Both the position numbers and the translations under genes were made by a program. This document shows positions 1 to 44,987 of a stretch of DNA of 44,987 nt, piece after piece (position 1 is the first letter of the stretch; each line of letters begins with the position of its first letter). Under the pieces are notes generated by a model. The model did not search any database, had not been told where the DNA came from, and saw only the letters and a program-made list of their open reading frames with translations. The DNA lies in the NCBI GenBank assembly GCA_002863145.1, contig PKDW01000171.1:1-44987 (forward strand), written 5' to 3'. The stretch comes from Flavobacteriales bacterium (GTDB lineage Bacteria > Bacteroidota > Bacteroidia > Flavobacteriales_D > Sanyastnellaceae).

Positions 1-23
1 TTTGGCCCTGTTCTTTGACACAG

Positions 24-97
24 GCCGGTGTAGCTCAGTTGGCCAGAGCAGCTGATTTGTAATCAGCGGGTCGGGGGTTCGAATCCCTCCACCGGCT
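24..97 (+). tRNA. tRNA-Thr (anticodon TGT)
   Basis: Full cloverleaf. The 7-bp acceptor stem GCCGGTG (24-30) pairs with CACCGGC (90-96), the discriminator base is T97, and CCA is encoded at 98-100. The anticodon loop TTTGTAA sits in a CTGA/TCAG stem and gives anticodon TGT. It is the first of four tRNAs that lead into tuf. No convincing promoter box is visible in the 23 bases before it, so the unit may start outside the window. Confidence 0.95.
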
Positions 98-124
98 CCA
101 TACACCGACCACATGACCCAAAAT

Positions 125-207
125 GGGGGTACGCCGGAGTTGGAGAGCCGGGGCAGACTGTAAATCTGTTGTCTATGACTGAATAGGTTCGAATCCTATT
201 ACCCCCA
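125..207 (+). tRNA. tRNA-Tyr (anticodon GTA)
   Basis: Acceptor stem GGGGGTA (125-131) pairs with TACCCCC (200-206), discriminator A207. The anticodon loop CTGTAAA gives GTA. A long variable arm (class II tRNA) accounts for the 83-nt length. The 3' CCA is not encoded (CTA follows), unlike the tRNA-Thr just upstream. Confidence 0.95.
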
Positions 208-230
208 CTACACTACACTCAGTTGTGCAA

Positions 231-303
231 GCGGAAGTAGCTCAGTTGGTAGAGCATCAGCCTTCCAAGCTGAATGTCGCGAGTTCGAATCTCGTCTTCC
301 GCT
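231..303 (+). tRNA. tRNA-Gly (anticodon TCC)
   Basis: Acceptor stem GCGGAAG (231-237) pairs with CTTCCGC (296-302), discriminator T303. The anticodon stem CAGC/GCTG encloses a loop with TCC. The T-arm has the normal GTTCGAATC loop. CCA is not encoded. Confidence 0.95.
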
Positions 304-310
304 CTCTTCA

Positions 311-382
311 GCCGATGTAGCTCAGGGGTAGAGCGCTTCCTTGGTAAGGAAGAGGTCACGGGTTCAATTCCCGTCATTGGCT
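311..382 (+). tRNA. tRNA-Thr (anticodon GGT)
   Basis: Acceptor stem GCCGATG (311-317) pairs with CATTGGC (375-381) including one G-T wobble; discriminator T382. The anticodon stem CTTCC/GGAAG encloses loop TTGGTAA, giving GGT. This second threonine tRNA lies 45 bases before tuf with no terminator between, so tRNA and tuf are probably one transcript. Confidence 0.95.
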
Positions 383-427
383 CCTTAAAATAAAGAAATA
401 TCATTCATCAATTAATCTTTCCAGACC

Positions 428-1615
428 ATGGCAAAGGAAACTTTTGACCGGTCGAAACCCCACGTCAACATTGGCACAATTGGCCACGTTGACCACGGGA
501 AGACCACCCTTACGGCTGCAATCACCAAGGTGATGGCCGACGCTGGTTTTAGCGAGGCTCGCTCGTTTGACCAAATTGACAACGCTCCTGAAGAAAAGGA
601 ACGCGGAATCACCATCAACTCTTCACACGTGGAGTACCAGACAGACAAGCGCCACTACGCGCACGTCGACTGCCCTGGTCACGCCGACTACGTGAAGAAC
701 ATGGTGACGGGTGCTGCCCAAATGGACGGCGCCATCCTTGTTGTGGCCGCAACCGACGGCCCCATGCCACAAACCCGTGAGCACATCCTGCTCGGCCGCC
801 AGGTTGGTGTGCCTCGCATCGTGGTGTTCATGAACAAAGTGGACATGGTTGACGACCCCGAATTGCTCGAGCTCGTCGAAATGGAGATTCGTGAGCTCCT
901 CTCTTTCTACGAGTACGACGGAGACAACGGTCCTGTGGTGCAGGGTTCTGCCCTCGGTGCATTGAACGGTGAGCCCAAGTGGGTTGAGACCGTTATGAAC
1001 CTCATGCAGGAGGTGGATTCTTGGATCGAAATCCCACCACGTGAGAATGAAAAGCCTTTCTTGATGTCCATCGAGGACGTCTTCACAATCACGGGTCGTG
1101 GAACTGTGGCTACGGGCCGCATCGAGACTGGTGTCATCAACACAGCTGACGAAGTTGACATCATCGGCATGTCTGAGGAAAAGCTCAAGACCACCATCAC
1201 TGGTGTGGAGATGTTCCGCAAGATCCTCGACCGTGGTGAAGCTGGCGACAACGTTGGTTTGTTGCTCCGCGGCATCGACAAGAAGGACATTCGTCGTGGC
1301 ATGGTGATCGCAGCTCCTGGCAGCATCACGCCCCACACCCACTTCAAGGGTGAGGTCTACATCCTCAAGAAAGAAGAGGGTGGCCGTCACACGCCTTTCC
1401 ACAACAAGTACCGTCCTCAGTTTTACTTCCGTACCACGGACGTGACTGGTGAAATCACTTTGGAAGCTGGCCGCGAGATGGTCATGCCTGGTGACAATGT
1501 GACGATTGACGTGAACTTGATCGCACCGATCGCCATGGACAAGGGTCTCCGTTTCGCCATCCGTGAGGGCGGCCGTACGGTGGGCGCTGGCCAGGTGACT
1601 GAAATCCTCGCTTAA
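428..1615 (+). CDS. tuf: Translation elongation factor Tu
   Basis: EF-Tu binds GTP and delivers aminoacyl-tRNA to the ribosomal A site in the cytoplasm. The 395-aa product has the full family length. The P-loop GHVDHGKTT is near residue 19, the effector-region RGITI near 59, DCPGHADY near 81 (G3), and NKVD near 136 (G4), followed by beta-barrel domains 2 and 3 ending in [11 protein letters not shown]. The ATG at 428 directly precedes the family N-terminus [14 protein letters not shown]. The leader from 383 is A/T-rich and has no Shine-Dalgarno sequence, as is common in Bacteroidota. It follows four tRNA genes and precedes tRNA-Trp and secE, a conserved bacterial order. Identification is secure. 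Confidence 0.99.
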
Positions 1616-1645
1616 ACGCGGATTTCACCACAATCTGAATTCAAA

Positions 1646-1678
1646 GGAAGAAGGGCCCTTTCGGGGGTTCCTTCTTCC
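1646..1678 (+). terminator. Hairpin after tuf (terminator or processing site)
   Basis: GGAAGAAGG (1646-1654) pairs perfectly with CCTTCTTCC (1670-1678); inside it CCC can pair with GGG. No T-run follows, so this is not a classical rho-independent terminator. It may protect the tuf mRNA 3' end or mark cleavage before tRNA-Trp, which starts 8 bases downstream. Confidence 0.45.
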
Positions 1679-1685
1679 TCCATCT

Positions 1686-1758
1686 ACGGGCGTAGCTCAA
1701 TTGGTAGAGTAGTGGTCTCCAAAACCATTGGTTGCAGGTTCGAGCCCTGCCGCCCGTG
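1686..1758 (+). tRNA. tRNA-Trp (anticodon CCA)
   Basis: Acceptor stem ACGGGCG (1686-1692) pairs with CGCCCGT (1751-1757), discriminator G1758. The anticodon stem TGGT/ACCA encloses loop CTCCAAA, giving CCA. It sits between tuf and secE, a well-known arrangement. Only 15 bases separate it from the secE start, so tRNA 3' processing should release the secE mRNA. Confidence 0.95.
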
Positions 1759-1773
1759 CAAAAACTGACAACA

Positions 1774-1992
1774 ATGTCTTCGTTTACTGAATACGTTCAA
1801 GCTTCATTCCAAGAATTGCAAACGAAAGTGACCTGGCCTACATGGCGCGAGTTGCAGGAGTCTTCGGTGCTTGTGTTTGTGGCGAGTCTCTTGATTGCCT
1901 TCATCGTGTCTGCGATGGATTGGGTGTTTGGTGTCAACGCATCAGACTCAATGTGGTCTGGTGTGGTTGGACTTTTGTATCAACTCCTCTGA
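1774..1992 (+). CDS. secE: Preprotein translocase subunit SecE
   Basis: SecE is the small clamp subunit of the SecYEG channel in the inner membrane. The 72-aa product has the short single-membrane-span form: an amphipathic N-terminal helix with the family motif [10 protein letters not shown] (residues about 18-27), then one hydrophobic segment (about 31-52, [20 protein letters not shown]). The ATG at 1774 is chosen because an upstream in-frame ATG at 1732 would lie inside tRNA-Trp. The position between tRNA-Trp and nusG is the standard bacterial order and confirms the call. Confidence 0.96.
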
Positions 1993-2015
1993 CCTTACCC
2001 CACAGCCTCCAAACC

Positions 2016-2567
2016 ATGAGTGAAATCGACAAGAAGTGGTATGTTGTCCGAGCCGTTAGCGGTCAGGAAAAGCGTGTTCAAGAAACCGTGGAAACTGAAG
2101 TCGCTGCAGCAGGGTTGCAAGACTATGTGGGCCAAGTGTTGATCCCAATGGAGAAAGTATTCACCATTCGGAACGGCAAGAAGGTGTCCAAAGAGCGCAA
2201 CCTGTTTCCGGGATACGTCTACATCGAAGCCGCTTTGGTGGGTGAGGTGCCTCACATCATCCGAAACGTCACCAACGTCATTGGATTTCTCGGGGCGGAA
2301 AAGCGTGGTGAGCCCATGCCTCTCCGTCAAAACGAGGTCAACCGCATCCTGGGTGTGGTTGACGACATGGCAGACAGTGAAGAGGAAATCAACATCCCGT
2401 ATGTGGTGGGAGAGTTGGTGAAAGTGACCGATGGTCCTTTCAACGGCTTCCACGGCAACATTGAGGAGGTGAACGAAGAAAAGAAAAAACTCAAGGTGAT
2501 GGTCAAAATCTTTGGGCGGAAGACGCCTGTGGAGCTTGGCTATCTCCAAGTAGAGAAAGAAAGCTAA
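2016..2567 (+). CDS. nusG: Transcription termination/antitermination factor NusG
   Basis: NusG binds RNA polymerase, suppresses pausing and links it to Rho or the ribosome. The 183-aa product starts [21 protein letters not shown], typical of the NGN domain (about 1-120, with [10 protein letters not shown]). It ends with a KOW domain (about 128-183: [30 protein letters not shown]). The reading frame opens upstream at 1842 inside secE, but the ATG at 2016 matches the family start and lies 23 bases after secE. It heads the classic nusG-rplK-rplA-rplJ-rplL-rpoB-rpoC series. Confidence 0.98.
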
Positions 2568-2654
2568 AAACTGGAACAGACAGCCGAAGCCTATCCGCAA
2601 TGTCCCTAAATGCTTCCCTTTGCGCGGGTGGAGGACTGTTCAAATACATGATCA

Positions 2655-3092
2655 ATGGCTAAAGAAGTAGCTGGACTTATCAAGCTGCAAATTCGCGGTG
2701 GAGCGGCCAACCCGTCACCTCCTGTGGGACCCGCCTTGGGTGCCAAGGGTGTGAACATCATGGAGTTCTGTAAGCAATTCAATGCGAGGACTCAAGATAA
2801 AGCGGGCAAGGTCCTTCCAGCGGTCATCACGGTCTACAATGACAAGTCGTTTGACTTTGTCATCAAGACCCCACCGGCCGCAGTTCAATTGATAGAGGCC
2901 GCCAAGCTCAAGAAGGGTTCTCCGGAATCCAACCGCAGCAAGGTGGGCAAAGTCACTTGGGACCAAGTGCGAACAATTGCAGAAGACAAGATGCCTGATT
3001 TGAACTGCTTTTCCGTCGAGTCTGCCATGAAAATGGTGGCAGGTACGGCACGAAGCATGGGCATCAACGTCATTGGTGAATCTCCCTTCTAA
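2655..3092 (+). CDS. rplK: 50S ribosomal protein L11 (uL11)
   Basis: L11 binds 23S rRNA at the GTPase-associated centre and is needed for factor function and the stringent response. The 145-aa product has normal length. It shows the N-terminal domain with [21 protein letters not shown] (proline-rich hinge and loop near residues 16-35) and the C-terminal rRNA-binding domain ending [12 protein letters not shown]. The 87 bases between nusG and this gene hold no obvious hairpin or promoter box. It is followed 17 bases later by rplA, as usual. Confidence 0.98.
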
Positions 3093-3109
3093 GTCACAAA
3101 CCGCGCAAC

Positions 3110-3805
3110 ATGGGACGACTAACAAAGAACCAGAAAGCGGTCGCTGAAAAGATCGATACGGAAAAGCTCTACAGCTTGGAAGAAGCCTCTGCCCTCGTGA
3201 AGGAGTGCTCGACCACCAAATTCGATGCAACAGTAGACCTCGCTGTGCGCCTTGGCGTAGACCCCCGTAAAGCCAACCAAATGGTTCGTGGAACGGTGAG
3301 CCTCCCTCACGGGACAGGCAAGAACGTACGTGTATTGGTGCTCTGCACTCCTGACAAAGAGCAGGAGGCAAAAGACGCCGGTGCCGACCACGTTGGGTTG
3401 GACGAATACGTGACGAAGATCAAGGGCGGATGGACCGATGTGGATGTAATCATTACCACTCCCCAAGTCATGGGCAAGGTGGGTGCGTTGGGCCGTGTAC
3501 TCGGGCCACGTGGCCTCATGCCAAACCCGAAGTCGGGTACCGTGACAATGGAAGTTGGAAAGGCTGTGACGGACGTGAAGGCGGGTAAAATCGACTTCAA
3601 GGTGGACAAGTTTGGCATTGTGCATGCCTCTGTTGGAAAGGTGTCTTTCGATGCCAAGAAGATTGAGGAAAATGCCGCCGAATTGTTGGCTACCTTGATG
3701 CGTTTGAAGCCCTCCTCTGCAAAAGGGACCTACATGAAGAGCATCGCAATGAGCTCCACCATGGGACCTGGCATCAAAATCGAACAGAAAACGGCGACTG
3801 CCTGA
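3110..3805 (+). CDS. rplA: 50S ribosomal protein L1 (uL1)
   Basis: L1 forms the mobile L1 stalk of the large subunit and helps release deacylated tRNA. In many bacteria it also represses its own rplKA mRNA. The 231-aa product has the family length and motifs, including the conserved [20 protein letters not shown] segment around residues 122-143 and the C-terminal [18 protein letters not shown]. Start ATG 3110 lies 17 bases after rplK. I could not identify an L1-binding mimic structure upstream of rplK, so autoregulation is an expectation from the family only. Confidence 0.98.
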
Positions 3806-3823
3806 TTCGCAAACTGAATTGCA

Positions 3824-4345
3824 ATGACTCGAACTGAAAAAGATCAACTGATCGACGAGCTTGTCCAGGTGCTTGCGGAGAAGAATGTGGTTTACCTCAC
3901 CGACGCTTCGGGGTTGGACTCAGAGGCGACCACGAGCCTTCGCCGTGAGTGCTACAAGAAAGACATCACCGTGCGCGTGGTGAAGAACACCCTTCTTCGC
4001 AAAGCCATGGAGCGCACCGAGGACCGTGATTACACGGAACTCTACGACGTGTTGAAAGGCCAAACGGCCCTTCTCTTCGGCGATGTCGGAAACGCCCCAG
4101 CACGTGTGCTGAAGGAGTTTCGCAAGAAGCACGACATGCCGCTTTTGAAAGGCGCGTACGTTGAACAAGCAACCTATTTGGGTGACAACAACCTGGAGGC
4201 GTTGACCAACATCAAGTCGAAGGAAGAATTGTTGGCAGATGTGATTGCACTGCTTCAATCTCCGATGAAGAACGTTGTTGGCGCATTGAACTCCGGTGGC
4301 AACACCGTTTCTGGTCTGGTCAAGGCGCTGCAAGAACGCGGCTGA
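3824..4345 (+). CDS. rplJ: 50S ribosomal protein L10 (uL10)
   Basis: L10 is the base of the L7/L12 stalk, anchoring L12 dimers to 23S rRNA. The 173-aa product begins MTRTEKDQLIDELVQVL, has the central VRVVKNTLLRKAM motif (about 47-60), and ends in the helical tail that binds L7/L12 N-termini. It sits 18 bases after rplA and 48 bases before rplL, the usual order. Confidence 0.97.
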   Translation: MTRTEKDQLIDELVQVLAEKNVVYLTDASGLDSEATTSLRRECYKKDITVRVVKNTLLRKAMERTEDRDYTELYDVLKGQTALLFGDVGNAPARVLKEFRKKHDMPLLKGAYVEQATYLGDNNLEALTNIKSKEELLADVIALLQSPMKNVVGALNSGGNTVSGLVKALQERG

Positions 4346-4393
4346 GCTTGACATCCTCATTATTTAGAATTCGAACAATACAAACCAATCATT

Positions 4394-4771
4394 ATGGCTG
4401 ATTTGAAAGCTATGGCAGAAGACTTGGTGAACCTCACTGTAAAGGAGGTGAACGAGCTCGCTGAAATCCTCAAGGAAGAGTACGGAATCGAACCTGCAGC
4501 AGCAGCAGTTGCAGTTGCTGGCCCAGCCGGCGGCGGCGAAGGCGGCGGCGGTGCAGAGAAGTCCGAGTTTGACGTGATCTTGAAGGCCGCTGGCGGCAGC
4601 AAGCTCGCAGTCGTGAAACTCGTGAAAGAACTCACCGGACTCGGCTTGAAGGAAGCGAAAGACATCGTGGACGGCGCACCCGCTCCAATCAAGGAGGGCA
4701 TCCCTAAGGACGAGGCTGAAGCCTTGAAGACTCAACTTGAGGAAGCTGGCGCCGAGGTTGAGCTCAAGTAA
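4394..4771 (+). CDS. rplL: 50S ribosomal protein L7/L12 (bL12)
   Basis: L7/L12 is the multi-copy stalk protein that recruits and activates translation GTPases. The 125-aa product has the N-terminal dimerisation helices ([22 protein letters not shown]), an Ala/Gly-rich hinge (about 36-54, with [11 protein letters not shown]) and the C-terminal factor-binding domain ([20 protein letters not shown] to [10 protein letters not shown]). The A/T-rich leader before ATG 4394 has no Shine-Dalgarno sequence. A double hairpin follows the gene and may set the ratio of stalk protein to RNA polymerase. Confidence 0.98.
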
Positions 4772-4796
4772 GCACAACCCCGAGCACTAACGGCAC

Positions 4797-4819
4797 GGGC
4801 GGGGAACAGGTCCCCGCCC
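4797..4819 (+). terminator. Strong hairpin between rplL and rpoB (probable attenuator)
   Basis: GGGCGGGGA (4797-4805) and TCCCCGCCC (4811-4819) form a perfect 9-bp GC-rich stem with loop ACAGG. The following bases, TTGTCTGCTTTCTG, are T-rich but broken, so partial termination is more likely than a full stop. A partial attenuator at this place is known in Escherichia coli and keeps RNA polymerase output below ribosomal protein output. Confidence 0.7.
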
Positions 4820-4832
4820 TTGTCTGCTTTCT

Positions 4833-4858
4833 GAATGTCTCGTTTTTTGAAGACATTC
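4833..4858 (+). other. Second perfect hairpin before rpoB
   Basis: GAATGTCT (4833-4840) and AGACATTC (4851-4858) form a perfect 8-bp stem around the loop CGTTTTTTGA, 13 bases after the first hairpin. It has no T-run after it. An RNA-processing or stability element is a reasonable guess (E. coli has an RNase III site in the same gap), but nothing in the sequence proves it. Confidence 0.5.
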
Positions 4859-4907
4859 GAACCCTGACCTGTACCCCCTTGTTTGTCCTTTCCAAGACCA
4901 AACGACC

Positions 4908-7900
4908 ATGACCCTGGCCAACCCCAACTCCAACCCCCTGCGCACGAACTTCGGTACCGTAGACCTCCCTCTGGAGCACCCCGATTTTTTGGACATTCAA
5001 CTCCGTTCATTTCAGGAGTTTTTCCAATTGGAAACGAACCCTGAAAACCGCACAACGGAGGGACTGTTCAAGGTGTTTAGTGAAAACTTCCCCATCACGG
5101 ACACCCGAAATCAATTCGTTCTCGAATTCCTCGATTACTTCATTGATCCCCCACGCTACAGCATTCAAGAATGCATCGAGCGCGGCTTGACGTACAGCGT
5201 GCCGTTGAAGGCGAAGCTGAAGCTGTATTGCACAGACCCCGAGCACGAGGATTTTGAGACCATCGTTCAGGACGTGTATCTGGGCACCATCCCCTACATG
5301 ACGCCTCAAGGGTCGTTTGTGGTGAATGGCGCAGAGCGTGTAATTGTCAATCAGTTGCACCGTTCTCCAGGTGTGTTCTTCGGCCAAAGCCGTCACGCCA
5401 ATGGAACCAAATTGCACTCGGCGCGAATCATCCCATTCAAGGGATCCTGGATTGAATTTGCGACAGACATCAACGGTGTGATGTACGCGTACATCGACCG
5501 GAAGAAGAAATTGCCCGTGACCACGTTGCTCCGCAGCATCGGCTACGAGACCGACCGAGACATTCTTGGTATTTTTGACCTTGCCGATGAAGTCAAGGTG
5601 ACCAAAGCAGGCTTGAAGCGCGTGCTTGGTCGCCCGTTGGCGGCCCGTGTTTTGAAGACGTGGGTCGAGGATTTCGTGGAAGAAGACACCGGTGAGGTTG
5701 TGTCCATTGAGCGGACCGAAGTGGTGCTCGAGCGCGAAACCGTCCTGGAGAAAGAGCACATGGATTTGATTTTGGACTCTGGGTCCAAGACCATCATCCT
5801 TCACAAGGAAGGGGTGAACCAAGGTGATTTCACCATCATCTACAACACCCTTCAAAAGGACAGCTCCAACTCGGAGAAAGAAGCGGTAGAGTACATCTAC
5901 CGTCAATTGCGCAATGCGGAGCCGCCTGATTTGGAAACGGCCCGTGGCGTCATCGACAAGCTCTTCTTCTCTGAGCAGCGTTACGACCTCGGTGAGGTGG
6001 GACGCTTCCGCATCAACCGCAAATTGGGCGTGGAGGGAGAAGAGTCTCGCACGCTGACCACAGATGACATCATTCGCATCATCAAGACGTTGCTGGACCT
6101 CGTGAACAGCAACACAGATGTGGATGACATTGACCACTTGAGCAACCGACGCATCCGCACCGTGGGTGAGCAGTTGTATTCTCAATTTGGTGTGGGCCTT
6201 GCGCGCATGGCTCGGACCATCCGCGAGCGCATGAACGTGCGTGACAACGAGGTGTTCACACCGACGGATCTGATCAATGCGAAGACGTTGAGCTCAGTGA
6301 TCAACAGTTTCTTTGGAACCAACCAGTTGTCTCAGTTCATGGATCAAACCAACCCTCTGAGCGAGGTGACGCACAAGCGTCGCATCTCGGCATTGGGTCC
6401 AGGTGGTTTGAGCCGGGAGCGCGCGGGCTTTGAGGTTCGTGACGTGCACTACACGCACTACGGACGTCTCTGCACAATCGAAACGCCTGAAGGTCCCAAC
6501 ATTGGTTTGATTTCGAGCCTCTGTGTGTACGCCAAGGTGAACCGTCTCGGTTTCATCGAAACGCCGTACCGCAAGGTGACCAAAGGAAAAGCGGCGACCA
6601 ACGACAAGGATGTGGTGTACCTCTCTGCGGAGGACGAGGACAGCGCCATGATTGCGCAGGCGAACGCGCCCATCAAGAAGGACGGTTCGTTTGAGAATGA
6701 CATGGTGAAGGCCCGCCTTGAAGGTGACTTCCCTATCGTGAAGCCAGAAGAGCTTCAATACATGGATGTGGCTCCGAACCAAATCGCGTCCATCGCGGCA
6801 TCTTTGATTCCGTTCCTCGAGCACGACGACGCCAACCGTGCGTTGATGGGCTCGAACATGATGCGCCAAGCCGTGCCTTTGATGCGCCCCAACTCTCCCA
6901 TCGTGGGTACGGGGGTGGAGGCACCTGTGGCCCGTGACTCTCGTGTGTTGTTGCGTGCAGAACGCGACGGCATCGTGGAGTTTGTGGATGCCAACGAGAT
7001 TCACATCCGTCACGACATGGACGAGAACGATCTTCTCGTCTCGTTCGAAAGTGACTTGCGCGTGTACAACCTCACCAAGTTTTCTCGGACCAATCAAGGG
7101 ACATGCATGAACCTGAAGCCCATGGTGGCCAAGGGAGAAAAGGTGAAGGGAGGCCAAATCCTCGTGGAAGGTTACTCCACGCAGAAAGGAGAACTCGCCC
7201 TCGGTCAAAACATGAAGGTGGCCTTCATGCCATGGCAGGGATACAACTTCGAGGACGCCATCGTGATCTCCGAGCGCGTGGTGCGTGAAGACGTCTTCAC
7301 CTCTTTGCACGTCGACGAGTACGTGTTGGAAGTGCGTGACACCAAGCGCGGTGTGGAGGAGTTGACCAACGACATCCCCAACGTGAGTGAAGAGGCCACC
7401 AAGGACCTTGACGAGCACGGTTTGATCCGCATCGGTGCAGAAGTCACCGAAGGCGACATTCTCATCGGCAAAATCACGCCCAAGGGAGAGTCTGACCCCA
7501 GCCCCGAAGAAAAACTGCTTCGCGCCATTTTCGGTGACAAGGCAGGTGACGTGAAGGACGCATCCTTGAAAATGCCACCATCCGGCCAGGGTGTAGTCAT
7601 CGACAAGAAGCTCTTCAGTCGCGCCGTGAAGGACCGCAAGTCCAAGGCGAGTGACAAGGCGGTGTTGGAGTCCATCGACAAGGACTTCGACAAGGAAGCC
7701 GCGGCATTGAAGAAGCACTTGGTGGAGAAGTTGATGAAGATCGTGGGGGGCAAGGTCAGCCAAGGGGTCTTCAATTACTACAAGGAAGAGCAGGTTAAGA
7801 AAGGTGTCAAGTTCACCCAGAAGGTGCTCTCGAGTCTCGACTATCTCATCATCAATGCCGATGGCTGGATCCGCGATGACGCACAGAGCGCCCTCGCCGC

Positions 7901-8726
7901 GCGCTTGATTCACAACTACACCCTCAAGTACAACGACTTGTTGGGTGTGTACAAGCGCAAGAAGTTCCAGGTGACCGTGGGTGACGAATTGCCCGCGGGC
8001 ATTGTCAAGCTCGCCAAAGTCTACGTGGCCAAGAAGCGGAAGCTCAAGGTCGGTGACAAGATGGCGGGTCGTCACGGAAACAAAGGCATTGTGGCCCGCA
8101 TTGTCCGTCAGGAGGACATGCCGTTCCTCGAGGACGGAACCCCTGTGGACATTGTGTTGAACCCGCTGGGTGTACCCTCGCGGATGAACCTCGGCCAGAT
8201 TTATGAAACCGTGCTCGGATGGGCAGGAGAGAAGTTGGGACGCAAGTTCGCGACCCCCATTTTCGACGGAGCCTCCATCCAAGAAATCTGCGACTTGACA
8301 GAAGAAGCAGGTGTGCCTGAGTTTGGGGTGACCCACCTCTACGACGGAGGCACAGGCGAGCGCTTTGACCAACCGGCAACGGTGGGTGTGATCTACATGA
8401 TCAAGCTGAGCCACATGGTGGACGACAAGATGCACGCACGGAGCATTGGTCCATACTCACTCATCACGCAACAACCGCTGGGCGGCAAGGCCCAGTTCGG
8501 TGGCCAGCGCTTTGGTGAGATGGAGGTGTGGGCTCTCGAAGCCTTCGGTGCCGCGAACATCCTCCAAGAAATTTTGACGGTCAAGTCGGACGACGTTCAA
8601 GGTCGTGCGCGTGCATACGAGGCGATTGTGAAGGGCGACGTGATGCCAACCCCAGGCATTCCCGAATCTTTCAATGTCCTCATGCATGAATTGCGTGGCC
8701 TTGGTTTGACTGTTTCACTCGATTGA
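4908..8726 (+). CDS. rpoB: DNA-directed RNA polymerase subunit beta
   Basis: The beta subunit forms one side of the RNA polymerase active cleft and binds rifamycins. The 1272-aa product matches the length usual in Bacteroidota. Visible landmarks are the rifampicin region ([20 protein letters not shown] then [18 protein letters not shown], about residues 477-510) with unchanged residues at the common resistance sites, the [20 protein letters not shown] segment (about 1045-1065), and the C-terminal [21 protein letters not shown] motif. ATG 4908 gives [16 protein letters not shown]. The gene ends 11 bases before the chosen rpoC start. Confidence 0.99.
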
Positions 8727-8737
8727 TCCCTCCACAG

Positions 8738-11700
8738 ATGTTCCAACAAAACAACCCCCAGCAGTTGAGCAGCGACTTCAACAAGATCACGATCTCGTTG
8801 TCCTCGCCAGAGCGCATTCTCGAGGCGTCACACGGAGAAGTGTTGAAGCCCGAGACCATCAACTACCGTACGTACAAGCCTGAGCGTGACGGCTTGTTCT
8901 GCGAGCGCATTTTTGGTCCAGTGAAGGACTACGAGTGTCACTGCGGCAAGTACAAGCGCATCCGTTACAAGGGAATCGTTTGTGACCGTTGCGGTGTGGA
9001 AGTGACGGAAAAGAAAGTGCGTCGTGAGCGCATGGGTCACATCAATTTGGTGGTGCCTGTGGTGCACATTTGGTACTTCAAGAGCCTTCCCAACAAGATT
9101 GGTTACCTCTTGGGAATTCCTTCCAAGAAGCTCGACCAAATCATTTACTACGAGCGTTACGTGGTGATCAACCAGGGCATCGCAGAGGTGCCTCAGGCGG
9201 ACGCCAAAGAAGCGTATACGCTTTTGACCGAGGACGAGTACTTGGACATCGTGGACACCTTGCCCAAGGAAAACCAATACCTCGACGACAAGGACCCCAA
9301 CAAGTTTGTGGCAAAGATGGGTGCGGATGCCGTACACGATTTGCTGGCCAACTTGGACCTCGACGAATTGAGCTACAGCCTCCGTCACGAGGCAAACACT
9401 GAGACATCTCAGCAGCGCAAGAGCGAAAAACTCAAGCGATTGCAGGTGGTTGAGGCGTTGCGCGATGCCAACAGCCGCATCGAAAACCGTCCTGAGTGGA
9501 TGGTCGTGAAGGTGGTGCCTGTCATTCCGCCAGAGCTTCGTCCTTTGGTGCCGCTCGACGGTGGTCGCTTTGCGACGTCCGATTTGAATGACTTGTACCG
9601 TCGTGTCATCATCCGCAACAACCGTTTGAAGCGTTTGGTGGAGATCAAGGCGCCTGAAGTGATTTTGCGGAACGAGAAGCGCATGCTCCAAGAGGCCGTC
9701 GACAGCTTGTTCGACAACAGCCGCAAGAGCAGTGCAGTGAAGACAGAAAGCAACCGTCCGCTGAAGTCCCTGAGCGACAGCTTGAAGGGAAAGCAGGGAC
9801 GTTTCCGTCAGAACTTGCTTGGCAAGCGTGTGGACTACTCCGCGCGTTCGGTCATCGTCGTTGGTCCTGACTTGAAGCTCCACGAGTGTGGCATGCCCAA
9901 GAACATGGCCGCAGAGCTTTACAAGCCGTTCATCATCCGCAAGATGATTGAGCGTGGCGTGGTGAAGACTGTGAAGAGCGCCAAGAAGATTGTGGACGCC
10001 AAAGAGCCCGTGGTGTGGGACATTCTCGAGAATGTCATGAAAGGACACCCGGTGCTGCTCAACCGTGCACCAACGCTGCACCGTTTGGGCATCCAAGCAT
10101 TCCAGCCCAAGCTGATCGAAGGCAAGGCATTGCAGTTGCACCCTCTGGCGTGCACGGCATTCAACGCCGACTTTGACGGTGACCAAATGGCGGTGCACTT
10201 GCCACTCGGCTCAGCCGCCATTTTGGAAGCACAGCTGTTGATGTTGGGCTCGCACAACATTTTGAACCCTGCCAACGGGGCCCCCATCGCCGTTCCTTCT
10301 CAGGACATGGTCTTGGGCTTGTACTACATCACCAAGGAACGTTTGTCTTCCAAGGAGCACGAGGTGAAAGGCGAGGGCATGGTGTGCTACTCTCCTGAAG
10401 AAGTGCGCATCGCGCATCAGGAAGGCCGCTTGGACCTGCACGCAGCCATCAAGATGCGTTACGTGGACATCGACGGAAACGTCAGCTTGATTGACACCAC
10501 GTGTGGACGTGTCCTCTTTAACGAACATGTGCCTGCAGAGGCGGGCTTCATCAACGAGCTTTTGACCAAGAAGTCGCTTCGCGGCATCATTTCTCACGTC
10601 TTGAACAGCGTGGGTGTGCCACGTACGGCGCAGTTCCTCGACGACATCAAGGAGCTCGGGTTCACCATGGCCTTCAAGGGTGGTTTGTCCTTCAACTTGA
10701 ACGACGTCATCATCCCACCTGAAAAGGAGGAGTTGGTCACCAAAGCCACGTCCCAAGTGGGCGAGGTGATGGACAACTACAACATGGGTCTCATCACCAA
10801 CAACGAGCGTTACAACCAAATCATTGACATTTGGACGCATACGAACTCTCGTTTGACAAACATCTTGATGGACCGTTTGGAAACCGACAAGCAAGGTTTT
10901 AACTCGATCTACATGATGATGCACTCCGGTGCGCGTGGTTCAAAAGAGCAGATTCGTCAGCTCTCGGGCATGCGTGGTTTGATGGCCAAGCCGCAGAAGT
11001 CTTCAGCGACGGGTGGCCAGGACATCATTGAGAACCCCATTCTCTCCAACTTTAAGGAGGGCTTGAGCATCTTGGAGTACTTCATCTCCACGCACGGTGC
11101 GCGGAAGGGTCTTGCGGATACGGCCTTGAAAACTGCCGACGCAGGTTACTTGACGCGTCGATTGGTGGATGTGGCCCAAGATGTGATCATCACAGAAGAC
11201 GATTGCCACACGTTGCGCAGCTTGACGGTGACGCCCCTCCGTCAGAACGACGAAATCGTGGAGGGCATCGGTGACCGCATCGAAGGCCGTACTGCGGCAC
11301 AAGACGTGTTGCACCCCGCCACAGATGAGGTGTTGGCCTCGGAAGGAGAGTTGATTTCTCCTGCCACAGCCAAGGCCATTGAGGAAGCCGGTGTTCAAGA
11401 AGTGGAGGTGCGCTCTGTGTTGACGTGCGAATCGCGTCAGGGGGTGTGTGCCAAGTGCTACGGAAAGAACCTCGCCACCAACCGCCCTGTGCAGACAGGT
11501 GAGGCTGTGGGTGTGATTGCAGCACAGTCCATCGGAGAACCTGGAACGCAGTTGACCCTGCGGACGTTCCACGTGGGTGGTACCGCTTCGAAAATCTCGG
11601 ACGAGAACCAAATCCGCACCAAGCACGAAGGTGTGGTGGAAATTGACGACCTCCGTACAGTGGACCGCACCAACGCTGAAGGTGAGAAAGAGGTCGTGGT

Positions 11701-13027
11701 CGTCTCGCGTTCTTCAGAATTCAAGGTCATGGATCCAGAGACCAACGTGGCTTTGTCCACCACGGTTCTCCCTTACGGTTCTGTGCTCTTTGTGAAGGAA
11801 GGCAAAAAGATCAAGAAGGACACAGCCGTTTGTGAATGGGATCCTTACAACAACGTCATCATCTCTGAAGAAGAAGGCACTGTGGCCTTCGAGAGCATTG
11901 AAGAGGGCGTGACCTACCGTGAAGAACTTGACGAACAAACGGGATTCCGTGAAATCGTGATAACCGAGTCTCGTGACAAGAAAAAGAACCCTGCCGTGTT
12001 GATCATGGGCAAGAAGAAGGAAGTGCTTCGCACGTACTCTTTGCCTGTGGGTGCACACCTTTCAGTGAAGGAAGGAGACAAAGTGGGCAAGGGCCTCATC
12101 TTGTGCAAGATTCCACGTGTGGCCGGCAAGTCTGGTGACATCACAGGGGGTCTGCCTCGTGTGACCGAGCTCTTTGAAGCCCGGAACCCCTCGAACCCTG
12201 CAGTGGTGTCTGAGGTGGACGGCATCGTGAGCTACGGCAAGATCAAGCGCGGCAACCGCGAGATCATCGTGGAAGCGCGTACCGGAGACAAGTTCAAGTA
12301 CATGGTGCCCCTGTCGAAGCACATCCTCGTGCAGGACAACGACTTCGTGAAGGCAGGCATGCCTTTGTCAGATGGTGTTGTGACGCCGAACGACATCTTG
12401 AACATCATGGGTCCGACGGCCGTTCAGGAGTACATCGTGAACGAAATCCAAGACGTCTACCGTCTCCAGGGTGTAAAAATCAACGACAAGCACTTCGAAG
12501 TCATCGTACGTCAGATGATGAAGAAGGTGGTCATCGAGGATGGTGGCGACACCCAATTCCTCGAAAAGCAAATCATCGAGAAGGCCGACTTCTTGAATGA
12601 GAACGACCGCGTGTTTGGCATGGTCGTGGTCACAGACGCTGGTGGATCTGAAACCCTCAAGGTGGGCCAAATGGTGTCTGCACGTCGCTTGCGCGACGAG
12701 AACAGCTCGTTGGTCCGTCGCGACCTTTCAAAGGTGGAAAGCCGTGATGCCATTCCAGCGACCTCGCGTCCATTGCTTCAGGGCATCACCCGCGCGTCTT
12801 TGCAAACGAAGTCCTTCATCTCAGCCGCATCCTTCCAGGAAACGACCAAGGTGTTGAACGAAGCTGCGGTGAGCGGCAAGCAAGACCACTTGCTCGGCTT
12901 GAAAGAGAACGTGATTGTGGGTCACTTGATTCCTGCCGGAACAGGCACCCGTCAATTCTCGGATTTGAAAGTGGGTTCCAAAGAGGAGTTTGAAGCCCTC
13001 GTGGAGCACGCGTCAAGCGAAGAATGA
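8738..13027 (+). CDS. rpoC: DNA-directed RNA polymerase subunit beta'
   Basis: The beta' subunit carries the catalytic Mg-binding motif [12 protein letters not shown] (near residue 477), the N-terminal zinc ribbon ([20 protein letters not shown]), and a second cysteine cluster [13 protein letters not shown] near residue 900. The product is 1429 aa. I chose ATG 8738 ([20 protein letters not shown]), because Bacteroidota homologs begin with a short variable stretch before DFNKITISL. The frame also has a TTG at 8723 that overlaps the rpoB stop, which would add five residues. The gene ends the block and is followed by a strong terminator. Confidence 0.98.
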
Positions 13028-13044
13028 CGGCGCGAAAGCATGAA

Positions 13045-13077
13045 TGAAAAAAGGCACCCATCGGGTGCCTTTTTTTG
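13045..13077. terminator. Bidirectional rho-independent terminator after rpoC
   Basis: AGGCACCC (13052-13059), loop ATC, GGGTGCCT (13063-13070), then seven Ts on the plus strand. Six As before the stem give a T-run on the minus strand too. It can stop rpoC transcription and also that of the convergent gene ending at 13120. Confidence 0.92.
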
Positions 13078-13119
13078 TGCCTGAATCTGCCGAGAAGAAA
13101 AGGGCTTAGTAGCCGTGGC

Positions 13120-14604
13120 TCATTTCTGCTCAATGGCGCGGGCAGCAGCCTCAGCAGGGTCTTCTTTGGCTTTGTCTTCTTCCGGCTGGGCCACTCCGCA
13201 AAAGCCAAACAGGCAGTTTTCTTTGATGATGCGGTCGACAAAGTCGGGGACCATCGCCACCCAGTCCTCTCCACCGTTCTTGATGGATTCGAAAGCTGCT
13301 CGACTGAAGATGGACAGCACTTCAGGATCGAAATCGTGAATGTCAGTGATGCGCTTGTTGAAGGTGAGGTAATCGAACAGTGGCTTGAGTCGTGGATGGA
13401 TGGGGGTGGAGGTGGAGGTCCACAAGTCCCCTGATTCCTCGTCCTTCCAGGGGTAGAGCAGGATTTTGAGATCGCGCGAAAACAGGATGCCAAAGGCTTC
13501 CAAGATGCCGCCATTCAAATCGCGGTAGTAGCGCTCGTTGAAAATCTCCACGAGGGTGGATGCCCCCATGATGACCCCCATGCGTTTTTTGGTGTGGCGG
13601 GAGAAGAACTCCACCAACTTGTAGTACTTCTGGTAGTTGCTGATGAGCACCGTTTGGCCAATGCCACACAGTACATCTGCACGGTCGAGGAAGTCTTGTT
13701 CGTCAATGTCGCCCTCTGCACTGAGGTTGTTGAGTGTGATTTCGAACAACACCTGCAGGTTTTCAGGGTCGACCTTGGGCTCTTGCTTGAACTGCGCGAG
13801 GCCCTTGGCAATCATGTCGATGTTGACCTTGGTGACGGGACGGAAACTGCCTCGAATGGCCAAGATGTTCTTCTTGTACAAAACATCCGCCGCCTGTCGG
13901 TTGCGACCGTCAGGGGAGAAAATGACGGCATCCGTCATGCCTTGTTTGACGAGTTGAAGGGACATGAGACGGTTGTCGACTTCGGCGAAGTCGGGTCCGT
14001 TCATTTGGATCATGTCGATTTCCAGCTGGTCGCGACCCAAGTTGTCGTAAAGGCTCTGTAGCAGCTCTTTGGGGCGCTTGTAGAAGTAGAAGGCGCCGTA
14101 GATAAGGTTGACCCCGAGCATGCCCGTGGTTTGCTGTTGCAGCAAAGCGTCTTGCTCGTGAAAACGGGCGTGGAGCACAATCGTGTTGGGCTCGCTGGTC
14201 GCCGAGGTTTGAAACTTGATGCCGAACCAACCGTGACCTTGCGTGGTCTTGTGGTAGTTGATGGTGGCCACCGTATTCGCAAAAGCGAAGTATTGTTTCG
14301 TTGGGTGGTCGTCCCGCGTGATGCGCTCTTCAATCAGGCCGTATTCGTGTTCGAGCATCTTGTCGATGCGCGACTCGCACACATACCGTCCCTTGGCCTC
14401 CTTTCCATAAATGGCGTCACTGAAGTCCTTGTCGTAGGCGGAGATGGTCTTGACGATGGTGCCTGAAGCTCCGCCTGCACGGAAGAAGTGACGAACGACC
14501 TCTTGTCCAGCCCCGATCTCGGCGAAGGTGCCGTAGAGATCTTGGTTGAGGTTGATGCGAAGGGCCTTTTGCTTGGCCGAAAGAATGACGCGTTTCAAGT
14601 CCAC
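13120..14604 (-). CDS. Conserved protein of unknown function (494 aa)
   Basis: I do not recognise a characterised family. The product is soluble-looking: no signal peptide and no membrane span. It starts VDLKRVILSAKQKALRINLN and contains striking conserved-looking stretches, such as LYGTFAEIGAGQEVVRHFF then RAGGASGTIVKTISAYDK (about residues 23-59), ANTVATINYHKTTQGHGWFG (about 109-128) and IRGSFRPVTKVNIDMI (about 255-270). The C-terminus is charged and Ala/Glu-rich. The start is GTG at 14604. A perfect TACCTTTG -7 box at 14627-14634 leaves a 22-nt leader. My impression is that similar proteins are widespread in Bacteroidota, but I know no experiment on them. The gene is convergent with rpoC and divergent from the hydrolase operon at 14651. 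Confidence 0.85.
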   Translation of the reverse strand: MDLKRVILSAKQKALRINLNQDLYGTFAEIGAGQEVVRHFFRAGGASGTIVKTISAYDKDFSDAIYGKEAKGRYVCESRIDKMLEHEYGLIEERITRDDHPTKQYFAFANTVATINYHKTTQGHGWFGIKFQTSATSEPNTIVLHARFHEQDALLQQQTTGMLGVNLIYGAFYFYKRPKELLQSLYDNLGRDQLEIDMIQMNGPDFAEVDNRLMSLQLVKQGMTDAVIFSPDGRNRQAADVLYKKNILAIRGSFRPVTKVNIDMIAKGLAQFKQEPKVDPENLQVLFEITLNNLSAEGDIDEQDFLDRADVLCGIGQTVLISNYQKYYKLVEFFSRHTKKRMGVIMGASTLVEIFNERYYRDLNGGILEAFGILFSRDLKILLYPWKDEESGDLWTSTSTPIHPRLKPLFDYLTFNKRITDIHDFDPEVLSIFSRAAFESIKNGGEDWVAMVPDFVDRIIKENCLFGFCGVAQPEEDKAKEDPAEAAARAIEQK

Positions 14605-14626
14605 AACGGAATCGATAAGGTTTTAT

Positions 14627-14634
14627 CAAAGGTA
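14627..14634 (-). promoter_or_regulatory. -7 element TACCTTTG for the unknown gene 13120-14604
   Basis: Perfect match to the Bacteroidota TAnnTTTG -7 consensus on the minus strand, 22 bases before GTG 14604. It lies only 4 bp from the oppositely directed box at 14639. Confidence 0.75.
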
Positions 14635-14638
14635 AGGA

Positions 14639-14646
14639 TACCTTCG
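14639..14646 (+). promoter_or_regulatory. -7 element TACCTTCG, leaderless spacing
   Basis: Five of the six fixed positions of TAnnTTTG. Its first base lies exactly 12 nt upstream of ATG 14651, leaving four bases before the start codon, so transcription should begin at or next to the ATG. Confidence 0.65.
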
Positions 14647-14650
14647 TGCC

Positions 14651-15493
14651 ATGAACGGCGCAGAGGTGAAGAGATTGTCTCGTTTGGTGTTCCTAGGTAC
14701 AGGGACGTCTCAAGGTGTGCCCATCATTGGGTGCGATTGTGAGACTTGCACGTCCTCCGACCCAAGGGACAAGCGCCTTCGGACCTCGGTGGCGTTGGAG
14801 TCGTCCTCTTCGAGGGTGGTGATTGACACAGGTCCGGATTTCCGAGCCCAAATGCTGCGCGAGGGCATTCGTCAACTCGATGCAGTGGTTTACACCCACG
14901 AGCACAAGGATCATTTGGCGGGAATGGATGACGTGCGTCCGTTCAATTACCTCCAAAAGTGCGCGATGACCCTCCATGCTTCGGACAGGGTGGAGGAGGC
15001 CCTGCGACGGGATTTTTACTACGCCTTCGACGAATTCAAACACGGCGGTGTGCCCGACGTTCAAGTGTCGCGCGTCGAGGACCACCAACCGTTCGAGGCG
15101 GGAGGGATGCATTGGCATCCATTGCCCATCATGCATGGCAAGTTGCCCATCCATGGCTTTCGCGTGGACAATGTGGCGTACATCACCGACGCCAGTCACA
15201 TTTCAGACGAAACGATGTCCCAATTGCATGGCTTGGAGGTGCTGGTGCTCAATGCCCTTCGTCCCCAACCTCATTACAGTCATTTCTCCCTGCCCGAAGC
15301 TTTGGAGGTGGCAGATCGCATTGGCGCCAAGCGCACCTACTTTACGCACCTCAGTCACCTGTTGGGACCGCACGAGAAGGCCGAGGCGAGCCTGCCCGAA
15401 GGAATCCGATTGGCGCACGACGGCTTGACGTTGGTACGAGAAGAGGGCATGTGGACAGAGGTGCCTTCACCTTGGACAAACCTTGTGCCATGA
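14651..15493 (+). CDS. Metallo-beta-lactamase-fold hydrolase, PhnP-like
   Basis: Cytoplasmic metal-dependent hydrolase of 280 aa. The N-terminal LVFLGTGTSQGVPIIGCDC (about 12-30) and the THEHKDH metal motif (about 82-88) resemble the PhnP/RNase Z-like branch that cleaves cyclic or linear phosphodiesters. Further ligands are probably His in PIMHGKLPIHGF and the Asp in YITDASHI. PhnP itself opens phosphoribosyl cyclic phosphate in phosphonate breakdown, but no phosphonate genes are nearby, so the substrate is unknown. The TGA stop overlaps the ATG of the next gene (ATGA), which indicates translational coupling with the acyltransferase. It is the first gene of a three-gene operon. Confidence 0.88.
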   Translation: MNGAEVKRLSRLVFLGTGTSQGVPIIGCDCETCTSSDPRDKRLRTSVALESSSSRVVIDTGPDFRAQMLREGIRQLDAVVYTHEHKDHLAGMDDVRPFNYLQKCAMTLHASDRVEEALRRDFYYAFDEFKHGGVPDVQVSRVEDHQPFEAGGMHWHPLPIMHGKLPIHGFRVDNVAYITDASHISDETMSQLHGLEVLVLNALRPQPHYSHFSLPEALEVADRIGAKRTYFTHLSHLLGPHEKAEASLPEGIRLAHDGLTLVREEGMWTEVPSPWTNLVP

Positions 15494-16380
15494 AGATGTT
15501 GTCTTGGCTGGGGCTCCTGCCCCGTTGGATGTTGACGTTGCTGGCGTGGAAAGTGACGGTGCTTGCTTTGCTTGTTGGAGGGTACCGCGGCAAGGTGGTT
15601 CGCGCCAACCTAAAGCGGGCCTTTCCGAACCTCTCTCGGGGAGAGCGATGGTGGAGATTTGCGGCATTCCAACGTCATTTCGCCCAATTGATGGTGGAGT
15701 CAGCCAAGCTCTTCACCATGTCACGGGCGGAAGTCGATGCAGGCATGCTTCACCATGGCAAAGAAGTGATGGATGCATTGCACGCTCGGGGCAAGCATGT
15801 GCTTGTGGCGGGAGGCCACATGAACAACTGGGAGTGGAGCGCCTTGACCTTGAACCAAAACCTGCCTTTCCGCACCATGGCCCTCTACAAGAAACTCAGC
15901 GACAAGAATGCGGAGAAGATGATGCGGGAGAGCCGTGGGCGATTTGGTCTTGAAATGGTCCGCACCAAAGAGGGCCGGGCTTGGATGAACGTGGCCCGAC
16001 ACGCCGATCCGGTCGCGGTCATCATGGGATTTGACCAAAGCCCCGCCGATCCAACCAAGTGCTGGTGGACCACCTTCCTTGGCACCGAGACGGCGGTCTT
16101 TTACGGGTTGGAGCAATGGTCCAAGATGTACGACATGGCGGTGGTCTATGCGAGCATTCGCCGCGTCGGACCTTGGAAATACACGTTGACGTACGAATTG
16201 ATTGCGGACGAGGTCAGCGATTTGCCCGAAGGCGAGGTGTTGGACCGTTGTTTGGCCAAACTCGAACGTGAAATCCACATGGATCCTTCGCGGTGGTTGT
16301 GGTCGCACAAACGTTGGAAGCACAAACGCCCGGCATCGCAGCCGTGCCATCCTCGCTGCCACAGCGCGTCACAGCCCTAA
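15490..16380 (+). CDS. LpxL/HtrB-type lysophospholipid (lipid A) acyltransferase
   Basis: Probable inner-membrane acyltransferase of 296 aa that adds a secondary acyl chain to lipid A or a related lipid. An N-terminal hydrophobic segment (about 3-34, LGLLPRWMLTLLAWKVTVLA) anchors it. The catalytic HX4E motif appears as HMNNWE near residue 113. FDQSP and WWTTFLGTETAVFYG (about 180-205) match the pattern of this family. ATG 15490 overlaps the preceding stop. The exact acceptor lipid cannot be read from sequence. The tail after RWLWSHKRWKHKRP is the normal family end plus a short Ser/His-rich extension. Confidence 0.9.
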   Translation: MKMLSWLGLLPRWMLTLLAWKVTVLALLVGGYRGKVVRANLKRAFPNLSRGERWWRFAAFQRHFAQLMVESAKLFTMSRAEVDAGMLHHGKEVMDALHARGKHVLVAGGHMNNWEWSALTLNQNLPFRTMALYKKLSDKNAEKMMRESRGRFGLEMVRTKEGRAWMNVARHADPVAVIMGFDQSPADPTKCWWTTFLGTETAVFYGLEQWSKMYDMAVVYASIRRVGPWKYTLTYELIADEVSDLPEGEVLDRCLAKLEREIHMDPSRWLWSHKRWKHKRPASQPCHPRCHSASQP

Positions 16381-16389
16381 GTTTGTCTC

Positions 16390-17676
16390 ATGCACGGCCA
16401 AGCACCTCTTGCGGAGCGAATGCGTCCCCAATCGTTGGACGCGTATGTGGGGCAGCAGCACCTCGTGGGCGAGGGGGCAGTCTTGCGCCGCGCCATGAAG
16501 GCAGGGACGTTGCCCAGCATGATTTTGTGGGGACCTCCCGGCGTGGGGAAAACCACACTTGCCCGATTGATTGCGGCCGAATCCGACCGTCCCTTTCACG
16601 CACTAAGTGCCATTCACAGTGGGGTGAAAGACGTGCGTGCCGTGTTGGATTTGGCCAAGCGCGATGGCATGTTTGCGGGGCGTGCGTTGTTGTTCATCGA
16701 CGAGATTCACCGGTTTTCGAAATCTCAGCAAGACAGTTTGCTCGGGGCTGTGGAAGCCGGGACCATCACCCTCCTTGGTGCCACGACGGAAAACCCTTCT
16801 TTTGAAGTTATCCCCGCCCTGCGGTCGAGATGCCAAACCTATGTGCTTGAATCCCTGTCCGCCGAGGTGTTGATGGGGTTGGTCCACCGCGCACTGAAGG
16901 AAGACGACAAGATGGCGCAACGCAAGGTGGAGATCGTGGAGGAAGAGGCCTTGCTGCGGGCAAGTGGGGGAGATGCCCGCCGCTTGCTCAACACCCTTGA
17001 GTTGGTGGTCAATGGACTGGAGCCCGACGAGAATGGGGAATGTATGCTGACCAACGAAGCGGTGACAGCGCGGGTACAGCAACCCCATTCGGGCTACGAC
17101 AAGGCTGGGGAGGCTCACTACGATGTGGTCAGTGCCTTCATCAAAAGCATCCGCGCCAGCGATCCCAACGCTGCGGTGTACTATTTGGCCCGCATGGTGG
17201 AAGGAGGGGAAGACCCCAAATTCATCGCCCGACGTTTGCTCATCGCCGCGTCAGAAGACATTGGCAACGCCAATCCCACGGCGCTGGTGTTGGCCAACAA
17301 CACCTTTCAAGCGGTGGAGCGCATCGGGTGGCCGGAGTCACGTATCATCCTTGCGCAGTGCACGGTGTATTTGGCCACCAGTGCCAAGAGCAATGCATCG
17401 TACAAGGCCATTGGACAGGCCCAAGAGTGGATCCGCACACACGGAGAAGCGCCCGTACCCTTGGCTTTGCGCAACGCACCCACGGGCATGATGAAGGACT
17501 TGGGGTACGGGGCGGGATATGCCTACGACCACGACGTGACGGTCGGATTCAGTGGCCAAGAGTGCCTCCCACAAGGCATGGAAGGCACCACGTTTTACAA
17601 GCCCGGCAACAACCCCCGAGAGCAGGCCGCGCTCGAATGGTTGAAAGCGCGTTGGGGCAACAAGTACGGCTACTGA
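16390..17676 (+). CDS. rarA: Replication-associated recombination protein RarA (MgsA), AAA+ ATPase
   Basis: RarA is a clamp-loader-like AAA+ ATPase acting at stalled replication forks. The 428-aa product begins PLAERMRPQSLDAYVGQQHL, with Walker A GPPGVGKTT (about 49-57), Walker B LLFIDEIHRF (about 101-110), sensor 1 GATTENPSFE and Arg finger LRSRC. The C-terminal tetramerisation domain includes SAFIKSIRASDPNAAVYYLARM and ASEDIGNA. The ATG follows the acyltransferase stop by 9 bases, so it is the third gene of the operon. The combination with an acyltransferase has no clear functional meaning. Confidence 0.96.
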   Translation: MHGQAPLAERMRPQSLDAYVGQQHLVGEGAVLRRAMKAGTLPSMILWGPPGVGKTTLARLIAAESDRPFHALSAIHSGVKDVRAVLDLAKRDGMFAGRALLFIDEIHRFSKSQQDSLLGAVEAGTITLLGATTENPSFEVIPALRSRCQTYVLESLSAEVLMGLVHRALKEDDKMAQRKVEIVEEEALLRASGGDARRLLNTLELVVNGLEPDENGECMLTNEAVTARVQQPHSGYDKAGEAHYDVVSAFIKSIRASDPNAAVYYLARMVEGGEDPKFIARRLLIAASEDIGNANPTALVLANNTFQAVERIGWPESRIILAQCTVYLATSAKSNASYKAIGQAQEWIRTHGEAPVPLALRNAPTGMMKDLGYGAGYAYDHDVTVGFSGQECLPQGMEGTTFYKPGNNPREQAALEWLKARWGNKYGY

Positions 17677-17721
17677 TTCAAGAAGTTGATGCGAGGTGAA
17701 GGCGCTTTAAGCCGCCGTGCG

Positions 17722-18867
17722 TCAATGGGTTTCCGTCCGTTCCAGGGCACCCATGTTGTAGTACTCGGTGTGCGTCAATTGCCCCGTGCTTGAATAGTGG
17801 TAGACTTGGCCATCGAGCTGCCCCGCGACGTATTCGCCTTCCCGGCTCAACTGCACGCCTTTCATGACCCTGCGCTGGAGTTGTTCTCCTGTGTCGGGAT
17901 CGGTGAACGTCTCCAAGACAAACCCACCCTGGTCGTGCCATTCTCGAAAGGGGCCGTCGAGCTTCTTGTCCCGGTAGTTGACTTCGGATTCTGGACGCTC
18001 TTCGCCATGCCATGTGGTGAAGGTGCCGTTGACCCGAATCGTTTCAATCAGGTTGCCTGCGCGGTACCGGTGGATGTGTTGCAGACGTCCGTCTTCGAGG
18101 TAAAACTTCCAGCTCCCTTCTTCGGCACCTTCGAGGTAATTCCCCTGACTCAAGCGGCCTCCGCTCTCGTAGTACGCCTCAAAAGGGCCGTCCAACGTGC
18201 CATCTCGGTAGGTGATTTTCTGCCGCAGCAGGCCGTTGTCATGCCAAGCGTTCCATTCGCCATGCATTTCACCACGGCGGTGATGGCCCCGTTCACAGAC
18301 GGCGCCGCTGGGCAGGTATCTCTCTTCCAGACCGTCTTTTTGGCCTTCGTCGTAGTGAATGACGGAAGTGAGGTTGCCTTTGTTTGAAAACAACGACCAT
18401 GCACCGTGTCGCACAGGCGTGACGGGCCTTGATTCAAGGGCCGCGCGTTGGAGCTTGAGGGCGGGGTGCAGGTATCCGCCTTGGGCGGTCACCTGGCCAT
18501 TCGCACTGAAGACGGTGGCGTCCGATTGTGTGTGGTCCTCCCTGTGCACGAGGTGCGTCAGGGCGGTGCCGCTTTCGCGGAAGTACCACCAGCTTCCCGT
18601 GGGGGTGCCGTGGTCAAATGTGCCGACGTAGTAGAGCTCCCCGGACCCGTACACCCGGACCCAAGGTCCATGTCTGAACCCTTCGTCGTCTGTGACATTG
18701 TAGTCCACCCCAAACGTTCCGGAAGGCCAAGCGTTGTGAGCCTCTAGGGGTCGATCGAACGGGGAGGCTTGGGACGTTTGGCCTGTGGACTGTGCCCAGA
18801 GTCCGTCAGAACACAGGACAATCAGGACAGACCCAGTGAGGACAAATGAGAACCAGTTGCGCTTCAT
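17722..18867 (-). CDS. Exported MORN-repeat (YwqK-type) protein
   Basis: A 381-aa protein with an N-terminal signal peptide (MKRNWFSFVLTGSVLIVLCS then DGLWAQ, cleavage probably near residue 26). The rest is a run of about ten variant MORN repeats of the type G.W..Y...G.L...G.Y, for example GPWVRVYGSGELYYVGTF, GSWKFYLEDGRLQHIHRY and GPFREWHDQGGFVLETF. Such proteins are labelled YwqK-family antitoxin in databases, but that name has little support and no toxin gene is adjacent. A beta-sheet surface or periplasmic protein is likely. No T9SS sorting domain is visible. The gene is convergent with rarA and divergent from mdh. Confidence 0.85.
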   Translation of the reverse strand: MKRNWFSFVLTGSVLIVLCSDGLWAQSTGQTSQASPFDRPLEAHNAWPSGTFGVDYNVTDDEGFRHGPWVRVYGSGELYYVGTFDHGTPTGSWWYFRESGTALTHLVHREDHTQSDATVFSANGQVTAQGGYLHPALKLQRAALESRPVTPVRHGAWSLFSNKGNLTSVIHYDEGQKDGLEERYLPSGAVCERGHHRRGEMHGEWNAWHDNGLLRQKITYRDGTLDGPFEAYYESGGRLSQGNYLEGAEEGSWKFYLEDGRLQHIHRYRAGNLIETIRVNGTFTTWHGEERPESEVNYRDKKLDGPFREWHDQGGFVLETFTDPDTGEQLQRRVMKGVQLSREGEYVAGQLDGQVYHYSSTGQLTHTEYYNMGALERTETH

Positions 18868-18871
18868 GGAA

Positions 18872-18879
18872 CAAAGATG
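18872..18879 (-). promoter_or_regulatory. -7 element CATCTTTG, leaderless spacing
   Basis: Matches TAnnTTTG at five of six fixed positions. Its first base is exactly 12 nt before ATG 18867, with TTCC between box and start codon. Confidence 0.6.
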
Positions 18880-18912
18880 CGTCTTGTCGTGGACGAAGCC
18901 CTGTCCTTTGGG

Positions 18913-18920
18913 TACTTTTG
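18913..18920 (+). promoter_or_regulatory. -7 element TACTTTTG for mdh
   Basis: Perfect TAnnTTTG match, 21 bases before ATG 18942, so mdh has a short but real leader. The oppositely directed box for the MORN gene is 33 bp away. Confidence 0.75.
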
Positions 18921-18941
18921 CAGTCCCAAACCGTTCTATTC

Positions 18942-19874
18942 ATGAAAGTAACAGTCGTCGGCGCCGGAAACGTAGGTGCCACTTGCGCAAATGTGTTGGC
19001 CACCCGTGAGGTCGCCAATGAAGTGGTTTTGTTGGACATCAAAGAAGGCTTTGCCGAAGGCAAGGCCCTTGACATCTGGGAAACCGCGCCCATCAATTTG
19101 TATGACACCCGCACTGTGGGTTCAACCAACGACTACAGCAAGACGGCTGGATCGGACGTGGTGGTCATCACGAGCGGTTTGCCACGCAAGCCGGGGATGA
19201 GCCGCGACGATCTGATCGCCACCAACGCAGGCATCGTGAAGACCGTGACGGAAAATGTTATGAAGCACAGTCCTGATGCCATTTTGGTCATCGTGTCCAA
19301 CCCACTCGACGTGATGACGTACTGCGCGTACCTCACGGCGAAGGTGGACAGCAAGCGTGTGTTTGGCATGGCGGGCATCCTCGACACGGCGCGCTACCGC
19401 GCCTTCCTCGCCGAGGAATTGAACGTCAGCCCCAAGGACATCCAAGCGGTATTGATGGGCGGCCACGGCGACACCATGGTGCCGCTTCCTCGCTACACCA
19501 CTGTTGGCGGTATCCCTGTGACAGAACTCATCGACGAAGACAAGCTCAACGCGATTGTGGAGCGCACCAAGAAGGGTGGAGGTGAGATTGTGAACTTGCT
19601 TGGCACGTCGGCATGGTATGCGCCAGGTGCCGCTGCAGCCCAAATGGTTGAGGCCATCGTCCGCGACCAGCGCCGAGTGTTTCCATGCTGCGCATGGTTG
19701 ACCGGCGAGTACGGCGTGAACGACCTCTACTTAGGGGTTCCCGTCATCCTCGGTAAGAACGGCATCGAGCGCATCATCGAGCTGGACCTCAACGACGGCG
19801 AGAAGGCGTTGTTGGCCACAAGCGAAAGCGCGGTGCGTGACGTCAAGCACGTGCTCGACGGACTCAGCCTCTGA
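18942..19874 (+). CDS. mdh: Malate dehydrogenase (NAD-dependent, LDH-like type)
   Basis: Oxidises malate to oxaloacetate with NAD in the TCA cycle. The 310-aa product begins MKVTVVGAGNVGATCANVLA (dinucleotide-binding loop) with the Asp of VVLLDI binding the NAD ribose. The mobile loop carries GLPRKPGMSRDDL (substrate arginines, about residue 81-93), VSNPLDVMTY follows (about 121-130), and the catalytic His is in GGHGDTMVP near 174. The frame opens at 18846, but ATG 18942 fits the family start and lies after a perfect promoter box. pckA, 3 kb away, uses the same C4 acids. Convergent with the FG-GAP gene, with a 21-bp gap. Confidence 0.97.
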   Translation: MKVTVVGAGNVGATCANVLATREVANEVVLLDIKEGFAEGKALDIWETAPINLYDTRTVGSTNDYSKTAGSDVVVITSGLPRKPGMSRDDLIATNAGIVKTVTENVMKHSPDAILVIVSNPLDVMTYCAYLTAKVDSKRVFGMAGILDTARYRAFLAEELNVSPKDIQAVLMGGHGDTMVPLPRYTTVGGIPVTELIDEDKLNAIVERTKKGGGEIVNLLGTSAWYAPGAAAAQMVEAIVRDQRRVFPCCAWLTGEYGVNDLYLGVPVILGKNGIERIIELDLNDGEKALLATSESAVRDVKHVLDGLSL

Positions 19875-19895
19875 GTCTCTCTTGAGTTCGCCCGT

Positions 19896-22160
19896 TCATT
19901 CGGGCAACTTGATCCAAGTCAAGGGCGTTCCCATCGGGACGCCCTCGCTGTTTCCTGGGGTGAGCACCGGGCGAATGACATAGTTGCCGGGCGCCCAGTC
20001 TGTCGTCTCCACGGCGCCTTCTCGTTGCCCTTGAACGACAACGTGTCCGACTTTCCTTCCAGTCACACTCCACGCGGTGAGTTCTCCTGACCACGGCTGG
20101 GCGCTGCGCCAGCGGAATGCGTCGCGCCCTGGATTGGGCATCACTTGCCATTCCCACGCAGGCAGGGCTGCGGCGTCCAAAATCAGGGTGTCGCTGCTGC
20201 TGCTGTACGCGAGGAGGCCGCCATTCTGGATGCCCACCAAGGCATCGAGCAATCCGTCGTTGTCCACATCGGCAATTGCAGCGGCGCAACGGAAGCCTTC
20301 TCGGCCTCCAAACACCGCGTCGTTGACTTCGAGGAGCTCGGCATCCCAATTGTCCGATGCCAAGCCAAAGTCCTGGACGGTGCCTGTTTCATTGGCCACG
20401 AAGACTCGAAGGCCCTCCGACGTGGGGGTTAGGGCAGGGACGCTGTAGCCGTTGATGCCGAGAAGGTTGTCCACGAGAATGTTCCCCCAGTTTTCTCCGT
20501 GGATGGGGGAGATGTATTCGGACCACGTGCCCACCGAGGTGCGCTCAAACAACGTGAGCGTGCCGTTTTTTTCGCCGACAACCATGTCGAGGTCGCCGTC
20601 GCCATCCATGTCGTGGAGTTGTGGCGTGGCAAATTGGCCCACGTCGATGGCTTCTCCGCTGCCATCTTCGGGAATGGACAGGGCGGTCAACGTGAATTCA
20701 GGCCACGCTCCGGCGGGAGCCACGTTCGTGAATTCGTGAATGCGTCCCAATTCGTCTCCGACGAGGACGTCCAAGTCGCCGTCGCCGTCCAAGTCGCCAA
20801 AGGCCGGGTAGGGGCTTTCGATTTGGAAGTCCTCCAGGGTAATCCAATCGAGGTCGACAAGGTCAAATTGTGGTTCTGTGGTGGTGCCGGCATTGCGGAA
20901 GACCGCCACGGCGGCGGGGGTTTGGTCCACGCCTTCATAACGTTCCTTGTTGGCCACGGCCAAATCCAGCAATCCATCCCCGTCAAAATCGTGGAAGGAC
21001 GGGTAGGCACCGCGCCCCAGATCGACCATGCCGTCTTGCAAGTAGTTGTTCGTGATGAACTGCCAAGCGGGCTCGTCCTCTGTTCCTGTGTTGCGGAAGA
21101 AGTGAACACTCTCGTCGTCGTTGGTCTCCAGGGGCGTGTTGGGCGAAAACAACAAATCGCGGACCCCGTCTTGGTCCACATCGAGGTGAAATGCCGCAGG
21201 AAAACGCACCAAATTGACGGCTTGGTCGCCGTACAAGTTGCTCGGAAATGTGGGGTCCACGTGCGTGGCACTGTCCAAGGAGGAAGGGCCCACTTCGAGC
21301 ACCACAGCGAGTGCTTCAGGATAGGTGACGTCGCTGATGATGAGATCCTTGGGCCCTCCGGGTTCGAGTTGAAGCGAGGTCAATGCACCACCGGCATGCA
21401 GCCCGGTTCGCGACACGTCGGAGACGACCATGCCAGGGTTCTCCACGTTGAATGAGCATTCAAAGTCGTCCCCGATGAACAGGGCATTGTTTTCCGCAGC
21501 TTCGGCGAGCATGCCGTAGCACCGGTTGGTGCATTCGAGGTCGAGCCCGCAAGGGGTTTGGCCTTCGAAGCGGTACAACGTGGATGCGGTTTCCGTGAAG
21601 GTGATGATGTCCAAATCCCCGTCGTCGTCGTGGTCCATGATGGCAGGCAAATCCATGCCCAAGCAGATGACAGGCAGGTCACTGGGATCCGATCCAATCA
21701 GGTCGAAGGTGGCGAAAAGGGTGACGGGTTCAGGATCGAAGGACGGGCCCTCCCCGGACTGGGTGGTGTTGGTGAACACCCGAATGCCGTTTTGGTGGCT
21801 CGTGAAGATGTCTGGTTTGCCGTCGCAATTGTAATCGCGAAGCAAGCACCAATCCACCATGTCAGGCCAGCCCTCGGTCCAGTCCTTCCGCAGGGTCAAA
21901 TCCTCGCCAGGAATGCGCTCGAACATCAGCACCCTGCTGCCATCCCGGTCGAACGCGAACAGGTCGTCGTCACCGTCGAGGTCGGCGTCAAACGCCGACC
22001 ACTGCGGCGCCGTCAATCCGCCGACCCATGGATTCGACAAGGCCACATCATCCAGAACCACAGACCAAGTGCCGGGTTCCCAACTGGGAGGCAAATCTTG
22101 GGCGCGCGAGAGGGTTGACACAACGGCCAACATGGCGAGGAAAAGAAGACGAAGGTTCAT
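19896..22160 (-). CDS. Secreted FG-GAP/VCBS repeat protein with T9SS sorting domain
   Basis: A 754-aa exported protein. The signal peptide is MNLRLLFLAMLAVVSTLSRA then Q. The body is a series of FG-GAP/VCBS repeats with calcium-binding-type loops: DADLDGDDDLFAFD, DYNCDGKPDIFTS, DHDDDGDLDIITF, DFDGDGLLDLAVA, DLDGDGDLDVLVGD, DMDGDGDLDMVVGE and DVDNDGLLDALVG, probably an integrin-like beta-propeller. From about residue 670 (MPNPGRDAF) the C-terminus is a T9SS type A sorting domain, so it is expected to cross the outer membrane by type IX secretion. A TAGATTTC box at 22187-22194 leaves a 26-nt leader. The ligand is unknown. Confidence 0.9.
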   Translation of the reverse strand: MNLRLLFLAMLAVVSTLSRAQDLPPSWEPGTWSVVLDDVALSNPWVGGLTAPQWSAFDADLDGDDDLFAFDRDGSRVLMFERIPGEDLTLRKDWTEGWPDMVDWCLLRDYNCDGKPDIFTSHQNGIRVFTNTTQSGEGPSFDPEPVTLFATFDLIGSDPSDLPVICLGMDLPAIMDHDDDGDLDIITFTETASTLYRFEGQTPCGLDLECTNRCYGMLAEAAENNALFIGDDFECSFNVENPGMVVSDVSRTGLHAGGALTSLQLEPGGPKDLIISDVTYPEALAVVLEVGPSSLDSATHVDPTFPSNLYGDQAVNLVRFPAAFHLDVDQDGVRDLLFSPNTPLETNDDESVHFFRNTGTEDEPAWQFITNNYLQDGMVDLGRGAYPSFHDFDGDGLLDLAVANKERYEGVDQTPAAVAVFRNAGTTTEPQFDLVDLDWITLEDFQIESPYPAFGDLDGDGDLDVLVGDELGRIHEFTNVAPAGAWPEFTLTALSIPEDGSGEAIDVGQFATPQLHDMDGDGDLDMVVGEKNGTLTLFERTSVGTWSEYISPIHGENWGNILVDNLLGINGYSVPALTPTSEGLRVFVANETGTVQDFGLASDNWDAELLEVNDAVFGGREGFRCAAAIADVDNDGLLDALVGIQNGGLLAYSSSSDTLILDAAALPAWEWQVMPNPGRDAFRWRSAQPWSGELTAWSVTGRKVGHVVVQGQREGAVETTDWAPGNYVIRPVLTPGNSEGVPMGTPLTWIKLPE

Positions 22161-22186
22161 GGGCTTGAAACTGGGTCAATACAACC

Positions 22187-22194
22187 GAAATCTA
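22187..22194 (-). promoter_or_regulatory. -7 element TAGATTTC for the FG-GAP gene
   Basis: Five of six fixed positions of TAnnTTTG on the minus strand, 26 bases upstream of ATG 22160. Confidence 0.5.
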
Positions 22195-22214
22195 GGCGGA
22201 AAGGTTGTCTGCAC

Positions 22215-22823
22215 TCATCGCAATGTCCGGGGGACGTACGCCAGGTCATCGAGGCCGATCACGGAACCATTCTCGGTGATGACATGGCCACTCCTCACGC
22301 GCGCTTCATTGGCCGTGATGCCGCCACGAGTGGAGATTTCGAGGGTGGTTCCCGCAAGCGTGGCGTGCGTGTCTTTCGACTTGAGGTCGTCGTAGGTCAG
22401 CGTCATGGGGATGACGTGGTTGCCCACAAAATCGTCGATCTCGTATTGGTTTCCTTCCTTGATCAAACGCAACCAAGGGACCCAGTTCTCAAATGCGTCA
22501 TCTGTGGGACAGAGAAGTGTCACCCCACTTGAGTGGATGGTCCGGCTCAGGCTTGAAGCCTTGACCAATTGCCCAAATCGGCTGTGTCGTTCCGTACTGA
22601 TGACGTAGCGATAGGGACTGATTTTGTTCTCGACTTTGACCTGGTTCATCTCCTGGAAACGATCCATGTCGCGGCCTTGACGCTCCATGTTGAGTCTTCC
22701 TGCGGGGCTCATTTTGGAAGCGGGATGGGGCAGGGCATCTGGGGCGGAATCGGTGCACCCCGTCAGGCAAATAAGAGCCACGAGACAGACGGCGATGGAG
22801 GCATGGAAAAGAGGTGTCTTCAT
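22215..22823 (-). CDS. Lipoprotein with a fasciclin (FAS1) domain
   Basis: A 202-aa exported lipoprotein. The signal sequence MKTPLFHASIAVCLVALICL ends in lipobox LTGC with the acylated Cys at residue 23. A linker of about 60 residues leads to a single FAS1 domain (about 75-198: FGQLVKASSLSRTIHSSG, TLLCPTDDAFENW, DFVGNHVIPMTLTYDDL, GHVITENGSVIGLDDL). FAS1 domains mediate adhesion or ligand binding. The frame is open far upstream into pckA on the other strand, but ATG 22823 is the only start that places a signal peptide first. A weak -7 box (TACCTTAC, 22828-22835) begins 12 nt before it. Confidence 0.88.
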   Translation of the reverse strand: MKTPLFHASIAVCLVALICLTGCTDSAPDALPHPASKMSPAGRLNMERQGRDMDRFQEMNQVKVENKISPYRYVISTERHSRFGQLVKASSLSRTIHSSGVTLLCPTDDAFENWVPWLRLIKEGNQYEIDDFVGNHVIPMTLTYDDLKSKDTHATLAGTTLEISTRGGITANEARVRSGHVITENGSVIGLDDLAYVPRTLR

Positions 22824-22901
22824 GAGGGTAAGGTAAGGAGGCGAGGTGGGTCCGTGGATGGTTTGTGAACAACGCATTGAACCGCAACGGTGACCGTGCT
22901 G

Positions 22902-22909
22902 TAGATTTG
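22902..22909 (+). promoter_or_regulatory. -7 element TAGATTTG for pckA
   Basis: Perfect TAnnTTTG match 31 bases before the pckA start. The leader contains a six-codon mini-ORF (22924-22944) whose stop overlaps the pckA ATG. Confidence 0.7.
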
Positions 22910-22940
22910 GCATCGAGGATGCAATGATCAAACCTCGGAC

Positions 22941-24563
22941 ATGATGAAACACGTTGGAAACACCCCCTTCGACGCGCGTTTGGATGCCGTCGGACTCCAA
23001 GGAGTGGGCCGAGCCCACTGGAACCTTCCCCCTGCCAAACTCATTCTTCAAACCCTCCTTCGTGGCGAAGGCGTCTTGACCGACCAAGGTGCGCTGGCCA
23101 TTGAAACAGGGGAATTTACTGGACGGTCCCCCAAGGACCGTTTTTTGGTGGAAGACGAAATCACGGCCAACAGGGTGGATTGGGGAAGCATCAACCAACC
23201 CATGTCGTCCGAGGCGTTTCAGACCTTGTTGCAGGACGTGCAAAGGCACCTCAAGGGCCGAAGCGTGTTTGTGAAGGATGCCGCCGTGGGGGCGGATGAA
23301 CGGTACCGCATTCCCGTGCGCGTGGTGGCCGAGAAGGCTTGGTCTTCCTTGTTTGTCGACAACATGTTCATTCGCCTCACCGACCAAGAGCGGTGGGTGG
23401 CCGAACCCGATTGGCATGTCATTTGTGCGCCGAGTTTCAAAGCGGTTCCCGCCAAGCACGGGTGCCGTCAAAGCAACGTGAGTGCCATTGACTTTGGCCG
23501 TAAAATCATCATTGTGGCAGGTTCCGGGTACACGGGTGAAATCAAAAAGGGCATGTTCTCGGTGATGAACTTCATCTTGCCTGTGCAGCACGACGTCTTG
23601 CCCATGCACTGTTCCTCCAACCAAGATGAACAAGGCAATGTGGCGGTGTTTTTTGGCCTTTCAGGTACGGGGAAGACCACGCTGAGCAGCGACCCCAACC
23701 GCGCATTGATCGGGGACGATGAGCATGGCTGGACCGAAGAGGGTGTGTTCAACATGGAGGGCGGATGCTATGCCAAAACCATCGACCTCAGCCCGGAGGG
23801 AGAGCCTGAAATTCACCAGGCCATTCGCTTCGGTGCGCTTCTCGAGAACATTGGATTCGAAGAAGACTGTGTGACTCCCAACTACGCGGACGACAGCATC
23901 ACACCCAACACGCGTGTGAGTTACCCCATTTTTCACATTCCTGGAGCCGTGACCCCCAGTGTGGGAGGACATCCCACGGACATTTTCTTTCTGACCTGCG
24001 ATGCCTTTGGCGTGTTGCCTCCGTTGTCCCGGCTGGACAAGGGTCAAGCGATGTACCATTTCTTGTCGGGTTACACCGCCAAGGTGGCGGGAACTGAAGC
24101 AGGTGTGGTGGAACCCCAAACCACCTTCTCTGCGTGCTTTGGTGCGCCGTTCCTGCCGCTCCATGCCACGGAATACGCAAGCATGCTCGGTGAACGCGTG
24201 ACCCAGCAAGGCGTGCGCTTGTGGCTCGTCAACACCGGCTGGACCGGAGGTGGTTACGGCGTGGGGCACCGCATGAAGTTGTCCCATACCCGTGCCATGA
24301 TTGCCGCAGCCCTTCGTGGGGACCTAGACGCGGTGGAGACCACCATCCACCCCGTGTTCAAACTCGCAGTGCCCGTGGGATGCGAAGGCGTGCCCAATGA
24401 ACTCTGGGACGTGAAAGGCACATGGGGGGATGGCGCAGCGTATGACATGGCTGCCCAAGAGTTGGCGTCTCGCTTTGCGGACAATTTCACGCAATTCGAA
24501 GAAGCTGCCACAGCCGAGATGAAGGCGGGTGCGCCTCTTGTGACCGCGGTGTCGCAAGCTTGA
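22941..24563 (+). CDS. pckA: Phosphoenolpyruvate carboxykinase (ATP)
   Basis: Converts oxaloacetate plus ATP to phosphoenolpyruvate, CO2 and ADP, the entry to gluconeogenesis. The 540-aa product has the ATP-enzyme length and motifs: ETGEFTGRSPKDRFLVED (about 57-74), the kinase-1a P-loop GLSGTGKTTLSSDP (about 238-251), the metal-binding LIGDDEHGW (about 256-264) and LVNTGWTGGGYGVGHRMKL (about 428-446). The start could be ATG 22941 or ATG 22944 (ATGATG). It is divergent from the fasciclin lipoprotein, with rsmE 33 bases downstream under its own promoter. Confidence 0.97.
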   Translation: MMKHVGNTPFDARLDAVGLQGVGRAHWNLPPAKLILQTLLRGEGVLTDQGALAIETGEFTGRSPKDRFLVEDEITANRVDWGSINQPMSSEAFQTLLQDVQRHLKGRSVFVKDAAVGADERYRIPVRVVAEKAWSSLFVDNMFIRLTDQERWVAEPDWHVICAPSFKAVPAKHGCRQSNVSAIDFGRKIIIVAGSGYTGEIKKGMFSVMNFILPVQHDVLPMHCSSNQDEQGNVAVFFGLSGTGKTTLSSDPNRALIGDDEHGWTEEGVFNMEGGCYAKTIDLSPEGEPEIHQAIRFGALLENIGFEEDCVTPNYADDSITPNTRVSYPIFHIPGAVTPSVGGHPTDIFFLTCDAFGVLPPLSRLDKGQAMYHFLSGYTAKVAGTEAGVVEPQTTFSACFGAPFLPLHATEYASMLGERVTQQGVRLWLVNTGWTGGGYGVGHRMKLSHTRAMIAAALRGDLDAVETTIHPVFKLAVPVGCEGVPNELWDVKGTWGDGAAYDMAAQELASRFADNFTQFEEAATAEMKAGAPLVTAVSQA

Positions 24564-24584
24564 ATGTCTGCGTGACAGCAGGGT

Positions 24585-24592
24585 TACCTTTG
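24585..24592 (+). promoter_or_regulatory. -7 element TACCTTTG for rsmE, leaderless spacing
   Basis: Perfect TAnnTTTG match starting exactly 12 nt before ATG 24597. A possible -33 TTG lies at 24560-24562 (22-bp spacer). No room for a ribosome binding site, so a leaderless mRNA is expected. Confidence 0.75.
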
Positions 24593-24596
24593 CGTC

Positions 24597-25307
24597 ATGC
24601 ACACGTGTTTTCATCCTGATCTCCAGGTTGGCGTTTCGCCTCTTTCAGAAGAGGAAGCGCTGCACGTTGTCCGTGTGTTGCGGATGACCGAAGGTCAGAC
24701 CGTCAGGCTCATCGATGGCGTTGGCGGGGAGGCCGTTGGAACCTTGACTGCGGTGGGAAAGAGAAAGGCGTCTGTGCACGTGGAGCACGTGGACAGGGAA
24801 GAGGCCCGGCCTCCAGGATTGACCTTGGTGGTGGCACCCACCAAGTCGTCCGACCGCTTTGAGTGGTTGCTTGAAAAAGCGACCGAGCTGGGTGTGGAGG
24901 AGGTGATTCCCGTCTGGACGCAACGAAGTGAACGTCGGGTAGACAAGCGCGAACGCTGGCGCAAGGTGGTGGTCGCAGCCACGAAGCAAAGCCACCGTAC
25001 GTGGATGCCCATGTTGCACCCCGCCTGTGCTCTGGAACAGGTGTTTGACGCACATCCTCAGTTGACGAGCAGGGCAGGTGCCGTGGCCCATTGCATGACC
25101 GCGTGTGACAACACCCCGAAGCGTGTCGCCTGGCCATTGTGGCAAGAAGGCCAAAACCACGCTTGGATCGCCATTGGTCCCGAGGGGGATTTCACTGCAG
25201 AAGAGGTGCAGTGGATGACCTCCCAGGCTGCGACACCCGTCCACCTGGGCGAGCTGAGGTTGCGGACTGAAACGGCAGGGATGGCCGCCGTGGCTCAGTT
25301 CATGTGA
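24597..25307 (+). CDS. rsmE: 16S rRNA (uracil-1498-N3)-methyltransferase
   Basis: Methylates N3 of U1498 in 16S rRNA using S-adenosylmethionine. The 236-aa product has an N-terminal PUA-like domain (about 1-70, with HVVRVLRMTEGQTVRLIDG) and a C-terminal SPOUT methyltransferase domain with the knot. Key motifs are KSSDRFEWLLEKATELGVEE (about 82-101), AIGPEGDFTAEEV (about 192-204) and LRLRTETAGMAAV near the end. The usual GPEGG reads GPEGD here. It follows pckA but has its own promoter. Confidence 0.95.
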   Translation: MHTCFHPDLQVGVSPLSEEEALHVVRVLRMTEGQTVRLIDGVGGEAVGTLTAVGKRKASVHVEHVDREEARPPGLTLVVAPTKSSDRFEWLLEKATELGVEEVIPVWTQRSERRVDKRERWRKVVVAATKQSHRTWMPMLHPACALEQVFDAHPQLTSRAGAVAHCMTACDNTPKRVAWPLWQEGQNHAWIAIGPEGDFTAEEVQWMTSQAATPVHLGELRLRTETAGMAAVAQFM

Positions 25308-25337
25308 TCGGCCCCGCCCGTGCTTTCGAGCCCCGCT

Positions 25338-25345
25338 TATCTTTG
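25338..25345 (+). promoter_or_regulatory. -7 element TATCTTTG, near-leaderless spacing
   Basis: Perfect TAnnTTTG match starting 13 nt before ATG 25351, one base further than the usual 12. An out-of-frame ATG at 25346 directly follows the box. Confidence 0.7.
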
Positions 25346-25350
25346 ATGGA

Positions 25351-27336
25351 ATGTGGTCTCTCCGTCCGTTGTTGCGTGCAGCCCTCCTCCTCATCGGTTG
25401 GTGGGTCTGGTTGGGCCATGAAGGTGCCCTGGGCCAAGGGACTACGGGGGACCTTGACTTGGACGTGATGGTTCCGCCTGGTGGGGTGTTGGACGACGGA
25501 GCACCTGCAGGTTGGCCTGTGCAGTCGGGTGATTTGCTGCTGTCACTGGTCCAAAGCCCCACAAGCATGTTCGCCACGCTCGTCGACGACGAAGCCAACT
25601 TGACATGGGCTTCGCAAACGCCGTTTCGTGGATTTTACATGAAACCATGGGGTCCCGGTGAATTCGTGTGGTACAACTACACCTTGCGAAAGTGGACCGT
25701 GGTGGACGCCGCGTTCAACCCGCTGGACACCTTGACCCAAACGTTTGCCCCAGACGACGATTACCACGATGTTCATCGCTTCGAGGACGGGACCTATCTC
25801 GTGGTGCTGCTCGAGGAGGTGTTTGAAGATTTAACCAGCATCGGGGGCCTTTCGAACGCCAAGATTCTCAACCCTCGTCTGCTGCATTTGGACCCGCAAG
25901 AACAAATCCTCCAAGAGTGGAGCGGCCTTGACCACATGCCTGTGGATCCCAGTGTCGACAACCTCGATTTTGCGGTTGTAGACCACTTGCATTGGAACGC
26001 CGTGCAATTGGATGAACACGGCGGGATTCTTTTGAGCATTCGCAACCGAAACCAAATCGTGCGCCTCAGGCCCGAAGATTGGTCCATTCATTGGAAACTT
26101 GGGGGAGAAGACAGCGATTTCAGCCTCAACGATCCGGGGTGGGACGGTTTCCACCTTCAACACGACGTTCACGACGTGGGCAACGGTCGGATTTTGATGT
26201 TTGACAATGGCGTGTTGGACAACAATGGATTTTTGTCGAGGGCGCTGGAGCTCACCCTCGATACCGTGAATTTCACGGCCCAGAATACTTGGCAGTTTGC
26301 CCATCCAAGTGACCTTTACGCCGCTGCACAGGGCAGTGCCATTCGCCTTGAAAACGGCAACACCCTCATCGGTTGGGGCACGGCAGAAACGAGCGAATTC
26401 GGGACCCGTGTCACGGAAGTGACGCCCGAAGGCCACATTGCATTTGAAGTGCGTTTGACCGACGGCTCGACGTTGTACAGGGCGAGAAAGTACGCCACGG
26501 GGATGCTCTCCGGCTGCACCGCAGAAAGCGCCGTCAATGTGTCCAATTCTCCGTGGTTGCTCGACGCAGACGATTGCACGTTTGACCTCGACGAAGATGG
26601 ATGGACCGACGAAGACGGCGACTGCGATGACGCCGATGCCGCGGTTTATCCTGGGGCCAACGACATTCCGCTCGACGGCATCGACCAAGATTGCGATGGG
26701 GTGGACGCTGTCCCAGGATGCACGGATGCCGCCGCAACCAACTTTGATTCGGAAGCGTCGGTCGCCGACGGCTCATGCACCTACTTGACGTTGTTCAAGG
26801 TGGACATTTCCAATGAGGAGGGCGGAGGATGGGACGTCTTGGCATGTGGACTGGAGTGGACGTCTGTCTCCGACGCTGGTTTTGAAAATGCGTCCACGGT
26901 GATGCCGACCAATGCGGCATGGGAAACGGCGCAATTTTCCTTGGCACTGGGCTTGGGGTTGCATGCCTATCGGTTTGTTCGACCCGATGGGGTTGCCGAA
27001 GTGGACGCGCGAACCCTCGCCATCGAAGGCGGGGCGAGTCTGGTCGATGCAGGGGTGGTGTGTTTCAACGAGGAGTTCGTTTGCCCGGGATGCACAGACC
27101 CGATGGATGTGGCTTACAATCCTTGGGCAGTGACCGATGAAGGGTGCGAAGGATGGTCTGTGGCTGGCTGCACCTATCCCGAGGCGACCAACTACAGCAC
27201 AGATGCGAACGACGACGACGGCACGTGCACCTTTGAACAAGGCAGTGCTTGCACCGGGGATTTGGATGGAGATGGCAGCGTGAGCGTGGGCGACCTCATG
27301 GAGATGTTGGTCGCGATGGGCAGCACCTGCGATTGA
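25351..27336 (+). CDS. Secreted arylsulfotransferase-like protein with metal-binding and dockerin-like repeats
   Basis: A 661-aa exported protein. A signal peptide spans about 1-28 (ends EGALGQG). Residues about 50-400 resemble the arylsulfotransferase (ASST, Arylsulfotran_2) beta-propeller family: HLHWNAVQLDEHGGILLSIR, then WSIHWKLGGEDSDF and FHLQHDVHDVGNGRILMFDN. After this come an Asp-rich metal-binding-type motif (about 415-452: DEDGDCDDADAAVYPGAND, IDQDCDGVD), GCTDAAATNFD-type cysteine repeats, and a dockerin-like end (GDLDGDGSVSVGDLMEMLVA). No canonical T9SS sorting domain is seen. Substrate unknown; many family members have no shown sulfotransferase activity. Its stop codon directly abuts that of the convergent DUF551 gene. 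Confidence 0.82.
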   Translation: MWSLRPLLRAALLLIGWWVWLGHEGALGQGTTGDLDLDVMVPPGGVLDDGAPAGWPVQSGDLLLSLVQSPTSMFATLVDDEANLTWASQTPFRGFYMKPWGPGEFVWYNYTLRKWTVVDAAFNPLDTLTQTFAPDDDYHDVHRFEDGTYLVVLLEEVFEDLTSIGGLSNAKILNPRLLHLDPQEQILQEWSGLDHMPVDPSVDNLDFAVVDHLHWNAVQLDEHGGILLSIRNRNQIVRLRPEDWSIHWKLGGEDSDFSLNDPGWDGFHLQHDVHDVGNGRILMFDNGVLDNNGFLSRALELTLDTVNFTAQNTWQFAHPSDLYAAAQGSAIRLENGNTLIGWGTAETSEFGTRVTEVTPEGHIAFEVRLTDGSTLYRARKYATGMLSGCTAESAVNVSNSPWLLDADDCTFDLDEDGWTDEDGDCDDADAAVYPGANDIPLDGIDQDCDGVDAVPGCTDAAATNFDSEASVADGSCTYLTLFKVDISNEEGGGWDVLACGLEWTSVSDAGFENASTVMPTNAAWETAQFSLALGLGLHAYRFVRPDGVAEVDARTLAIEGGASLVDAGVVCFNEEFVCPGCTDPMDVAYNPWAVTDEGCEGWSVAGCTYPEATNYSTDANDDDGTCTFEQGSACTGDLDGDGSVSVGDLMEMLVAMGSTCD

Positions 27337-27621
27337 TCACAGTTCTTGCGAAGGGCCTCCAGGGATGGGACGCCAGTGCGTGACATCGCTGAAAAAATGG
27401 TTGCTGTTGCCTTCTCCCGCCCAAAAGTGAATGCCGTGCTTGGCCCGCTTCTCCGCATTCTTTGCGTAAAAGTCTTTGCAAAATCGCAGAACGACCACCT
27501 CCCGGGTTTCAAATTGAATGTCTTTTCCTGGCAAGTAGACCTTGTTCCCAGGAATGAAGCCCAAGACGCGTTGGTCGTCGTCAGGCAACATGACGTTCAC
27601 ATCCATCCAGTCCTCACTCAT
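27337..27621 (-). CDS. DUF551-like small protein coupled to enoyl-CoA hydratase
   Basis: A 94-aa protein starting MSEDWMDVNVMLPDDDQRVL and ending SDVTHWRPIPGGP. The opening W..V...LP.DD..VL and the closing VTHW.P.P are the signature of the DUF551 family, whose function is unknown. There is no signal peptide. Its ATG overlaps the stop of the enoyl-CoA hydratase (ATGA), so it is translated with that gene. Its own stop sits immediately next to the stop of the convergent secreted protein (27334-27336). DUF551 is familiar to me mostly from phage and enterobacterial genes, so a place in a fatty-acid gene pair is unusual. Confidence 0.75.
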   Translation of the reverse strand: MSEDWMDVNVMLPDDDQRVLGFIPGNKVYLPGKDIQFETREVVVLRFCKDFYAKNAEKRAKHGIHFWAGEGNSNHFFSDVTHWRPIPGGPSQEL

Positions 27622-28397
27622 GTCCCTTTGAATTGGGGTTTGCGCTTTTCCAAAAAGGCTTGCACGCCCTCCGCGTAATCGTCGGTTTCTGCCGCTTCGA
27701 ATTGCAAGTCGAGCTCCAATTTCAACTGCGAGTTCAAGTCGTGGGTCATGGCGGCATGCAGGGCTTTCTTGGTCAGTCCCAAACCCCGCGTGGGCATGTG
27801 CGCAAGTTTGGAAGCGAGGGTGCGGACGGCTTCGTCGAAGTCTTCCTCTTCCACGGCGTGGTGGATCAATCCAATCTCCTCGGCTTCCGCGGCAGGGAGT
27901 GGGGTGCCGAGCATGGTCAACGCTTTGGCGCGGGCCATGCCCACGAGCCGAGGGAGCCAGTAGGTTCCACCACTGTCGGGGATCAGTCCAATGTTGGCAA
28001 ACGCCTGGATGAACTTGACCGACGACTTGGCCACCACAAAGTCGCACGCCAAGGCGATGTTGGCCCCGGCGCCTGCAGCCACCCCATTGACCGCAGCCAC
28101 CACAGGCTTTTCCATGTCACAAATGCGTCGAATGCTGCGGTTGTAGGTCTCTTCCACGATGACTTTGAATCCGGGAGAGTGTTCCGAGGTGACCTCCTTC
28201 AAATCTTGTCCCGCACAGAAGGCGCGTCCCGCTCCGGTGAGGACGACGCAGCGCACCGCCTCGTTTTGGGCCGCTTCGTCCAAGGCGGCTTGGAAGGCAC
28301 GTCCCATTTCTTGGTTGAAGCTGTTGAAGACATCAGGGCGGTTCAGCGTGAGGGTCATCACGCCCTCATTCAACTCGGTGATCAAGGTGTCGGACAT
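27618..28397 (-). CDS. Enoyl-CoA hydratase/isomerase family protein
   Basis: Crotonase-fold enzyme of 259 aa, probably hydrating or isomerising an enoyl-CoA. The oxyanion-hole segments are GAGRAFCAGQDLKEV (about 60-74) and NGVAAGAGANIALACDFVVA (about 104-123), followed by FIQAFANIGLIPDSGGTYWL (about 129-148). These resemble PaaG/PaaF-type crotonases (phenylacetate or fatty acid breakdown), but the substrate cannot be fixed and no other beta-oxidation genes are here. The frame can be extended to a TTG at 28412, but ATG 28397 (MSDTLITELNEGVMTLTLN) fits the family start. A strong terminator just upstream separates it from the preceding minus-strand gene. Confidence 0.9.
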   Translation of the reverse strand: MSDTLITELNEGVMTLTLNRPDVFNSFNQEMGRAFQAALDEAAQNEAVRCVVLTGAGRAFCAGQDLKEVTSEHSPGFKVIVEETYNRSIRRICDMEKPVVAAVNGVAAGAGANIALACDFVVAKSSVKFIQAFANIGLIPDSGGTYWLPRLVGMARAKALTMLGTPLPAAEAEEIGLIHHAVEEEDFDEAVRTLASKLAHMPTRGLGLTKKALHAAMTHDLNSQLKLELDLQFEAAETDDYAEGVQAFLEKRKPQFKGT

Positions 28398-28410
28398 GCA
28401 TGCAAGGTCC

Positions 28411-28441
28411 AAGAAAAAGCCCGGGCACAGGGCTCGGGCTT
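28411..28441 (-). terminator. Rho-independent terminator after the secreted protein 28470-30851
   Basis: AAGCCCGGGC (28417-28426), loop ACAGG, GCTCGGGCTT (28432-28441) form a 10-bp stem with one G-T pair. On the minus strand it is followed by TTTTTCTT. It ends the operon that starts at add and leaves 13 bases before the enoyl-CoA hydratase ATG. Confidence 0.88.
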
Positions 28442-28469
28442 AGGGTTGTTTTCAAAGGGTTTTCCCCAT

Positions 28470-30851
28470 TTAACGCACGACGTGCAGATTCCGCGAGTAC
28501 CGCATTGCGCCATGCTGGAATTGAAGCACATACGTGCCTGCGGGCAGCGCGCTCAGGTCCAAGGTGGTACGCGTGGACGTGAGGGTGGTCGCCAACACCT
28601 CGCGTCCACCGAGGTCTGTCAGGGTCAACGCTCCTTGACCAGGGGTGCTGAGGTTGACGTACAAAAGGTCATTCGCCGGGTTGGGGAACACATTCCACAC
28701 GACGTCGGGTGTGGTCAAGCCGTCCAAGGCGTCAATCACAAAGTCCGCATTGCCAATGCATCCGGTGCTGTCCACCGCAAGGACAGAGTACTCCCCGGCC
28801 AAGAGGCTGTCCACACTCATGCCATCGGCGAAGGAATCTTCACTGTCTCCCTCAAACCAAGCGATGGCGTAGGGCTCCGCGCCGCCAGTCACCGTGGCCG
28901 TGGCTGACCCATTGCCCACACCCGCGTCGGAGGTGGTTTCGACGTTGATTTCCAAGAATTCACAGAGGTCGAAGTCGTACAAGGCGCAGGGATCGTAGTT
29001 GCAGGCAAACTCGAACCCGCACCCAAACCCGAAGTTCTCGGCAGGGGCGAGGTAGCCGTCGTAGAAGTCATAGATGTACCCCGTGCTGTCGTACTGCAGG
29101 GTGTATGCGTTGCCAAACGAATCCAACACATTCATGTCGCTGCCGCACAAGCTTAAAGCTTGGGTAGTCAAATCCGACACCACAATGTCAAAGCCGTTGT
29201 CAATGAGGGTTTGGGCCACGTCATCCGTGAGCACCCACGTCATGGCGGAGTCTGTCGCCGTCAGGGTGACAGGGAGGCTTTCGGACACGGCATACCCGCC
29301 GTTGCATCCGAGTTCGGGCTCGAGGCTGCCCAAGACAAAGTCCAGCGAAGTCCCGTAGTCCGGTGCGAAATAGATGCAGGAGTCCGCAGCGGTGGCAGTG
29401 CTGTCGTAGTTGCACGCAAAGCTGTCCATGCATCCCAACACGGGCGGAATGCAAGCATCCAGTGGGGAGGGGTCCAATTCAATGACACCTTGGGGCATCA
29501 AAGCCACTCCGTCGAACGCTTCGAAATCCGCAGGGTAGCGATGGGCACGGAACGTCATGTTTTGGTTGATGCTGGGTTCGGAACCTTGGGATACTGGCGA
29601 CGCCACCCCGCCAGCATTGATCAAGGGTGTCTTGTACCGCCACGCGACATCGCCCTCGGGCGTGATTTCTCGGGTGTCTCCCCATCGGCCATAGCAAATC
29701 AAGCTGTTGCCGTTTTCCAAGCGCTGGAAAGAGGACAGGCCTGAGGAGTAAATGGAATCGGGGGCCACATAGGTCCAATCAAAATCGTTGGGGAGGTATG
29801 TGCTGTCCGCAATGTCCGTGGCAAAGCTGTTCTCGTAGTCCGTGTACGCAGGATTCAACAAATGAATGGCACTGTAGGCGCTTCCATCCTCTGCAGGCAC
29901 ACGGTTGTTGAACACCGCAATTTTGCCGAAGTCGGGGTTGTTCACGGTGACGTGGTCGTAGACCCAGTGACAGTCGTGCTGATAAAAAAGCTGTTGGTCT
30001 TCTTCCGTCCCCATGTCATACGCTTCGGGGTTGCCCCAGCGCCAGAGCAGCTTTCCGGGCGTGAAATTGTTGTAGTCGACAATCCAAAGCTCGTCAAACG
30101 TGGGCACGCTGAGCAGCAGGTGCTCGAAGTAGGGGTTGTAGTCGATGGCGTTGATGTGCAACCAATCGCTGGGTTGGCTGCTGGGCGTGCCGTAGTTCAC
30201 GTCAATCTTGTCCACGCTTTCACTGACCACGCCAAAGTTGTCTTTGCTTGCATCCAATTCTTGCACGAGATGGTCCCAGGCGTGCCATTCCCATGCCACG
30301 TTGGCGCTTCCGTTGCCGTCAGGCGAGAGCTCTAGAATCATTTCGGACCAGAGTCCATCTTCAGGAACCAACGCGGAGTCGCGTCCCTCCTGAATGGCTT
30401 CGTCAGCGCTGAAGTGCTCCCAAGCGATGGCAAACACGTTGCCATTGGGTTTGACTTCGATGTCGTGGTGGAAGCGGCCTGCGCTGTCGTTCAAGGTGTA
30501 CGACCACAGGACATCGTTGTTCCAAGTGCGACGCTCGATGGTGGCGCCACCTCCGCCTGCCCAAATGGGGTCTGAAGAGAACACCTGAGGTCGGTAGGTC
30601 ATCACAATGTCCCCATTTTGCTGGAGATATGCCACGTTGCCAGGCCGCAGGGTGTCCGCATTGGTCCATGTGTGAACCACCTCTCCGCACAAGTCCAGCA
30701 GGTACACGTTGGGTTGGTTGTGGGGGTAGAGCAAGGTGTAGCCTTCCTCGACCAAGTCAGGCTGGACGGCCGTCACACCAATGGTGTTTTGGGCGAAAGC
30801 AGACAACATGAAAAAGAGGCTCAAGGCGGATGAAAAGAAGCGCAAGTACAT
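28470..30851 (-). CDS. Secreted arylsulfotransferase-like protein with T9SS sorting domain (793 aa)
   Basis: Signal peptide about 1-20 (ends MLSAFAQ). Residues about 25-470 are an ASST-like propeller with GYTLLYPHNQPNVYLLDLCG, FHHDIEVKPNGNVFAIAWEH, WEWHAWDHLVQELDAS, SDWLHINAIDYNP and GNSLICYGRWGDTREITPEG. Cysteine/Asn motifs follow (GCMDSFACNYDST, GCGFEFACNYDPC), then an adhesion-like stretch. From about residue 715 (VWNVFPNPANDLLYVNL) comes a T9SS type A sorting domain ending HVVR. The conserved His residues could serve as catalytic residues of ASST, but activity is not provable from sequence. It shares the WEWHAWDHLVQ motif with its neighbour at 30889 and is probably a diverged duplicate. 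Confidence 0.88.
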   Translation of the reverse strand: MYLRFFSSALSLFFMLSAFAQNTIGVTAVQPDLVEEGYTLLYPHNQPNVYLLDLCGEVVHTWTNADTLRPGNVAYLQQNGDIVMTYRPQVFSSDPIWAGGGGATIERRTWNNDVLWSYTLNDSAGRFHHDIEVKPNGNVFAIAWEHFSADEAIQEGRDSALVPEDGLWSEMILELSPDGNGSANVAWEWHAWDHLVQELDASKDNFGVVSESVDKIDVNYGTPSSQPSDWLHINAIDYNPYFEHLLLSVPTFDELWIVDYNNFTPGKLLWRWGNPEAYDMGTEEDQQLFYQHDCHWVYDHVTVNNPDFGKIAVFNNRVPAEDGSAYSAIHLLNPAYTDYENSFATDIADSTYLPNDFDWTYVAPDSIYSSGLSSFQRLENGNSLICYGRWGDTREITPEGDVAWRYKTPLINAGGVASPVSQGSEPSINQNMTFRAHRYPADFEAFDGVALMPQGVIELDPSPLDACIPPVLGCMDSFACNYDSTATAADSCIYFAPDYGTSLDFVLGSLEPELGCNGGYAVSESLPVTLTATDSAMTWVLTDDVAQTLIDNGFDIVVSDLTTQALSLCGSDMNVLDSFGNAYTLQYDSTGYIYDFYDGYLAPAENFGFGCGFEFACNYDPCALYDFDLCEFLEINVETTSDAGVGNGSATATVTGGAEPYAIAWFEGDSEDSFADGMSVDSLLAGEYSVLAVDSTGCIGNADFVIDALDGLTTPDVVWNVFPNPANDLLYVNLSTPGQGALTLTDLGGREVLATTLTSTRTTLDLSALPAGTYVLQFQHGAMRYSRNLHVVR

Positions 30852-30883
30852 GATTTTGGGGTGTGAATTGACACGTGGTAAAT

Positions 30884-30891
30884 CGAAATTA
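30884..30891 (-). promoter_or_regulatory. -7 element TAATTTCG overlapping a stop codon
   Basis: Five of six fixed positions of TAnnTTTG. Its first three bases are the TAA stop of the upstream gene (30889-30891). It lies 32 bases before ATG 30851 and could give the last gene of the unit its own transcript. Confidence 0.45.
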
Positions 30892-32544
30892 ATGGGAGAT
30901 GGACACTTTCAACGTGCTGGGGGCAAAGTCATTTCGACGCGGGTGAAAGGCCACGACGTACAATCCCTCAGGCCACGATGCGCAATCCACAAGGGTGGAG
31001 GAATGGTGGGTGGTGCGCGTGAAAACGAGTTGCCCGGTGTTGTTGTAGATGTCCCAGGTGCCAGGCTGTGGGGTGGACAGCGTCAAACGAGATATGGCTG
31101 GATTGGGAAAGGCTTGGATGGCAGGGCTGGCCTGCAACACGGGACCCAAGGCCGAGGTTGAATCTTGCGATGGGTACAATTCACACCCCCAGACGTCGGG
31201 TCCCTCAAGGGGTTCAGAAGGGGTCATGTCGCGACCTTCAAACCCAGGAAAAGACGGTCCGTAACGGTACGTGCGGAAGACATTGTTTTGCTGGGGGTTG
31301 TTTCCCTGCGAGACCACCCCAAAATTGCCTTCGGGATTGATGTACTCCCACACCATGTCTCCTTCCTGCGTCACTTCAAAGAGTCGGCCGCCGGCGCCTT
31401 GACAGATCAAGAAATTACCGTTGGGTTGGGGTTGAACCCCACTGATGTTCGAGCTGAAAAATCCCGGATTGGGGGTGCTTGGATACGTCCATGACCAAGT
31501 TTCGGGGCCAAAAGGCGCATCGCCCTCTAGCGCGTAGTTGCCATCTTTGAGCAAAGGGGGGTTCCACACGTCAATGGTGGAACATTCGCAGCCCGGCCTG
31601 CCGGCCCCATTGTTGTAAATCACCAGCGCACCTTCCTGGGGATGTCCATCGGGAATCCATTGCACGTCGTGCTGTCCAAAAAACACTTGATCCTCCGCAT
31701 CTCCGCGGCCGTATGCTTCCGGATTGCCGTAGCGGTAAAGGATGTCACCGGCAGGGCCCGCAGCTTCTTCCGTGGTGGTGCCGTGGTCGATGATCCAAAT
31801 CTCTTTGAAGCGTCGTGCGCTGATCGCGATTTGGTCCAGGGTTGGATTGTAGTTCACCGCATTGGCATGCATCCAATCGCCGCTGTTCGCGCTGCCCGGA
31901 CCGCCCCCGCCGCCGACATTGGCAAAATTGACGTCCAACCGGTGCGGGTGATCGGCCGGCTCGCCAAAATGAGGAAGCGAGGCGTCCACGTTTTGCACGA
32001 GGTGGTCCCAGGCATGCCACTCCCACACCACGGTGCCGCCTTCACTGCCTTCCGGGGCAATTTCCGTGATGGATTCGGGCCACATCAGTTGGGGATTCAC
32101 TCGGCCGGCCGCCGCGGCTTCTTCGTTGGTTTTGAGCTCCCACGCAAGCACCAAGACGTGGCCGTTGGGCATCCAGGCGAAGTCGTGGTGGTGGTGTCGT
32201 TCGTCGTCGGCCCAATCCAGGACCCAAATCAAGTCGTCGTCCCAGTTTTTACGCTCCAACCGACCGCCTATGCCGCCACCCGCAAACGCACCATTGACCT
32301 TGCACCCCCGAGCCAAACTGCCATCTTCAAGCAAGTAGCAGGCCCCTCCGGAATTGAAGTCGCTCGTCCAGGTGTTGATCACCTCTCCACAATTGTTGAT
32401 CAGGTGGGTGTTGCCCGTGCCCATGGGGTCGACCAGGGTGTATCCGTCGAAAGCGAGTTCCGTGTTGAGCAGGGTGCCCACGGTTTGGCCTTGGATTCCA
32501 CCTTGGAGTGCAAAAAGGGCCAGCGAGAGAAGAAGGTGCTTCAT
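30889..32544 (-). CDS. Secreted arylsulfotransferase-like protein with T9SS sorting domain (551 aa)
   Basis: Signal peptide MKHLLLSLALFALQGGIQGQ. An ASST-like propeller fills about residues 25-465, with GYTLVDPMGTGNTHLINNCG, HHHHDFAWMPNGHVLVLAWE, VVWEWHAWDHLVQNVDASLP, GDWMHANAVNYNPTLDQIAI and GNFLICQGAGGRLFEVTQEG. From about 476 (IQAFPNPAISRLTL) to the end is a T9SS type A sorting domain. The frame opens 18 bases earlier, but ATG 32544 gives the signal peptide and overlaps the add stop (ATGA), so it is coupled to adenosine deaminase. It lacks the cysteine repeats of the 793-aa neighbour. Substrate unknown. Confidence 0.88.
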   Translation of the reverse strand: MKHLLLSLALFALQGGIQGQTVGTLLNTELAFDGYTLVDPMGTGNTHLINNCGEVINTWTSDFNSGGACYLLEDGSLARGCKVNGAFAGGGIGGRLERKNWDDDLIWVLDWADDERHHHHDFAWMPNGHVLVLAWELKTNEEAAAAGRVNPQLMWPESITEIAPEGSEGGTVVWEWHAWDHLVQNVDASLPHFGEPADHPHRLDVNFANVGGGGGPGSANSGDWMHANAVNYNPTLDQIAISARRFKEIWIIDHGTTTEEAAGPAGDILYRYGNPEAYGRGDAEDQVFFGQHDVQWIPDGHPQEGALVIYNNGAGRPGCECSTIDVWNPPLLKDGNYALEGDAPFGPETWSWTYPSTPNPGFFSSNISGVQPQPNGNFLICQGAGGRLFEVTQEGDMVWEYINPEGNFGVVSQGNNPQQNNVFRTYRYGPSFPGFEGRDMTPSEPLEGPDVWGCELYPSQDSTSALGPVLQASPAIQAFPNPAISRLTLSTPQPGTWDIYNNTGQLVFTRTTHHSSTLVDCASWPEGLYVVAFHPRRNDFAPSTLKVSISH

Positions 32545-33557
32545 GAAGATGGGTTGTCCCAAACGCCCTCAATGCGCGCCCGGGGAATGAAAGACGCTTC
32601 ACGCGCCCATTCGTTGCATTGCGCCAATGTTTCAAGAGAAATGCCGAGGTGGCTCATGACGTTTCGGCATTCGTCCATCAGGTGGATGTCCATGACGCCG
32701 GGGTCGTCGGTGTTGAGGGTCGTACGTACGCCGCGGTCAAGCAATCGCTTGAACGGGTGGCCCGCCAAGGAGGGAACGGCTTGGGTCAGGACGTTGCTCC
32801 AAGGACACAATTCGAGGGGGATGCGGTCGCGCACCAAACGTGCGATGACTTCCTCGTCATGAATGGCTTGCACGCCATGACCAATGCGGTCCGCCCCCAG
32901 GTCGTCCAACGCCACGAGGACGTTTCGCGCACAGCCCATTACCGCAGGTTCTCCTGCATGTACGGTGATGCCCAAGCCTTGCGCCTTCGCCTTTTGAAAC
33001 AAAGGCGCAAAGGGTTGGGCGGGGTAATTCACCTCGTCGTCGGCCAAATCCAACCCTACAAAATGCGCTTTCCGTTCCAAAATCCAGTCGCACCAGCGCG
33101 CATTGTCCTCCACGCTCTTGATGCGTTGAAGCAAGCCAATGAGGCCGACCACCATGGGGAATTCACGCTCCGCCCGGGCCACCCCGCATTGAATCGCTTC
33201 GAGCATGCGGTCGGCATCCATCCGAGGGTGGGCGTCGAGAAGGAAGGAGGGAGCGTAACGCAGTTCAAGCACGCGGACGTTGCTGATTTGGTGCATGTCC
33301 GCACACACCTCATACGTCAATTGCTCCACTTTGTCTTCCGTGTCAATGACATCGCGGGTGTTCAAGAATTTGTGGAGGACGGAGGGCAAATCTTCCATGG
33401 GGGACTTCACCAAGAAGGCCTCGTCAAATGCCGCGTCGTCGCTCACGTCCATGCCGCGATCCACGGCCCAGCGCTTCAGGGTTGACCGGCGAAAGGCCAA
33501 CTCCAAGTGGCAATGCAATTCGACTTTGGGCAACGAGAAAAGGGCGGCATCCGACAT
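32541..33557 (-). CDS. add: Adenosine deaminase family protein
   Basis: Probable deaminase converting adenosine to inosine (purine salvage). The 338-aa product has all metal and catalytic motifs: KVELHCHLELAF (about 12-23), TVHAGEPAV (about 200-208), DRIGHGVQAIHDEEV (about 222-236) and TLNTDDPGVMD near residue 285. The frame extends to 33638 inside smpB, but ATG 33557 (MSDAALFSLPKVELH) is the family start and has a weak -7 box 12 nt upstream. It is the first gene of the operon that continues into the two ASST-like genes. Related deaminases acting on adenine or other purines share these motifs, so the substrate is likely but not certain. Confidence 0.9.
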   Translation of the reverse strand: MSDAALFSLPKVELHCHLELAFRRSTLKRWAVDRGMDVSDDAAFDEAFLVKSPMEDLPSVLHKFLNTRDVIDTEDKVEQLTYEVCADMHQISNVRVLELRYAPSFLLDAHPRMDADRMLEAIQCGVARAEREFPMVVGLIGLLQRIKSVEDNARWCDWILERKAHFVGLDLADDEVNYPAQPFAPLFQKAKAQGLGITVHAGEPAVMGCARNVLVALDDLGADRIGHGVQAIHDEEVIARLVRDRIPLELCPWSNVLTQAVPSLAGHPFKRLLDRGVRTTLNTDDPGVMDIHLMDECRNVMSHLGISLETLAQCNEWAREASFIPRARIEGVWDNPSS

Positions 33558-33561
33558 GTGA

Positions 33562-33569
33562 CGAAGTTC
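33562..33569 (-). promoter_or_regulatory. Weak -7-like element GAACTTCG before add
   Basis: Only four of six fixed positions of TAnnTTTG match, but it starts exactly 12 nt before ATG 33557, the same spacing as the good boxes. Confidence 0.4.
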
Positions 33570-33603
33570 ATTCCCAACGCCTGCGCTTCCAACCCCCGGG
33601 TCG

Positions 33604-33611
33604 TAACTTTG
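33604..33611 (+). promoter_or_regulatory. -7 element TAACTTTG for smpB, leaderless spacing
   Basis: Perfect TAnnTTTG match starting exactly 12 nt before ATG 33616; four bases (CTTC) separate box and start codon. Confidence 0.75.
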
Positions 33612-33615
33612 CTTC

Positions 33616-34056
33616 ATGGCTGTGGAGATCAAGAACAAGAAGGCATCCTACACGTATTTCCTGACGGACGATTTCACGGGAGGATTGGTGCTGTCCGGTT
33701 CGGAAATCAAGTCCATTCGCCGAGGCAAGGCGAGCATCACGGAATCGTATTGCCGCTTTGAAAAGGGAGAGTTGTGGGTGTACAACATGTACGTCGCCGA
33801 ATACCCCAACGCCGGGTACATGCCGCAAGACCCGCGCCGCAAGCGCAAACTTCTGCTGCAGCGCACCGAGCTCAAGAAATTGGAGAAGAAGGTGAAAGAT
33901 GTGGGGGTGACGCTCGTCCCGACGCTGCTTTTCATTGCAAGCAGTGGCTATGCCAAGCTCAAATTTTCTGTGGCGAAAGGCAAGAAGCTGCACGACAAGC
34001 GGCAAGCGCTCAAGGACAAGGACATTTCACGCGACTTGGCGCGCATGACGAACTGA
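33616..34056 (+). CDS. smpB: SsrA-binding protein SmpB
   Basis: SmpB binds tmRNA and brings it to stalled ribosomes for trans-translation. The 146-aa product shows the family pattern: EIKNKKASYTYFLTDDFTGG (about 4-23), SGSEIKSIRRGKASITESYC (about 27-46), YMPQDPRRKRKLLLQRTELK (about 68-87) and the basic C-terminal tail KGKKLHDKRQALKDKDISRD that enters the mRNA channel. The tmRNA gene itself is not in this window. It is divergent from add and convergent with the unknown gene at 34082. Confidence 0.97.
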   Translation: MAVEIKNKKASYTYFLTDDFTGGLVLSGSEIKSIRRGKASITESYCRFEKGELWVYNMYVAEYPNAGYMPQDPRRKRKLLLQRTELKKLEKKVKDVGVTLVPTLLFIASSGYAKLKFSVAKGKKLHDKRQALKDKDISRDLARMTN

Positions 34057-34081
34057 AAGGCCGCAGAACATGTTGGGAGGC

Positions 34082-34660
34082 TCAGGCCTGCTCCTCAGAG
34101 GGCGCCAACACCACGCGGTACTGGTCCACGAAGTCTTCCCAGTCCCAGAGGAAGTGCTCCATCAATTCGCGCAGGTTCTTCTGCAAAATGGGGTTGGGCA
34201 CGTTCATGTCACGGAAGTAAGGCTCCTGGTGGGCAATCACACCGTACTTGTAGCAGACGGCTCGGGTCATCGCTGTCAAGGTGTTTTTGCTCGGACGGTT
34301 GATTTCCTTCATGAAGTTGCGGAATTCCTTCACCTTGCGGGCAAAGGATTCAGGTGGAAGGCCAAGGGCAAACCCAAACTTCGCGCAGCAACGCTGAATG
34401 ATGGCACGGTCCACGCCCGGATCAAAATGCTTGGGGATCAGGCTGAGGTTGGCCGAGACAACAATCATCAGGAACTTTCCGTAGTCGTCCTCGTTCAATT
34501 GGGGACAGCTGTCAAACTCGGGGGCCGCATTCAAAAAGGCAGCCACCTGGGGCCAACCTTGCTCGACTGTCTCGAACGAGGTGTTGACGAAAATGTTCGC
34601 CACCTGTTCGTCGGTGAGTTTTTTCTTTGAAAGCCAGCTGAGTAGTCCCAGGTTCTTCAT
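34082..34660 (-). CDS. Hypothetical protein (192 aa)
   Basis: I do not recognise the family. The 192-aa product has no signal peptide and no clear membrane span. It is mostly helical-looking with an N-terminal LLSWLSKKKLTDEQVANIFV, a middle KFLMIVVSANLSLIPKHFD and a C-terminal LRELMEHFLWDWEDFVDQYR. The start ATG 34660 is supported by a perfect TAGCTTTG box ending 10 bases upstream. It is divergent from pyrD, with two DnaA-box-like sequences in the shared upstream region. Codon use looks like its neighbours, so it is likely a real resident gene. Confidence 0.78.
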   Translation of the reverse strand: MKNLGLLSWLSKKKLTDEQVANIFVNTSFETVEQGWPQVAAFLNAAPEFDSCPQLNEDDYGKFLMIVVSANLSLIPKHFDPGVDRAIIQRCCAKFGFALGLPPESFARKVKEFRNFMKEINRPSKNTLTAMTRAVCYKYGVIAHQEPYFRDMNVPNPILQKNLRELMEHFLWDWEDFVDQYRVVLAPSEEQA

Positions 34661-34670
34661 CCTTGGGATT

Positions 34671-34678
34671 CAAAGCTA
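34671..34678 (-). promoter_or_regulatory. -7 element TAGCTTTG for the hypothetical gene 34082-34660
   Basis: Perfect TAnnTTTG match, 10 bases upstream of ATG 34660, giving a very short leader. Confidence 0.7.
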
Positions 34679-34718
34679 GGACTCGGTTTTGAGGCTGGGA
34701 AGGGGGTTTTCGTGAACG

Positions 34719-34739
34719 CTATCCACAGGGTTATTCACA
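34719..34739 (+). promoter_or_regulatory. Pair of DnaA-box-like 9-mers
   Basis: CTATCCACA (34719-34727, one mismatch to TTATCCACA) and TTATTCACA (34731-34739, fits TTATNCACA) lie in the same orientation, 12 bp start to start, in the 119-bp divergent region before pyrD. They may be DnaA binding sites that regulate the flanking genes, or chance matches. Confidence 0.4.
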
Positions 34740-34767
34740 TGGTGGGAGGCTGGGCGGGGCCGCGAAT

Positions 34768-34775
34768 TACCTTTG
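34768..34775 (+). promoter_or_regulatory. -7 element TACCTTTG for pyrD, leaderless spacing
   Basis: Perfect TAnnTTTG match starting exactly 12 nt before the GTG start at 34780. It supports this GTG as the true start. No clear -33 TTG is seen at the usual distance. Confidence 0.75.
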
Positions 34776-34779
34776 CGCT

Positions 34780-35802
34780 GTGTACGAAAAAGTCCTCAAA
34801 CCCCTGTTTTTCCTGATGTCTCCGGAGCGTGCGCACTACGCCGCCATGGACCTTCTCGTGTTCGCGTCTCGCGTCCCGGGAGTGTCGTGGTGGATGAAGC
34901 GGCGTGCGGCAAAACGCAACGAAGGACGCGAGGTGACGGTGGCGGGTCTGACGTTTCCCAACCCCGTCGGATTGGCGGCGGGCTTCGACAAGGACGCGCG
35001 CTGGTTGCCGGCGTTGGAGATGCTTGGGTTTGGGTTTGTGGAGATCGGCACCCTTACCCCACGTGCCCAAAGTGGCAACCCCCAACCCAGGCTGTTTCGA
35101 CTGAAAGAGGACCGCGGCATCCTCAACCGCATGGGATTCAACAACGACGGATTGTACCCTGCTGCCGGGCGTTTGGTCCGCCGTCCCAAGGGACTCGTGG
35201 TCGGCGGGAACATTGGGAAGAACAAGATCACGCCCAACGACAAAGCGGTGGAAGATTACCTCGCATGCGTGGATGCGCTCCATCCGCACGTCGATTACTT
35301 CGTAGTCAATGTAAGTTCGCCTAACACACCGGGATTGAGAGAGTTGCAAGACAAGGAACCGTTGGCGAAGTTGTTGCGGGCCGTGGTGGAACGCAACCAT
35401 TCCCATCCCGGTCATCGCCCCGTGTTTTTGAAGATTGCACCTGACTTGACGGATGGTCAGCTGGACGACATCGTACAGATCGTCCAAGAAGAAAAGGTGG
35501 ACGGCGTCGTGGCGACCAACACGACCATCTCACGTGCGGGACTTGTGACGCCTGAACAAGAGGTCGAAGACATGGGGCCTGGGGGTGTGAGTGGCGCACC
35601 TGTGCGGGCCCGTGCCACGGAGGTGGTGCGTCATCTCGCCGAGCGCAGTGAAGGTCGTTTCCCCATCATTGGTGTGGGCGGGATTGACAGCGCGGAAGCG
35701 GCCCAAGAGAAGTTGGATGCCGGGGCTTGTTTGGTGCAAGTCTACTCGGGCATGGTTTACGAAGGGCCTGGTTTGCCAGCCCGGATTGTCGCGGGGCTCT
35801 GA
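34780..35802 (+). CDS. pyrD: Dihydroorotate dehydrogenase (quinone), class 2
   Basis: Oxidises dihydroorotate to orotate in pyrimidine synthesis, passing electrons to membrane quinone through FMN. The 340-aa product has the class 2 N-terminal extension (VYEKVLKPLFFLMSPERAHY, amphipathic helices for membrane contact), then FPNPVGLAAGFDKDARWLPA, the catalytic-Ser segment VVNVSSPNTPGLRELQ (about 178-193), FLKIAPDLTD, VATNTTISR and phosphate-binding GVGGIDSAEAA and VYSGMVYEGP. The start is GTG 34780. Convergent with the hydrolase gene at 35822. Confidence 0.96.
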   Translation: MYEKVLKPLFFLMSPERAHYAAMDLLVFASRVPGVSWWMKRRAAKRNEGREVTVAGLTFPNPVGLAAGFDKDARWLPALEMLGFGFVEIGTLTPRAQSGNPQPRLFRLKEDRGILNRMGFNNDGLYPAAGRLVRRPKGLVVGGNIGKNKITPNDKAVEDYLACVDALHPHVDYFVVNVSSPNTPGLRELQDKEPLAKLLRAVVERNHSHPGHRPVFLKIAPDLTDGQLDDIVQIVQEEKVDGVVATNTTISRAGLVTPEQEVEDMGPGGVSGAPVRARATEVVRHLAERSEGRFPIIGVGGIDSAEAAQEKLDAGACLVQVYSGMVYEGPGLPARIVAGL

Positions 35803-35821
35803 GCTGGGCGTCGAAACGGGC

Positions 35822-36688
35822 TTAGCCCATCAGTTCGTTCCAAGAAGGCGCCGCTTCACGAAGTCGTACGCCTTTTTCTGTGTGCTGAACGGTGCACGCC
35901 GCATTCACGGCATCGTGCTCCAAGAAGAGCACCCATTCCTCGTCGGCAGCGGTGTCGAGGAACAGTTTCTTTTCTTCGAGCGTAAGCAGGGGACGGGTGT
36001 CGTAGCCCATCACGTAGGCCAGTGGGATGTGTCCTGTGCTCGGAAGGAGGTCGGCCATGAAGGCCATGGTTTGGCCTGAGGGATGGCGCAGCAAGGGAAT
36101 CATCTGGCTCTCGGTGTGGCCATCTGCGAAGAAGATGTCCCAGCCTTGGATGCCGAGGGCATTGCACGTGATCCGGCTTTCGCGCTTCACCATGCGCAAC
36201 TGGCCGCTCTCTTGCAGGGGGAGCAGATTCTCGGAGAGGAATGACGCTTTTTCGCGGGCATTTGGTTCCGAGGCCCATTGCCAGTGCGCGTCGTTGGACC
36301 AGTAGGTGGCGTTGGGGAAGGCGGGAACGAGCATGTCGTCACCGCGACGAATCACGCCACCGCCCACATGGTCAAAGTGCAGGTGGGTGAGGAAAACATC
36401 GGTGATGTCCTCTTGGGCAAACCCGGCTTCGCGCAGGCTGCGATCCAGGGAATGTTCGCCATGCAGGTGGTAATGGCTGAAAAATTTCTCGGATTGCTTG
36501 TCGCCGATGCCACAATCAATCAAAATCAACCTCGAATCGACTTCCACGAGGAGCGAGCGCATCGCCCAAGTGCAGAGGTTTTGGGCATCTGGGGGATTGG
36601 TGCGCGACCAAAGTTGTTTTGGAACCACTCCAAACATCGCGCCGCCATCCAACTTGAAATTCCCCGTGTGAATCGTGTGCAATCGCAT
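35822..36688 (-). CDS. Metallo-beta-lactamase-fold hydrolase
   Basis: A 288-aa cytoplasmic-looking hydrolase. It begins MRLHTIHTGNFKLDGGAMFG and has the metal motif THLHFDHVGGG (about 110-120); further ligands are probably His in FADGHTESQ, Asp in FMADLLPS and His in FLEHDA. The arrangement resembles lactonase/quorum-quenching-type or general MBL hydrolases, but the substrate is not readable. The frame is open much further upstream, across the purB start. ATG 36688 fits the family and has a TACCTTCA box exactly 12 nt upstream. It is divergent from purB. Confidence 0.88.
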   Translation of the reverse strand: MRLHTIHTGNFKLDGGAMFGVVPKQLWSRTNPPDAQNLCTWAMRSLLVEVDSRLILIDCGIGDKQSEKFFSHYHLHGEHSLDRSLREAGFAQEDITDVFLTHLHFDHVGGGVIRRGDDMLVPAFPNATYWSNDAHWQWASEPNAREKASFLSENLLPLQESGQLRMVKRESRITCNALGIQGWDIFFADGHTESQMIPLLRHPSGQTMAFMADLLPSTGHIPLAYVMGYDTRPLLTLEEKKLFLDTAADEEWVLFLEHDAVNAACTVQHTEKGVRLREAAPSWNELMG

Positions 36689-36692
36689 GGGG

Positions 36693-36700
36693 TGAAGGTA
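36693..36700 (-). promoter_or_regulatory. -7-like element TACCTTCA, leaderless spacing
   Basis: Four of six fixed positions of TAnnTTTG, including TA and TT, starting exactly 12 nt before ATG 36688. Confidence 0.5.
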
Positions 36701-36722
36701 GCCACAGCTGCGCGCAGTTGAG

Positions 36723-36730
36723 TACCTTTG
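36723..36730 (+). promoter_or_regulatory. -7 element TACCTTTG for purB
   Basis: Perfect TAnnTTTG match, 17 bases before ATG 36748. The oppositely directed box for the hydrolase is 22 bp away. Confidence 0.75.
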
Positions 36731-36747
36731 GGCTTTGATTCCAGCAC

Positions 36748-38100
36748 ATGCTTGACGCCATTTCTCCCGTCGATGGACGCTACCGTCGACACACTGCTTC
36801 CCTTTCTCCTTGGATGTCTGAACTCGGCTTGATTCATCACCGCGTGGAGGTGGAGGTCGAGTACTTTTTGGCCCTCGTTGCCATGCCACTTCCCCAGCTG
36901 GCCGATTTCCCCCAAGACAAGGTGGAGCCCTTTCGCGACGTCTACCGAACGTTTTCAGAGGCGGATGCGCAATGGGTGAAGGACAAGGAGCGCATCACCA
37001 ACCACGATGTCAAAGCGGTGGAGTACTTCGTCAAAGAAGCCATGGAGCAATTGGGCGTGGGGGCGTGGAAGGAATTTGTCCACTTTGGCTTGACGTCACA
37101 GGACGTCAACAACACGGCGGTGCCGCTGTCGTTGAAGCGCGCCACCGAACAAGTGGTGTTGCCGTTGCTCGACGAGACCATCGCGGATGTGGCGCGCCTC
37201 GCCGTGGAGTGGAAGGAGGTTCCCATGTTGGCGCGTACCCATGGTCAGCCCGCCTCGCCGGTGACGTTGGGAAAGGAATTTCAAGTGTTCGTGAATCGCT
37301 TGCGTGGACAGCGCGACGCCTTGGCCAACGCGACGTACGCCGCCAAGTTTGGCGGGGCCACGGGACAATTCAACGCGCATCACGTGGCGTACCCCGAGGT
37401 GGATTGGCCCGCCTTTGGCACGCAGTTCGTGGAAGGGGTGCTGGGATTGACCCGCACCGCGGTCACGACCCAAATCGAGCCCTACGACCACCTTGCAGCT
37501 TGGTGCGACGCGTTGCGTCGGGTGCACACCATTCTGATGGATTTGGACAAGGACGTTTGGACCTACATCTCCATGGACTACTTCAAACAAAAGATTGTGG
37601 CAGGTGAAGTGGGGTCTTCTGCCATGCCGCACAAAGTGAATCCCATCGACTTCGAGAACAGCGAGGGCAACCTCGGCGTGGCGAATGCTTTGTTGGCGCA
37701 CTTTGCCGAAAAACTGCCCATCTCCCGTCTGCAGCGTGATTTGACCGACAGCACGGTGCTGCGCAACCTCGGTGTTCCTCTCGGACACAGCGTGATTGCG
37801 ATGAACGCCACCCGCAAAGGGCTGGGCAAGTTGGTCTTGAACGAGTCCAAATTGGCCGCCGACCTTGACGCCAACTGGGCCATTGTGGCGGAAGCCATCC
37901 AGACGATTTTGCGCCGCGAGGCGTACCCCGAGCCCTACGAAGCGCTCAAGGCCTTGACCCGAACCAATGGCATCATCAACGCCACGGTCATGGCCGAGTT
38001 CATTGACGGGTTGAATGTAGGAGAAGCCGTCAAGGCTGAGTTGCGTGCCATCACGCCGGACAACTACCTCGGGTATGCTTCCAAACTCTCGCGCGGATGA
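36748..38100 (+). CDS. purB: Adenylosuccinate lyase
   Basis: Cleaves SAICAR and adenylosuccinate, releasing fumarate, in purine synthesis. The 450-aa product has the fumarase/aspartase-superfamily signature SSAMPHKVNPIDFENSEGN (about 290-308), the TSQDVNNTAVP loop (about 116-126) and ARTHGQPASPVTLGKEFQ (about 164-181). The start MLDAISPVDGRYRRHT is typical of the family. Its TGA overlaps the ATG of the ABC transporter gene (ATGA), so the two are co-translated although they act in unrelated processes. Confidence 0.97.
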   Translation: MLDAISPVDGRYRRHTASLSPWMSELGLIHHRVEVEVEYFLALVAMPLPQLADFPQDKVEPFRDVYRTFSEADAQWVKDKERITNHDVKAVEYFVKEAMEQLGVGAWKEFVHFGLTSQDVNNTAVPLSLKRATEQVVLPLLDETIADVARLAVEWKEVPMLARTHGQPASPVTLGKEFQVFVNRLRGQRDALANATYAAKFGGATGQFNAHHVAYPEVDWPAFGTQFVEGVLGLTRTAVTTQIEPYDHLAAWCDALRRVHTILMDLDKDVWTYISMDYFKQKIVAGEVGSSAMPHKVNPIDFENSEGNLGVANALLAHFAEKLPISRLQRDLTDSTVLRNLGVPLGHSVIAMNATRKGLGKLVLNESKLAADLDANWAIVAEAIQTILRREAYPEPYEALKALTRTNGIINATVMAEFIDGLNVGEAVKAELRAITPDNYLGYASKLSRG

Positions 38101-39911
38101 AGGCCGTTTGGGCCTTGCTTCCTTTGATCAGGCACCACCGCGGAAGCGTGGTGCTCATGGGGGTCTTGCACGCCTTGAGCGCGGTGTTGAACCTCTTCAC
38201 CTTCTTGTCGGTCGTGCCGTTTTTGCGCATCCTCTTTGGGGCATCCGCCCCCATGGAAGAGGCGGCACAGGAGGGTGTCATTGCGGCCGTCAGTCACGCG
38301 TTTGACACCTTCGTCCAAACCCAAGGCGCGTCCTACGCCCTCGGCGCATTGTGCGTGTCCATGGTGGGGCTTGCGGTGTTGAAAAACGCGGTGCACTATG
38401 CGGCGTTGTATGTCATGGCGGGCATCCGAACCGGCGTCAGCAGGGACCTTCGCCAGGATTTGTACGAAAAGCTTCTGAGGATGCCCATGGGGTGGTTCTC
38501 TGAATCCAAGCGTGGGGACGTCATGAGCCGATTTACCCACGACCTGATGGAGGTCGAGCACTCCGTCATTGGGTCGTTGGAGGCCCTGCTGAAAGCGCCT
38601 TTGCTCATCCTCGTGAGTTTGGGAACGCTGCTGGCGCTGAGCTGGCAGTTGACCTTGTTTGCCTTTGTGCTGCTGCCTCTTTCGGGTTGGTTGATCAGTC
38701 GTTGGTCCAAGAGGTTGAAGCGCCACGCTCAAAAAGGCAAGGAAGAACTCGGTCAGCTCGTGTCCGTGCTGGAAGAGACGCTCCTGGGCATGCGCATTGT
38801 CAAGGCGTTCAATGCGGAGTCGCAGTTCACCTCGGCCTACGCCGAGCGCAACCATGGCCACTTCAAGGCCATGCGCCGAATGCACCGTCGCGAGAGCATG
38901 TCTTCCCCCATGAGCGAGGTCATTTCTCTCACGGTCATGGCGGTGTTGCTGGCCTTTGGAGGAAGCCTCGTGCTGTCCGGAGACTCGGCGTTGTCTGGCG
39001 ATTGGTTCATTGGGTACCTCGTGGTGTTTTCGCAAATCATTCCTCCCGCCCGTTCCCTGTCTGACGGGGTGTTTCGGGTGTCCAAAGGTGCGGCTTCGCT
39101 CGAGCGTTTGGAAGCGCTGTTTGAGAACGCACCTGACATGGAGGGTGACCTTGGAGAGGAAGGGGCCGAGGCGCCACGTCTGACAGACACCTTGACGTTC
39201 AAGGATGTGGTTTTCCGCTACCCGGGTCAAGAATCGGCGGCACTGCAAGGCTTCAATTTGACCATCCCTGCCGGCAAAGTGGTCGCGTTGGTGGGCCTTT
39301 CTGGATCGGGAAAGACGACGGCAGCCCACGTCCTCAGCAAATTCGCCAACCCGGAGTCTGGATGCATCTTGGTGGACGGCGTCGATTTGCGTGAGGTGTC
39401 GGGGTCATCCTGGCGTCAACGTCTCTCTGTGGTGACCCAAGATGCGTTGCTCTTCCACGGGTCCATCGCCGACAACATTGTGCTCGGGGACGCCCAACCG
39501 GACAAGGCGAGGATGTCGGCGGCAGCCGAGGCGGCCCATGTCCTTGAATTTGCCAACAGGCTGCCCGATGGGTTGGATTCCAAGGTGGGGGACAGCGGTG
39601 GCAAGCTCAGTGGGGGACAACGTCAACGCGTCGCATTGGCACGGGCCCTTTACCGGGATGCAGACTTGATTCTCCTGGACGAAGCGACTTCGTCGCTCGA
39701 TGCGAGTTCCGAATCCATCGTTCAGCAGGCCCTCGAGCGCTCAATGCACGGACGGACGGTGTTGGTCATCGCCCACCGCATGTCCACCATTCGCGATGCC
39801 GACTGGATTGCCGTGATAGACGAGGGGCGCGTTGTGGAGGAAGGCGACCACGAGGCGCTGATGGCTTTGGGCGGACGGTATGCCGAATTGCACCGTCTCC
39901 AGCAAGGATAA
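38097..39911 (+). CDS. ABC transporter, MsbA-like (ATPase and permease in one chain)
   Basis: A 604-aa half-transporter with an N-terminal six-span membrane domain (about 15-330) and a C-terminal ATPase domain (about 360-604). ATPase motifs: Walker A GLSGSGKTT (about 399-407), Q-loop VVTQDALLF, signature LSGGQRQRVALARAL (about 504-518), Walker B LILLDEATSSLD, H-loop IAHRMST. The pattern fits lipid A/lipid-linked exporters of the MsbA type. An exporter of another substrate cannot be excluded. ATG 38097 overlaps the purB stop. An LpxL-type acyltransferase is encoded at 15490, so a role in envelope lipid export would be consistent, but this is inference. Confidence 0.92.
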   Translation: MKAVWALLPLIRHHRGSVVLMGVLHALSAVLNLFTFLSVVPFLRILFGASAPMEEAAQEGVIAAVSHAFDTFVQTQGASYALGALCVSMVGLAVLKNAVHYAALYVMAGIRTGVSRDLRQDLYEKLLRMPMGWFSESKRGDVMSRFTHDLMEVEHSVIGSLEALLKAPLLILVSLGTLLALSWQLTLFAFVLLPLSGWLISRWSKRLKRHAQKGKEELGQLVSVLEETLLGMRIVKAFNAESQFTSAYAERNHGHFKAMRRMHRRESMSSPMSEVISLTVMAVLLAFGGSLVLSGDSALSGDWFIGYLVVFSQIIPPARSLSDGVFRVSKGAASLERLEALFENAPDMEGDLGEEGAEAPRLTDTLTFKDVVFRYPGQESAALQGFNLTIPAGKVVALVGLSGSGKTTAAHVLSKFANPESGCILVDGVDLREVSGSSWRQRLSVVTQDALLFHGSIADNIVLGDAQPDKARMSAAAEAAHVLEFANRLPDGLDSKVGDSGGKLSGGQRQRVALARALYRDADLILLDEATSSLDASSESIVQQALERSMHGRTVLVIAHRMSTIRDADWIAVIDEGRVVEEGDHEALMALGGRYAELHRLQQG

Positions 39912-39954
39912 GCGGTTGCGTCACCTGGGTTGCGCTGTGCAGGGTGAATTGAAA

Positions 39955-39962
39955 GACCTTTG
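39955..39962 (+). promoter_or_regulatory. -7 element GACCTTTG, leaderless spacing
   Basis: Five of six fixed positions of TAnnTTTG, starting exactly 12 nt before ATG 39967. It supports 39967 over upstream in-frame ATGs. Confidence 0.6.
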
Positions 39963-39966
39963 TCGC

Positions 39967-40350
39967 ATGCCCAAACTCTCGTTTATCCTGCGAAACCGCT
40001 GCCCCAAATGCGGGAAAGGCACCTTGTTTGTCAAGCCCAACGCCTACGACTTGCGGCACACCGCCGCCATGCATTCGGCTTGCGAGTCTTGTGGGGAGGA
40101 TTTCGCGCGGGAACCGGGATTCTGCTTTGGGGCGGCCTATGTCAGTGATGCCCTGACCGTGGCGCTGTGGATTGCTGTGCTTGTGGCGTTGATGTGCTTT
40201 GACGCGTGGGGGTGGATGGAGTTTGGGATGTTCACCCATCCAGGAACCTTCTTGACGACAGGAATCACGTTGTTGGTGGTGTTGATGCCGGTTCTTTACC
40301 GATTGAGCCGCTCCCTTTGGATTGCGATGTTCACGAAATCAGACGCATGA
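39967..40350 (+). CDS. DUF983 family membrane protein
   Basis: A 127-aa protein starting MPKLSFILRNRCPKCGKGTL. Two CxxC pairs (CPKC near residue 12, CESC near 39) suggest a zinc ribbon. Two hydrophobic spans follow (about 60-82, ALTVALWIAVLVALMCF; about 92-113, FLTTGITLLVVLMPVLY). This is the layout of DUF983, a family of unknown function in many Bacteroidota and Alphaproteobacteria. The frame is open to 39880 inside the ABC transporter gene, but ATG 39967 has the family start and a -7 box 12 nt upstream. Confidence 0.88.
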   Translation: MPKLSFILRNRCPKCGKGTLFVKPNAYDLRHTAAMHSACESCGEDFAREPGFCFGAAYVSDALTVALWIAVLVALMCFDAWGWMEFGMFTHPGTFLTTGITLLVVLMPVLYRLSRSLWIAMFTKSDA

Positions 40351-40383
40351 AAAAAGGGGCCCTCACGTTTGAGGAGCCCCTTC
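40350..40383 (-). terminator. Hairpin with T-run on the minus strand
   Basis: AAGGGGC (40354-40360) pairs with GCCCCTT (40376-40382), extended inside by CCTCA/TGAGG with one bulge. On the minus strand TTTTTT follows; on the plus strand only TTCAACC. It is therefore better formed as a minus-strand terminator, although no minus-strand gene is seen just before it. It may also end the DUF983 transcript weakly. Confidence 0.6.
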
Positions 40384-40478
40384 AACCAAATCGCCTGATT
40401 CATGCGCTTGTGTAAGCGCGGTTAACCAAAACCAAGGTCCTATACGCCACCACCTCAAAAGAGGTTACGTTGGGGCAC

Positions 40479-40500
40479 AAAAAAACCTGCATGTTGCAGG
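40479..40500 (-). terminator. Rho-independent terminator of the DAHP synthase gene
   Basis: CCTGCA (40486-40491), loop TGT, TGCAGG (40495-40500), with seven As before it on the plus strand, giving T7 on the minus strand. It lies 32 bases after the stop of the gene ending at 40533. Confidence 0.9.
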
Positions 40501-40532
40501 CTATGTAATTGTTAATGAATATGTTGTGGGGT

Positions 40533-41654
40533 CTATTTTTTTTGCTTCGCACGTTGTTCGTTGGCCTCGTCACCTTGCACCCGGATGCTTTCTTCGTGCA
40601 CCGAGGTCAAGATTTTGGACAGGAATTCGCGGCTGAGTCCCAATTCGCTTCCCCAGGCCGTTCGGCTTGCGATGATCTCTCGCCAACGGGCGACACTCAG
40701 CAGGGACCAACGGTTCTTGTGCTTGATGGTGCCGATGGCTTTGGCGAGTTCCATGCGACGGCCGAGCAATTGCATCAGCTGTTCGTCGACGCTGTCAATT
40801 TGCAAGCGCATGCCTTCCAAGGCGTCGCGGTCGCCGTTGCTTTCACTCCCCGCAGAGGGCACATCCAGGGTTTCGAGCAGACGGTGCAGCGCGTCTGGCG
40901 TGATCTGTTGCTCGGCGTCGCTCAGGGCACATGAAGGATTGGGGTGGGATTCCAGCATGAGGCCGTCCATGCCCAAATTCATCGCGCGCTGCGCCACGTC
41001 TTGCAACAGGTCGGGACGTCCCGCGATGTGAGAGGGGTCGCACAGCATTGGCAATTCGGACATCTCGGCCTTCAAGGCAATGGGGATTTCCCACATGGGG
41101 GCATTGCGGAAGTCGTTTTTGCCGTAGCTCGAGAAGCCTCGGTGCAAGGCGCCCACTTCGCCTTCCACGGCGTGTTCGATGCGCTCGATGGCCCCCATCC
41201 AGAGCTTCAAATCGGCGTGCATGGGGTTCTTGACGAGCACCGTGGCTTGAACCCCGCGAAGGGCGTCGGCCAAGGCTTGGACCGCGAATGGGCTCACGGT
41301 CGTACGCGCCCCAATCCACATGGCGGTCATGCCCGCTTCGAGCACGGCCTCCACGTGCGCTGGGGTGGCGACCTCCGTCATGGCGTGAAGTCCCGTCTCG
41401 CGCTGGGCCTCCATGAGCCATGGAAGGGCTTCAATCCCTCTCCCTTCAAAGCTGTTGGGCCGGGTGCGCGGCTTCCACAAGCCGGCGCGCAGGAAGTCAA
41501 CGTGTCCCTGTTGCGCCAGGGCACGTGCGACCTCCAGGACTTGTTCACGTTATTCGGCGCTGCAAGGGCCACCAATGACCACAGGCTGACCCTCACGCTT
41601 GAACAGCGTGGGCACTTGCCCGGAAGGGGCACTGAAGAGTTCTCCTTGAACCAC
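40533..41654 (-). pseudogene. Bifunctional DAHP synthase/chorismate mutase, interrupted by in-frame TAA
   Basis: Intact, this would be a 373-aa enzyme: DAHP synthase, the first step of aromatic amino acid synthesis, fused to an AroQ-type chorismate mutase (about 280-373, from MRLQIDSVDEQLMQLLGRRM). DAHP motifs are PVVIGGPCSAE, GLWKPRTRPNSFEG, VLVKNPMHAD and DPSHIAGRPDL. Codon 35, straight after GPCSAE, is TAA (41550-41552). The same frame continues with REQVLEVARALAQQGHVDFL and the rest of the enzyme. The start is GTG 41654, with a TATTTTTC -7 box 12 nt upstream. A restart at TTG 41480 gives an open frame 40533-41480, but it would lack the first active-site strand. It could be a recent nonsense mutation or a sequence error. 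Confidence 0.88.
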
Positions 41655-41658
41655 GGCT

Positions 41659-41666
41659 GAAAAATA
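41659..41666 (-). promoter_or_regulatory. -7 element TATTTTTC, leaderless spacing
   Basis: Five of six fixed positions of TAnnTTTG, starting exactly 12 nt before GTG 41654 of the DAHP synthase/chorismate mutase gene. Confidence 0.55.
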
Positions 41667-41723
41667 CACTTGGAGCGAACAGCGCGGCCTCGATGGGCGC
41701 GGTTTTGGGTGGAATGAGGTCAT

Positions 41724-41756
41724 AAAAAACCTCACTCTGAAGGAGCAAGGTTTTTT
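41724..41756 (-). terminator. Terminator after tRNA-Leu(CAG)
   Basis: AAAAAACCT (41724-41732) pairs with AGGTTTTTT (41748-41756) around a 15-base loop. The minus strand ends in a T6 run at 41729-41724. Located four bases after the tRNA 3' end, it separates the tRNA from the DAHP synthase gene. The plus strand also has a T-run. Confidence 0.82.
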
Positions 41757-41759
41757 CAG

Positions 41760-41841
41760 TACCCGGAACTGGACTCGAACCAGCACGCCCGAAGGCACAG
41801 CCGCCTGAAGACTGCGCGTCTACCAATTTCGCCACCCGGGT
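41760..41841 (-). tRNA. tRNA-Leu (anticodon CAG)
   Basis: Acceptor stem ACCCGGG (41841-41835) pairs with TCCGGGT including one wobble; discriminator A at 41760. The anticodon stem CAGTC/GGCTG encloses loop TTCAGGC, giving CAG. The long variable arm is typical of leucine tRNA. CCA is not encoded. Confidence 0.93.
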
Positions 41842-41852
41842 AAGTGGGGGCG

Positions 41853-41860
41853 CAAAGTTA
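41853..41860 (-). promoter_or_regulatory. -7 element TAACTTTG for tRNA-Leu(CAG)
   Basis: Perfect TAnnTTTG match 11 bases before the tRNA. A possible -33 TTG at 41880-41882 gives a 19-bp spacer. Confidence 0.75.
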
Positions 41861-41895
41861 GAGAAACAAATGTGCTCCCCAAGGTGGGCGCAAAC

Positions 41896-43308
41896 TTATT
41901 TCAGCGTACTTGGGCAGACGCAATCCGTGAGAGGTGCATCCGTCGCCGCGATGGCCTTGTATCCCCCCAGCACGTCAATCGCATTGTGGTAACCGCGCGC
42001 CTTGAGCATGGAATGCGCAATCAGGCTGCGGTAGCCGCCTAAACAGTGCAAATAGAAGGGCTCGTCCTTTGGGATGCGGTCCATGTTGCTGCCCAAGAAT
42101 TCCAGGGAGGCATGGATGGCTCCGTCCACATGTGCAGCGAGGAATTCTCCGTCTTTGCGGACGTCCACCACCTTGGCTTCGGGAGTGGTCTTCAGGACGC
42201 TGGCAAAGGCCTCGGCATCGACAGTTTCAATGCTGTCCGTTTCCTTTCCAGACGCGGCCCAAGCTGCCATGCTGCCCTCGAGGTAGCCGAGCACATTGTC
42301 GAAGCCCACGCGGGAAAGGCGGGTGATGGCTTCTTCGATTTGGTCTTCGTTGGCAATGAGCAAAATCGGCTGCTTGACGTCCACAATCATGGCACCCACC
42401 CACGGTGCAAATCCTCCAGCGAGGCCAATGAAGGTCGAACGTGGGATGTGGCGCTCCACGAATTCATGCGTGGCGCGGATGTCGAGCATCACCGCATCGG
42501 TTTCGTTGGCCGCCGCCTCAAAGGCATCTGGCGAGAGCACCCGTGTGCCGCGCTCCATGACGCGGTCGATGCTTTCGTAGCCCTTCTTGTTCATGGCGAC
42601 GTTCATGGGGAAGTAGCCCGGAGGCGGCAGCAGGCCGTCGGTCACCTCGGCAATGAATTCCTCGCGTGTCATGTCGGCCCGCAAGGCGTAGTTGGTCGCT
42701 TTTTGGTCTCCGAGGGTGCCCACGGTTTCCTTGCTCATGTTTTTGCCACACGCCGAGCCCGCCCCGTGCCCAGGATAGACGATGGTGTCTTCGGGCAAGG
42801 TCATGATTTTGTTGCGCAGGCTGTCAAACAGGTGCCCTGCGAGGTCCTCGATGGTGAGCTCGCCTTTTTGGGCCAAATCGGGACGCCCCACATCCCCCAA
42901 GAACAGGGTGTCGCCTGAGAAAATGGCGTGAGGTTTGCCCGCTTCGTCACGCAGCAAGTAGGTCGTGCTTTCCATGGTGTGGCCAGGGGTGTGCAAGACC
43001 TCGATCGCCACGTTGCCGAGTTGGAGTTTTTCTCCATCGGTCGCAGCGTAAGTCTCAAATTCCGGGGACGCATTGGGTCCAAACACAATCGGCGCACCCG
43101 TCTTCTCAGAAAGGGTCAGGTGACCCGACACGAAGTCGGCGTGGAAGTGCGTTTCCAACACATATTTGATGGCGGCACCGCGGTCCTTCGCCAAATCGAG
43201 GTAGGGTTGGACCTCACGGAGGGGGTCCACAATGGCGGCTTCCCCATTGCTCTCGATGTAGTACGCGCCTTGGGCAAGGCAACCGGTGTAAATCTGCTTG
43301 ACTTCCAT
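41896..43308 (-). CDS. Persulfide dioxygenase-like metallo-beta-lactamase with two rhodanese domains
   Basis: A 470-aa cytoplasmic protein. The N-terminal ETHE1/GloB-like domain (about 1-240) has ETHFHADFVSGHL (about 53-65), HTPGHTMEST, FSGDTLFLGDVGRPDL and YPGHGAGSACGKN, a pattern seen in glutathione persulfide dioxygenases. Two rhodanese domains follow. The first (about 255-350) has ANEDQIEE where the catalytic Cys loop should be, so it is probably inactive. The second (about 365-470) has YLHCLGGYRS with its Cys. The frame reaches 43350, but a perfect TACTTTTG box at 43326-43333 lies inside that extension, so ATG 43308 (MEVKQIYTGCLAQGAYYIES) is preferred. It probably acts in sulfide/persulfide detoxification. 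Confidence 0.9.
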   Translation of the reverse strand: MEVKQIYTGCLAQGAYYIESNGEAAIVDPLREVQPYLDLAKDRGAAIKYVLETHFHADFVSGHLTLSEKTGAPIVFGPNASPEFETYAATDGEKLQLGNVAIEVLHTPGHTMESTTYLLRDEAGKPHAIFSGDTLFLGDVGRPDLAQKGELTIEDLAGHLFDSLRNKIMTLPEDTIVYPGHGAGSACGKNMSKETVGTLGDQKATNYALRADMTREEFIAEVTDGLLPPPGYFPMNVAMNKKGYESIDRVMERGTRVLSPDAFEAAANETDAVMLDIRATHEFVERHIPRSTFIGLAGGFAPWVGAMIVDVKQPILLIANEDQIEEAITRLSRVGFDNVLGYLEGSMAAWAASGKETDSIETVDAEAFASVLKTTPEAKVVDVRKDGEFLAAHVDGAIHASLEFLGSNMDRIPKDEPFYLHCLGGYRSLIAHSMLKARGYHNAIDVLGGYKAIAATDAPLTDCVCPSTLK

Positions 43309-43325
43309 GGGGTGAGTTTCGACTT

Positions 43326-43333
43326 CAAAAGTA
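43326..43333 (-). promoter_or_regulatory. -7 element TACTTTTG for the persulfide dioxygenase-like gene
   Basis: Perfect TAnnTTTG match, 17 bases before ATG 43308 (the same spacing as purB). TTTC lies 18 bp upstream as a possible -33. It decides between the two candidate starts. Confidence 0.75.
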
Positions 43334-43511
43334 GGGTGGGAGACGGTCATTGAAACGGACCCAAGTCACACATGTTTGCAACCTTGATGGCAGGGGTTCA
43401 GGTGTGCTGTTGTGCCTGGTCTTGGTGCCCTTGATGGAAGGGCAAGGTTGTGCCCAAGATGGTGCGCGACGAAGACAAAATTCAAACGCCGTTGTGCAAC
43501 TTGAGTTGCAA

Positions 43512-43545
43512 ATAAAAAGCGAGCGCTTTGCAGCAACTCGCTTTT
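43512..43545 (-). terminator. Rho-independent terminator of the tRNA-Lys/tRNA-Leu operon
   Basis: AAAAGCGAG (43515-43523) pairs with CTCGCTTTT (43537-43545). On the minus strand it is followed by T-rich TTTTTATTT. It lies three bases after the tRNA-Leu(GAG) 3' end. Confidence 0.88.
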
Positions 43546-43547
43546 CG

Positions 43548-43631
43548 TGCCCAGGGTGGGACTCGAACCCACACGCCCTAACGGACACATGGCCCTCAAC
43601 CATGCCTGTCTACCAATTTCAGCACCTGGGC
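43548..43631 (-). tRNA. tRNA-Leu (anticodon GAG)
   Basis: Acceptor stem GCCCAGG (43631-43625) pairs with CCTGGGC (43555-43549), discriminator A at 43548. The anticodon stem CATGG/CCATG encloses loop TTGAGGG, giving GAG. Long variable arm as expected for leucine. CCA is not encoded. Confidence 0.94.
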
Positions 43632-43656
43632 GGTGCAAGGCTTGATGCGCCTTTTG

Positions 43657-43730
43657 TGACCCGGCTGGGACTCGAACCCAGGACCCTCTCATTAAAAGTG
43701 AGATGCTCTAACCAGCTGAGCTACCAGGTC
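43657..43730 (-). tRNA. tRNA-Lys (anticodon TTT)
   Basis: Acceptor stem GACCTGG (43730-43724) pairs with CCGGGTC (43664-43658) with one wobble; discriminator A at 43657. The anticodon stem TCTCA/TGAGA encloses CTTTTAA, giving TTT. It is the first gene of a two-tRNA transcript with tRNA-Leu(GAG), 25 bases apart. Confidence 0.95.
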
Positions 43731-43751
43731 GTTCTCCTTCGTTAAGGGGGG

Positions 43752-43781
43752 CAAAGATAGACAGATTTTTTCTCAGACAAA
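43752..43781 (-). promoter_or_regulatory. Promoter of the tRNA-Lys/tRNA-Leu operon
   Basis: TATCTTTG (43752-43759) is a perfect -7 element, and TTTG (43778-43781) is a good -33 element with an 18-bp spacer. This is the most complete Bacteroidota-type promoter in the window. Confidence 0.82.
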
Positions 43782-43877
43782 CTTTTGTCTTTGACAAGTG
43801 CGCTGCTTCATTATGGGGCAGCCCTTAACTTGCAATCGGTTTGTATAAAGAGAACCAGCACCACAAGAACCACTAAG

Positions 43878-44297
43878 ATGACAAATGCTTGGATTAAAGG
43901 AGCCATGACCTTCGCGGTACTGACCCTCATCTCAGGAGCCATGTTGGCTCAAACGGCCGTTGATTTGCCAGGAATGGATGTCGTGATTTCGGTCAATAAA
44001 CTGGTCAAAGAAGATGTCACGACCCATTGGCAATCCTACGCTGCAGAAGCCACTTTGGTCAGCCAGGGATGGACGGAGGTGAAATCGTTCAAGGCGGGAT
44101 TGGTTTTGAACGAATCGTACATCCTCCCTGGAATTGATGTCGCAAAAGAAATCTTAGAATTGGGCCTTGAGCCAAAGGCACAAGCAGAAGCGTACAAAAC
44201 TGAACAAGGCACATTTGTCATTTTGGCATCCCGAGCGATGATTGACAAATGGACAGACCGCTACATCATCAATGCTCAAGCCCAGCTGAAGAAATGA
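43878..44297 (+). CDS. Small exported protein of unknown function
   Basis: A 139-aa product with a signal peptide (MTNAWIKGAMTFAVLTLISG then AMLAQ, cleavage near residue 25). The mature part is about 114 residues, charged and helical, with no cysteines and no motif I recognise. The frame is open to 43785, but ATG 43878 puts the signal peptide first and has an AG-rich, A-rich leader. Its TGA overlaps the ATG of the next gene (ATGA), so it is co-translated with the CUB/PKD protein. Its base composition is more AT-rich than the genes before 43,300, which may mark an accessory region. Confidence 0.78.
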   Translation: MTNAWIKGAMTFAVLTLISGAMLAQTAVDLPGMDVVISVNKLVKEDVTTHWQSYAAEATLVSQGWTEVKSFKAGLVLNESYILPGIDVAKEILELGLEPKAQAEAYKTEQGTFVILASRAMIDKWTDRYIINAQAQLKK

Positions 44298-44987
44298 TTA
44301 AGTTCCCACTGCAAAGATTGTTTTTGTGGCTGTGCGCTGTCCTTTGCACAGTATCCTCGTTTGCCCAGACGGCCATCAACGAGACCGACTTGTTTGAGGA
44401 ATGTGAAGGTTTGATCACCGACACTGGAGGTGCTGCAAATGGATATGGTGAAGGTGAGACAGAAACCATTACAATTTGTCCACCCGAGGGAGAAGAAACA
44501 GTTTGGATTGAATGGCAGGTTTTCATGCTCGACCCCCTTTCGACAATCAGCATTTACGATGGGGACAGTTCGTTTGGGCCTTTGCTTGCCCAAGGAACCA
44601 ATGGTCAGCTCGATGGGCTTGTTTACGTGGCATCCGAGTCCAATCCCACAGGTTGTTTGACCGTGAATTTTATCAGTGGAGAAGGAAGCAATGTTGGCGG
44701 GGATTTTGCCTTCAGCGTCAATTGCGGCCAACCTTGCAACATTCTAACTCCTGTTGTGAATGTCGACAACCCTTCGCCATATCGAACCTGTCCTGGCGAG
44801 GAATCCAACTTTGAAGGGGCATCTTCTTTCAGCAGCGGTTTTTCCGAATTGGTGGAATGGCGCTGGGATTGGAATGGCGATGGCACGATTGACGAAACGA
44901 CAGACAACGCCTACACAACCCATGTGTATGAGGATGCAGGAATCTACAGGGTGCAAATGAGCGTTCTCGATGACGAAGGATGTGAAA
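44294..44987 (+). CDS. Secreted CUB-like/PKD-domain surface protein (partial, runs off the window)
   Basis: An open frame of 231 codons with no stop before the window ends. The signal peptide is MIKFPLQRLFLWLCAVLCTV then SSFAQ. Residues about 35-145 look like a CUB-type domain (cysteine-bounded, with TITICPPEGEETVWIEWQ, SIYDGDSSFGPLLAQGT, CLTVNFISGEGSNVGGDFAF). A PKD-like domain begins near 160 (CPGEESNFEGASSFSSGFSE, WRWDWNGDGTIDE, THVYEDAGIYRVQMSVLDD). Such proteins in Bacteroidota are often very long adhesins with a T9SS type B sorting domain, but the C-terminus is not visible. The ATG overlaps the stop of the preceding small exported protein. Confidence 0.85.
   Translation, partial: MIKFPLQRLFLWLCAVLCTVSSFAQTAINETDLFEECEGLITDTGGAANGYGEGETETITICPPEGEETVWIEWQVFMLDPLSTISIYDGDSSFGPLLAQGTNGQLDGLVYVASESNPTGCLTVNFISGEGSNVGGDFAFSVNCGQPCNILTPVVNVDNPSPYRTCPGEESNFEGASSFSSGFSELVEWRWDWNGDGTIDETTDNAYTTHVYEDAGIYRVQMSVLDDEGCE

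Follow-up and report, generated by a model that had tools for sequence, protein, structure and literature searches.

A -7 promoter box at a fixed distance of 12 nt from the start codon points to frequent leaderless messages in an uncultured Flavobacteriales lineage

The window, the stretch of 44,987 nt analyzed here, is contig 5 of a 2.14-Mb assembly (94% complete, 187 contigs; hereafter G000). The RpoB of this genome is closest to those of MAGs named Flavobacteriales or Cryomorphaceae (81% to RI_182). At a number of genes in the window, a box of the form TAnnTTTG begins exactly 12 nt upstream of the start codon (position -12). Perfect boxes, matching at all six fixed bases, precede rsmE (24597-25307, +; 16S rRNA m3U1498 methyltransferase; TACCTTTG at 24585-24592, ATG at 24597), smpB (33616-34056, +; TAACTTTG at 33604-33611, ATG at 33616), and pyrD (34780-35802, +; quinone-dependent dihydroorotate dehydrogenase; TACCTTTG at 34768-34775, GTG at 34780). 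The three genes are predicted to be leaderless, and pyrD would have a GUG start. The NCBIfam matches of RsmE and PyrD begin at residue 1, and SmpB is matched over nearly its full length by both NCBIfam and Pfam. The first-pass annotation of this DNA had named these three boxes as the perfect cases at -12, but its list lacked a fourth, TAAGTTTG at 16378-16385 (+), which precedes a gene for a RarA/MgsA-type AAA ATPase (ATG at 16390). The TAA of this fourth box (16378-16380) doubles as the stop codon of the upstream gene.

All other boxes listed in that annotation are also present, but not all of them are conserved. With one mismatch (5/6), TACCTTCG at 14639-14646 (+) lies at -12 of an MBL-fold hydrolase gene (ATG at 14651), and CATCTTTG at 18872-18879 (-) at -12 of a gene for a secreted MORN-repeat protein (ATG at 18867), where the box and its spacing are identical in the congener G007. 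The 5/6 box GACCTTTG at 39955-39962 (+) is located at -12 of a DUF983 gene (ATG at 39967), but the G007 ortholog has its 5/6 box at -11; the start of the DUF983 gene itself is uncertain, with an alternative at 39880. The remaining 5/6 box, TATTTTTC at 41659-41666 (-), belongs to a DAHP synthase/chorismate mutase gene (40533-41654, -; GTG at 41654). At first sight this start seems misplaced, since only 34 codons precede an in-frame TAA (41550-41552), which is either a nonsense mutation or an assembly error. The copies in the congeners G007 and G006 are uninterrupted and retain the box at -12 and -13, respectively, both upstream of ATG. Three boxes at -12 have two mismatches (4/6). The weak box TACCTTAC at 22828-22835 (-) precedes a fasciclin-domain lipoprotein gene (ATG at 22823), the weak box GAACTTCG at 33562-33569 (-) an adenosine deaminase gene (ATG at 33557), and TACCTTCA at 36693-36700 (-) a YtnP-like lactonase gene (ATG at 36688). 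The lactonase gene has a 5/6 box at -12 in G007, whereas no box is found at -12 of the adenosine deaminase gene in the same congener, and the latter is doubtful as a genuine case. A perfect box at -13, TATCTTTG at 25338-25345 (+), is found upstream of an arylsulfotransferase-like gene (ATG at 25351). No -12 box was found at the genes of the rpl/rpo region of the window.

Leadered promoters in the same window provide a contrast. A perfect box at 34671-34678 (-) lies at -18 of the gene starting at 34660 and is unchanged at -18 in G007, and a perfect TACCTTTG at 36723-36730 (+) lies at -25 of the gene starting at 36748, also -25 in G007. The box of the gene starting at 22941 is at -39 in both the window and the congener. 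Since these boxes are kept at -18, -25, and -39, leader length is conserved gene by gene. In the window alone, gene calls blind to the motif gave only three cases at -12 and one at -13, because several starts were placed too far downstream. The proof of the pattern comes from the genome-wide count and from the relatives rather than from the window.

The gene-based test covered 1.13 Mb of G000 (58% G+C; 865 genes). The gene caller used codon usage only and was blind to upstream sequence, so that the starts were chosen without the motif. A box was counted when at least five of the six fixed bases matched, and the expected count was the mean over distances from -45 to -20. A box begins exactly at -12 in 83 of the 865 genes, against 5.8 expected (P ~2e-64), and perfect boxes at this distance number 23 against 1.5 (P ~1e-19). 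The measured background (5.8/865 = 0.67%) is near the 0.46% (19/4096) that the first-pass annotation had calculated as the chance of at least five matches at one distance. That annotation had also named a sharp genome-wide peak at -12 as the computational check of its proposal; such a peak is found in this genome and in relatives (G006, G001, G007, G013, and G024). The distance is fixed as it had proposed, except that the box also occurs, less often, at -13 (28 further genes); about three genes have it at -11 and about two at -10. Beyond -14, a low and broad distribution of leadered promoters extends to about -45. Because there are almost no boxes closer than -12, the boxes end where the transcript would begin losing its start codon. 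Independently of gene calls, the pattern TANNTTTGN4ATG occurs 63 times in the whole genome, compared with 7 occurrences when the box is placed six bases further out (-18) and 5 of the reversed pattern.

The 83 sites share the consensus T A n C T T [T/C] G, and 92% of them have C at -1; G is infrequent at the two variable positions of the box (10% and 5%). The fixed base at -6 is T in 55% and C in 39% (a TAnCTTCG variant), a share of C that is partly due to the one mismatch allowed. The C form of the box predominates at smpB across the genus. The first-pass annotation had described the -33 element (TTTG) as weak at most sites, and no signal near -33 was detectable in the 83 sites. The missing -33 element does not exclude membership in the sigma-A-Bfr class, because it is not evident in Flavobacterium johnsoniae either (PMC6847099). 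At seven of the 83 sites, the TAA of the box apparently doubles as the stop of the preceding gene, leaving a 9-nt gap (16378-16380 in the window; L016, L019, L043, L046, L054, and L055). Two divergent gene pairs carry a -12 box on each side. Those of L017 (883-1749, -, and 1781-2254, +) are 31 nt apart, those of L065 (ending at 13487, -, and starting at 13522, +) are 34 nt apart, and about 7-10 nt are left between the opposed boxes.

Comparison of orthologs shows that the box is selected at its place in a promoter-like manner. Within the genus, the relative has a box at -12 or -13 in 18 of 20 ortholog pairs with a -12 box in G000, but in only 7 of 121 pairs without one (P 3e-15); the corresponding figures for two other genera of the family are 5 of 8 and 4 of 52. 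In the genus pairs, the fixed positions are kept in 100% (-8), 90% (-7 and -5), 85% (-12 and -11), and 60% (-6), and the flanking positions -4 and -2 in 50%. For smpB, a box with at least five matches is at -12 in all 10 genus members and in 9 of 14 other family genera, down to ~55% protein identity. The pyrD genes of the genus all start with GTG and have the box at -12 (8 of 8 members); 9 of 14 other family genera, whose pyrD starts are ATG or GTG, have it at -12 or -13. For rsmE, the start can be read in 8 genus members, all of which carry the box at -12 or -13; among 11 other genera, 6 carry it at -12. Nothing else in the 45 nt upstream of these three genes is conserved within the genus, and the flanking DNA changes. 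Outside the family but within the order, the smpB and pyrD boxes mostly stand at greater distances from the start codon: -16 to -35 for the best pyrD box, and for smpB -15 to -23 in some families, with -12 or -13 in others. This shift of an intact box relative to the start codon between families is the behavior of a promoter, not of a ribosome signal.

In F. johnsoniae, the nearly invariant bases of the box relative to the mapped transcription start are T-12, A-11, T-8, T-7, T-6, and G-5, and 4 or 5 nt separate the box from the start site (PMC6847099), which agrees with the first-pass statement that transcription in Bacteroidota begins a few bases after this box. Given start sites 4-5 nt past the box, the messages considered here should have leaders of 0-1 nt. 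We propose that each box serves as the -7 element of a housekeeping promoter of the sigma-A-Bfr type found in Bacteroidota, and that the fixed spacing would make RNA polymerase initiate at the start codon's first base (0-nt leader), with a leader of 0-1 nt for a box at -13. The messages would then be leaderless, and ribosomes would presumably load on the 5'-terminal AUG or GUG with no contacts upstream of it, as judged from leaderless messages in other bacteria. By analogy with F. johnsoniae, the RNA 5' end is very likely at the start codon, although the spacing carried over from Flavobacterium could differ here by 1-2 nt. We regard the explanation as a whole, leaderless messages arising from sigma-A-Bfr-type -7 boxes at a fixed distance, as highly probable. 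Polymerases usually prefer a pyrimidine before a purine at the start, and the C-1/A+1 context fits this preference; its support for the start site is weak, because C is frequent at -1 whatever the gene, being found directly before the start codon in 66% of G000 genes, operon-internal ones included. Two congeners have C at -1 in 56-63% of genes and other genera of the family in 45-50%, compared with 28% for the near named MAGs and 11% for a Flavobacteriaceae set.

The start codons of the tested genes are correct, and it is extremely unlikely that they are misplaced in such a way that the box heads a short leader and translation begins at a downstream codon. NCBIfam alignments extend from the first residue or two of RsmE and PyrD and from within a few residues of the start of SmpB, the YtnP-like lactonase, and the RarA-type ATPase; that of adenosine deaminase begins at about residue 8. 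A clear signal peptide directly follows the start at 18867, and a lipoprotein signal peptide follows that at 22823, which supports the latter start. The start codon and the next codon are conserved across ortholog pairs. Such misplacement would be in line with the family match of the MBL-fold hydrolase (14651), which begins only at residue 11, and with the later starts preferred for several genes by the motif-blind caller, but the genome-wide peak at -12 itself emerges from motif-blind starts. A bias from in-frame stops, by which TAA or TAG at -12 closes the frame, was rejected as a source of the peak: with stop-containing boxes removed, 50 cases remain at -12 against ~4 elsewhere. Alternative in-frame starts with a box outnumber those out of frame by 34 to 2, a count that was set aside as evidence because in-frame Tyr-Leu-Arg codons mimic the box.

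The position of the genes bears on two further alternatives. Divergent genes carry a -12 box at rates of 11-23% depending on spacing (36/256 overall), with the highest rate in those less than 50 nt apart (11/48). Among same-strand genes, the rate is ~11-16% for gaps of 0-19 and 30-79 nt, 2% for gaps of 20-29 nt, and ~5% for gaps of more than 80 nt, and it falls to 1.9% (3/154) at overlapping genes. The near absence at overlapping genes indicates a promoter rather than a translation signal. A translation-initiation signal, AT-rich or Kozak-like at -12 within a leader that starts further upstream, would be compatible with the preference of Bacteroidota for A/T near -12/-13 upstream of starts (PMC3155529), with their Kozak-like bases (PMC6847099), and with a weak enrichment of A at -12/-11 that is also seen in the genes without a box in this genome. 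The element is, however, a complete -7 promoter consensus including the G at -5, is commonest at divergent genes, and stands intact at other distances upstream of smpB and pyrD in other families, all of which makes such a signal very improbable. It is also conceivable that the -12 promoter is real but minor, and that the protein is made mostly from leadered or polycistronic messages transcribed from a promoter further upstream. As first described, the box is found at the first genes of transcription units, but it also occurs at some genes in tight same-strand clusters: for 18 of the 83 genes, a same-strand upstream gene is less than 30 nt away or overlaps, and these close-packed genes may also be co-transcribed with that gene. 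Nevertheless, the highest rate is that of closely spaced divergent genes, which have little room for a second promoter, and smpB, rsmE, and pyrD have no other conserved part in the 45 nt upstream within the genus. We consider a merely minor role of the -12 promoter unlikely.

On the translation side, Shine-Dalgarno sites are not in use: GGAGG at -18 to -5 occurs in 0.3% of genes, below its rate further upstream. The leaderless-type genes coexist with leadered genes that also have no Shine-Dalgarno site, among them those of the rpl/rpo region of the window. Of eight 16S genes from the family, seven have an intact anti-Shine-Dalgarno core; the 16S 3' end of L283 (G383) reads ATCTCC in this region instead of the ACCTCC of other members. 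The genus assemblies examined yielded no 16S gene. Ribosomal protein bS21 is present in 9 of 11 genus assemblies, several of these incomplete. Judging from these sequences, nothing in the anti-Shine-Dalgarno region or bS21 points to a missing part of the translation machinery.

Boxes at -12 or -13 are found at ~15% of the genes leading transcription units (61/400) and at 11-13% of all genes, shares that are likely low because the caller misplaces some starts, that of rsmE among them. After background correction, divergent genes show an excess of 53 boxes with five or more matches at -12 to -14, compared with 51 at -15 to -90; for perfect boxes alone, the excess is 19 and 31, respectively. Thus ~40-50% of the recognizable promoters of such genes lie at the leaderless distance, which is apparently the commonest single placement among recognizable promoters in this lineage. 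In F. johnsoniae, 87% of leaders are longer than 10 nt and 13% are 10 nt or shorter (PMC6847099). In F. psychrophilum, 5.5% of messages are leaderless, and in Bacteroides thetaiotaomicron, 3.7% of leaders are shorter than 10 nt (source group PMC6847099, PMC9723704, and PMC7366714). The comparison with these published 4-13% of short leaders is indirect, because they were measured on RNA and the present values are derived from sequence.

The trait is strongest in the family of G000 and occurs more weakly elsewhere. Counts of the pattern at -12 and -18 are 685 and 101 in its own genus (11 genomes), 1253 and 365 in 14 other genera of the family, and 1220 and 637 in 15 genomes from other families of the order. 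When the genomes with at least 20 hits in a 296-genome sample of the phylum are ranked by their -12/-18 ratio, G000 comes first (63/7). Three Flavobacterium genomes gave pattern counts of 119, 121, and 145 against reversed controls of 99, 65, and 109. Profiles of the rpoB region in named relatives show no -12 peak in most groups, but they say little because the rpoB region of G000 has none either.

The leaderless genes of Actinobacteria and Deinococcus-Thermus (PMC3160421; Shell et al. 2015, PMC4633059) resemble the present ones in the fixed promoter distance that places the transcription start on the start codon, in the lack of a Shine-Dalgarno site, and in the large share of genes involved, but they use a Pribnow-type TA-box, whereas this lineage uses the Bacteroidota -7 box TAnnTTTG. 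The survey of Zheng et al. (2011; PMC3160421) was restricted to Pribnow-like signals, and it detected leaderless genes in 1 of its 37 Bacteroidetes/Chlorobi genomes (2.4%). With the sigma-A-Bfr promoters of Flavobacterium and Bacteroides (PMC6847099, PMC9723704, PMC7366714), the present boxes share the -7 consensus, the scarcity of G at the variable positions, and the lack of a clear -33 element; the start site of those promoters is 4-5 nt downstream. The lineage studied here differs from them in the frequent C at -6 (TTCG) and in the high share of recognizable divergent-gene promoters at the leaderless distance. Non-canonical AT-rich initiation in the FCB group (StartLink/GeneMarkS-2, PMC9581028; Prevotella, PMC3155529) is similar in that Shine-Dalgarno sites are not used. 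The StartLink/GeneMarkS-2 grouping (PMC9581028) treats the clade as leadered with AT-rich sites; the present lineage has, in addition, a large class of leaderless genes.

Leaderless genes as such are already known, and what is new is how frequent they are in this lineage; no earlier report of a Bacteroidota lineage rich in them was found in a literature search of limited extent. Leaderless organization has been reported as rare or minor in Bacteroidota, and it is predicted to be frequent in this uncultured Flavobacteriales lineage. For Bacteroidota, which lack Shine-Dalgarno sites, leaderless messages had been set aside as a main answer to the question of how ribosomes locate their starts, on the basis of Flavobacterium and Bacteroides data. 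Since one lineage is rich in leaderless genes and its relatives differ in the trait, the change from leadered to leaderless messages is open to gene-by-gene study within one phylum. Tentatively, genes at the head of transcription units throughout this Flavobacteriales family might use leaderless initiation as a main mode. The -7 box would then have been moved to the start codon one gene at a time, starting from leadered ancestors, and the C that precedes the start codon of most genes would be part of the same change in ribosomal initiation; we hold this broader view to be possible rather than probable. As a practical use, the -12 box could help to fix start codons in these genomes.

A similar excess is seen in a distant family, f34, which belongs to another class of the phylum: its nine genomes (G109, G139, G166, G181, G185, G193, G216, G224, and G312) contain 360 patterns at -12 and 79 at -18, and f34 is possibly an independent leaderless-rich lineage.
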